Part shown: positions 1 to 38,959 of the stretch, piece after piece
Position numbering within the stretch: position 1 is the first letter of the stretch
How the letters are laid out: each line of letters begins with the position of its first letter
Assembly: GCA_937931785.1 (NCBI GenBank)
Contig: CALHAX010000071.1
Span: 1-38,959 of the forward strand
DNA length: 38,959 bases
Reading direction: 5' to 3'
Source of the DNA: an uncultured Hyphomicrobiaceae bacterium
Lineage (GTDB): Bacteria; Pseudomonadota; Alphaproteobacteria; Rhizobiales; CALHAX01
Position numbers and translations under genes: made by a program
Notes under the pieces: generated by a model
Databases searched by the model: none
What the model saw: the letters and a program-made list of their open reading frames with translations, nothing else
What the model was told of the DNA's origin: nothing

Positions 1-824
1 TCACCTACGTACCCGATGAGTTTTCCGATTTGGGGAGCAAGCAGCATGTTGAACGCGTGATTGATCGCGAACAGCATTACGATGTTGCCAACAGTGTAAC
101 CGAATTTCTCGACCATCATGAAGCCGGCAAAAACAATGAAGATCTGCCGTCGGGCGCCGCTCATGAATGTCAGTGCGTAGTAGAGCCAATATCGCCGTTT
201 CACAACCAGCGTCTTCAGTTGGACGACTTTTTCCGGGAAAACGGGGAAGCTGAAGTACAACCAGATCGTGATCGCCAGCGTCATCGCACCAGCAATAAGG
301 TAAACGTCCCTGAAGCCCAGTCCCAGAACCGGGAAGAGAAAATAAACCAGACCATAGGCTGTGAGAGCTGCGAAAGATGCCGCCGCTGCGATGCGACCAA
401 GGCCGTGCGCTGCATTCTCCTTTGGCAACCACTGCAGCGCGAGCGACTGCGCCATTGTCTCGTAATAGTGGAAGCCGAGCGACATGATGATGGTCGTTGC
501 ATAAAATGCGTATTCGTAAGGCAGGAACCCTGTGAGAGCCGTTCCGGCACCGAGAAACAGCAAGGCGAGAATTGCCAGCCGCTGTTCACGAAAGAATACA
601 AGAAGCAGTACTGCACCAAAGGAGAGGAATCCGGGAATCTCGCGGATCGACTGCAAGATCCCTATCTCGCGGCCGGTGAAGTCTACTTCGTTCACGGCAA
701 AATTGTTCAGCAACGTGAACCAGGTCGCGTGCGAGAGCTCCATGGCAATGACCATGAACATGAGCATCGCGACAGGGGTGCGCCAACGCGGCTCGCGAGC
801 GTCAGGTTTTGATGAAGAAATCAT
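1..824 (-). CDS. MFS transporter, C-terminus cut by window edge
   Basis: The reading frame is open from an ATG at 824 down to the window edge, giving at least 274 residues with no stop, so the C-terminus is missing. The protein is very hydrophobic. I see about seven likely membrane segments separated by short basic loops, for example around residues 18-35, 68-85, 88-105, 110-125 and 150-200. This is the layout of the first half and early second half of a major facilitator superfamily permease. A short cytosolic N-terminus comes before the first segment. It lies 65 bases downstream of the BioF2-like acyltransferase gene on the same strand and may be co-transcribed with it. The substrate cannot be told from sequence. 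The plus-strand frame across the same bases lacks hydrophobic periodicity and is a shadow. Confidence 0.8.
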   Translation of the reverse strand, partial: MISSSKPDAREPRWRTPVAMLMFMVIAMELSHATWFTLLNNFAVNEVDFTGREIGILQSIREIPGFLSFGAVLLLVFFREQRLAILALLFLGAGTALTGFLPYEYAFYATTIIMSLGFHYYETMAQSLALQWLPKENAAHGLGRIAAAASFAALTAYGLVYFLFPVLGLGFRDVYLIAGAMTLAITIWLYFSFPVFPEKVVQLKTLVVKRRYWLYYALTFMSGARRQIFIVFAGFMMVEKFGYTVGNIVMLFAINHAFNMLLAPQIGKLIGYVG

Positions 825-889
825 CCTGTGCTGCTAGCACGTTGCGGTGGAAGACGCGACGGGAATACATGCTGGATTGCAGGGAACGC

Positions 890-2155
890 TTAAAGGTTCA
901 GCAGACGCGTGAGAGGGCGAACCAGCCGGGGCATCCGTGTTGCGAACTGTATCATGGCTGGTCGGAGGCGTCGGATGTAGAGCGCTTCGTAAGCCTTGCC
1001 GCGCGATGTGAGGCCGAACGCGTAGTCGTGAACATCTACGTATTCATCGGTCCAGTCCAGTTTGTAGGCGTCCCCCGGTGACATGAGATCAAAGGTCGCG
1101 ATCCCGTCGTCGAGGCTATGCGCAATCGCGTTCTCGAACAGCAGCGATCCCGGGCTGAACTTCTCGAACTGCAGGTCATAGGACGCAATGTGTGTGAGCA
1201 ATCTGGTGCCGGATAGGAATGCGACGTTGATCGCAACCTCGCGATCTCCGCACCGCAAAACATAGACACGTAATCGACACGATGATGCGACGGAGGTTTC
1301 GAGATGGTTTGGTAGCGTCTGGAAGAACGTATCCATTCGAGCATCCGAGAACGCGACAGACAACAGGCGTCTTGAGGTCAGCCAGGCCCGTTTGAATGCA
1401 AATGCCTTGCGGATCAACCGAGTGGCTTCAGGTCCCTGCGTGACGACCTCGAACGATATATCTCCCTGCTCACTCAATCGCCGCTGATGACGCCTGCGGT
1501 TCTTGCGCGCCTTTGCGGAATAGCGGGTCTCGAACATAGTGAAGGACATGCCGGAGGGAAGTGTGACGGCAGGCGCAATATCCGCCGCTGTCTGTGTTGG
1601 TGACCAGGCTTCCAGAATGTCTGCAAGCACGCTGTCCGCACGAACTTTCCGTAAAACGACAATGTCGCCGCCTGAGGTATGTGACAGGAAATCCAGTGCC
1701 CTCGCGACGGTGGCATGCGTGTCTGGTCGACGTTCAACCAGCACATCGCCGTACTGGCTCACCGGAGCGCCGAGCCATTCCAGTCGGCACTGCCCGTGCG
1801 TGCAGGTTTGAACCAGCGGGAGAATGAGCACGAGTTGCCCGTTACGATGAGCGGTTATGATGTGTAATCGGGTTGTGGTGGACGACGATTGTTCTGGAAG
1901 GAAGTGCTGACACCAGTGTCGGACCCAGGTGTATGTCTGGAACAATTGTGTCGACTGGCCGTGCTTTTCATGAAGTACGTTCCAATCGTGCTCCAGCTCT
2001 TTGAGTGCATCAAGGGTGTCGACGACGCCAAACATCAGTTCGGATAAGCTACCCTTACCCGTCTTGCGATCGGTGACAATCGCAAGCGGAGTCGAGCGTT
2101 GCTCTCGCTCTGGCAACGTTTCAACGACGCGACTTTGATATGCGGCCTCGGCCAT
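890..2155 (-). CDS. BioF2/CelD-like GNAT acyltransferase
   Basis: This 421-residue protein has the pattern of the BioF2-like acetyltransferase family (Acetyltransf_6, also annotated CelD in cellulose and exopolysaccharide clusters). An N-terminal region ends in a typical W-x(3)-H-x(4)-Q-x-L-F-Q-T-x(2)-W stretch (near residues 58-81). A central GNAT fold follows, with the conserved run of basic residues KARKNRRRHQRRL near residue 216. The C-terminal part contains S-P-G-x-L-L and F-D-L-M-S-P-G-D-x-Y-K, characteristic of the family. Such proteins move acyl groups onto polysaccharide or peptidoglycan-like acceptors in the cytosol. I chose the ATG at 2155. The frame stays open upstream to 2305, but that extension is Cys/Trp-rich, unlike the family, and overlaps the preceding gene. 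No strong ribosome binding site is visible, so the start is uncertain. Confidence 0.8.
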   Translation of the reverse strand: MAEAAYQSRVVETLPEREQRSTPLAIVTDRKTGKGSLSELMFGVVDTLDALKELEHDWNVLHEKHGQSTQLFQTYTWVRHWCQHFLPEQSSSTTTRLHIITAHRNGQLVLILPLVQTCTHGQCRLEWLGAPVSQYGDVLVERRPDTHATVARALDFLSHTSGGDIVVLRKVRADSVLADILEAWSPTQTAADIAPAVTLPSGMSFTMFETRYSAKARKNRRRHQRRLSEQGDISFEVVTQGPEATRLIRKAFAFKRAWLTSRRLLSVAFSDARMDTFFQTLPNHLETSVASSCRLRVYVLRCGDREVAINVAFLSGTRLLTHIASYDLQFEKFSPGSLLFENAIAHSLDDGIATFDLMSPGDAYKLDWTDEYVDVHDYAFGLTSRGKAYEALYIRRLRPAMIQFATRMPRLVRPLTRLLNL

Positions 2156-2276
2156 GAATGACACGATCTGAATGCTGGAGAACGACGTTCTGTGCCCTAA
2201 CGAGCAATCGCCGTGCCACCCGGTGTAGCCCGATGCTGAAACCAGACCTCGATCCACATCGCAGTTAAGCGATTTG

Positions 2277-2636
2277 TTAACTGGAAATAAGCGCAAGACC
2301 ACCAAGAGCGAGCCAGGTCAGGGCGAGTCCGCGCAAGAGCCAACGCCCTCGTTTGGCAAGAACCAAACCACCGAACAGCAAAAGAACGATAAGCGCACCA
2401 CCTGACACAAGATTGATGACGGCCATTCCTTCGATTCCGAGCCCATTGCGGCCGTAGCCTTCCGTGAAGATTGCGCACGCCAACGCCAGCAGTGTTATGC
2501 CCAGCATTCGGGGATAAAACCGCTGGTCCACATGCGGCAGACCAAGCAACGAGGCAATGGGTTTGGGCACAACAACCAGGGCGACACCCGAGATCACCGC
2601 CAACAGCGTGTTGATCCAGAGAATTTGTTCCGCCAT
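2277..2636 (-). CDS. small four-helix inner membrane protein
   Basis: A 119-residue protein with four predicted membrane helices (about residues 5-24, 43-60, 70-92 and 98-117) and short loops; charged residues are scarce outside the loops. It begins at an ATG preceded by a GGGAGAG ribosome binding site, which supports the start. I recognise no catalytic motif. Length and layout match many small uncharacterised proteobacterial membrane proteins. It lies between the methyltransferase and acyltransferase genes on the same strand, with a gap of about 120 bases before the acyltransferase start. Function unknown. Confidence 0.7.
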   Translation of the reverse strand: MAEQILWINTLLAVISGVALVVVPKPIASLLGLPHVDQRFYPRMLGITLLALACAIFTEGYGRNGLGIEGMAVINLVSGGALIVLLLFGGLVLAKRGRWLLRGLALTWLALGGLALISS

Positions 2637-2733
2637 GTCGTCTCTCCCGCAACCCGCTTCAGCATGTGCCGCTGTTTACGACGGAAGACAAGTATGAATG
2701 CGCGAGGTTGACGGACTGAGGTGGGCGGCTGGC

Positions 2734-3549
2734 TCAGGATGCGTTGATTGCTGACGGTGTCGCGTAAATTGACAAGTCATAGGGACTGAGCATTGCAAGG
2801 CGTGTTGCAAGACCGTCTGCAAGGGGGGTGCGTTCGAGGCGTGGTTCGCTTTCGAATACCTTTTCCTCGTCTGGATTGAGATACAGGAAGATCATTGGGC
2901 GTGGATTGCGATCATGATCTGCGAGCATTTGATTCAGGAAGCGTTTCATGACGTGCGCATCGAATGGATTGTAGAGAAAAAATACGGTCGGTCCGCTGGG
3001 GGGCACCCATTCGGTTGCGTCTGCGTGAACCACACCAACGCGTCCGGCTTGTATTTCACCGAGTGAAAGCATCGCCACGTTTTCTTCAGCCGCAGCGCAC
3101 AGTTCTTCTGCAAATTCGACCCCGATGACACGCCTGAACGGATGGCGCGCGGCTTCGAGTACAACGCGACCGCGACCTGTGCCGATATCCACAAAATTCC
3201 AGTTGCCCTTGTCATAGCCAAGCGCATCGAGAATCCAGCGAATGACCAGGCGAGGTGTTGGATCGTAAAATGAACCCGACAGCTTGTTCTTGCTGGCAAT
3301 CGTGAGATCGCCCAGCGATGCTGTGCCGTTGGTCGGTTGATGCTCACGGCCACCAAGGAACCGTTCCAGCAGGCCTTCGTGCAGTTTGCGTAGAATAACC
3401 TGCCGTCCGCGGCGAGCAATCAATGTGGCTCCACCGTCACGCCATGCGGCCTTCAGGCGCTCCGTACGGGAGCCTTGCGGAACTTCGGAAACGGTCTGGG
3501 GTGCAGCCGTATTTGATATGGGGGTGCGCGGTGTGGTTAATCTGGACAT
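2734..3549 (-). CDS. class I SAM-dependent methyltransferase
   Basis: The 271-residue product has a clear SAM-binding motif I near residues 118-130 (F-V-D-I-G-T-G-R-G-R), then a strand ending in an acidic residue (G-V-E-F), as in Rossmann-fold class I methyltransferases. A motif II-like segment (V-V-H-A-D-A-T-E) follows, and then F-F-L-Y-N-P-F, which resembles an N/D-P-P-F/Y-type active-site strand. The first 70 residues are basic and low in complexity and probably form a tail or linker. The substrate is not evident. The protein is cytosolic. It is followed by the small membrane protein gene on the same strand and preceded by a lipoprotein gene. Confidence 0.78.
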   Translation of the reverse strand: MSRLTTPRTPISNTAAPQTVSEVPQGSRTERLKAAWRDGGATLIARRGRQVILRKLHEGLLERFLGGREHQPTNGTASLGDLTIASKNKLSGSFYDPTPRLVIRWILDALGYDKGNWNFVDIGTGRGRVVLEAARHPFRRVIGVEFAEELCAAAEENVAMLSLGEIQAGRVGVVHADATEWVPPSGPTVFFLYNPFDAHVMKRFLNQMLADHDRNPRPMIFLYLNPDEEKVFESEPRLERTPLADGLATRLAMLSPYDLSIYATPSAINAS

Positions 3550-3637
3550 GACCAGCTAGAGGCAACATTTATGCCAGCCATGAAGGCCTGAACACGATTT
3601 ACACCTGGCTCAACATCTTCGTTGCTAGCAGGCCGGA

Positions 3638-4162
3638 TTATTCCTTGGGAGCCAACGCTTCATCTGTTGTTTTTTCTGGTGGTTTCACGCCAGTGTCGAA
3701 AGCATCAAAGAGGCCGCCTGTGGGAACGTCCTTCGTTTTCTCGATCTTGCGGGCTGCAAAGTCGCCGGCAAGATAACGTCCCAGATCGGCACGTGTCTCG
3801 TTCACCCGCTTTTCGGTGCAATAATCGCCTTCGGTCTTGTTGATTCGATCCGTAATCTCAATCCGCGCAAACTCATACGATTTCTCAAGCGCCGGAAGAC
3901 TTTCCGCTTGTGCACCCTGGGCCAATTCGTAAGCGATATAGCTCTGCTTCAGCGTTGCTGCGTCCAGATTGAAGCCGCATTTGTTGGCGCGGCTAACATT
4001 CCAGGCGACCTGAACGGCGCGTGTCTTCGGATCGGCAACAGGAGCAGATACCAGATCGGCCGCCGAAGGTTTCTTCGTCGATCCGCCACCGAGTAGCGTC
4101 GACGCATTGCCGCCGCAAGCTGCGAGCGAAAGCGTCAGAATGGGAATAACCAGCCGTTTCAT
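3638..4162 (-). CDS. predicted lipoprotein of unknown function
   Basis: Starting at the ATG at 4162, the product is 174 residues with a textbook lipoprotein signal: basic start (M-K-R), hydrophobic core and lipobox L-A-A-C with the lipidated cysteine at residue 16. A Gly/Ser-rich linker follows, then a helical, charged domain containing two cysteines that could form a periplasmic disulfide. The open frame extends 28 codons upstream, but that part would bury the signal peptide, so the internal start is preferred. I do not recognise the mature domain. It sits downstream of the VWA gene on the same strand. Confidence 0.78.
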   Translation of the reverse strand: MKRLVIPILTLSLAACGGNASTLLGGGSTKKPSAADLVSAPVADPKTRAVQVAWNVSRANKCGFNLDAATLKQSYIAYELAQGAQAESLPALEKSYEFARIEITDRINKTEGDYCTEKRVNETRADLGRYLAGDFAARKIEKTKDVPTGGLFDAFDTGVKPPEKTTDEALAPKE

Positions 4163-4292
4163 GGTGTCAGGCAAAACCCAGTTGTGTGGCAACGTCAAGG
4201 CAGATGCGTCACGGGGTGAAGATAATCGGGGAAAGCATGTGGACACAACGTAAGAAGCAGCCGTTCCAACACATTATTGCGGTCACCACAGC

Positions 4293-5468
4293 TTAACGCA
4301 TCAATTCCCGCATCGCGTCGTCGAGTCCTTCCAGAGTCATTGGGAACATGCGATTTTCGAAGATCTGGTTCACCATCTGAATCGACTGGGTCCACTGCCA
4401 GTGCGCTTCCGGTACGGGATTGAGCCAAACAGCATTTTCGTAGACCTCGAGAACCCGTTGCAACCAGAGCGCACCCGGCTCCTCGTTCATGTATTCGACC
4501 GATCCACCGGGCACCACGATTTCGTAAGGACTCATTGATGCGTCACCAATGAAAATGATCTTGTAGTCCGATCCGTACTTGTGCAGCAGATCCCATGTAT
4601 TGATCTTCTCGGTCCACCTTCGCCCATTGTCCTTCCAGACGTAGTCGTACAGGCAGTTGTGGAAATAATAGTATTCCAGATGCTTGAATTCGGCACGTGC
4701 CGCAGAGAATAATTCTTCGGCGTTCTTGATGTGCCAGTCCATCGATCCTCCCACATCAAAGAACATCAGAACCTTGACGGTGTTGCGTCGCTCCGGTCGC
4801 AACTTCAGGTCCAGATAGCCCTGATGTGCCGTCGACCGGATGGTGCCGTCGAGGTCCAATTCGTCAGCAGCGCCCTGGCGGGCGAATTTGCGCAACCGGC
4901 GCAGCGCGACCTTGATGTTACGTGTGCCAATCTCGATCGTGTCATCGAGATCCTTGAACTCGCGCTTGTCCCAAACCTTGATGGCGCGGAAGTTCCGGTT
5001 TCCCTTTTGACCGATGCGTATGCCTGCGGGATTGTAGCCATCGGCACCATAGGGTGATGTGCCGCCCGTCCCGATCCACTTTGAGCCGCCCTGGTGACGT
5101 TTCTTTTGTTCTTCGAGACGTTTTTTCAGTTCCTCCATGATTTTGTCCCAACCGCCCATTTCTTCGATTTTCTTTTTCTCGTCTTCCGAGAGATGAAGTT
5201 GGGAAACGGTGCGAAGCCATTCCTCTGGAACATCGGCCTCGATGGCCTCGTTCATCAGGTCGAGACCTTTGAAGACGTGCCCGAAAACCTGGTCGAACTT
5301 GTCGAGATGACGTTCGTCTTTCACCAGTGCGGCGCGCGCCAGATAATAGAAATCCTCAACGCGGCCAGAGGCGAGATCTGCTTCCAGCGCCTCCATAAGG
5401 AGCAGGTACTCCTTGAGCGTCACGGGCAGACGTGCGGCCTTTAGTTCGTAAAAGAAATCGATGAACAT
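4293..5468 (-). CDS. VWA domain protein, CoxE-like family
   Basis: This 391-residue protein matches the CoxE-like VWA family usually encoded near MoxR-type AAA+ ATPases. The N-terminal half is helical (residues 1-110, beginning M-F-I-D-F-F-Y-E-L-K). A Lys/Glu-rich segment and a Gly-rich linker (about 125-165) follow. The C-terminal VWA domain has a MIDAS-like metal site, F-F-D-V-G-G-S-M-D, near residue 238. The family variant D-x-G-G-S replaces the classical D-x-S-x-S. A later I-F-I-G-D-A-S-M-S strand supplies the second metal-binding position. These proteins are thought to act with MoxR ATPases in assembly or maturation of protein complexes. No MoxR gene is visible in this window, so the partner is missing or elsewhere. 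Confidence 0.85.
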   Translation of the reverse strand: MFIDFFYELKAARLPVTLKEYLLLMEALEADLASGRVEDFYYLARAALVKDERHLDKFDQVFGHVFKGLDLMNEAIEADVPEEWLRTVSQLHLSEDEKKKIEEMGGWDKIMEELKKRLEEQKKRHQGGSKWIGTGGTSPYGADGYNPAGIRIGQKGNRNFRAIKVWDKREFKDLDDTIEIGTRNIKVALRRLRKFARQGAADELDLDGTIRSTAHQGYLDLKLRPERRNTVKVLMFFDVGGSMDWHIKNAEELFSAARAEFKHLEYYYFHNCLYDYVWKDNGRRWTEKINTWDLLHKYGSDYKIIFIGDASMSPYEIVVPGGSVEYMNEEPGALWLQRVLEVYENAVWLNPVPEAHWQWTQSIQMVNQIFENRMFPMTLEGLDDAMRELMR

Positions 5469-5540
5469 GTTGAGGCTTCTAGCTTTGGCTCAGGTTGGCG
5501 AGTGCCATGTCAGTTTGCGCGCAACACGCGTCCTTCAAAA

Positions 5541-5891
5541 TTATTCGACCGCCGCAATGCAAATAATTTCCACCTTGAAGCCCTCGGTTGCGAGCCGGGC
5601 TTCGCCACAGGCCCGTGTCGAGGCATGCCCTTGTGGGACCCATGCGTCCCATATGGCATTCATCTCGGCAAAATCATCCATGTTGGCCAGCCAGATCGTT
5701 GTTTGCAGAATGCGGTTCTTGCTGGATCCGGTTTCTGACAGGAGGCGATCAATGTTTGCCAGGATCGCTGTTGTTTGTGCGGCAACGCTTTCGCCTTCCG
5801 CGCCCACTTGTCCGGCGAGATAGATTACCCCGTTGTGTACGACGGCCTGGCTCATGCGCTGGTTGGTTTCGATACGTTTGATGTCGGACAT
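5541..5891 (-). CDS. ridA: RidA family enamine/imine deaminase
   Basis: A 116-residue protein of RidA/YjgF/YER057c length and pattern. RidA hydrolyses reactive enamine/imine intermediates such as 2-aminoacrylate made by PLP enzymes, which protects the cell. Family signatures visible are N-x-R-M-S-Q-A-V near the start, the Y-L-A-G-Q-V strand, the helix V-A-A-Q-T-x-A-I-L-A-N-I, and the C-terminal S-T-R-A-C-G-E-A-R-L-A segment, whose first Arg corresponds to the carboxylate-binding Arg. The penultimate strand ends in V-E-I-I-C-I-A. I chose the ATG at 5891 (M-S-D-I-K-R-I-E); an upstream in-frame start at 5954 would add 21 non-conserved residues. It lies just upstream of the VWA gene on the same strand. 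Confidence 0.9.
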   Translation of the reverse strand: MSDIKRIETNQRMSQAVVHNGVIYLAGQVGAEGESVAAQTTAILANIDRLLSETGSSKNRILQTTIWLANMDDFAEMNAIWDAWVPQGHASTRACGEARLATEGFKVEIICIAAVE

Positions 5892-6058
5892 GGAATGGCT
5901 CCAGAAGAGTTGTTTTGCTTTCCGCACAATGGCTGCACCGTCACATGGACGCAACCCGCAGGCCGCCAGTCACAAGGTAACGACAACAGATTCCAGGGTG
6001 TTGTGTTCCAGATCGGCAATGTGGAGGACGTGGTGGACGGTCAGGGGGTGTCTACGTG

Positions 6059-6415
6059 TTAATCCAGCAACTCATGAACGGTTTCGGCGGGGCGGCAGAG
6101 ACGGACGCCTTTCGGTGAGCAGACAATAGGGCGATTGACGAGAACGGGATGCTCGATCATTGCCTGCAGAATAGCGTCGTCTGCGATGCTGGGATCCAGG
6201 AGACCCAGCTCTTCCGCGGGGGATCGCTGCACGCGCATGGCCTCGCGGGGTGTCAGGTTCGCAGCCGCGAACAAGGCAAGTAATTGCGGTCGCGTCCAGC
6301 CATCTTCCAGATAGTTGATCACGATGGGGGTAACGCCCGCCGCACGAATGAGTTCCAAAGTGTTGCGCGAAGTTCCGCATGCTTCGTTGTGATGAATGAC
6401 CACGGCCATCTTCAA
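6059..6415 (-). CDS. ArsC-like (glutaredoxin-dependent arsenate reductase family) protein
   Basis: The 118-residue product is full length for the ArsC/thioredoxin-fold family. The nucleophile motif H-N-x-A-C-G-T-S-R-N is at residues 9-18 (Cys13), and the distal block H-P-V-L-V-N-R-P-I-V, which carries a catalytic Arg, is present. Known members reduce arsenate using glutathione/glutaredoxin. The context is unusual: the start overlaps the stop of the fumarase-like beta subunit gene by 4 bases (ATGA), making this the last gene of the dehydrogenase/hydratase operon. There are no ArsR, ArsB, Acr3 or ArsH genes nearby. It could be a genuine arsenate reductase or a redox helper for the iron-sulfur enzymes upstream; sequence alone does not decide. 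Confidence 0.85.
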   Translation of the reverse strand: MKMAVVIHHNEACGTSRNTLELIRAAGVTPIVINYLEDGWTRPQLLALFAAANLTPREAMRVQRSPAEELGLLDPSIADDAILQAMIEHPVLVNRPIVCSPKGVRLCRPAETVHELLD

Positions 6416-7086
6416 ATCACTTCCTTCGTCTTGTCGTCCAGTTCGCCATAGCGCTGCATGGTGGCAGGGCGGGTGCCTTCGTAGGCAGCCTCTATCCCCG
6501 CAGCGACCTTTGCATTCTCGCGTTCAAACAATGAGTTCCCATGGATGTCTCCTTCGACGAGAAACGGCCCCATCTTCTCGACGTCGAGAACCCAGATCGC
6601 TTGCGCCAGACCCAACTCGTTCCGCCAGTGTGCGTCGACCACCGACTTGATGCCACGTCCGAGCAGAGCCCCGGTGCCGTATCCCACTGTGGTGAGGTAG
6701 ATTGCGTTGGCGGGGACGAAAGATTTTTTATAAATCTCGCTCGTCATCCCGCCTTTGCCAATGATCACGTTGCATCCTGACAGCTCGAACCAACCGTCCA
6801 GCCATTTGGCAAAACGAAACGATGCGGTTGCCGTAACTGCGCCGACATTGAGGGTCCCGTCCTCGTTAATTCGTGCCGCAGGAGAACAATGAAAGTTGGC
6901 TGATCCCATTTGTTCGCGACTTGCGGGGAGGCCATGGCCGTCTTCGACCGCACGCTTGTAGACGCCTTCGCGCGCCGTGAAAATGCGACCGGTCAGATAG
7001 ACGACCGTGCCGATTTCGAGTTCTGCCAGCGTGTCGCGTGAGGCCGGGAGTTCCAGCGTCACAGTTTTGAGTTTTGTTTTGGTCAT
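6412..7086 (-). CDS. class I fumarase/tartrate dehydratase-like beta subunit
   Basis: A 224-residue protein resembling the C-terminal (beta) half of [4Fe-4S] class I hydro-lyases (FumA C-terminal domain, TtdB). Family blocks seen are the opening T-L-E-L-P strand, the V-V-Y-L-T-G-R-I-F-T-A-R-E segment with K-R near residue 44, and the later I-I-G-K-G-G-M. The beta domain helps bind the dicarboxylate next to the cluster held by the alpha subunit. The segment where fumarases usually have G-P-T-T-S-x-R-M reads G-A-V-T-A-T-A-S-F-R-F here, so the substrate may not be fumarate; tartrate, mesaconate or another dicarboxylate is possible. It starts 3 bases after the alpha-subunit stop. Confidence 0.82.
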   Translation of the reverse strand: MTKTKLKTVTLELPASRDTLAELEIGTVVYLTGRIFTAREGVYKRAVEDGHGLPASREQMGSANFHCSPAARINEDGTLNVGAVTATASFRFAKWLDGWFELSGCNVIIGKGGMTSEIYKKSFVPANAIYLTTVGYGTGALLGRGIKSVVDAHWRNELGLAQAIWVLDVEKMGPFLVEGDIHGNSLFERENAKVAAGIEAAYEGTRPATMQRYGELDDKTKEVI

Positions 7087-7089
7087 CAG

Positions 7090-8052
7090 CTATTCTGCCG
7101 CCTGCGCCATTGGTGTGTCCCACTCGACGGTTGTGCGGCGGGAATAAGCAGAGAACCATTCCGGATCGGTCCGGTATTCGACGTGTCCATCAGCATGCAC
7201 ACGGGCCGTTGCCCGGCGCGACGAGAGACAGAACATGTGGACCGACATCGGCATCCCGCCAGTGTGGCAATAGCCTGCCTCGATGTTGCAATCGACCACC
7301 ATCGACGACCCCATGAACCCCATGGCGCCCATGCCTATGGAGTTGCCAAGCTCTTTCAGCTCCACTTCCAGTTGTGCGATATCCGGATCAGGGTGGACGG
7401 AACCCACTGTGCGCAGACACGCTGCGTGTTTGCCCAACACCATGCATGTGTCCTTGTTGCCGCCGAGTCCGATGCCGACAATGGCGGGTTGGCAGGCGAG
7501 ACCGCGTTTGCCGAATGCGACGAGTGTGTCGAGGAAGAAGCGCCGAATGCCTTCGATACCATCACCGGGAAACAACATGCGATAGTCCGTGCCGAACAAA
7601 CCGCCCTTGTGCACTGTTGTCAGGTCGACCCAATCCGCGTCTGGATGAAATGCATACTCTATCTCTGGTGCGTTCATGCCGACATTGTTGTCGTGATCGG
7701 CGCGGGTGAGGGGATGGACGCGGTTCGGACGTAACGGAATGTTGTGTGTGGCTTGTGCCGTTGCGCGACGCAGTGCTGCTTCAAGCGCAATTGGTCCACC
7801 ATCTATGCGCGCTTCGTTCCCGTATTTGACATACCAGCGCGGACAACCGGTGTCCCCGCACATGGCGCGACGGTCTTCTTCTGCGGCTTTGTAATTCTCC
7901 AACATCGCCTGGATGACAAATGCGGAAAGCTCACCGGACTCGATGTCTGCAAGTTTTTCGAGGCCTGCGAGATAGTCGGCCGGAATCTCGATTGCGGCCT
8001 TGGCCGTCAGTTCCTCGGCGGTGGTTTGTAGGGTTGCAATGGGGATTGCCAT
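7090..8052 (-). CDS. class I fumarase/tartrate dehydratase-like alpha subunit
   Basis: This 320-residue protein corresponds to the alpha (cluster-binding) part of iron-sulfur class I hydratases. I see the first ligand motif M-C-G-D-T-G with Cys65, the block R-P-N-R-V-H-P-L-T-R with N-N-V-G, a central G-I-G-L-G-G-N-K-D-T-C block that supplies the second cysteine, and a C-terminal C-H-T-G-G-M-P block that supplies the third. The three Cys would hold a [4Fe-4S] cluster whose free iron binds substrate. It is close to the size of E. coli TtdA rather than fused FumA/B, so this is a two-subunit enzyme. The start is 6 bases after the stop of the flavoprotein gene, so dehydrogenase and hydratase are made together. 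Confidence 0.85.
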   Translation of the reverse strand: MAIPIATLQTTAEELTAKAAIEIPADYLAGLEKLADIESGELSAFVIQAMLENYKAAEEDRRAMCGDTGCPRWYVKYGNEARIDGGPIALEAALRRATAQATHNIPLRPNRVHPLTRADHDNNVGMNAPEIEYAFHPDADWVDLTTVHKGGLFGTDYRMLFPGDGIEGIRRFFLDTLVAFGKRGLACQPAIVGIGLGGNKDTCMVLGKHAACLRTVGSVHPDPDIAQLEVELKELGNSIGMGAMGFMGSSMVVDCNIEAGYCHTGGMPMSVHMFCLSSRRATARVHADGHVEYRTDPEWFSAYSRRTTVEWDTPMAQAAE

Positions 8053-8058
8053 CTCGTT

Positions 8059-9801
8059 TTACTCCGCTGCGGCAGGTGCGTCTGTCAGCAATGTCTCGCC
8101 GGGGCTTATGCGTGTGAATGCGACGGGTTGGTTTGTTACTTCGAGCTGCCCGTTCATCTCGCGTACGACCGTGAACGTTGATGTGTCCAGTTCGCCTGCA
8201 TCGGGAAAATCCTCGCGATAATGTGCGCCGCGGGAATTTTCGCGGGCAAGCGCTGCACTGGCAATGACCTTCGATATCGCAATCAGATTTTTCAGATTCA
8301 ACCAGTCATGCCAGGTCAGGTTGAACGCGCGATTGCTGTCGCCGATGCCGCAGCTTTTGAGTTCCGCTTCGATATCGTTCAGTTGACCAAGGCCACGGTT
8401 CAGACTCTGTGCATCACGCAGGATACCGACATCATTCCACATGACGTCAAGCAATGTATCACGGACCCGGTTCATATCGCCGTTCCCTGAGTTGAATGGT
8501 GCTCCCACGGTTATCACTGCTTGTTCGATGGCGTCTTCGTCGGGTACTCGCGCGTGCGGGTTCCGGGCCAGCCAGTCCGGCATGGTGTCGCCTGCGATTC
8601 CGCCAAACACGGTGGAGTTGGCGACGCCGTTTCCGCCAAGTCTGTTGGCGCCATGGACGCCACCGGCATCTTCGCCAGCAACGAACAACCCGGGCCATTC
8701 CGTCGACGTGTCCACGTTGCAAACGAGGCCACCCATGAGGTAGTGCGCCGTTGGAACAACCTCGACAAGTCCACCTGCCAGGTCGAAACCACAGTCGCGG
8801 CACCGGTCCACCATGCCCTTGAACTGTTTCGCGACCTTCTCCGGTCCGAGATGCGCCATGGAGATATAAAGTCCACCTTCCGGGGTGGTGCGACCTGCGC
8901 GCATTTCCTCGAACATCGCGCGCGAAACGATGTCGCGTGTCGCACGTTCGCCGCGTGGGTCATATCGTTCCATGAAGCGTTCCTGATTGCCGTCGAAAAG
9001 ATAGCCACCAGAACCGCGCAGACCTTCCTCGATGATGGTGCCGGTCATCCGCGTATCAGTACCGGCGAGCACACCGGTCGGATGAAATTGCACCATTTCC
9101 ATATCCCGCAACGGCAATCCGACAGAAAGCGCCATGGCGAGACCGTCCATCGACTTGTCTCCGGACGGTGTGTGATAACGGTACATCGTCGGCCCGCCAC
9201 CCGTTGCGAGAAGAATGGCCTTTGCCTCGACAAACCTGAAACCGCCCGTGCGAATGTCAATCATCAAGACGCCAGAAATACCGTCTCCCTTTGCGTCGGG
9301 GATGAGCGCGATGGCACGATGTTCTTCCAGCTTCGTGATCGGCAGAGCCCAGACTTGTTCCATCAGCCGATTGATGATTTCGATACCGGTGAGGTCGCCC
9401 TTGTGGACTGTACGATCAAAGGTCTGACCGGCGAACGCCTTGCCGTGCAGGGAACCATCAGGATTGCGATCAAAGAAGCAACCGACCTCGTTTTCCAACT
9501 CATGGACGCGCTCGACAGCTGTTTCGACGAGCGTCCATGCGAGATCTTGATCCGGGAGCCATTTCCCCCCCTCGATCGTGTCCATGAAGTGTCGTTCGAC
9601 GCTATCTCCGGCATTGAGCGCGACGTTATATCCGCCTTGCACCATGCGTGTGCAACCGGACTTGCCGAGAAGCCCCTTGCTTGCGATTGTGATGTCGAGG
9701 TTGGGATTGGCACGCGCTGCATGCAGGGCGGCAAACAACCCGGCACCGCCTGTGCCGAGGATCAGGATATCGGTTTTGCTACGCTCAAGCTTCGCTGGCA
9801 T
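8059..9801 (-). CDS. sdhA: succinate dehydrogenase/fumarate reductase-like flavoprotein subunit
   Basis: A 580-residue FAD protein starting at the ATG at 9801, which overlaps the stop of the SdhC-like gene by one base (TGATG). The dinucleotide-binding G-T-G-G-A-G is at residues 16-21. Substrate-site features of the family are present: F-H-P-T-G near 240, E-E-G-L-R-G-S-G-G-Y-L, the R-D-I-V-S-R arginine near 290, and P-T-A-H-Y-L-M-G-G near 352. A-N-R-L-G-G-N-G binds FAD near the end of the domain. At the place where SdhA/FrdA carry the His that binds FAD covalently (S-H-T-V-A-A-Q-G-G), this protein has G-C-T-R-M-V-Q-G-G, so Cys50 replaces His. It is probably a distinct subfamily oxidising or reducing succinate-like dicarboxylates at the membrane. 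Confidence 0.88.
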   Translation of the reverse strand: MPAKLERSKTDILILGTGGAGLFAALHAARANPNLDITIASKGLLGKSGCTRMVQGGYNVALNAGDSVERHFMDTIEGGKWLPDQDLAWTLVETAVERVHELENEVGCFFDRNPDGSLHGKAFAGQTFDRTVHKGDLTGIEIINRLMEQVWALPITKLEEHRAIALIPDAKGDGISGVLMIDIRTGGFRFVEAKAILLATGGGPTMYRYHTPSGDKSMDGLAMALSVGLPLRDMEMVQFHPTGVLAGTDTRMTGTIIEEGLRGSGGYLFDGNQERFMERYDPRGERATRDIVSRAMFEEMRAGRTTPEGGLYISMAHLGPEKVAKQFKGMVDRCRDCGFDLAGGLVEVVPTAHYLMGGLVCNVDTSTEWPGLFVAGEDAGGVHGANRLGGNGVANSTVFGGIAGDTMPDWLARNPHARVPDEDAIEQAVITVGAPFNSGNGDMNRVRDTLLDVMWNDVGILRDAQSLNRGLGQLNDIEAELKSCGIGDSNRAFNLTWHDWLNLKNLIAISKVIASAALARENSRGAHYREDFPDAGELDTSTFTVVREMNGQLEVTNQPVAFTRISPGETLLTDAPAAAE

Positions 9802-10151
9802 CACAAGACCCGTGTAAGAAAGACGAATGCGACGACAGCTGCGATGGAGGTTGTGAGGGTTGCAAGTGTCTTGTGATCCTCGCGCCAAGGCAGATTTTCT
9901 ATCACCAAAACACGCAAACCGCCCAACAAGTGAATTGTCAGGAGAAAAACCAGCCCCATTTCGGCGAATTTGACCAGTGGGTTTTCCGTCCAGATCAGGA
10001 AACCGTCGAGTGCGGCTTCGCCTTCGAGGGCCAATCCGAGAACAAGGAAGTGGAACGGAAGAAAAAGAGCGAGCAAGACGCCAGACACACGATGTATCAT
10101 GGCGGCAATCCAGAGCATGTTTCCACGATAGGCTGTGTTGCGCACACTCAT
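9801..10151 (-). CDS. sdhC: SdhC-like cytochrome b membrane anchor
   Basis: The 116-residue product has three membrane helices (about residues 20-40, 60-85 and 95-115). Near the first helix is the M-I-H-R-V-S-G motif, equivalent to the H-R-x-(T/S)-G quinone-site signature of SdhC. A second conserved histidine, H-L-L-G-G-L-R-V-L, sits in helix 2 where the heme b ligand lies in family members. I chose the ATG at 10151 because it overlaps the stop of the preceding anchor gene by 4 bases and gives the usual family length; the frame is open further upstream but is not SdhC-like there. It should anchor the flavoprotein/iron-sulfur pair and pass electrons to or from quinone. Confidence 0.82.
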   Translation of the reverse strand: MSVRNTAYRGNMLWIAAMIHRVSGVLLALFLPFHFLVLGLALEGEAALDGFLIWTENPLVKFAEMGLVFLLTIHLLGGLRVLVIENLPWREDHKTLATLTTSIAAVVAFVFLTRVL

Positions 10152-10492
10152 GATAAGCTCCCGGGGAACACAACAGCGATTACGGCACGTGTTCCAAATG
10201 CCAGCAATAGTAACCCGAAGCCCCACATCAAACCGGTCTGCGGGCGTGGACCAATCCGTAACCAGTCTCGTGCTACGGAGCGCAGCCCGATCGCGCCATG
10301 AACGGCCGCGGCAATAACGAACACCTGGTAGAACAGTCCCCATGCGATGCTGCCGCGTGTCCGCGCCAGGATTTCGGAAGCTGTCAGCCCGTTGCCTGTC
10401 GCGTAGACTATCAGTGCGAGATGTATTGCGATCAGCGGGACCATAAGTGCAGCCGTGCCGCGCTGAAGTATGTAAAGGCGCATGGGGGTCAC
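10148..10492 (-). CDS. SdhD/FrdC-like membrane anchor
   Basis: A 114-residue, three-helix membrane protein (about residues 12-32, 52-72 and 88-108). Histidines are placed in helix 1 (I-A-I-H-L) and helix 2 (A-V-H-G-A-I-G-L-R), as expected for the second cytochrome b-type anchor of a succinate dehydrogenase/fumarate reductase. Anchor subunits diverge quickly, so the assignment depends partly on position: it lies between the iron-sulfur subunit and the other anchor. Its start overlaps the SdhB-like stop by 4 bases and its stop overlaps the next start by 4 bases, which implies translational coupling. Confidence 0.75.
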   Translation of the reverse strand: MTPMRLYILQRGTAALMVPLIAIHLALIVYATGNGLTASEILARTRGSIAWGLFYQVFVIAAAVHGAIGLRSVARDWLRIGPRPQTGLMWGFGLLLLAFGTRAVIAVVFPGSLS

Positions 10493-11220
10493 GACAGCTC
10501 ACCGCGGATGTACGCATCTACCGTCAATCGCTTCAGACCTGCGATAGACTCCGTAGGGTTCAACCCAATCGGGCAGTGCTGTTCGCAGGATTGATGTGAA
10601 TGGCAACTATGACAGCCTCCATTGGCGGACACGGCTTTGAGGCGCTGGGGGCCGCCAGCATCCCGCTCGTCGTTGGCCAGAGTCCAAGCCCGGTTCAAGG
10701 CTGCGGGGCCGAGATACGCCGGGTTCCATCGTACGCTATCGCATGCCGCGTAACATACGCCGCAATTTATACATTCGATTGCTTTGTCAGCAGCTTGTCG
10801 TTTTGTTGTCTCCGGAGAAATCGTGGCCATGGGATCGACCCGCGTTTTTGAGGGATGAAATTTTCCTTCTGCTTTTTCCCATTTGTCAAAGAACGGACGC
10901 ATGTCAGCAACAAGGTCCTTAATCGGGGGGAGGTTCGCCAGTGGGGCGAGTTCCAGTTTGCCATCCTGATCCACGACCTTCGAAATGTGCGTTCGGCATG
11001 TCCATCGAGGACGTCCATTTACCGTCATCGCGCATGACCCGCATACGCCAACGCGGCAGGCAAAGCGGTATGCGAGAGATGGTTCGGTGTTGCGTTGAAT
11101 CCAGGTCACCACATCAAGAACCGTCTGGTTGTCCTGACGTGGGACCTCGAACGTTTGATAGTGCCCGTCTGCGAAACCACGCCACACGGAGACTGAAAGG
11201 TGTTTGGCGGTGTTGGACAC
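10489..11220 (-). CDS. sdhB: succinate dehydrogenase/fumarate reductase-like iron-sulfur subunit
   Basis: This 243-residue protein has every cluster motif of SdhB/FrdB. The [2Fe-2S] ligands are C55, C60, C63 and C75 (C-R-V-G-V-C-G-S-C). The first ferredoxin motif is C150, C153, C156 and C160 (C-I-N-C-G-V-C-Y-A-A-C), and the second is C206, C212 and C216 (C-H-S-H-Q-S-C-E-Q-H-C-P), for the [4Fe-4S] and [3Fe-4S] clusters. An extra cysteine, C203, gives C-H-S-C-H-S, which I do not recall from standard SdhB. It is the first gene of the operon, starting with GTG at 11220. No strong Shine-Dalgarno sequence is visible. It passes electrons between the flavoprotein and the membrane anchors. Confidence 0.88.
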   Translation of the reverse strand: MSNTAKHLSVSVWRGFADGHYQTFEVPRQDNQTVLDVVTWIQRNTEPSLAYRFACRVGVCGSCAMTVNGRPRWTCRTHISKVVDQDGKLELAPLANLPPIKDLVADMRPFFDKWEKAEGKFHPSKTRVDPMATISPETTKRQAADKAIECINCGVCYAACDSVRWNPAYLGPAALNRAWTLANDERDAGGPQRLKAVSANGGCHSCHSHQSCEQHCPIGLNPTESIAGLKRLTVDAYIRGELS

Positions 11221-11273
11221 GAGGCGCCTGTCAAAGGGGGAGGGCGCGGACGGAGCCGCTCAACCAGAAGCCC

Positions 11274-11304
11274 ATATAAGCGCAATAGCACTCAGATCTG
11301 TCAA
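11274..11304 (-). promoter_or_regulatory. candidate promoter of the dehydrogenase/hydratase operon
   Basis: Read on the minus strand, a perfect TTGACA (11304-11299) is followed after 18 bases by CTTATAT (11280-11274), a reasonable sigma-70 -10 box. It lies about 55-85 bases upstream of the GTG start of the iron-sulfur subunit and downstream of carD. The operon may therefore have its own promoter rather than depend on carD transcription. It was found by eye; no start site is known. Confidence 0.45.
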
Positions 11305-11342
11305 GCGGACGGATTTTGCGTCGAGATCACGATCCATTCGGA

Positions 11343-11861
11343 CTAGTCGAGGGGGATGCTGTTCGCAAGTTGCGTCATGATGCGATTATGCGCCTGTTCT
11401 TCGGTGATTCCAAGGACGAGCGCCATTTCCTCGCGCAATCGCATGACGGCTGTATTGTAGGTTGTTTCTACGGAGAAGGGGATATCGCGCACTGTTTTCG
11501 AGCGATGCAGATCGCGAGCGACGTTGGCAATCTTGATTAGATCGCCTGTGTTGATGCGTTCTTCACACAAGGGAACCAAGCGATACTGGTCAGCCTGGCG
11601 CACTTTCGACGGTGAGCTGAGTTTTTCAAGCATGCGTGTGATATCCGTCTCACTTGCAAGAGGTCGAACGCCGTCCTGTGAGAGTCTCGCTGTCGGTATG
11701 CGGAGCGTCAGTTTGCTGCGTGTGAAGGAAATGACAGAAACATCAAGCTGCGTTCCAGCCATCTCGAGTGTCTCCTGGCCTGATATACGCCCGAGCCCAT
11801 GGGCCGGATGAATGACCAACTTGCCCAGTTCATCGTCCGATTTGTTCTGCTGGATGGTCAT
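11343..11861 (-). CDS. carD: CarD family transcriptional regulator
   Basis: A 172-residue protein with the N-terminal CarD/TRCF RNA polymerase-interaction domain (residues about 10-70; V-I-H-P-A-H-G-L-G-R-I is the hallmark start, then V-S-V-I-S-F and K-L-T-L-R-I-P). A helical C-terminal domain contains a W-free R-x(4)-E-E-R segment. CarD/CdnL proteins bind the RNA polymerase beta subunit and stabilise open complexes, commonly at rRNA and growth-related promoters. The length is typical of alphaproteobacterial CarD. Its ATG overlaps the stop of a short upstream frame (ATGA). The iron-sulfur dehydrogenase operon follows after 122 bases on the same strand. Confidence 0.9.
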   Translation of the reverse strand: MTIQQNKSDDELGKLVIHPAHGLGRISGQETLEMAGTQLDVSVISFTRSKLTLRIPTARLSQDGVRPLASETDITRMLEKLSSPSKVRQADQYRLVPLCEERINTGDLIKIANVARDLHRSKTVRDIPFSVETTYNTAVMRLREEMALVLGITEEQAHNRIMTQLANSIPLD

Positions 11862-12144
11862 CCGTGTTTGGCCTGTGCAATGCGTCGCAACTCGTGGAAT
11901 TCAGGCGTTTGTTGGGCAAGGAAAGAGAATAATTCCCGAAACGCTGTAACCATTTATGTTGTAACGCGACACAACACATTTTAAGTTCTGCAGGAGTTTG
12001 GCGCTTGTCTTCCAAGACCACCGCGCCTTGCTCGTCATGGTCTGGCAAACCCCAATTGCCAAAACCATAGGAGTGGTCATCACATTTCATGTGGTGGCCA
12101 CTCTTGCGTTGGAACGAAACAGGCCAGAGCCAGCTCGTTACCAT
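11858..12144 (-). pseudogene. small hypothetical gene with apparent frameshift
   Basis: From an ATG at 12144 with an AGGA ribosome binding site 4 bases upstream, a frame reads about 70 residues (M-V-T-S-W-L..., later V-V-L-E-D-K-R-Q-T-P-A-E-L-K). It then runs across the carD start in a protein-unlike way. In another frame, from an ATG at 11953, 31 residues read like a natural helical C-terminus (F-R-E-L-F-S-F-L-A-Q-Q-T-P-E-F-H-E-L-R-R-I) and stop at 11858 with an ATGA overlap with carD. Restoring one G in the GGG near 11935 would join the two into one protein of about 95 residues ending neatly at carD. It is either a damaged gene, a sequencing error or programmed slippage. I recognise no family, and both halves could still be non-coding. 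Confidence 0.35.
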
Positions 12145-12220
12145 CGGTTCCTACCCAAATCAGAACAAGGACAAGATAATGTTCTGGCATGACCGAGAAA
12201 AGCATCGGAAATCCACAATC

Positions 12221-12237
12221 TCACAGCAATAATGTGA
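12221..12237. promoter_or_regulatory. inverted repeat TCACA-N7-TGTGA, possible operator
   Basis: A perfect 5-base inverted repeat (TCACA, 7-base AT-rich spacer, TGTGA), with a further imperfect match outward (ATC/TAT), lies between the divergent small ORF/carD unit and the GTPase signalling operon, 111 bases before the operon's first codon. The arm sequence is like half-sites of the CRP/FNR superfamily. No gene for such a regulator is in the window. This is otherwise a roughly 200-base non-coding gap in which I see nothing else. Confidence 0.35.
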
Positions 12238-12347
12238 TATGCGTCGTCTGAAGGTTTTGCCGCTTGCATGCTGCGCCACAAGACCGCTAGAGCGTTGAAG
12301 TCGCGTGTGTCTTGTCTTTTGTGGTTACCGATTTCGGGGAGGTTGCC

Positions 12348-12671
12348 GTGGGAAATTCAAATGATCCAACGCAGAGTGATCGCGCATCATCGAATTTGGG
12401 GGACATGGAACAGGTTCGCCAGTTGCTGCTTGGGGATCACCAGGCTGCACAAGAACGGCAGATTTCCGCACTTCAGGAACGTGTCACGCAACTTGAAACG
12501 TTGGTTGACGCGCTAATTGCTCATGGTGACACTGTGCGCCGGGCTTGGCAAGCAGATGTCGCCACATTGAAAAACTCGGGGGGCCGTGAAGTCGGCTCAC
12601 GCTCGGTTCTGCAGCAAGTCACGCCCTTGACGCCTCGTACTGGCGAGGGAGATGCGTCTCGACATGACTGA
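12348..12671 (+). CDS. small coiled-coil protein, first gene of GTPase signalling operon
   Basis: A 107-residue hydrophilic protein. The GTG start at 12348 has a very strong GGGGAGG ribosome binding site 5 bases upstream, which is why I prefer it to a TTG at 12312. Residues about 20-65 form a likely coiled coil rich in Q, E, L and R (L-Q-E-R-V-T-Q-L-E-T-L). A polar tail follows. There is no signal peptide or membrane segment. Its end overlaps the start of the OmpA-domain sensor gene, so it should be co-translated with it and may be a cytosolic adaptor for that protein or the GTPase. I recognise no family. Confidence 0.65.
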   Translation: MGNSNDPTQSDRASSNLGDMEQVRQLLLGDHQAAQERQISALQERVTQLETLVDALIAHGDTVRRAWQADVATLKNSGGREVGSRSVLQQVTPLTPRTGEGDASRHD

Positions 12672-14463
12672 GACGGCCACAGAAATTGGAGATGTGTCCC
12701 GTCTGAAATCGTTGCTGTTTCGTAAGGAGCAGCAGGCGATCGATGATATGCGTAACATGCTCGATGACCACCACGAGCGAATCGGATCCGATACCGGCAT
12801 GCGTGAAAGTGTGTCGGGGGTTCTTGCGGATGCTCTGCGTGATGCACGCGTCAAACAGCACAAGCAGGTTGCAGATGCGATAGCACCGCTGCTCGTCGAA
12901 GGCATGAAACGTGAGATCAAGAACTCACGTGATGAAATGGTCGACGCGCTGTATCCGATCATGGGTCGTCTGGTATCGGCATATGTTGCAAGCGCCGTTG
13001 CCGATGTCATGAATCAGACAAACCAGCGTCTCGAGTCGGGTTTAAGCGGGCGGTTTCTTTACTTGCGTGGTAAGGCCCTGCTGACCGGCCAATCCTACGA
13101 AGACCTTGCTGTTGCTGACCGCCAAAGGTTTCAGATCAACGAATTGATGTTGATTAGACGTGGATCCGGCGTGCTTCTGGATCATATGAAGCTTGATTTG
13201 GAAGACGCGGCAGCAGCATCGTCACAGCATGACAGTGCGATGGTAAGCGGTGTTGTGGCAGCGATCCATGATTTTGCTCAAGAAGCGTTTTCCGGAGAAA
13301 AATCCTCCTTGCGTTCTGTCGACATGGGCGATGAGACAATTTATCTTCGTGCCACGTCTGGATTGATCCTTGCCGTGGTTGGCCGGGGCAAGGCGAAGCG
13401 CAAACTCGAACGTGCGCTGGATTCCGAGCTGCTGACATTGCTTGAGGAACGCAGCGCAGATATTCAACGTCTCGAAGACGAGACAACAGAGCACGCACCG
13501 AAAATTCTCCCGGCCGTCGCTGATCGTCTTATGGGCGTTCAAATTGAAGCCAGTCAGAGCAAACCGATCCTTGCGATCCTTTTTGTCGCTCTGTTGGGTG
13601 CTGCAATTGCAGGATATGTGGCCTGGTCTACCTATGAAAGCTGGCAAACGGAGCGTTTGCGTTCGGTCGTTATGGCGACAATCTCGGAGCAATCCGCGTT
13701 TGACGGATTTCCTATTCAAGTGAATGTTGCCCCGGATCGCAGTCGTGTTCAGATCGCTGGATTTGCGCCTTCAACTGTTGCACGTGACGAGCTTGTCCAA
13801 TCTCTCGACCAGGTTGCGGGTGAGACTGTCGTTGCTGCGAAGTTCAATATCATACCCTCGGTCGCAGGTGTTGAGGAACGCCTCAATGCAGCGGAGGCAA
13901 GTGTTGCAGATGTCAGCTCCAGATTAACGCAAGCAAGAACACGTCTGGACGAAACGGCGGAGCGTGCCGCACTGAACGAATTGACATTCGATGTGGCACG
14001 GATCCTGGAACAAAACCGTGTGCAGCGTCGCGAAGTTGACGAACGTGCCGAAGCTCTGCAACGACGTATCGCGGCTCTTGAGGCAAGACCAGCGACGACA
14101 ACGAAAAGTACACTTGGGCGCTGGATACTGGATAACGGGGTCTTTTTCGGTGATGGAACGACCTACCGGGATCCTGCTCTGGCTGCACAAACGCTGTCGG
14201 AACTCAGACAACTGATGCGAGACACGCCGTCGGCTCGCATTCGTATTGTTGGCTATTCTGATATTCGCGGGCGTGCGGCCCTGAACGCCACTCTTGCTCA
14301 GGACCGTTCCGAAAGGGTCGCGGCCGATTTGCTTGGAGCTGGTATCACAGAGGATCGTATCATTGCGGTTGGCCGACAGTCTGAACGTCAGTTCAGTACG
14401 CGCACTGGTCCTGAAAGCGGTAACCGGCGCGTTGAGTTTGAACTTCTGTTCAAAGGTGAGTAG
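12664..14463 (+). CDS. inner-membrane sensor-like protein with periplasmic BON-like and OmpA domains
   Basis: About 599 residues (603 if the ATG at 12652 is used; that ATG abuts its GAGGGAG box, so 12664 is better spaced). Residues 1-115 are a helical cytosolic region. Residues about 125-280 are a domain I associate with OmpA proteins encoded beside bacterial small GTPases: F-L-Y-L-R-G-K-A-L-L-T-G, then L-M-L-I-R-R-G-S-G-V-L-L-D-H, then V-A-A-I-H-D-F-A-Q-E-A-F. One membrane helix spans about 301-322 (I-L-A-I-L-F-V-A-L-L-G-A-A-I-A-G-Y). After it come a BON-like alpha/beta domain (about 330-395), a coiled coil (400-465) and a C-terminal OmpA domain (about 490-599) with the N-R-R-V-E-F end that binds peptidoglycan. 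The layout could couple the cell wall to the cytosolic GTPase encoded next. Confidence 0.82.
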   Translation: MTETATEIGDVSRLKSLLFRKEQQAIDDMRNMLDDHHERIGSDTGMRESVSGVLADALRDARVKQHKQVADAIAPLLVEGMKREIKNSRDEMVDALYPIMGRLVSAYVASAVADVMNQTNQRLESGLSGRFLYLRGKALLTGQSYEDLAVADRQRFQINELMLIRRGSGVLLDHMKLDLEDAAAASSQHDSAMVSGVVAAIHDFAQEAFSGEKSSLRSVDMGDETIYLRATSGLILAVVGRGKAKRKLERALDSELLTLLEERSADIQRLEDETTEHAPKILPAVADRLMGVQIEASQSKPILAILFVALLGAAIAGYVAWSTYESWQTERLRSVVMATISEQSAFDGFPIQVNVAPDRSRVQIAGFAPSTVARDELVQSLDQVAGETVVAAKFNIIPSVAGVEERLNAAEASVADVSSRLTQARTRLDETAERAALNELTFDVARILEQNRVQRREVDERAEALQRRIAALEARPATTTKSTLGRWILDNGVFFGDGTTYRDPALAAQTLSELRQLMRDTPSARIRIVGYSDIRGRAALNATLAQDRSERVAADLLGAGITEDRIIAVGRQSERQFSTRTGPESGNRRVEFELLFKGE

Positions 14464-14477
14464 GCGGTGACCGGGCG

Positions 14478-14984
14478 ATGTTGACGCGCAAGATCATGCT
14501 TCTCGGCGAGATTGCTGTCGGTAAAACTGCACTGGCGCGTCGTCTGGTGTTCAATCAGTTTGAAGCCGGATACAAGGCGACGCTTGGCGTTGACATCTAC
14601 ACGCACGTTCTCGTTCCTCAACCTGTTCCAGAGACGCCGGTCAAGTTGTCGATCTGGGATATTGATGGAGATTTGTCCGAAGGTATTTTCTCCCATAACT
14701 ATATCAAAGGTGCGTCCGGTGCTCTGATTATCGGAGATGCAACGCGTCCGGCCACGATCAATGCGATGATAGCTCTCGCTGATACATTCCGCGATACGCA
14801 ACCGGGACGGCCATTCGTATATGTCTTGAACAAGCTCGACCTGGTAGAGGACCATACCTTGATGGTTCCTCCAGCCCTGCAGGATCCGGAAGCGATACTC
14901 CACAAGACCAGTGCCATGACCGGGCACAACGTTGGTGAAGCGTTTTCCGATCTTGCAACGGCAATTATCAGGATTGGAGCATGA
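14478..14984 (+). CDS. Rab/Ras-like small GTPase
   Basis: A 168-residue protein with all five G motifs. G1 is G-E-I-A-V-G-K-T (10-17). G2 is the Thr at 35 in K-A-T-L-G-V-D-I, strikingly like the T-I-G-V-D-F switch I of eukaryotic Rabs. G3 is W-D-I-D-G-D (60-65), G4 is N-K-L-D (118-121) and G5 is T-S-A-M-T-G (144-149). In G3 the residues at the T-A-G-Q positions read I-D-G-D, so the catalytic Gln is Asp and intrinsic hydrolysis may be slow. There is no C-terminal lipidation cysteine. It starts 14 bases after the OmpA-domain gene and ends in a 4-base ATGA overlap with the histidine kinase gene. Likely a cytosolic switch between the membrane protein and the kinase. Confidence 0.9.
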   Translation: MLTRKIMLLGEIAVGKTALARRLVFNQFEAGYKATLGVDIYTHVLVPQPVPETPVKLSIWDIDGDLSEGIFSHNYIKGASGALIIGDATRPATINAMIALADTFRDTQPGRPFVYVLNKLDLVEDHTLMVPPALQDPEAILHKTSAMTGHNVGEAFSDLATAIIRIGA

Positions 14985-16468
14985 CTGTAACGCCTGAGTC
15001 GCGAACTGAGCGCGCTTTCTCAAGAGAAGACTTTTTTACGTTCCTGATCGACCGCGGTCTGGTCGCTCTTGCGTGGGCAGATGAAGATTTTGTCGTACAG
15101 GGTGCCACGGGAAAACTTGCGTGGTGGATTTCCGGCGGAGATAATCTTACGCAAGATTTGCCGCCGTTCATCGGTCTTGAGGACGACCTTCGCGAACTGA
15201 TGGATGACTTCAGGCCGTCACTGGTTCTGTCGAACATCGGCATGAACGTCGGGGTGGGTGACAGCGAAAAAGCATCTATTGAAGTGTTCTGGCAGGATGC
15301 GGCACGACTATACGTGCTGGTGCTCCATCGTCTTGGAGGGCAGCCCGAGTTTGAAGCCGACATGGCGCGTCAACTTCGGGGGCGACGCCTTGCGGAGGAA
15401 AATATTGCCGCAATGCAGCGCCGTGTCGCCAAAACCCAGGGGTTGCTCGATATCATATCGGAGCATGCTCCAATTGGCCTTGCCGTTCATGATGGTGATG
15501 ATCAACTCACGTTCATGACCAAGCGTTGGCTGGAGCATTTGCCCAGCTACAAGGGCAGATTCCCAAGCGGGTGTACGCATCCCTTCGATGCCGGGATGGA
15601 AAATGCAAGACAAGGGCACGAAAATCGGGGGTGGCCGACATATGACCAGCAAACAGGCGATGCGTGCGATGCAGCCCTTGGCGATCTCGCGTGGAGCCAT
15701 CGTCCGTGGCTGAATACGACAGGTGCAGTTGCGGGGGTCGTGTCTGCCGTGCATCCGGTTGGCGAGATGGCGAGCGAGATGAAAAATCTTCGTGATCGTG
15801 TTGCCGACCTGGAACGTGTGAATGCGGACCTTGAGTCTTTTGCATCCCTCCTGGCACACGATGTACGGGCCCCGATGGTTGCTCTGCGCACGAAACTGTC
15901 TTCAGCAGATTCAGGTCCGATCACGCTATCAGACGTCGATGCAACGCTGTCACGCGTTTTGCAGATTGCGAATGGCCTGCTTGAGTATGCCACTGGTAGC
16001 GGATTGTCAGGACCTGTTCATGAGGTTGATGTCGAGGCCATGGTTCGTCGTATTGCCGATGACTGTTCTACGGGAACATTGATGACGTTTGTATTTTCCG
16101 GTCATTGGCCCATCATTTCGACAGCAGTTGCTCCGCTAGATATTGTTCTGCGTAACTTGATGCAGAACGCTGTGCGCCATCACGACACGGGAGAGGGAAC
16201 GGTACACCTGCTTGCGCGGCCAGCCGCTGAGAGCTTTATCATAGAGATTGCCGACGACGGCCCGGGGATCGCCCCAGAATTTCATGAGCAGGTGTTTGCA
16301 CCGCTGGTCAAAGGGACCGAGGCTAATGAAACATCGAGCGGTCTGGGGCTCGCGTTTGTGCGACGTGCCGTGACGAGCGTTGGCGGGCATCTGGAACTTG
16401 AAAGTAACCCATCTGAACGACGGGGCAGCATGTTTCGTCTCAAGTGGCCAATTCAACGCGTATGTTGA
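14981..16468 (+). CDS. soluble PAS-type sensor histidine kinase
   Basis: This 495-residue kinase has no membrane segment. Residues about 15-140 and 160-265 look like two PAS-type sensor modules joined by a helix; the second begins near I-S-E-H-A-P-I-G-L-A-V-H-D. A coiled coil then leads to the H box L-A-H-D-V-R-A-P with the phosphoacceptor His at 293. The HATPase domain has the N box (L-M-Q-N-A-V-R-H-H), G1 (D-D-G-P-G-I-A) and G2 (S-S-G-L-G-L-A-F-V). The start codon overlaps the GTPase stop (ATGA), a strong sign that the two proteins work together. The expected partner is the response regulator 80 bases downstream. Confidence 0.92.
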   Translation: MTVTPESRTERAFSREDFFTFLIDRGLVALAWADEDFVVQGATGKLAWWISGGDNLTQDLPPFIGLEDDLRELMDDFRPSLVLSNIGMNVGVGDSEKASIEVFWQDAARLYVLVLHRLGGQPEFEADMARQLRGRRLAEENIAAMQRRVAKTQGLLDIISEHAPIGLAVHDGDDQLTFMTKRWLEHLPSYKGRFPSGCTHPFDAGMENARQGHENRGWPTYDQQTGDACDAALGDLAWSHRPWLNTTGAVAGVVSAVHPVGEMASEMKNLRDRVADLERVNADLESFASLLAHDVRAPMVALRTKLSSADSGPITLSDVDATLSRVLQIANGLLEYATGSGLSGPVHEVDVEAMVRRIADDCSTGTLMTFVFSGHWPIISTAVAPLDIVLRNLMQNAVRHHDTGEGTVHLLARPAAESFIIEIADDGPGIAPEFHEQVFAPLVKGTEANETSSGLGLAFVRRAVTSVGGHLELESNPSERRGSMFRLKWPIQRVC

Positions 16469-16513
16469 TGGTTTGATACAGCGGTTTCAAACCACTGTCG
16501 ATTGCGCTAACAT
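16469..16513 (+). promoter_or_regulatory. inverted repeat and candidate promoter before response regulator
   Basis: Directly after the kinase stop, TGGTTTGA (16469-16476) and TCAAACCA (16487-16494) form a perfect 8-base inverted repeat with a 10-base loop. A second, overlapping palindrome GGTTT-C-AAACC lies at 16483-16493. A weak promoter (TTTCAA, 17 bases, TAACAT at 16508-16513) overlaps the right arm. It could be a terminator-like hairpin, but there is no T run. An operator for the regulator gene at 16549 seems as likely, because related arms occur again before the downstream dehydratase gene. Confidence 0.4.
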
Positions 16514-16548
16514 ATTGTCGCATACCAGCTAACGAGAAGATTGATCCG

Positions 16549-17211
16549 TTGGATACGATGACTCCCAGCCCGTTGATCGGCAATGAAGAGACTAAAACGT
16601 TGTTATGTTATGTAGTTGATGACAACGATGTCGATCGCGCTGCGGCGACCCGGCTTGCGAGTGGTGCGGGACTGCTTGTACGTCAGTTCAATGGTGGGGA
16701 ATCATTTCTTGCAGCCTTGCCGGGGCTGAAACCCGGGCTCGTTCTCCTTGATGTCATGATGCCGAATGTCGATGGTGCCGCCGTCCTCGATGCACTCATG
16801 CCGCTGGATCGCGGAGATGTGGTCGTGATGATGTCTGCACAGGCCGATGTGGCGACAGCCGTCACGACAATGCGCAAGGGCGCTCACGATTTCATCCTGA
16901 AACCCCTGGAAACTTCGGATGGAGCAGCAGCGCTGACCCGTGCGATTGCTGCAGCAGGTGACAAGCAGAGCGCATCGAGCCATCGGGCAAAGGTGACTGA
17001 GACGTTGCGCAGCATTACCCCAAAGGAAATGGTCGTGCTGCGCAAACTTGTTGCTGGCAAGCGCAACAAGAACATTGCACACGAGCTGGGTGTGAGTGAG
17101 CGCACGGTTGAGGTGCATCGTTCCCGTCTCATCCGACGGGCTGACTCCGGTACGTTTGCCGGACTGATAGCGTTTGCGGTGAAAGCGGGCGTGGAGCCTG
17201 ATGATAGCTGA
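16549..17211 (+). CDS. FixJ/LuxR-type response regulator
   Basis: A receiver domain is followed by a LuxR-type helix-turn-helix. Receiver residues are the acidic pair D-D near 23-24, the phosphoacceptor Asp68 in L-L-D-V-M-M-P (numbered from the TTG), the Ser of M-M-S-A-Q and the Lys of L-K-P-L. The DNA-binding part (about 150-210) reads I-T-P-K-E-M-V-V-L-R-K-L-V-A-G-K, then I-A-H-E-L-G-V-S-E-R-T-V-E-V-H-R. I keep the TTG at 16549, which has a GAGAAG box 8 bases upstream; the ATG at 16558 is the alternative and gives a protein three residues shorter. It is the transcriptional output of the GTPase/kinase operon. Its own gene and the next one carry similar inverted repeats upstream. Confidence 0.92.
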   Translation: MDTMTPSPLIGNEETKTLLCYVVDDNDVDRAAATRLASGAGLLVRQFNGGESFLAALPGLKPGLVLLDVMMPNVDGAAVLDALMPLDRGDVVVMMSAQADVATAVTTMRKGAHDFILKPLETSDGAAALTRAIAAAGDKQSASSHRAKVTETLRSITPKEMVVLRKLVAGKRNKNIAHELGVSERTVEVHRSRLIRRADSGTFAGLIAFAVKAGVEPDDS

Positions 17212-17276
17212 TGGCCGCAGGGTGGGGTAGACCCCAGTCTTTTGAGAGTTCCGTGCACAATAAGCACACACCATAG

Positions 17277-17316
17277 GCAAACCCTGTTTGGTTTGCACTC
17301 TCAGACGTTCTATAAC
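17277..17316 (+). promoter_or_regulatory. inverted repeat overlapping candidate promoter of dehydratase gene
   Basis: GCAAACC (17277-17283) and GGTTTGC (17290-17296) form a perfect 7-base inverted repeat with a 6-base loop. The right arm overlaps a candidate -35 (TTGGTT, 17288-17293), which is followed after exactly 17 bases by TATAAC (17311-17316), a good -10. The start codon of the nucleotide-sugar dehydratase is 58 bases further on. The arms share GGTTTG/CAAACC with the repeat before the response regulator gene, as expected for a common operator. Confidence 0.45.
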
Positions 17317-17374
17317 CCGAATACAAACCGACTGGAACCAACCCGGTTACTCGGTGTAATGCGGACCTCACGTT

Positions 17375-19387
17375 ATGCGAAATTGGCTCATTCAGCTGCC
17401 TGGCCGCGCCAAACGCGGGATCGTTTTGATCAACGACGCAGTCCTTCTGACATTTGCTGTCTGGCTGGCATTCTATCTGCGTCTTGATGCCGTCATCATC
17501 CCTGAAACCTTGAACCAGTGGCTGACGTTTCTCGGGGCGCCCGTGCTCGGAGTTGTTGGCCTTCGCTTCGCAGGTGTCTATCGCCTTATTATTCGGGATA
17601 TGGGTGCCGATGGTCTGCGTCGCATTGCACTCGGTCTCATGGGAAGTGCGTTGGCCTGGGGGGCATTGTGCTTCACATTTTCCCTGTCGCTGTTTTCCAT
17701 CGTATTCGTGCCGCGGACAGTGCTTTTTGGTCATCTGATCATATCGTTCCTGCTTCTCGCTGGCAGTCGCGCGGCTGCATACATGTTTTTCACAGGACGC
17801 AAGATTGATCTCGCGTCGCTTCTCACGCTGCAATTTAACGCCAAGAGTCAGCGCAAGGCTCTTGTTATTGGTTATGAACTCTCGACACCAAAAGTTGCGC
17901 GGCAAATCGCACTTGCCGGGAACTACAGGATCGTCGGCATTATTCACGATGATGCCACGATGCAGCATCGCAAGGTGGATGGTTACAAGATCTATGGTGA
18001 AGAGTCGTTGATGCAGGTCATCGAACGCAACCAGGTCGACGAAATCTTCCTGCTTGCTTCTAAATTCTCAGCCCAGAAGCGAGTGGAGATTATCAAGTCT
18101 GTTGGCGAGGCGGGCGTTTCGGTTAAGCACTTCCCGACCTTCAATGACATCGAGACGGGACGTGTCAATGTCAGTGATCTGCGTCCTGTCAACGTAATGC
18201 AATTGCTCGGCCGTGATCCGGTTCCGCCGATTGAGGATCTGTTGTCCTGTGCGGTGCGCGACAAGGTTGTTCTGATTACAGGAGCCGGAGGCTCCATCGG
18301 GTCCGAGCTGGCGCGTATGAGCTCTGGCCTGGGGCCGCGGAAAATTGTCCTGTTCGATGTTTCGGAAACCGCTCTTTATCAAATTCAGCAGGAATTGGTT
18401 GGGCTTGCGACGATCTTTTCGACCGGTCAGCAGGTCGATCCTGAAGTTATCGGTACCGACTTGAGCCGGGCGGGGGGGACGTTCCCCGAAATCATCGGGG
18501 TTCTTGGATCTGTGACCAGCAGAACAGATCTGGACACGCTTTTCGCATCCCACGACATCGATGTTGTGTACCACGCTGCGGCCTACAAGCACGTGCCGAT
18601 TGTCGAGCACAACATGGCCGCCGGCGTGCGCAACAATACGTTCGGTACGATGCGTGTTGCCGAGAAAGCCAATGCTGCCGGGGTCGAACAATTCATCATG
18701 ATCTCGACTGACAAGGCGGTTCGTCCGACCAACGTCATGGGGGCGAGTAAGCGTCTGGCTGAAATTGTTTTACAAAGCATGGCGGTCGATCCGGCAACGA
18801 AAACCAGATTCAGCATGGTTCGCTTCGGCAATGTGCTCGGATCGTCGGGCTCGGTTGTCCCCTTGTTTCAGGAACAAATTGCTGGCGGTGGTCCGATCAC
18901 GGTCACACATCCAGATATCGTGCGGTATTTCATGTCCATACCGGAGGCTGTACAACTTGTAATTCAAAGTGGTGCCATGGCTGAACAGGGCGCACTCTAC
19001 GTTCTCGATATGGGTGAACCGGTCAAGATCGTCGATCTCGCCAAGGCCATGATCAACCTTGCCGGTTTGAGTGAACGCACAGACGACAACCCTGCTGGTG
19101 ATATCAAAATCGAGTTTGTTGGGCTGCGTGAAGGTGAAAAGTTGTACGAAGAGTTGCTGATCGATGGCAATTCGATCGCGACACGTCACAAACGAATTCA
19201 CCGGCAGATGGAACCATTCCCGAACTCAGACGAGTTGCAAAAGTTGCTGGATAGTTTGGAGAGCATTCTCGATACCTCAAGTAGCGACAAGGACGTACAG
19301 GGTGTCCTTGCGCATCTTGTCTGTGAATATCAGCCCTGGTCTGGCGAGAGCGAAGCACGCGTTGTTCCGTTTCGTCGCGCCGTCTGA
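17375..19387 (+). CDS. membrane nucleotide-sugar 4,6-dehydratase, WbpM/PglF/CapD family
   Basis: This 670-residue protein has the full architecture of membrane-bound UDP-N-acetylglucosamine-type 4,6-dehydratases. Four N-terminal helices (about 12-125) are followed by a first Rossmann-like domain (about 150-260, A-L-V-I-G-Y) and the catalytic SDR domain, which starts at L-I-T-G-A-G-G-S-I-G-S-E near 300. The active site reads S-T-D-K-A-V-R-P-T-N-V-M-G-A-S-K: Met replaces the usual SDR Tyr, as is normal for this family. The enzyme makes 4-keto-6-deoxy sugar nucleotides, the first step to bacillosamine- or QuiNAc-type surface sugars, at the inner face of the membrane. It has its own candidate promoter and lies beside the signalling operon. 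Confidence 0.92.
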   Translation: MRNWLIQLPGRAKRGIVLINDAVLLTFAVWLAFYLRLDAVIIPETLNQWLTFLGAPVLGVVGLRFAGVYRLIIRDMGADGLRRIALGLMGSALAWGALCFTFSLSLFSIVFVPRTVLFGHLIISFLLLAGSRAAAYMFFTGRKIDLASLLTLQFNAKSQRKALVIGYELSTPKVARQIALAGNYRIVGIIHDDATMQHRKVDGYKIYGEESLMQVIERNQVDEIFLLASKFSAQKRVEIIKSVGEAGVSVKHFPTFNDIETGRVNVSDLRPVNVMQLLGRDPVPPIEDLLSCAVRDKVVLITGAGGSIGSELARMSSGLGPRKIVLFDVSETALYQIQQELVGLATIFSTGQQVDPEVIGTDLSRAGGTFPEIIGVLGSVTSRTDLDTLFASHDIDVVYHAAAYKHVPIVEHNMAAGVRNNTFGTMRVAEKANAAGVEQFIMISTDKAVRPTNVMGASKRLAEIVLQSMAVDPATKTRFSMVRFGNVLGSSGSVVPLFQEQIAGGGPITVTHPDIVRYFMSIPEAVQLVIQSGAMAEQGALYVLDMGEPVKIVDLAKAMINLAGLSERTDDNPAGDIKIEFVGLREGEKLYEELLIDGNSIATRHKRIHRQMEPFPNSDELQKLLDSLESILDTSSSDKDVQGVLAHLVCEYQPWSGESEARVVPFRRAV

Positions 19388-19469
19388 ATATCAATCATCA
19401 AGACCGTGTGTTTGGGGCGATCTTGCTTTGGATGCGGTGGAAACGTATCGCTGCAGCATATTGTAAGAT

Positions 19470-19718
19470 ATGGTAAACATTCGTGTATGGCGTCTGGATC
19501 GAATCCATGTTTCCCTGGAAATACAGGAAGAGTTCGGGGGAACTTCGCCAATGATCTTCAAAGATGATGTTGTATATCTGATAGATGAATACACTGCGCA
19601 GTTCGGCCAAGCACCTCGAAGCGTGACTGGTTCCGTTTTTCCGCGACGATGTGACTGGCATGCTGTCGTTAGGGCACTTCGCAAGTCGCTCGATGCCGGC
19701 AAACCACTCACACATTAA
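19470..19718 (+). CDS. small hypothetical protein (82 aa)
   Basis: An 82-residue soluble, mixed-charge protein following the dehydratase gene after an 82-base gap. Its composition is protein-like (M-V-N-I-R-V-W-R-L-D-R-I at the start, a central acidic K-D-D-V-V-Y-L-I-D-E-Y, a C-terminal helix W-H-A-V-V-R-A-L-R-K-S-L). The upstream ribosome binding site is weak (TAAG). I recognise no family and see no signal peptide or membrane segment. A candidate terminator lies 33 bases downstream. Confidence 0.55.
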   Translation: MVNIRVWRLDRIHVSLEIQEEFGGTSPMIFKDDVVYLIDEYTAQFGQAPRSVTGSVFPRRCDWHAVVRALRKSLDAGKPLTH

Positions 19719-19751
19719 TCCGTAAAGATTTCCGAGCTGTTTTATTGCATG

Positions 19752-19782
19752 GATTTTTTTGTCTACTCTCGCGACAAAAATC
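19752..19782. terminator. candidate bidirectional terminator
   Basis: Between the convergent 82-residue ORF and the ABC exporter, GATTTTTTTGTC (19752-19763) pairs with GACAAAAATC (19773-19782) around a 9-base loop, leaving a two-base bulge. The stem is AT-rich with T runs on both strands, which suits factor-independent termination in either direction, though the GC core is only three pairs. Confidence 0.45.
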
Positions 19783-19787
19783 GGTTA

Positions 19788-21671
19788 TCAGGCTGCGTCA
19801 ACTTCCTCACCGAACTGGAGATCGTGAAGCTTGCTGTAGAGTGAACCCAGTCCGATTAGTTCGCCATGTGTGCCTTGCTCCACGATCCGCCCGTCCTGCA
19901 CAACGCAAATCTTGTCGGCTGTCCGTATCGTTGAGAGACGGTGCGCGATAATGATGCTGGTTCGGTTCTCCAGTAGTCGATCTAAAGCGGACTTCACCAA
20001 CGCTTCTGACTCGCTATCCAGTGCGGAAGTCGCCTCATCGAGCAGTACAATAGGTGCATCTTTCAGCAAGGCACGCGCAATGGCGAGGCGTTGTCTTTGT
20101 CCGCCTGACAATTGTGAGCCATTCTCATCCAGTTCCGTATCATAGCCGTTTGGCATTTCGGTAATGAACGTGTGCGCGTTGGCATCCCTTGCGGCAGCGA
20201 CAACATCTGCCTCGCTCGCATCTTTACGACCAATCAGAATGTTTTCGCGCACAGTTCCCGAGAACAAGAAAGTGTCCTGACCGACAAAGGCGAGGTTGCG
20301 ACGCAAGGATGATAGATTCGAGCCAGCAATACTTTGCCCATCGATCGAAATGGTTCCAGCATTGATGTCGTAAAGCCGGAGCATCAAGCTCATGATCGTG
20401 CTCTTGCCGCTCCCGGACGGACCGACCAGAGCACATGATGTGCCACCCGGTACGTCCAGGTTCAGATGATGCAGCACGGCTGTTTCTGCCTCGTAAGCAA
20501 ACGACACATTCTCGAACCGCACATGCCCGTCGGTCACTTCAAGGTTTTTGGCATCGGTCGCATCAACAAGTGTGACAGGGCGGTCAATCAGCTGGAACAT
20601 CAGCCGAACACCGATCAGCCCGGCCTCCATGTTCACTTGCAGGCGCGCCAGTCGCTTGGCGGGTTCATAGGCCAGCAGCAGCGCAGTGAGGAAGGACATG
20701 AATGCGCCCGGTGTCTGCCCGCCTTCGATGATCATCCAGCTTGACACCATTATCACGAGGCCGATCGCCAGTCCGCCGAGAGTTTCCATCAACGGGCTTG
20801 TGCGAGCGGTCAAATGCGCGATCTTGTTGGCGCGATTTTCCACGTTATCGATGGCGTCGAACATCCGCCCGCGCATGCGCTCTTCCATGTTGAACGCCTT
20901 GACCACGCGAATGCCCAGCACGGTCTCCTGCATCACCTGGATGATCTTCGCGAGCGACAGGAATTCGGCCTTGGCGATCTTGCGAACCTTGCGGACCAGC
21001 GACACAATTCCGATGATCGCAATCGGAGCTACTGTGACTGCAATCAGCGACATGGTCGGTTGCATCCAGACCATCACCCCGATCAGTCCGAGCAAGGTTA
21101 GGAAATCTCGCCCGATGCTTGTCACAAGCAGGTTCAGAACCATCCGTGCGGCCTGAGCGTTGTGCGACATCTGCGTCACAAGCAGGCTGGAGGGATGCGT
21201 GCTGAAGAATTCGAGACCATGCGCCAGAACGGTATTGTACATGCGGCGCTGCTGCTGCGCGACGATGGCGTTCCCGATCCGGCTCAGGATTACGGCCTGA
21301 CCAAATGATGCCAACCCCTTCACAAGGAAAATCAGCATGACGACCCCGGCGATCATTCGGGTTTTTGCAACGTCCTGATCGACAACCACGCCATTTACGA
21401 CATCACGCATGATGTAGGCGCTGAAAGCCGTCATGGCGGCCACGATGGCCATCAGGATGAAAGCAAAGCCGTAACGCCGCGCGTAGATTGGAAAGCTCTC
21501 ATTCACGAGTCGGCGGATCAGCGGCCAACTATCTTCTTCCAGATCCCTGGACAGCTTCCGATTCAAATCCGCGCGCAAATTGCGCCACCACCCGATCAGT
21601 CGCCCCGAACGAGGAGCGTCGCTATCGGACGTTTGGGGCCGAACGTCAAAATCGTCGTGGCGATCTGTCAT
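19788..21671 (-). CDS. MsbA-like ABC exporter (fused permease and ATPase)
   Basis: A 627-residue half-transporter. After a charged 60-residue N-terminus come six membrane helices (about 68-330) and then the nucleotide-binding domain. This domain has Walker A G-P-S-G-S-G-K-S-T near 415, Q loop V-G-Q-D-T-F, signature L-S-G-G-Q, Walker B I-V-L-L-D-E-A-T and H loop A-H-R-L-S-T. The size and order match MsbA and other type IV exporters that flip lipids or lipid-linked glycans from the inner leaflet. With the dehydratase and deacetylase genes adjacent, a glycolipid or polysaccharide precursor is a reasonable guess, but the sequence does not settle the substrate. It is convergent with the dehydratase side and lies 212 bases downstream of the deacetylase on the same strand. 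Confidence 0.9.
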   Translation of the reverse strand: MTDRHDDFDVRPQTSDSDAPRSGRLIGWWRNLRADLNRKLSRDLEEDSWPLIRRLVNESFPIYARRYGFAFILMAIVAAMTAFSAYIMRDVVNGVVVDQDVAKTRMIAGVVMLIFLVKGLASFGQAVILSRIGNAIVAQQQRRMYNTVLAHGLEFFSTHPSSLLVTQMSHNAQAARMVLNLLVTSIGRDFLTLLGLIGVMVWMQPTMSLIAVTVAPIAIIGIVSLVRKVRKIAKAEFLSLAKIIQVMQETVLGIRVVKAFNMEERMRGRMFDAIDNVENRANKIAHLTARTSPLMETLGGLAIGLVIMVSSWMIIEGGQTPGAFMSFLTALLLAYEPAKRLARLQVNMEAGLIGVRLMFQLIDRPVTLVDATDAKNLEVTDGHVRFENVSFAYEAETAVLHHLNLDVPGGTSCALVGPSGSGKSTIMSLMLRLYDINAGTISIDGQSIAGSNLSSLRRNLAFVGQDTFLFSGTVRENILIGRKDASEADVVAAARDANAHTFITEMPNGYDTELDENGSQLSGGQRQRLAIARALLKDAPIVLLDEATSALDSESEALVKSALDRLLENRTSIIIAHRLSTIRTADKICVVQDGRIVEQGTHGELIGLGSLYSKLHDLQFGEEVDAA

Positions 21672-21833
21672 GCGATCTCACACAATTGCGCAAAGCTGGG
21701 TGGCAGAGCGTTTGCGCCACCTTTTTCAACGGCACATGCGGTGCTGCGTTTAACACATTGACTGCAAACGACAAAACACAACAGGAGATGCGCAGTGGCT
21801 TCCATTACTCTTTGCGTAGCGGATGCGTACGAT

Positions 21834-21872
21834 CACATTAACAGACCGTTCGAAACGCTCTGTTGATATGTG
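21834..21872 (-). repeat. extended dyad/hairpin between deacetylase and ABC exporter
   Basis: AACAGA-c-CGTT-CGA-AACG-c-TCTGTT (21840-21864) forms a 10-pair stem with one C-C mismatch and a 3-base loop. CACAT (21834-21838) and ATGTG (21868-21872) extend the pairing after small internal loops. It starts 12 bases after the deacetylase stop on the minus strand. It may act as a weak terminator or RNA stability element for that gene; there is no T run. The rest of this 212-base gap shows nothing I can name. Confidence 0.4.
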
Positions 21873-21883
21873 GTGAACCAGTT

Positions 21884-22945
21884 CTACTGGCCGCGCTTGA
21901 ATGGGTCAGAATTTATGGATGGTACGCTTGGCGTGACTGCACTGTTCACTTTGAGTGTACCGCTTCGCTTCACAGAACGTTTGTTACGGGCAGGCAATGA
22001 TTTGAACGCCTTTTGCGCAATTCTTATCTTTGCCTTGTCACCGGAAGAACGGGCAGAAAGCAGCTTGTCGTATTTTTTCTTCAAGTCGGTGATGGGTGGC
22101 GATACGTTTGACGTCTTCAAATGTACGATCTTGAAGCCGTTCTTGCGCAAGGCTCGCAGGAATGGAGCGACCGCAGCTGCCGTTGTCCGTTTGATATCGT
22201 GGAAGAGTACGATACCTTTGCCGCGTGATTTCAGGCGCGCCATCGTATGCGAGACCATGCGGCTTGGACTGTAACCGCGCGTATCGCGGGAATCGATGTC
22301 GATGGAGAACATCGCGATGTTCCGTTTTTTCAGATGCGCTTCCATCGCCGAAGTTCGCCCGAGATAAGGAAAACGGAACACCGGTGCTATGGGTTGTCCA
22401 GCCGCAGCTTCAGCAGCGGCTATTCCCCGTTCGATCTGTGCAATAGAGCGCTTGGAGCCTCCGCGCTGCAAGTTGCCATGTGACCATGTGTGGGTGCCAA
22501 GTGTGTGACCTTCTTTCATGATCCGTTTGACGGTCTTGGGAAAGGCAATCGACATGCGACCGACGACGAAGAACGTTGCGAGTGTGCACTCTTTTTCAAG
22601 CGCTTCCAGAACTTTGTTCGTGTAGCGCGGCAAAGGACCATCATCGAATGTCAGCAGGACCTCTTTGTCTTTGAGAATTTCGTTGCCGGGGTAATTCACA
22701 AAGCCGTACTTTGGTCCGCCCTTCGTATCGATTGTGATTGTGCGGGATACGCCAAGAGCTGATTTGCTCGGTTTGCAGCCGGTTGGAGACTTCGTCAGCG
22801 CCGTTGTCGTCAAGCCTGTGACTTTTGCTGGTAGCGGATTTGCTTCTGCAGAATTCTCTGCCAATGCGGACGCATCTGTGAACGCCGCAATGAAGGTGAA
22901 CGCAATCGATGCAGCGGCGAGGCGTTTGAGGATGACTGCGCGCAT
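21884..22945 (-). CDS. exported polysaccharide deacetylase (NodB family)
   Basis: The 353-residue product opens with a Sec-type signal sequence (K-R-L then a hydrophobic A/F/I core, likely cleaved near A-L-A at about residue 29). NodB homology motifs are visible: T-F-D-D-G-P with the catalytic and metal Asp pair, H-T-L-G-T-H-T-W-S-H with the two metal His, R-F-P-Y-L-G (a variant of R-x-P-Y/F), and L-F-H-D near the end of the barrel. The C-terminal 100 residues are Lys/Arg-rich. Family enzymes remove N-acetyl groups from chitin-like or peptidoglycan sugars, so it probably acts on an envelope glycan in the periplasm. It diverges from mgtE across a 230-base gap. Confidence 0.88.
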   Translation of the reverse strand: MRAVILKRLAAASIAFTFIAAFTDASALAENSAEANPLPAKVTGLTTTALTKSPTGCKPSKSALGVSRTITIDTKGGPKYGFVNYPGNEILKDKEVLLTFDDGPLPRYTNKVLEALEKECTLATFFVVGRMSIAFPKTVKRIMKEGHTLGTHTWSHGNLQRGGSKRSIAQIERGIAAAEAAAGQPIAPVFRFPYLGRTSAMEAHLKKRNIAMFSIDIDSRDTRGYSPSRMVSHTMARLKSRGKGIVLFHDIKRTTAAAVAPFLRALRKNGFKIVHLKTSNVSPPITDLKKKYDKLLSARSSGDKAKIRIAQKAFKSLPARNKRSVKRSGTLKVNSAVTPSVPSINSDPFKRGQ

Positions 22946-23054
22946 GTTTATATCGCTTCCGATTGAAATGTTTCACCAGATTTTCAACAGGTTGCCTCAA
23001 TTAGCAAGATGTAACACGATCACGGTTCGGTTGATCCCCTCCAGGCTGTGTTTT

Positions 23055-23085
23055 TGTGATGTCACGTGTGATATGCAGGTCACGA
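23055..23085. promoter_or_regulatory. repeated TGTGAT/GTCACG elements upstream of mgtE
   Basis: The segment 23055-23072 reads TGTGAT-GTCACG-TGTGAT, so TGTGAT recurs as a direct repeat at a 12-base interval. It also contains two overlapping palindromes (GTGA-TG-TCAC and TCAC-GT-GTGA). GTCACG recurs at 23080-23085. It lies in the 230-base gap between the divergent deacetylase and mgtE genes, about 90-120 bases before the mgtE start. This arrangement is typical of a multi-site operator, but no regulator can be assigned. Confidence 0.35.
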
Positions 23086-23176
23086 AAATCATCGGCTACT
23101 TGGCCGATTCGACTTAATCTCATGTTTTTTGGCGATCGCGTCGGAACTTCAGGTCCGAAGCAGCGGAGTTATGCTC

Positions 23177-24556
23177 ATGGATCAGGAGAACGTATCGGAC
23201 GGCCCGTGGCGGGATGACGGGGAACTGCAACCGCAGTTTATCAGAGACGTCGAAAGCGCGCTTGAGGCTGATGACGCTGCTGCGTTACGTGTGCTCGTCA
23301 ACGATCTCCATGAGGCTGACGTTGCCGACGTTCTGGAAGTTCTTCCCCCGGACATTCGATCGACATTCGTTGTCATGCTCGGCGCAGACTTCAGTGTCAG
23401 CACTTTGTGCGAACTTGACGAGGCGGTTCGCGATCAGATCATCCAGGAAATGCCGAATGCGCAGGTGGCAGAAGCTGTCCGCGAATTGGACTCCGACGAT
23501 GCCGTATACATCCTCGAAGATCTCGACGACGTTGAAAAATCAGACATTCTTGCGAAGATTCCGGCGGGCGAGCGTGCGCAGATCGAGCGCAGCCTCGACT
23601 ATCCGGAAGACTCTGCCGGTCGTCTTATGCAGACGGAATTCATCGCTGTTCCTCCGTTCTGGTCCGTCGGGCAGACGATCGATTTCATGCGCGAGACAGA
23701 TGACCTGCCGGACGTGTTTTCTGAAGTTTTCATTGTTGACCCAACCTTTCATCTGCTTGGCACAGTCTCCCTGAACCGGCTCTTGCGCGCCAAGCGCCCG
23801 ATCGTTGTTGATACCTTGATGGAAGATCGGGAACGATCTGTTTCCGTTGATCTTGATCAGGAAGAAGTGGCGCGTCAGTTCGAGCGCTACAACCTCATGT
23901 CAGCGCCAGTGCTTGACGAGAACGACCGTTTGGTCGGCATCGTGACACACGATGATATTATCGAGGTGATTCAAGAGGAAGCCGATGAAGACATCAAGCG
24001 TCTGGGGGGTGTTGGCGATGAGTCGCTGGCCGATAGTGTCATGCGCATTACCCAAAGGCGGTTCCTCTGGCTGTTGATCAACCTCGGAACTGCAGTCATC
24101 GCCTCAATCATCATCGGACTGTTTGATGCAACGATTGAGCAAATGGTGGCGCTGGCCGTACTCATGCCGATCGTTGCATCCATGGGCGGGAATGCTGCTA
24201 CGCAAACCATGACGGTCGCCGTGCGTTCCCTGTCGACCAAGGATCTCAGCCTCGTAAACGCGCGTCGGATCATCACGCGCGAGACAATTGTCGGGCTGGT
24301 CAATGGGCTGGTGTTTGCGCTGATTGTTGCAACGGTGACGATTGTCTGGTTCGGATCATGGCCGCTGGCATTTGTCATTGCCGCTTCAATGGTCATCAAT
24401 ATGCTTGCGGCAGGGCTTGCGGGTATTTTGATCCCCATTGCACTGGATCGTGTCGGCGCGGACCCGGCTATTGCCTCAAGCGTGTTCGTTACGACGGTGA
24501 CGGATGTTGTCGGTTTTTTCGCCTTTCTCGGCCTTGCCGCGATCTGGCTCTTGTAA
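23177..24556 (+). CDS. mgtE: magnesium transporter MgtE
   Basis: From the ATG at 23177 (GGAG box 8 bases upstream) the protein is 459 residues, standard for MgtE. The acidic superhelical N domain (about 20-130) is rich in Asp/Glu and repeats such as D-A-V-Y-I-L-E-D-L. A CBS pair follows (about 135-260), and then five membrane helices (about 290-459) with the pore signature P-I-V-A-S-M-G-G-N-A-A-T-Q. MgtE is a Mg2+-gated channel of the inner membrane; Mg2+ bound by the N and CBS domains closes it. In-frame starts upstream (TTG 23129, ATG 23171) are less well spaced from a ribosome binding site. Confidence 0.94.
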   Translation: MDQENVSDGPWRDDGELQPQFIRDVESALEADDAAALRVLVNDLHEADVADVLEVLPPDIRSTFVVMLGADFSVSTLCELDEAVRDQIIQEMPNAQVAEAVRELDSDDAVYILEDLDDVEKSDILAKIPAGERAQIERSLDYPEDSAGRLMQTEFIAVPPFWSVGQTIDFMRETDDLPDVFSEVFIVDPTFHLLGTVSLNRLLRAKRPIVVDTLMEDRERSVSVDLDQEEVARQFERYNLMSAPVLDENDRLVGIVTHDDIIEVIQEEADEDIKRLGGVGDESLADSVMRITQRRFLWLLINLGTAVIASIIIGLFDATIEQMVALAVLMPIVASMGGNAATQTMTVAVRSLSTKDLSLVNARRIITRETIVGLVNGLVFALIVATVTIVWFGSWPLAFVIAASMVINMLAAGLAGILIPIALDRVGADPAIASSVFVTTVTDVVGFFAFLGLAAIWLL

Positions 24557-24568
24557 GGAGATTGTCCA

Positions 24569-25018
24569 ATGGCTGTGACGGTTCGTCCGCTCGAAGTGGC
24601 AGATCGAAAGCGCTGGAACACGCTATGGCAGGGCTACCTCACGTTTTATGAAAGCAGCGTCCCGGACGAGATCACGGATATCACTTGGGACAGGCTTTTG
24701 AACCCGAACGAGGCCCCTTATGGCTTCGCTGCCCTGGACATCAATGGGCGGATGATCGGCATCACGCACTACATTTTCCACCGCTCGACCTGGACCGATG
24801 GGTCTTATTGCTATCTGGAAGACCTTTTCGTCGATCCGGATGTGCGCAACTCCGGGGCCGGGCGTGCGCTGATCGCGGCGGTTGAGGCGAAAGCCCGTGC
24901 GAAGGGCTGCAAACGACTGTATCTGAATACGCAGGACTTTAACGCCACAGCACGCGCGCTCTATGACAAGGTGATGACGAAGTCGCCATTCATCCAGTAC
25001 CGCACTGTCCTCAAATAG
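24569..25018 (+). CDS. GNAT N-acetyltransferase, tandem copy 1
   Basis: A 149-residue single-domain GNAT protein. It opens V-T-V-R-P-L, carries the central strand Y-C-Y-L-E-D-L-F-V-D-P, and has the acetyl-CoA pyrophosphate loop V-R-N-S-G-A-G-R-A-L (the R/Q-x-x-G-x-G/A motif) followed by N-x-x-A-R-A-L-Y-D, typical of the last helix. It starts 12 bases after mgtE with an AAGGAG ribosome binding site and is probably co-transcribed with it. The acceptor substrate is unknown; small amines or amino-acid-like metabolites are common in this group. The next gene is a close paralog. Confidence 0.9.
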   Translation: MAVTVRPLEVADRKRWNTLWQGYLTFYESSVPDEITDITWDRLLNPNEAPYGFAALDINGRMIGITHYIFHRSTWTDGSYCYLEDLFVDPDVRNSGAGRALIAAVEAKARAKGCKRLYLNTQDFNATARALYDKVMTKSPFIQYRTVLK

Positions 25019-25036
25019 GACGCAAGGCACGCAAAG

Positions 25037-25483
25037 ATGATCACGGTTCGTCCTCTTCAAGCTGACGATCGAAAGCGGTGGAATCTGCTTTGGCAGGGAT
25101 TTCTTGACGCCACGGACACGGTTCTTGCGGACAACATCACGCAAACCACCTGGCAGCGGCTCATTGATCCGGAAGAACAACCGCACGGCCTTGCTGCGTT
25201 GGACGAAGACAACCAGGTTATCGGCATCGCACACTACCTTTTTCATCGCTCGACCTGGGCAGCAGGACTGTACTGCTATCTGGAAGACCTGTACGTCGAC
25301 CCGCATGTACGACGTAGTGGAGCTGCGCGGACTCTCATTCATGGTGTTGTCGCTGCCGCACGTGCCAAAGATTGTGATGAAATGTATCTCGTTACGGCAC
25401 ACGACAATGATGCGGCCCGTGCCCTCTATGATCAAGTGATGGAACAGACACCATTTATTGAGTACCGGACAGAGCTCACGTAG
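25037..25483 (+). CDS. GNAT N-acetyltransferase, tandem copy 2
   Basis: A 148-residue paralog of the preceding gene, identical at roughly 85-90 of 147 aligned positions by eye and with almost no gaps. D-R-K-R-W-N, H-R-S-T-W, Y-C-Y-L-E-D-L and A-R-A-L-Y-D are all shared. The pyrophosphate loop reads V-R-R-S-G-A-A-R, so the last Gly of the usual R-x-x-G-x-G is Ala, as it may be in working enzymes. The gap to copy 1 is 18 bases. Retention of the fold motifs in both suggests both are functional, with divergence in acceptor specificity. Confidence 0.9.
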   Translation: MITVRPLQADDRKRWNLLWQGFLDATDTVLADNITQTTWQRLIDPEEQPHGLAALDEDNQVIGIAHYLFHRSTWAAGLYCYLEDLYVDPHVRRSGAARTLIHGVVAAARAKDCDEMYLVTAHDNDAARALYDQVMEQTPFIEYRTELT

Positions 25484-25518
25484 AGTGAGGGGAAATCCGT
25501 GCGACAAGGAATGAAACC

Positions 25519-26685
25519 ATGACCGGATGCATCATTGGCTGGGCTCACAGTGAATTTGGCAAGCGGGACGAAGAGGGGGTTGAAGACCTGATGGGGCTGG
25601 TGGCACGCCAGGCTGTCGAGCATTCCGGATTATCATTTGACGACATCGGTGCGGTTTATGTTGGCGTGTTCAACGCCGGGTTCACCAAACAGGATTTTCC
25701 GTCATCCCTCGTGTTTCAATCTGTTCCAGAATTGCGTTACACGCCCGCCACCCGGCTTGAGAATGCGTGTGCCACTGGTTCTGCCGCCGTCCATGCCGGC
25801 TTGAATTTTGTTGCGGGCAATCGCAAGAAGGCGGCGTTGATCGTGGGGGCGGAGAAGATGACATCCACGCCCGGCTCGCAGGTTGGCGACAATCTGCTGA
25901 ACGCGTGCTATCGCAAGGAAGAGGAAAATGTTGAAGGCGGCTTTGCAGGCATTTTTGCGCAGATCGCCCAACGCTATTTTCAGGAACATGGCGACCAGTC
26001 GGAAACCCTCGCCCGCATCGCCGCCAAAAACCACGCCAATGGTGTTGCCAATCCTTATGCTCAACTTCGCAAGGATTTCGGTTTCGACTTTTGCAACGAA
26101 ATTTCCGACAAGAATCCATATGTCGCGCCACCATTGCGCCGGACAGATTGTTCGTTGGTCTCGGATGGTGCTGCAGCGATTGTCGTGGCTGATCCCGAAA
26201 TCGCCATGACCGCGGAGCGTGCCGTCAGCTTTCGGGCCCGCGCACAAGTGAACGATCTGCTGCCGATCAAGGGCCGGGATATCATTCGCTTTGAGGGCTG
26301 TCGCCGCGCGTGGAGCCAGGCACTCGATGATGCGGAACTCACACTGAACGACCTCGATCTTGTCGAAACCCACGACTGCTTCACGATCGCCGAACTCATC
26401 GAGTATGAGGCTATGGGGCTGACGAAGGATGGCGAAGGATATCGCGCCATCGAGGAAGGTTGGGTTGCAAAAGACGGCAAGTTGCCGGTGAATGTTTCGG
26501 GTGGATTGAAATCCAAAGGCCATCCTATTGGCGCGACCGGTGTTTCCATGCATGCCCTGTGCGCCATGCAACTCACGGGTGCCGCTGGCGACATGCAACT
26601 CGACGGCGCCACGAAGGCCGGTATCTTCAATATGGGGGGCGCTGCAGTTGCCAACTTCGTCAGCGTCCTGGAACGGGTGCGTTGA
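25519..26685 (+). CDS. SCPx-type thiolase/acetyl-CoA acetyltransferase
   Basis: A 388-residue protein of the thiolase superfamily, SCPx/lipid-transfer-like branch. It has the nucleophile motif E-N-A-C-A-T-G-S-A-A (Cys84), the H-D-C-F block (acid/base region) and the C-terminal G-G-L-K-S-K-G-H-P-I-G-A-T-G with His335. The usual second-Cys motif C-x-G-G-G of degradative thiolases is instead N-M-G-G-A-A, which is normal for this branch. It cleaves or forms 3-ketoacyl-CoA bonds in the cytosol. The last codons overlap the start of the MOSC gene, and a class III CoA-transferase follows, so an acyl-CoA pathway is likely. Substrate chain length or branching is unknown. Confidence 0.9.
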   Translation: MTGCIIGWAHSEFGKRDEEGVEDLMGLVARQAVEHSGLSFDDIGAVYVGVFNAGFTKQDFPSSLVFQSVPELRYTPATRLENACATGSAAVHAGLNFVAGNRKKAALIVGAEKMTSTPGSQVGDNLLNACYRKEEENVEGGFAGIFAQIAQRYFQEHGDQSETLARIAAKNHANGVANPYAQLRKDFGFDFCNEISDKNPYVAPPLRRTDCSLVSDGAAAIVVADPEIAMTAERAVSFRARAQVNDLLPIKGRDIIRFEGCRRAWSQALDDAELTLNDLDLVETHDCFTIAELIEYEAMGLTKDGEGYRAIEEGWVAKDGKLPVNVSGGLKSKGHPIGATGVSMHALCAMQLTGAAGDMQLDGATKAGIFNMGGAAVANFVSVLERVR

Positions 26686-27737
26686 CCCACCTCGTCGATA
26701 TCCATCGCCACCCGGTTAAAGGGTTTACAGCTGAGGCGTTCACCAGCACGTTCCTTTCCGTGGGAGGCGGTGTTCCCTTTGATCGTCATTTCGCATTCGT
26801 CAGCGGCAACAAGGAAGATCAGCCGATACCTGGGCAATGGGTGCAACCGCGCACGTTTTTGATGTTGACGCTTTACCCGGAACTGGCCCGCTTCGACTGC
26901 AAGTTGGTCGATGACGACACAACGCTTCGGATAACGGATCCTGATGGTCAGGTCGTCGAAGCGCAACGTGGTATTCCAAACAGCTTCCGTGACGCAGACG
27001 CGATGCTTAAGAAGCATTTCGAGAACGGACCGCACGACGATATTCGCCTGATCGAACAGGCAAACGACCGCGGCAATTGGGACTTCTCCGATACTGAGAT
27101 TTCGATCATCAATCTTGCGACCGTGCGCGTGGTTTCTGAGGCTGTGGGACGTGACCTCGAAAAAGAGAGGTTTCGTGGCAACATCTATATTGATGGGCTC
27201 GAACCATGGGAGGAATTTTCCTGGCCAGGCTGTCGTGTTCGGATTGGTGATGCTGAGCTTGATGTCCTGCGCCCCATACAGCGTTGCGCAATGACATCCA
27301 CTGAACCCGGTACCGGGTTGCGGGAGGTCGACGTACCCAAGAGCATGGCGGGTGCGTTCGGCCATCATTTCTGTGGCGTGTACGCAAAGGTTCGTTATGC
27401 GGGGCAGATTACGAAGGGCGATACCATCGAAATCCTACAGGCTGACTGTTTCAATCCTTACAACGACCTACCCGAGCGCGTTGCCGCACCGGCGCTCTGG
27501 CCACGTTTTATCACTGCCAGTGACCATGATGCGGACCTCTCACGCTACACGTCTCCAGCAAAAAACTGGCCCCTGCTGGATGTCGAGCAAGGGCAATCCG
27601 TTCGAACGCATCCACTTTTTGCAGGGCAAAAACCCGAACGCCAATCCCTTTCCCAAGCCAATGGGGAAGGTTGGTTCATGCCACGGCAAAAATCGCTTGG
27701 CCCGCTTGTCTCTGGCCCCTATGGACCCGCAAAATGA
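26682..27737 (+). CDS. MOSC domain protein with C-terminal extension
   Basis: Starting at a TTG that overlaps the thiolase stop (TTGA), the protein is 351 residues. The MOSC N-terminal beta-barrel begins V-D-I-H-R-H-P-V-K-G-F. The MOSC domain (about 150-250) has R-G-N-I-Y-I-D-G and the conserved molybdenum-cofactor cysteine in R-P-I-Q-R-C-A-M-T. MOSC proteins carry sulfur or bind Moco, as in YcbX/mARC-type reductases of N-hydroxylated compounds. Unusually, about 90 residues follow the MOSC domain and I cannot assign them; no ferredoxin cysteines are present. The stop overlaps the CoA-transferase start by 4 bases, so it belongs to the operon although its link to acyl-CoA chemistry is unclear. 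Confidence 0.82.
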   Translation: MTHLVDIHRHPVKGFTAEAFTSTFLSVGGGVPFDRHFAFVSGNKEDQPIPGQWVQPRTFLMLTLYPELARFDCKLVDDDTTLRITDPDGQVVEAQRGIPNSFRDADAMLKKHFENGPHDDIRLIEQANDRGNWDFSDTEISIINLATVRVVSEAVGRDLEKERFRGNIYIDGLEPWEEFSWPGCRVRIGDAELDVLRPIQRCAMTSTEPGTGLREVDVPKSMAGAFGHHFCGVYAKVRYAGQITKGDTIEILQADCFNPYNDLPERVAAPALWPRFITASDHDADLSRYTSPAKNWPLLDVEQGQSVRTHPLFAGQKPERQSLSQANGEGWFMPRQKSLGPLVSGPYGPAK

Positions 27738-28915
27738 ACACCCATCCTCTCACTGACTTGACGGTCCTTGATCTCACGCGCGTGCGCTCCGGCCCGACCG
27801 CTGCAAAATTCCTCGCAGACTGGGGGGCGGACGTCATCCGGATCGAGCCACCAGCTTCATTGGGTGCCTCATCGTCCCTTGTTGGCGATCGCGACAGTGC
27901 GGACTTCCAGAATCTACATCGCAATAAGCGGAGCGTGACACTCAATCTCAAGACGCCTGACGGGCAGGCCATCTTTCACCGTTTTGCTGCAAAAGCGGAT
28001 ATCGTCATTGAGAATTTCCGGCCAGGTGTCCTGGATCGCCTCGGTGTTGATTACGATGCGCTCAAGGAAACCAATCCCGCGATCATTCTTGCGAGCCTCT
28101 CGGGATATGGGCAAACCGGTCCATATGCGAAACGGCCAGCCTACGACCAGATCATTCAGGGGCTTGGCGGGTTCATGTCTGTGACCGGGCTGTCGGGGCA
28201 GGGGCCAGTGCGGGCGGGTATTCCGATTGCCGATCTCTCGACCGGTTTATTCGCAATGATTGGAATTCTTGTCGCTGTCATCGAACGCCAGACGAGCGGG
28301 AAAGGGCAGTGGGTGCAGACTTCGCTCTACGAATCCCAGATCGGAATGATGGACTTGCAGGCCGCACGCTATCTGGGAGACGGCGTGATTGCGCAAACCG
28401 CGGGGAACCACCATCCGACCGGCATTCCAACGGGCATGTTCGCCACGGCCGATGGGCACATCAACATCTCCGTCGATGGAGAGGATATGTGGCATCGTTT
28501 GTGTGGCGCAATTGGATGTTCGGATCTTGTTGACGAACCGGCGTATGTCACGATGCAACTTCGGTCCGATAACCGTGAAGCGTTGAATGCTGCGATTGGT
28601 GATGCCTTTGCGTTAAAATCGACGTCTGAATGGATGGATATCCTGATTGCCGCAGATGTGCCCTGTGGCCCGGTGCACAATATGGGACAGGTGTTCAACG
28701 ATCCCCAGACCGAGGCGCTCGATTTGCTTCATCCTGTCGAGCATCCCCGACTGGGCAAGATGAACCTGCTCGCACAGCCCGTGAACATGAGCCGGAGCAC
28801 GCGGCGGACAGGGGTTGCTGCGCCCGATGCAGGCGAGCACACCGATGAAGTGTTCGCCAACGCAGGTTATTCCGACGAGGACATTTCCGCATTCAGATCG
28901 GCCGGAATTATCTGA
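27734..28915 (+). CDS. class III (CaiB/BaiF-type) CoA-transferase
   Basis: A 393-residue protein of CaiB/BaiF type. The N-terminus has the family pattern L-T-V-L-D-L-T-R-V-R-S-G-P and W-G-A-D-V-I-R-I-E-P-P, then N-L-K-T-P-D-G and I-V-I-E-N-F-R-P-G-V. The Asp in I-A-D-L-S-T-G (Asp167) lines up with the catalytic Asp that forms the acyl-anhydride intermediate. I use the ATG at 27734, which overlaps the MOSC stop; upstream in-frame starts lie inside that gene. Such enzymes move CoA between carboxylic acids, here presumably feeding the thiolase. Donor and acceptor acids are not evident. Confidence 0.92.
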   Translation: MNTHPLTDLTVLDLTRVRSGPTAAKFLADWGADVIRIEPPASLGASSSLVGDRDSADFQNLHRNKRSVTLNLKTPDGQAIFHRFAAKADIVIENFRPGVLDRLGVDYDALKETNPAIILASLSGYGQTGPYAKRPAYDQIIQGLGGFMSVTGLSGQGPVRAGIPIADLSTGLFAMIGILVAVIERQTSGKGQWVQTSLYESQIGMMDLQAARYLGDGVIAQTAGNHHPTGIPTGMFATADGHINISVDGEDMWHRLCGAIGCSDLVDEPAYVTMQLRSDNREALNAAIGDAFALKSTSEWMDILIAADVPCGPVHNMGQVFNDPQTEALDLLHPVEHPRLGKMNLLAQPVNMSRSTRRTGVAAPDAGEHTDEVFANAGYSDEDISAFRSAGII

Positions 28916-29005
28916 GATCCACGAATATCTGAGTCAATGCCTCTTCCCACGGCCATCACTGCGTGATGAGATATGTGCAGCCAGAATATCCGGAAGGAGG
29001 CTGTC

Positions 29006-30388
29006 ATGAATACCGCTTGGTCCGAATTCGTCCATGATCTGGGGTACGACGATATTCCAGACGCCGTTCGCAAAGTCCTGCGTCGCAGTTTCACGGACAC
29101 CATGGGGGTTGCAGCGATCGGTTCAACCACCGAAATGTCCGCAATCACGGCGAAAGCTGCTGACGCCCTCTGGCACGCGGGGACGAGTGGCGCCGCGCGA
29201 TGTCTGATGGACGGGCGTACACTCAGTCCGGCGGGTGCTGCGTTCTACGGTGCGTTCACCGTGGATTCCATAGATGCGCACGATGGATCGTCGCCGAACA
29301 AGGGGCATGCCGGATCTGCAGTCTTTCCATCCCTTCTGGCCATGATCGATGCCGAAGCGAGCAAGGGGCGGCCTGTCGATGGCCGTCGTCTGATGGTGTT
29401 GCTTGCGATTGCTTACGAGGTGTCCTATCGCGCCGGGCAGGCGCAGCACGAAACGGTACCTGATTATCATACGTCTGGTGCGTGGACGGCTGTCGGGGTT
29501 GCGGCTTCTGGGGCAGCCTTGTTGGGAGCTTCTCCCGCACACATCCGCGAGGCGGCAGGCATCGCGGAGTATCACGGTCCACGCAGTCAGATGATGCGTT
29601 GCATCGATCATCCGAGCATGCTGCGCGATGGCGTTGGCTGGGGCGCACCGAGCGGTGTGACGGCTGCCTATCTTGCGCAACTGGGTTTCACAGGTGCACC
29701 GGCTATCACAATTGAAGCTGACGATGTTGCAAGCTTCTGGGATGACCTCGGAACCGAGTGGCGGATTGTCAGCGATACGCATTACAAGGCGTATCCGGTC
29801 TGTCGCTGGGCGCATCCGTCCCTCGATGCCGTTCAGGATCTGATGACGGAACATCGTGTCACGGCGAACATGATCGAGCGGGTTCGTATCCGCACGTTCC
29901 ACAATGCCATCCGTCTCGCAGGACACGCACCGCAGAATGTTGATGAGTTGACATATGCCATCGCCTACCCGGTCGCGATCATGATCGTACGCGGCCAGAT
30001 CGGTGTGGAGGAAATTCAGCCAGACATTCTTCAAGACACCGAAATTCAACGTATCAGCAACCTGATTGAGCTTGAAGAAACCGAGGCGTACAACAAGCTC
30101 AGTGTTGGAAAGCGGTGGGCTGATGTCACGCTCTACCTGAAAGACGGACGCGCGCTTGTGTCCGAGCCGCGCACACCGCGTGGCGATCCCGATTTACCCC
30201 TGAGCGACGAAGAGATTGCCACAAAATTCCACTTGTTTGCTGATCCAATTGTTGGTCCGGAACGGGCTGGGGTGATCGAGATGCAGACTGGACGGTTCGA
30301 TGAACTTGACACAAACGAGATCGCCGCATTACTCGACAGCGTAACCGAACCGACGCTGGCCAAGTCGCCACGCGTTGCTGCGGAGTAG
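29006..30388 (+). CDS. MmgE/PrpD family protein
   Basis: The 460-residue product begins at an ATG with a perfect AAGGAGG box. The MmgE/PrpD fold is recognisable from R-R-S-F-T-D-T-M-G-V-A-A-I-G at the start, H-D-G-S-S-P-N-K-G-H-A-G near residue 90 (equivalent to the H-D-x-x-D stretch of 2-methylcitrate dehydratase, with Ser where PrpD often has Asp), and Y-K-A-Y-P-V-C-R-W-A-H in the middle. Characterised members dehydrate 2-methylcitrate or cis-aconitate-like acids, or isomerise them. It follows the CoA-transferase after 90 bases. Nothing else of the methylcitrate cycle (PrpB, PrpC) is nearby, so the substrate is probably different. Confidence 0.9.
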   Translation: MNTAWSEFVHDLGYDDIPDAVRKVLRRSFTDTMGVAAIGSTTEMSAITAKAADALWHAGTSGAARCLMDGRTLSPAGAAFYGAFTVDSIDAHDGSSPNKGHAGSAVFPSLLAMIDAEASKGRPVDGRRLMVLLAIAYEVSYRAGQAQHETVPDYHTSGAWTAVGVAASGAALLGASPAHIREAAGIAEYHGPRSQMMRCIDHPSMLRDGVGWGAPSGVTAAYLAQLGFTGAPAITIEADDVASFWDDLGTEWRIVSDTHYKAYPVCRWAHPSLDAVQDLMTEHRVTANMIERVRIRTFHNAIRLAGHAPQNVDELTYAIAYPVAIMIVRGQIGVEEIQPDILQDTEIQRISNLIELEETEAYNKLSVGKRWADVTLYLKDGRALVSEPRTPRGDPDLPLSDEEIATKFHLFADPIVGPERAGVIEMQTGRFDELDTNEIAALLDSVTEPTLAKSPRVAAE

Positions 30389-30392
30389 GTGT

Positions 30393-30566
30393 ATGCCGAT
30401 CGAGTTCAGTGAGTTATCGTTTCCGGAGTTGTTGGCGCAGCGCGCCGTCGCCCGTCTTGCGTTACGACGTGGTCGCCGTCCCACGCGCACGACCGCCGTC
30501 ATTGCGCGGATTGAGCGTGAACTGGCGCGACGGCGTGTTGAGAAGTCTCTGCAAGATGGCGGCTAA
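30393..30566 (+). CDS. small basic hypothetical protein (57 aa)
   Basis: A 57-residue, Arg-rich helical protein beginning 4 bases after the MmgE/PrpD stop, with GGAG 7 bases before its ATG. It has repeated A-R-x-A-L-R-R and E-R-E-L-A-R-R segments, no membrane helix and no known motif. Spacing and ribosome binding site support translation. It is probably the last gene of the acyl-CoA operon. It converges on msrA with only 3 bases between the stops, so the two transcripts must overlap at their ends. Confidence 0.6.
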   Translation: MPIEFSELSFPELLAQRAVARLALRRGRRPTRTTAVIARIERELARRRVEKSLQDGG

Positions 30567-30569
30567 CGC

Positions 30570-31289
30570 CTATTTTTTCTTCTCAATCCCGGCATGGGCT
30601 TCGTCGCCCCAGATGGCACGTACGCGTGCGTCCCGGCCGCACCGGTAGCGGTAGAACTTATATTGGACCGGGCTCTTCTTGTAGTAATCCTGATGATAGT
30701 CTTCGGCGTTGGTGAACGGTCCGGCGCGGCGGATTGGCGTTACGATGGGAGCGGCGAGGCGTTTCGTATCGAGAATTGATTTCTTGGAGTTCTCAGCCAA
30801 TTTGAGTTGCGCATCGCTGGTTGCAAAAATTTCGGTTTTGTAACTGTCACCGCGATCGCAGAATTGCCCACCGTCATCGGTCGGATCGACGCTGCGCCAG
30901 AAGACGTTCAGCAACTTCGCGTATGTGACTTTCGCCGGGTCGAACGCGATCTTCACGGCCTCGCGGTGTCCGGTACTGCCGTACGTCACCGATTTGTACG
31001 TCGGGTTTGCAGTTGTTCCGCCGATATAGCCGGACGTTGTTTCGAGAACGCCCGGAACTTGATCGAAATCGGATTCAACACACCAGAAGCATCCGCCGGC
31101 GAATATTGCAACCTGACGTGTGGAAGAGTTGTCATATGTGGCAACCTTGGGGAGCTCATCGGCAGCGTTTGCTTGCCCGCCATTTTTCCACGTGGGTCCC
31201 CAGACATTCCACGCCCCAAACGCTGCAATAGCCAGCATCAAGACCAGCAACTTCACCGTGAATGGCGAATGATCAGAATTCTGTGGCAC
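30570..31289 (-). CDS. msrA: peptide methionine sulfoxide reductase MsrA, membrane-anchored or exported
   Basis: I start at the GTG at 31289, which has a GGAG box 6 bases upstream; the product is 239 residues. Residues about 12-30 form a hydrophobic signal/anchor helix, followed by a linker (possible cleavage at A-N-A). The MsrA domain begins with the catalytic G-C-F-W-C (Cys67). Y-G-G-type turns, G-H-R-E-A-V, D-P-T-D-D-G-G-Q-F-C-D-R-G and E-D-Y-H-Q-D-Y-Y are all typical. It reduces methionine S-sulfoxide in proteins. Cytosolic MsrA has no such N-terminal helix, so this copy probably repairs periplasmic proteins. A longer GTG start at 31358 would hide the signal. Confidence 0.92.
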   Translation of the reverse strand: MPQNSDHSPFTVKLLVLMLAIAAFGAWNVWGPTWKNGGQANAADELPKVATYDNSSTRQVAIFAGGCFWCVESDFDQVPGVLETTSGYIGGTTANPTYKSVTYGSTGHREAVKIAFDPAKVTYAKLLNVFWRSVDPTDDGGQFCDRGDSYKTEIFATSDAQLKLAENSKKSILDTKRLAAPIVTPIRRAGPFTNAEDYHQDYYKKSPVQYKFYRYRCGRDARVRAIWGDEAHAGIEKKK

Positions 31290-31451
31290 GGTGCTCTCCA
31301 GTCTGGTTCGGGTCTTGAAACGCTTGGCGCAGACATAGGTTGAGGGAAGGTGCGCCACAAGACCGCCTCGCGGGGTTGTGACAATGCTCGACAGTTGTAC
31401 GACGAAAGGTTAATCAGATTCACCCTTGGAATAATTGCGTGACAGGAGTGA

Positions 31452-32606
31452 ATGATGGTCGGCTTGCTTCCCGATGTGGACCCGGATGGACTTCTGGAAT
31501 ACTCCGTCGTTTTCACGGATCGTTCGCTCAACTCGATGTCGAAGTCGTTTCAAGGCGTTATGAACGACATCTCTGCTACTCTGAAAGAGGTATACAACGC
31601 GCATTCCGCAATTGTGGTGCCTGGTGGCGGAACGTTCGGTATGGAAGCCGTGGCGCGGCAGTTCGCGAGCGGCAAGGATTGCCTCGTCGTCCGCAACGGT
31701 TGGTTCAGCTTCCGGTGGACACAGATTTGCGAGGCGGGAAACATCCCCTCGAAGTTGACGGTCATGATGGCACGGCAGGTTGCAGTAGGTCCGCAGGAAC
31801 CCTTCACGCCCGCTCCGATTGCAGAGGTGGTTGCGCGCATTGCGGCTGAAAAACCTGCTGTCGTATTTGCCCCTCACGTCGAAACGTCGGCAGGCATGCT
31901 TCTCCCGGATGATTACCTCAAACAACTCGCTGATGCGGCACATGCGGCCGGGGGAATTTTCGTCCTCGATTGCATTGCATCTGGCACGATCTGGGTCGAC
32001 ATGAAGGCGGTTGGTGTGGATGTACTGATCAGCGCGCCACAGAAGGGATGGAGCGCGTCGCCATGCGCGGGTCTCGTGATGCTGAGTGAACATGCTCGCA
32101 AGTTGATTGATGAGACGACGAGCAGCAGTTTCGCCGCCGATCTCAAGAAGTGGCTTCAGATCATGGAAGCGTATGAAAGTGGCGGGCATGCCTACCACGC
32201 AACGATGCCAACGGACGCACTCGCAACGTTCCGCGATGTCATGCTGGAAACCAAAGCGTACGGGTTTGGCAAAATTCGTGATCAACAGCAGGAATTGGGA
32301 GACAAGGTGCGTGCGCTTCTCGAAAGCCGTGGCATCGTGAGTGTAGCAGCAGAAGGTTTTCAGGCGCCGGGTGTTGTTGTCAGCTACACGGATGATCCCG
32401 CAATGCAAAACGGATCGAAATTTGCAGCCGAGGGTATGCAAATCGCTGCTGGTGTTCCATTGCAGTGCGATGAACCTGCCGAATTCCGTACGTTCCGTCT
32501 TGGATTGTTCGGCAAGGACAAGCTTGAGAATGTCGACCGCACGGTCTCCAATCTCGAAGCCGTGCTCGATCGTGTCATGAGTAAAAAACTGGAGAAGGTC
32601 GCCTGA
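31452..32606 (+). CDS. class V aminotransferase
   Basis: A 384-residue PLP enzyme of the alanine-glyoxylate/serine-pyruvate aminotransferase group. Visible features are V-V-P-G-G-G-T-F-G-M-E-A (cofactor phosphate region), A-P-H-V-E-T-S-A-G, the PLP-ring Asp in F-V-L-D-C-I-A-S, and the Schiff-base Lys in A-P-Q-K-G-W-S (Lys198). The C-terminal R-T-F-R-L-G-L-F-G fits the substrate-carboxylate Arg. Two adjacent ATG codons follow an AGGAG box (31452 and 31455); either could be used. The amino donor is not evident. It is transcribed divergently from msrA across a 160-base gap. Confidence 0.88.
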   Translation: MMVGLLPDVDPDGLLEYSVVFTDRSLNSMSKSFQGVMNDISATLKEVYNAHSAIVVPGGGTFGMEAVARQFASGKDCLVVRNGWFSFRWTQICEAGNIPSKLTVMMARQVAVGPQEPFTPAPIAEVVARIAAEKPAVVFAPHVETSAGMLLPDDYLKQLADAAHAAGGIFVLDCIASGTIWVDMKAVGVDVLISAPQKGWSASPCAGLVMLSEHARKLIDETTSSSFAADLKKWLQIMEAYESGGHAYHATMPTDALATFRDVMLETKAYGFGKIRDQQQELGDKVRALLESRGIVSVAAEGFQAPGVVVSYTDDPAMQNGSKFAAEGMQIAAGVPLQCDEPAEFRTFRLGLFGKDKLENVDRTVSNLEAVLDRVMSKKLEKVA

Positions 32607-32628
32607 GCACGTCTCGGGGACCAAGCGA

Positions 32629-33378
32629 ATGATACGCAAGTTTTTCTGGTTTGTAGCCTTGTTCATCATCGCGCCGTCGGTGATCAGCGTGGCGTGGTCG
32701 TTCGGTGCCAACTGGCCAAACAGTTTTCGTGACGCAAACTGGTCCTCAAGCGGGACTGGCACGAACCCGCGCGCCCATCGTGAAGCAATCATTCAGGTTT
32801 ACGCGGCGCGTGCAGGGCGCTGGAAAGGCATTTTTGGCGTTCATACGTGGATCCTTCTGAAACCTGAAGGCGCAAGCCGGTTCGAGCGCTTTGAAGTTGT
32901 CGGATGGGGGAGGCCGGTGCGCCGAAACATGCGGGCAGCAGACGCGTATTGGTACAGTAATCCGCCGTTCGTTGTGCGCGATGTTCGTGGATCACTTGCA
33001 TCGCGGTTGATACCAAAAATACGCAAGACCATCGCCCGTTATCCGTCCAATGCGCGCGGCGATTATCAGGTCTGGCCTGGCCCGAACTCGAATTCGTTTG
33101 TCGCCTGGGTCGCGCGTGCTTTCCCTGAACTGGAGATTGAACTCCCTCCAACGGCGGTTGGTAAGGATTATGTTGGTCCAGGCGTCCAGATTACACATCC
33201 GCCTTCCGGGACCGGGTGGCAAATCTCTTTTGGTGGTTACGGGGGCGCAACTATTTCCCGCAAGGAAGGCTTTGAGTTGCACCTTCTTGGCGGCACCATC
33301 GGCATCGATCCGGATGACCTCGCGATCAAGGTTCCAGCTGTTGGCACCATGAGTCTTTATCAGATTTTTTCAGACTGA
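32629..33378 (+). CDS. DUF3750-like protein with N-terminal anchor
   Basis: The 249-residue product has an N-terminal hydrophobic helix (residues about 6-25). A conserved-looking domain follows: H-T-W-I-L-L-K-P-E, E-V-V-G-W-G, D-A-Y-W-Y, and P-G-P-N-S-N-S-F-V-A-W, which I associate with DUF3750. The His and Asn-rich blocks resemble those of papain-like/NlpC-type folds, but I cannot point to a complete catalytic triad. It is likely periplasmic and tethered to the inner membrane. It lies 22 bases after the aminotransferase on the same strand and may be co-transcribed. Confidence 0.75.
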   Translation: MIRKFFWFVALFIIAPSVISVAWSFGANWPNSFRDANWSSSGTGTNPRAHREAIIQVYAARAGRWKGIFGVHTWILLKPEGASRFERFEVVGWGRPVRRNMRAADAYWYSNPPFVVRDVRGSLASRLIPKIRKTIARYPSNARGDYQVWPGPNSNSFVAWVARAFPELEIELPPTAVGKDYVGPGVQITHPPSGTGWQISFGGYGGATISRKEGFELHLLGGTIGIDPDDLAIKVPAVGTMSLYQIFSD

Positions 33379-33436
33379 CGAGGTCGAGCTGCCTGGTCTG
33401 TGACGAATGTGGTAGGACCACTGCGAAACACAACAG

Positions 33437-34162
33437 ATGCCGCCACAGGACATCATGCTCCCACCTGATTTCGATTTTGCACAAGCCGTGGCCATAGGCC
33501 TTTTGCTGGTGTGTTGGTTTTCGTATTCGCGGATATTGCGAACGTTTGCACGCGGTTCGCTAAACGCTCAGCTTACGGTCGCGCGCCTGCACTGGATGAC
33601 TGCCCTAACGCAACGCGAGACGAAACCCTTTGATGCGATTCTGCTTGGCCATATCATCAACTCGATTGCATTTTTCGGCTCCGCAACCCTGATCGTTCTT
33701 GCCGGCCTGATTACGGCCTTTGCGGGCTTGAAAACACTTTATGCCACCGTGGCTGATCTGCACTTCATTGCGCCAGCCAGCCTGGAACTGTTTGCCCTGC
33801 AACTCACTTTTCTCGCTTTCATACTGGCACTGTGTTTTTTCTCATTCACATATGCCCTGCGTAAACTGATCTATGTCATCACGCTCACGGGGGCCTTGCC
33901 GGACAAACAGGACAATCGCCCCGAACATGATGTGATGATTGTCGCCGTAACGGATGTCTTGTCCGAGGCCACCAAAACGTTCAACTTCGGCATTCGGGGG
34001 TATTATTACGCTATCTCGGCAATTTTTCTGTTCGTTTCGCCGTACGTTTGCATCGCGGCTACGGTTATCGCGACAACTGTTCTTTTCTATCGTCAACTCG
34101 CCACTCCGACGGCACGCGCTATTCAATGCTATGTAGACGCGGCGAACGCGACGGATCCGTGA
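33437..34162 (+). CDS. DUF599-like membrane protein
   Basis: A 241-residue integral membrane protein with about four helices (roughly 10-30, 70-95, 112-135 and 195-215). The stretch after helix 1, S-L-N-A-Q-L-T-V-A-R-L-H-W-M, followed by D-A-I-L-L-G-H-I-I-N-S-I-A-F-F-G-S, matches my recollection of DUF599. Function is unknown for the family. It follows the DUF3750-like gene after 58 bases and converges on purB. Confidence 0.75.
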   Translation: MPPQDIMLPPDFDFAQAVAIGLLLVCWFSYSRILRTFARGSLNAQLTVARLHWMTALTQRETKPFDAILLGHIINSIAFFGSATLIVLAGLITAFAGLKTLYATVADLHFIAPASLELFALQLTFLAFILALCFFSFTYALRKLIYVITLTGALPDKQDNRPEHDVMIVAVTDVLSEATKTFNFGIRGYYYAISAIFLFVSPYVCIAATVIATTVLFYRQLATPTARAIQCYVDAANATDP

Positions 34163-34186
34163 GAGTTGACGAAATGAAACTGCAAA

Positions 34187-35488
34187 CTAGCCGAAGACCC
34201 GCTTGAAAATCGTGTCGACATGTTTGATGTGATATCCCATGTCGAACTTTTCGCGGATTTCTGATTCAGGCAAGGTTGCGGTGACTTCGGCATCTGCCAG
34301 CAGTTCGGTGAGAAAATCTTTGCCTTCTTCCCAAACCTTCATCGCATTGCGCTGAACCAGCCGATAGGCATCCTCGCGTGAGACACCGGCCTGCGTCAGG
34401 GCCAGAAGAACACGTTGTGAGTGAACAAGTCCGCCAAGCTGATCGAGGTTCTTTTGCATCCGTTCGGGGTAGACCAGCAATTTCTCGATCACGCCGGTCA
34501 AGCGGGAGAGGGCAAAGTCCAATGTCACCGTTGCATCGGGTCCGATCATGCGCTCGACTGACGAATGCGAGATATCCCGTTCGTGCCACAGCGCCACGTT
34601 CTCCATCGCCGGGATCGAGAAAGCTCGCACCATACGCGCAAGGCCCGTCAGGTTTTCTGTCAGAACCGGGTTGCGTTTGTGCGGCATGGCAGATGATCCC
34701 TTCTGCCCGGGAGAAAAATATTCCTCCACCTCCAGAACTTCGGTTCTTTGCAGATGCCGGATCTCTGTTGCAACACGTTCGATTGATGACGCGATGACGC
34801 CGAGCGTTGCAAAGAACATGGCGTGGCGGTCGCGCGGAATGACCTGCGTGGATACAGGTTCTGCTTCAAGCCCCATCTGTTCCGCAACATATTCTTCAAC
34901 CGATGGATCGATGTTTGCGAACGTGCCCACTGCACCCGAGATCGCACAGGTCGCGATCTCTTTTCGTGCAGCAACCAGCCTGTCCCGTCCGCGTGCAAAC
35001 TCGGCATAGGCTTCTGCCATCTTCAAACCGAACGTTACAGGTTCGGCATGAATGCCATGGCTGCGGCCGATGCAGATTGTGTTCTTGTGTTCTTCGGCGC
35101 GGGTTTTCAACGCAGCCAGAAGCTTATCCATGCCGGCGAGCAGCAGATCACTCGCTTTGACAAGTTGCACGTTGAAGCACGTGTCGAGAACGTCAGATGA
35201 GGTCATGCCCTGATGCACGAAACGGGCTTCCGGGCCTACAATCTCAGACAGGTGCGTCAGGAACGCAATCACGTCGTGCTTGGTTTCGCGCTCGATTTCA
35301 TCAATGCGGTCAATATCGAACGTGGCAGCATTGCCCTTTTCCCACACCAGATCTGCTGCTTCCTTTGGGACAACACCCAAATCGGCCAGCTTTGAGGTCG
35401 CGTGCGCCTCGATCTCGAACCAGATGCGGAATTTCGATGCAGGCGACCAGATGTCGACCATCTCAGGGCGGGAATAGCGCGGGATCAT
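34187..35488 (-). CDS. purB: adenylosuccinate lyase
   Basis: A 433-residue member of the fumarase/aspartase superfamily with purB features. The N-terminal M-I-P-R-Y-S-R-P-E-M is typical of PurB, then S-D-V-L-D-T and G-R-S-H-G-I-H-A-E-P with the catalytic His. The superfamily signature S-S-A-M-P-H-K-R-N-P carries the catalytic Ser loop. It splits SAICAR and adenylosuccinate to release fumarate in purine synthesis. The length is standard. It is 124 bases downstream of the P1 peptidase gene on the same strand. Confidence 0.96.
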   Translation of the reverse strand: MIPRYSRPEMVDIWSPASKFRIWFEIEAHATSKLADLGVVPKEAADLVWEKGNAATFDIDRIDEIERETKHDVIAFLTHLSEIVGPEARFVHQGMTSSDVLDTCFNVQLVKASDLLLAGMDKLLAALKTRAEEHKNTICIGRSHGIHAEPVTFGLKMAEAYAEFARGRDRLVAARKEIATCAISGAVGTFANIDPSVEEYVAEQMGLEAEPVSTQVIPRDRHAMFFATLGVIASSIERVATEIRHLQRTEVLEVEEYFSPGQKGSSAMPHKRNPVLTENLTGLARMVRAFSIPAMENVALWHERDISHSSVERMIGPDATVTLDFALSRLTGVIEKLLVYPERMQKNLDQLGGLVHSQRVLLALTQAGVSREDAYRLVQRNAMKVWEEGKDFLTELLADAEVTATLPESEIREKFDMGYHIKHVDTIFKRVFG

Positions 35489-35612
35489 GGTTCAGCTTTC
35501 GTGTCGGGCCACAGAGGCGGCAAATACCAGTAGATCGGGTAACAGAGGGGGCCTGGGGGTTCAACGCAGCGTTGTGCCGCGTGCGAGCTTCTCAACAGTA
35601 CGTTCTGCTACC

Positions 35613-36641
35613 TCAGGCGAGGGCAAACCGGTTCCGCCATGCCAGATCGCCAGGCCATTCGGGATCATCATTACGCCCGGCCTCACATACTCCGCGCGTG
35701 ATGGCGCGTGCCAGCGCATTTGCGGCATGCGCACCAATCCGTGCCAAATCACCAGGGTGCTCGGGTCCATCGGCGGTGGCGGTCGAGAGCGCAAAGACAA
35801 GGTCACCGTCCAGCGGTGTGTGAACCGGGGAGATCGCACGTGCGAGACCTGTCTGTGCCATGATCGCGAGCCGGGCGCATTGTCGTTTGGTGAGGCGCGC
35901 GTTCGTTGCTACAATGCACAAGGTTGTATTCTGTCCGGCGGTCGCAGTGTCACGTCCGCCCTTGAGAGGCGGTTCAGCTTCGGGTGCAACACAGGGATCT
36001 GGCCATTGATCACTGGAGAATTCCAGGCCCTGTTCGAACGGTGCAGCCCACACATTTGGCGCATCGCTGCGCACCGAAACACACCCGACAGGATTGACGG
36101 CAGCAAGAGCACCGACGATTACTCCTGCACCAATATCAACGGATGCACTGCCCAGCCCGCCGGCATGACGTGCCGTCGTCGCTCCATATCCCGCACCTGC
36201 AGTTCCCAGTGCGAATATAGCACCGGCGTCGTCGCAAGCCGTGCGTGCCAGTTGCGCGTAGGTGGGGGCGATGGGCGCATTTTTCACCCCACCGTTCAAC
36301 AGATCGAACAGGATGGCACCAGGAACTATCGGGACACGCGCATCGCCTACGTAAAACCCGACGTTTCGCTCACGCAACCAGGACTGGACGCCGGTCGCCG
36401 CATCAAGGCCGAATGCAGAGCCGCCGGAGAGAACCAGTCCGTGGATTTCGTCTACAGTTCCGAACAGCCCCAGAGCGTCGGTTTCGCGCGTGCCTGGTCC
36501 GCCGCCACGTACATCCACACTGGCAATGGTCGGTGTTTCGGGCAAAATCACCGTGACCCCCGTTCGTGCGCGTGAGTCGTGCGCCTGTCCAACAGTCAAT
36601 CCTGGGACGTCCGTGATCAGATTGCGCTTGCCTGGTTTCAT
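35613..36641 (-). CDS. P1/DmpA-type (S58) aminopeptidase family protein
   Basis: From the ATG at 36641 the protein is 342 residues (a GTG at 36659 would add six). The family opening I-T-D-V-P-G-L-T-V-G-Q-A is followed by T-G-V-T-V-I, then G-G-P-G-T-R-E-T-D and L-S-G-G-S-A-F-G-L-D-A. The autocleavage region Q-N-T-T-L-C-I-V-A-T-N-A is present; family members cut before the Thr/Ser to expose the N-terminal nucleophile. Known relatives are the aminopeptidase DmpA and the nylon-oligomer hydrolase NylC. The substrate here is unknown. The long opposite-strand open frame over this gene is a shadow. Confidence 0.88.
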   Translation of the reverse strand: MKPGKRNLITDVPGLTVGQAHDSRARTGVTVILPETPTIASVDVRGGGPGTRETDALGLFGTVDEIHGLVLSGGSAFGLDAATGVQSWLRERNVGFYVGDARVPIVPGAILFDLLNGGVKNAPIAPTYAQLARTACDDAGAIFALGTAGAGYGATTARHAGGLGSASVDIGAGVIVGALAAVNPVGCVSVRSDAPNVWAAPFEQGLEFSSDQWPDPCVAPEAEPPLKGGRDTATAGQNTTLCIVATNARLTKRQCARLAIMAQTGLARAISPVHTPLDGDLVFALSTATADGPEHPGDLARIGAHAANALARAITRGVCEAGRNDDPEWPGDLAWRNRFALA

Positions 36642-36689
36642 CACGTTTTTTCCAACCACCCGTGTGACTGTCGCAATCCAGACACGTCA

Positions 36690-36718
36690 GTCATGCTTAC
36701 CATGACAGTTTTTTGACA
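36690..36718 (+). promoter_or_regulatory. GTCATG/CATGAC hairpin with T run overlapping a TTGACA box
   Basis: GTCATG (36690-36695), a 5-base loop and CATGAC (36701-36706) make a perfect 6-base stem, followed by AG and six T residues. The T run flows into TTGACA (36713-36718). It sits in the divergent gap between the P1 peptidase and the 67-residue ORF, where a terminator would not be expected. An operator at a -35 box is therefore an equal possibility, although no good -10 box lies at 16-18 bases. Confidence 0.3.
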
Positions 36719-36807
36719 ATAAATGTCGGTTTCCCTTGTCAGCGTCTTATTTCCGAGCAAGCATCTGATTACTGTCGATTGTAGAAATCGACGATGGGGA
36801 GAGAACA

Positions 36808-37011
36808 ATGGAACTCACCACGCTGAAAGCGGAAATGGCGACCCTCCTTGATGACGTTGAGGAAGATCGGCGTGATGTTCGCGAGGTTTATGTGCACCTG
36901 CAAAATCGCATGAAGGAATTCATGGCGACAGAAGGTGGCGTACCTGACGAACTCAAGCGTCTTGCCAAGCAGCTTGAAGATGAGTGTTGCGCGCAGTCGC
37001 AAGGGCGCTAG
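36808..37011 (+). CDS. small coiled-coil hypothetical protein (67 aa)
   Basis: A 67-residue acidic, helical protein whose ATG follows a GGGGAGAG box. It reads like a short coiled coil (L-K-A-E-M-A-T-L-L-D-D-V-E-E-D-R-R-D-V) with a C-terminal C-C pair and no membrane segment. I recognise no family. It is monocistronic as far as can be seen and ends just before a hairpin that could terminate it. Confidence 0.6.
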   Translation: MELTTLKAEMATLLDDVEEDRRDVREVYVHLQNRMKEFMATEGGVPDELKRLAKQLEDECCAQSQGR

Positions 37012-37032
37012 CCGCATCTCATTGAAGGCTGG

Positions 37033-37055
37033 TGCGGAGTGCAGCAGCCTCCGCA
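37033..37055. terminator. GC-rich hairpin between convergent genes
   Basis: TGCGGAG (37033-37039) and CTCCGCA (37049-37055) form a perfect 7-pair GC-rich stem with a 9-base loop in the 47 bases between the convergent 67-residue ORF and the CDGSH gene. The position suits a shared terminator. Only a short TT-C-T-C tract follows on the plus strand, so termination strength is uncertain. Confidence 0.45.
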
Positions 37056-37058
37056 TTC

Positions 37059-37301
37059 TCATAGAAGATTATGCGAACCGTCGCAGAACGGGCCGTCGTC
37101 TGTGTTTTTGCAACCGCACAAATTGAAGGTTCCCGACGTTTCAGCGACGAACGCCTTCGGCTGGAATGTCGTATCCTTGTGACTTCCATCGCAGAATGGC
37201 TGCTTTTCTGAGCGACCGCATGTGCACCAGAAATACCGTTTTCCCTCTTCCAACTCGACTGGGTAGGGGCCTGTTTGGGCTACGACGGGTTCGTCTGACA
37301 T
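37059..37301 (-). CDS. double CDGSH iron-sulfur protein
   Basis: An 80-residue protein starting at the ATG at 37301, with an AAGGA box 5 bases upstream. It has two CDGSH (mitoNEET-type) motifs: C-T-C-G-R-S-x(5)-C-D-G-S-H and C-G-C-K-N-T-x(4)-C-D-G-S-H. Each holds a [2Fe-2S] cluster through three Cys and one His. Bacterial tandem-motif proteins of this size are soluble and probably act in redox sensing or iron-sulfur transfer. An upstream in-frame start would add ten unrelated residues. The 253-base gap to the next gene holds that gene's presumed promoter, but I see no convincing boxes. Confidence 0.92.
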   Translation of the reverse strand: MSDEPVVAQTGPYPVELEEGKRYFWCTCGRSEKQPFCDGSHKDTTFQPKAFVAETSGTFNLCGCKNTDDGPFCDGSHNLL

Positions 37302-37554
37302 GTTCGTCCTTTCGGGAAGCGTTCGCTGCAACGTCGAACGTAGGCAAAGCCGTGGTCAGGCTCAAGAGCACCACATACAATTTATCGAGCTGTGTTGAAC
37401 GAACGTGTTGATGTCCAACAGGCTTTCGCACGAATTCGCAAATATTCTTTGCGCATGACCCCGTGCCGGGGGCTGACGACAGTTTGGCCGTATGCTACAT
37501 TTTGTCAGGATGATCTATTGATCTGGTTTAATTGCGAGAAAGTGAGTTCCTGGG

Positions 37555-38844
37555 GTGTCGGATCTGACACGACGCGAGTTTTCAGAAATGGTTGGGGCGG
37601 CCGGTGTTGCCGTGTCCTCGACCGTCGCTCTGACGTCGCCTGCCATAGGTCAGATCGCTCCAAAAGTTGTTATTATAGGTGGTGGCGCTGGGGGGGCAAC
37701 GCTGGCGCGACGGTTGAAAGTGGGCGCGCCGGAAATCGACATCACGCTGATCGAAGCGGCAAAGACGTATTCCAGCCCATTCCTGTCAGAACACTTCCTT
37801 GGTGGCTTTCGCTCCCTTAATTCGCTAACCCATCGGTATGACGGCCTGGCGGCGAACGGTATAACCGTCGTTCATGCACGGGCAACCGGTGTTGATACCC
37901 ACAAGCGCGTACTCACGCTGCATGACGCAACGACGCTCCCGTACGACAAACTTGTTATCGCACCCGGGGTCGATTTCCGTTTTGACAAGATCCAGGGATA
38001 TACGCCGGACGTGGCACATCGCATCCCGCATGCCTGGCGTTATGGTGCGCAAAATCTGTCCCTGCGAAATCAGTTGCTTGATATGAAAGATGGCGGAACA
38101 GTTGTCATGACTGTGCCGTTGGGAGTTATACGGGGCGGTTCGGCTCCTTATACGCGCGCGTCTCTGGTTGCTCATTACCTCAAATATCACAAACCGAAAT
38201 CAAAACTCATTCTATTGGACAGCAATCGCGATTTTGCGCAACGCGACGTGTTTGAGGAAGCGTGGAAGCAGAACTACGACGGTATTCTTGAGCACCACCT
38301 TTCGACGTTTCCTGGTCAACATACGGTTGTGAGGGTCGATGCCAATACACTTGAGTTGCAAACTCATGAGGGAGAGCGTGTTCGGGCCGACGTCATGAGC
38401 GTCGTTCCGGAGCAACGTGCGGGGCTGTTCGCTCATGTTGCCGGTTGTGTTGACGGGGACTGGTGTCCGGTTGACGCGGCCACGTTTGAATCACGTGACG
38501 TCAAGCACGTGCACATTCTCGGTGATGCGGCTGACCTCGGGATCATGCCTAAGACGGCTTCAACAGCAAACAGTCAGGCCGCTGCCGTTGCCAACCATCT
38601 GGCATCGAGTTTGGTGGGCAAGAAAAGATTTCCGGTCCGTTTTCGGAATGCGCAGTGGTCACTTATTGCAACGAACAACGCGATCAAGGCTGGTGCAACA
38701 TATGTGCTTGGCAAAGGTGAGGTCGTAGAAGCTTCGCACTTTGCATCCGGCCTCAAGGAAGCGGAAGCCGTTCGTGCAAGGAATTTTCAAGAGAGTCTGA
38801 ACTGGTACGACGCAATAACGCGCGACATGTTCGGTACAGTTTGA
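37555..38844 (+). CDS. Tat-exported FccB-like flavoprotein lacking key cysteines
   Basis: A 429-residue protein from a GTG start. The N-terminus carries a twin-arginine signal (L-T-R-R-E-F-S, then a hydrophobic stretch). The FAD Rossmann motif V-V-I-I-G-G-G-A-G-G-A is at 38-48. The rest follows flavocytochrome c sulfide dehydrogenase (FccB/SoxF) closely, e.g. P-H-A-W-R-Y-G, H-K-P-K-S-K, Q-R-A-G and D-W-C-P-V-D. From memory of the family, the Cys that binds FAD covalently (Y-Y-T-C-Y-L-S-N) is Pro75 here, and the first active-site Cys (R-C-P-P-G-P-Y) is Gly194. Only the second, Cys304, remains. It therefore probably does not oxidise sulfide by the usual disulfide mechanism. No cytochrome FccA (C-x-x-C-H) gene is visible before it; the downstream side is cut off. 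Confidence 0.88.
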   Translation: MSDLTRREFSEMVGAAGVAVSSTVALTSPAIGQIAPKVVIIGGGAGGATLARRLKVGAPEIDITLIEAAKTYSSPFLSEHFLGGFRSLNSLTHRYDGLAANGITVVHARATGVDTHKRVLTLHDATTLPYDKLVIAPGVDFRFDKIQGYTPDVAHRIPHAWRYGAQNLSLRNQLLDMKDGGTVVMTVPLGVIRGGSAPYTRASLVAHYLKYHKPKSKLILLDSNRDFAQRDVFEEAWKQNYDGILEHHLSTFPGQHTVVRVDANTLELQTHEGERVRADVMSVVPEQRAGLFAHVAGCVDGDWCPVDAATFESRDVKHVHILGDAADLGIMPKTASTANSQAAAVANHLASSLVGKKRFPVRFRNAQWSLIATNNAIKAGATYVLGKGEVVEASHFASGLKEAEAVRARNFQESLNWYDAITRDMFGTV

Positions 38845-38959
38845 ACCCGATCGCTGACGTATCGGGAGCGATAATGCTACGGGTTTCTCTGGTTGTAGGG
38901 CATGACGTTTCACAATTTGTCCCGCTCAAATGCCTTGAAAGAGTGTAATTGTCGTGTGT

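Follow-up and report, generated by a model that had tools for sequence, protein, structure and literature searches.

A conserved bacterial gene set pairing a Rab-like GTPase with an envelope-anchored protein of predicted longin fold

What sets a Ras-type switch that is encoded between an envelope protein and a histidine kinase, and on what does the switch act? The question is raised by positions 12348-17211 of a 38,959-nucleotide stretch of DNA from an uncultured Hyphomicrobiaceae bacterium (the window, below), where five open reading frames lie on the forward strand. A preliminary description had read them as adjacent genes for a coiled-coil protein, an OmpA protein of the inner membrane with a cytosolic half of about 300 residues, a Rab-like GTPase, a soluble histidine kinase and a FixJ-like regulator, and had proposed that the state of the cell wall sets the GTPase, which in turn controls the kinase.

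The five reading frames

The five genes, their order and their overlaps turned out to be real, as judged from the reading frames, the Pfam domains and the overlaps of 20 and 4 bases. The first gene (12348-12671) encodes the coiled-coil partner protein, 107 aa when counted from GTG 12348, which is preceded by GGGGAGG at 12336-12342; ATG 12405 is the alternative start, and the longest frame opens at TTG 12312. The coiled coil itself was judged by eye and from weak matches. Twenty bases are shared with the gene of the inner-membrane OmpA protein (12652-14463, 603 aa), in which a helical region, a predicted longin domain, a transmembrane helix, a periplasmic region and an OmpA-type domain follow one another. 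Hydropathy reveals one strong hydrophobic stretch, at residues 306-324 (13567-13623), and about 300 residues would therefore be cytosolic, in agreement with the preliminary description. The genes of the GTPase (14478-14984, 168 aa) and the kinase (14981-16468, 495 aa) overlap in the four bases ATGA. A gap of 80 bases separates the kinase gene from that of the FixJ-like regulator (16549-17211, 220 aa, with D68), a receiver followed by a LuxR-type HTH (Response_reg 8.6e-19, GerE 9.2e-14) that starts at TTG 16549 or ATG 16558. No 19-residue segment with a mean hydropathy above 1.6 was found in the coiled-coil protein, the GTPase, the kinase or the regulator, which fits a soluble kinase, as had been described. 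Counts from scans for promoters (5, with 2.9 ± 1.6 in shuffles) and for terminators (7, with 6.3 ± 2.2) were not used, and the receiver, flavoprotein and dehydrogenase assignments of neighbouring genes were made by eye.

The GTPase matches the Pfam family Ras (PF00071, 7.1e-19), and its best PDB matches are Rabs. It displays the motifs G1 (GEIAVGKT), T35, G3 (WDIDGD, with D61), NKLD and TSA, and D65 stands where the catalytic Gln of G3 would be. The kinase carries H293 within LLAHDVRAP and an HATPase_c domain at residues 386-492 (3.6e-20). Its N-terminal residues 15-118 (15023-15334) are modelled by AF2 with a mean pLDDT of 92.6 as a PAS-like effector module, matched to PAS folds by both Foldseek and VIA-align, and a signalling helix follows at residues 121-162 (15341-15466).

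Relation to Rup systems and conservation of the gene set

In 2014, Wuichet and Søgaard-Andersen gave a non-experimental account of this kind of neighbourhood under the name "Group 1 Rup" system (PMC4316618). The window locus consequently adds a member to an already known kind, and it almost certainly belongs to the Rup Group 1-type systems. In the passages of that paper available to us, the GTPase is a single domain of 150-240 aa with Ras-type G1-G5 and an Asp in G3, lacks the G3 Gln and is not coupled to an MglB homologue; the window GTPase has 168 aa, D61 and D65, and Robl_LC7 does not occur above its cut-off among the five proteins or elsewhere in the window's genome, for which reason an MglB-type roadblock partner was rejected. 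The neighbours reported there are a coiled-coil gene, a conserved unknown domain often followed by a transmembrane helix and OmpA, and an output protein, typically a kinase or GGDEF/EAL protein, that has its own conserved N-terminal region; 12348-12671, 12652-14463 and the kinase with its PAS-like module correspond to these in the window. The same passages name Mesorhizobium mll3243 as a Group 1 member, and Mesorhizobium loci such as L044 have the same gene set here; bench work on Rup proteins, as of 2014, is given there as transcript detection at most. According to the part seen of a further paper, no prokaryotic group is closer to Rab/Rho/Ras/Ran than Rup, though how they are related is left unresolved there (PMC4915359). 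Compared with the 2014 description as far as available, the unknown domain is now predicted to contain a longin domain, the outputs span more classes and include a fusion with the GTPase, OmpA is swapped or not found in some lineages, and a conserved Gln of the output is displaced in the window's clade.

Conservation was followed in 92 loci, namely the window, 13 loci from whole genomes and 78 from genome contigs. The contig loci were picked by a GTPase pattern as the best 80 of 135 confirmed, with L035 and L036 left out as duplicates of L024 and L027; L029 and L030 share one genome. Owing to this selection, the taxon shares given here are no frequencies. A search for related loci from the single GTPase confirmed none. 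Among the 92 loci listed, the cytosolic domain of the OmpA protein lies at most 3 kb from the GTPase in 82, spread over 12 named phyla, a PAS-like module follows within 1.5 kb downstream of the GTPase in 81, and all four core genes occur together in 66. Five of the 11 loci that lack a nearby module (L023, L024, L034, L063 and L069) have at least 3 kb of downstream sequence and none there. A profile of the cytosolic half, built from the window and 12 relatives (alignment A2), was run on 78 further loci listed, which had been picked by the GTPase alone, and had its match no more than 3 kb from the GTPase in 68; 6 of the 10 missed have less than 1.1 kb of upstream sequence. The longin protein beside the GTPase exceeds chance.

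In 74 of the 82 loci listed, the longin gene is directly preceded by a matching coiled-coil frame. The coiled-coil protein and the longin protein of the window have similar short motifs, MEQVRQLLLG (12405-12434) in the former and SRLKSLLFRKEQQAID (residues 16-31, 12697-12744) near the N-terminus of the latter; the likeness was spotted by eye, and a loose pattern, applied with no shuffled control, then gave 69/74 for the longin proteins and 69/74 for the coiled-coil proteins among the loci listed.

Within the class, the cassette is sparse. The GTPase was found in 6 of 289 genomes, its own included, at E 1e-15; G041 has an additional copy that is truncated where its contig ends (8.7e-13). With a looser cut-off, the GTPase was found in 8 of 61 relatives. 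The cytosolic domain occurs in 8 of the 289, among them all 7 with the GTPase. One genome, G139, holds two copies of the longin protein and the coiled-coil gene, with no GTPase or module nearby.

Conservation of gene order had been set beforehand as a first test that could refute the proposal, and the four-gene set proved to be kept across phyla. The coiled-coil protein, the membrane OmpA protein, the Rab-like GTPase and an output protein with a PAS-like first domain are a conserved cassette. As for the five-gene unit of the preliminary description, its first four genes are conserved, but the FixJ-like regulator is local: a short receiver-like protein, recognised by eye, takes its place in L020, L021 and L033, and L022 has a LuxR-type output without a kinase. 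The response regulator was therefore rejected as a core member.

The view that a Ras-type switch wired into a two-component pathway is rare has to be amended, since both Rup Group 1 and the actinobacterial conservons are already described. In the available text of PMC4316618, a conservon consists of the kinase CvnA, the roadblock protein CvnB, CvnC and the MglA-type GTPase CvnD. Like the window locus, it unites a Ras-like GTPase, a partner of the roadblock/longin class and a histidine kinase in one operon; its own features there are the MglA-type GTPase, a separate MglB homologue and a membrane kinase, in an operon without response regulator or OmpA protein, whereas no CvnB-type roadblock (Robl_LC7 above cut-off) was found among the window's five proteins or in its genome. 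The MglA/MglB polarity module likewise joins a bacterial Ras-like switch to a partner of the roadblock/longin superfold, but its GTPase belongs, according to the same text, to the other prokaryotic family, which is without the G3 Asp, and its roadblock partner stands alone.

The cytosolic domain, the OmpA side and the outputs

Residues 159-302 of the OmpA protein (13126-13557) are predicted as a longin domain in a single AF2 model (mean pLDDT 84, pTM 0.57), on which the assignment is based. The model has the topology b-b-a-b-b-b-a-a with an extra C-terminal helix (E161-169, E175-180, H195-212, E222-225, E228-234, E238-245, H250-274, H286-302). The first Foldseek match has a moderate TM-score, 0.27 by query and 0.45 by target. 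VIA-align gave Z of 12.8 for Sec22b, 11.6 for Fuzzy, 11.4 for Mon1A, 11.3 for TRAPP, 11.0 for an Asgard roadblock and 10.5 for MglB, to be read with the provision that middling Z is commonplace and that some regulator rows are at most 1 Z from MglB. At the sequence level, Fuz_longin_1 scores 18.1 bits, below its cut-off of 26.1, Robl_LC7 is weak in 3 of 55 members, and a PDB profile search with the domain returned only BET5 (E 1.8), ranked below chance ferritin matches. As no significant match to a longin family was obtained, the domain is described as a longin fold and is not placed in any named longin family. Weak as the sequence evidence is, a part of the cytosolic half is very probably a longin domain, and this predicted fold, in a region whose function was left blank in 2014, is new, as are its place beside the GTPase in loci of 12 named phyla and the range of outputs that carry the PAS-like module.

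The OmpA-type domain (residues 511-591, 14182-14424; PF00691, 2.8e-9) also matches the YiaD chain (1e-7). Across the 82 loci listed, OmpA lies in the same frame as the cytosolic domain in 58 and in a separate frame in 2, and 22 have no match to the OmpA profile; among the latter, L094 is cut by a contig end, and 10 that were also scanned with Pfam gave 0 OmpA. In three Chloroflexota proteins, SH3-like domains replace OmpA at the end. OmpA as an essential part of the cassette was therefore rejected.

The outputs vary widely. The module is joined to at least 8 kinds of output, namely kinases, sigma-54 activators, class III cyclases, GGDEF/EAL proteins, SpoIIE phosphatases, an HD protein, LuxR-type HTH and LytTR. 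Kinases account for at least 28 of 52 representatives, 8 output frames running past the end of the sequence. The output changed at least 11 times on the tree (63 rows, 49 labelled from our own profiles, motifs and similarity, and for a part from Pfam). In L022, the sister of the window, the LuxR-type HTH sits directly on the module and no kinase is present, which is a short cut round the phosphorelay. Two close relatives, L053 and L048, have the GTPase, the module and an HD output in one fused protein, linking the switch to the output; further GTPase-module fusions were not found (2/199 genomes). The module profile, which can drift because all five rounds of its growth drew on the same frames, matches 10 further frames in the 92 listed loci beyond the nearest downstream ones, the 94-locus set comprising 7117.

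Direction of signalling and meaning

We favour, with somewhat better than even confidence, the reading that the GTPase is set by the longin protein anchored in the envelope and in turn gates the kinase through the PAS-like module; the direction and the chemistry (GEF or GAP) are what we infer. The OmpA domain and the periplasmic stretch would report the state of the peptidoglycan or its distance, and this signal would alter how the longin domains pair or how far they are exposed. At the membrane, these domains may serve the GTPase as a platform for nucleotide exchange (or for GTPase activation), a role modelled on the longin/roadblock dimers that act on Rabs and MglA. The coiled-coil protein, given the motif it shares with the longin N-terminus, might assist assembly of the platform or compete in it. 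The loaded GTPase would bind the PAS-like module and alter the signalling helix, switching kinase or phosphatase activity and, via the FixJ-like regulator, transcription. That the GTPase acts on the output module is the likelier part of this scheme and is considered probable, while wall state as the input of the cassette is given an even chance. The early proposal of a wall-set GTPase controlling the kinase has gained from the conserved four-gene set, the GTPase-output fusions and the regulator-type fold predicted, but not in its direction. SNAREs and adaptors also have the longin fold, and the fold alone does not tell GEF from GAP.

That the genes lie together by chance, or that the GTPase is a bystander of an ordinary two-component system, is hardly credible: the fifth gene is indeed not conserved and the cassette is thinly distributed among genomes of the class, but the gene-set counts in 12 named phyla, among the loci listed, and the fusions contradict it. 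It also appears improbable that the cytosolic domain is an MglB-like roadblock GAP and not a longin. The Z values of MglB and the Asgard roadblock and the weak Robl_LC7 matches speak for it, as does hhalign, which places a strand and a helix in register with MglB-like proteins at a low score (19 against 8-12 for three controls; P 0.013, probability 3%) in a run that used whole reading frames, 7 of 19 without their first part, after an earlier, badly trimmed alignment had given no match. Longin chains, however, match residues 159-302 including the last helix, at Z up to 12.8, whereas MglB rows cover only about 160-273, and loss of the N-terminal helix with gain of a C-terminal one marks longins in the part seen of PMC10933270.

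Similarly improbable is direct signalling from the longin protein to the output module, with the GTPase merely a timer or assembly factor whose switch state carries no envelope signal. G139, with its longin and coiled-coil genes but no GTPase, would suit such wiring, yet it also lacks an output module in the 16.5 kb read, and in L053 and L048 it is the GTPase, rather than the longin protein, that is fused to the module. Less remote, though still unlikely, is the reverse wiring, in which the output module would be the GTPase-activating partner. The GTPase, set by the kinase or by a ligand of the kinase, would then control the longin-OmpA protein, for instance its clustering or wall hold, as MglA controls polarity. 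Among the loci listed, the pattern used could read G3 in 87 of the 92 GTPases, and 86 of these are without the catalytic Gln; 45 of 50 output modules have a Gln where the signalling helix begins, and a Gln in the N-terminal region of the output was already speculated to act in trans in the passages available of PMC4316618. But this column is empty of Gln in the window, L020, L021, L022 and L033; a Gln is found one place later in four of them and is absent in L022. The Rup description gives this N-terminal region an invariant Gln; in the window kinase R130 occupies the column and Q131 is adjacent, although our columns may differ from those of the PMC4316618 alignment. Moreover, outputs vary while GTPase, module and longin stay constant, which fits an output role of the fourth gene. 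On balance, control running from the longin protein through the GTPase to the module remains our preferred reading.

Eukaryotic Rab GEFs such as Mon1-Ccz1, TRAPP and Fuzzy-Inturned also combine a longin platform with a Rab-type GTPase; in the parts seen of their descriptions (PMC5216073, PMC7719173, PMC6864590) they serve membrane traffic or cilia and have reported GEF activity, whereas the window protein is compared with them by predicted fold. Searches of the open-licence PMC literature turned up no report of a bacterial longin that partners a Rup GTPase. We consider it an open bet, as apt to succeed as to fail, that the cassette is a widespread, operon-encoded bacterial pairing of a Rab-like GTPase with an envelope-reading, membrane-anchored longin platform, a counterpart and possibly an ancestor's relative of the longin RabGEF machines, wired via one PAS-like module to interchangeable outputs. 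If the constant partner does hold a longin domain, Rab-like switches are paired with longin platforms beyond eukaryotes and Asgard archaea as well. A testable candidate would then exist for what regulates the Rup GTPases of Group 1, a point that the 2014 account had left open, and the cassette would be a general way of plugging a G-protein switch into kinases, cyclases, phosphatases and transcription factors.

The five genes and their spread

Reading of the open reading frames together with domain searches bore out the five genes, overlaps and domains of the preliminary description, all on the plus strand: a coiled-coil gene (12348–12671), a gene for a membrane protein with a cytosolic half and an OmpA domain (12652–14463; hereafter the longin protein, after its predicted fold), a small GTPase (14478–14984), a histidine kinase (14981–16468) and a FixJ-like regulator (16549–17211). 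The sequence ATGA forms both the end of the GTPase gene and the start of the kinase gene. The GTPase contains all five G motifs, and its nearest solved structures by sequence are Rabs (a Thorarchaeota Rab at 2e-18, Rab38 and Rab14); a 12-member GTPase profile, window included, again retrieved Rab-family chains among the best 60 of 935 matches. Rabs possess a catalytic Gln, whereas the window GTPase has D65 at that place. Just upstream of the cassette, and divergent from it, lies the gene of a CarD-type regulator (11343–11861, minus strand; CarD_C 2.8e-12). Genes judged by eye to encode succinate dehydrogenase/fumarate reductase-like flavoprotein, membrane and iron-sulphur subunits occupy 8059–11220, also on the minus strand.

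A first set comprised 13 loci with a GTPase relative, drawn from 12 whole genomes within the order and class; the OmpA protein adjoins the GTPase in every one of them, on the opposite strand in locus L022. A second scan contributed the best 80 of 135 confirmed loci, and 92 loci in total were compared, window included and two duplicates left out. The cytosolic domain is found within 3 kb of the GTPase in 82 of them (76 upstream on the same strand, five downstream, one on the other strand), the PAS-like module within 1.5 kb downstream of the GTPase in 81, and 74 of the 82 have the coiled-coil gene directly ahead of the longin gene; all four parts occur together in 66 of the 92. When the count is confined to the 74 loci whose sequence extends beyond 3 kb upstream and 0.9 kb downstream, the domain is present in 70, the module in 66, the coiled-coil gene in 63 and everything in 58. 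The cytosolic-domain profile, for which the window and 12 relatives served as the training set, matches 68 of 78 second-scan loci. Among the loci listed, those with the domain span 12 named phyla: Pseudomonadota, Nitrospirota, Chloroflexota, Bacteroidota, Cyanobacteriota, Planctomycetota, Acidobacteriota, Actinomycetota, Myxococcota, Campylobacterota, Calditrichota and Thermodesulfobacteriota.

Within 289 genomes of the class, the window's own included, the cytosolic domain occurs in eight, six of which carry the GTPase at 1e-15; a seventh GTPase copy is cut by a contig end (G041). Genome G139 has the domain twice as well as a coiled-coil gene (1e-10), with no GTPase at 1e-15 in this search and no output module within the 16.5 kb read. 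Its locus, L129, may belong to a relative from which the switch has been lost, or the longin protein may have an orphan use there. Given these locus and class-genome counts, G139 included, the cassette is sparse but coherent.

Several arrangements differ in detail. In L129 (about 5627–10893, minus strand) a coiled-coil gene stands between two longin-OmpA genes, followed immediately by a flavoprotein-like gene (by eye). L028 (genome G254; 225–5680) encodes tandem longin-OmpA proteins of 885 and 557 aa, with a coiled-coil gene between them, ahead of one GTPase. The cyanobacterial loci L063 and L069 have a longin-OmpA protein and a GTPase without an output module downstream; upstream in L069 are a 774-aa signalling-like gene and a receiver-like gene (by eye). 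In L082 and L088 (Chloroflexota) the gene order is altered, the GTPase coming first, then the coiled-coil, longin and output genes.

Output modules and envelope domains

At the N-terminus of the kinase, residues 1–118 are predicted to adopt a PAS-like fold, after which comes a helix of 42 residues (mean pLDDT 92.6); Foldseek matched the fold to PAS and LOV proteins, and VIA-align to photoactive yellow protein (Z 10.2). Wuichet and Søgaard-Andersen, in the 2014 paper that described the Rup Group 1 system, name kinase and GGDEF/EAL proteins as typical outputs (PMC4316618). A Pfam survey of 52 representatives of 82 output ORFs revealed HATPase_c in 28, sigma-54 activator in six, class III cyclase in four, GGDEF in three, EAL in two, SpoIIE in two and HD in one; a Pfam scan of ten outputs added a LuxR-type HTH (L022) and LytTR (L099). 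On a 63-row tree built by a quick method, the window falls in a 16-row clade (support 100), the named-origin rows of which are alphaproteobacterial, with L022 as sister (support 97); output type shifts at least 11 times among the 49 labelled rows. In L053 and L048, which are 93 to 94% alike, GTPase and module form one protein, with an HD domain by Pfam in the former and a contig end cutting the latter. Outputs of L037, L045, L112 and Nitrospira loci (L096, L102 and others) show two tandem PAS-like module matches, which could be two docking sites for the GTPase.

Of 50 modules, 45 have a Gln where the helix begins. In that column the window has R, L020 A, L021 R, L022 G and L033 A, with a Gln one place later in all but L022. 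Because the window and these four loci have other residues there, the speculation of the 2014 paper that the module's Gln serves in trans a GTPase lacking its own is not simply transferable to this locus. After the kinase, L020, L021 and L033 encode a short receiver-like protein (by eye) where the window has its FixJ-like regulator; gene position and residues H293 and D68 make a phosphorelay from kinase to regulator likely.

OmpA and SH3 domains bind the cell wall. OmpA is the C-terminal domain of the longin protein in 58 of 82 loci, two more have OmpA in a separate reading frame, and the OmpA profile found none in the other 22. A Pfam scan of ten of these 22 detected bacterial SH3-like domains at the end of three Chloroflexota proteins (L046 above the Pfam cut-off, L077 and L088 below it); the other seven gave no match. 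Replacement of OmpA by a different domain of a kind known to bind cell wall speaks for the wall as the input. In some Bacteroidota (L089, L093, L110) and the fusion-bearing Actinomycetota, the cytosolic part occurs alone, at 273 to 291 aa. This absence of a wall-type domain shows that the cytosolic part is the core of the cassette.

The predicted longin domain and its meaning

An alignment of 55 cytosolic domains was built, and a structure was predicted for residues 1–304 of the window protein (mean pLDDT 84, pTM 0.57). Residues 7–158 are mostly helices, and 159–302 form two strands, a helix, three further strands and a final pair of helices. The top PDB match of the model by Foldseek is the Rab7 GEF Mon1-Ccz1 (9.8e-5; TM 0.27 by query, 0.45 by target), with Ragulator, TRAPP and AP2 chains later among 20 matches at 0.001 or better. 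VIA-align, with rows within 1 Z counted as ties, placed the Sec22b longin at Z 12.8 (rmsd 2.7, 125 aligned), followed by Vamp7 (12.4), Ykt6 (12.0), Fuzzy (11.6), Mon1A (11.4) and TRAPP (11.3); for the related roadblocks, an Asgard protein reached 11.0 and MglB 10.5 over a shorter range. Longins differ from roadblocks in having no N-terminal helix and an extra C-terminal one (PMC10933270), and the last helix of the model is aligned in the longin rows. A longin fold is predicted for this part of the cytosolic half; membership of a named longin family is not claimed, the sequence evidence being weak. An (L/I/V)(R/K)xLL-type motif occurs in both the longin N-terminus (12697–12744) and the coiled-coil protein (12405–12434), and one copy may imitate the other at a shared docking site.

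According to the 2014 paper, no Rup member had then been characterised experimentally and one was known to be transcribed (PMC4316618); no later experimental work on the Group 1 system was found in the open-licence PMC literature. Rup proteins are described as the closest group to Rab/Rho/Ras/Ran, in a phylogeny left unresolved (PMC4915359). The kind of system to which the window cassette belongs is already described, and the longin prediction is the point worth attention. It would link the bacterial GTPases closest to Rabs with the same regulator class that Rabs use, and would supply a candidate for the missing regulator of Group 1 Rup GTPases.
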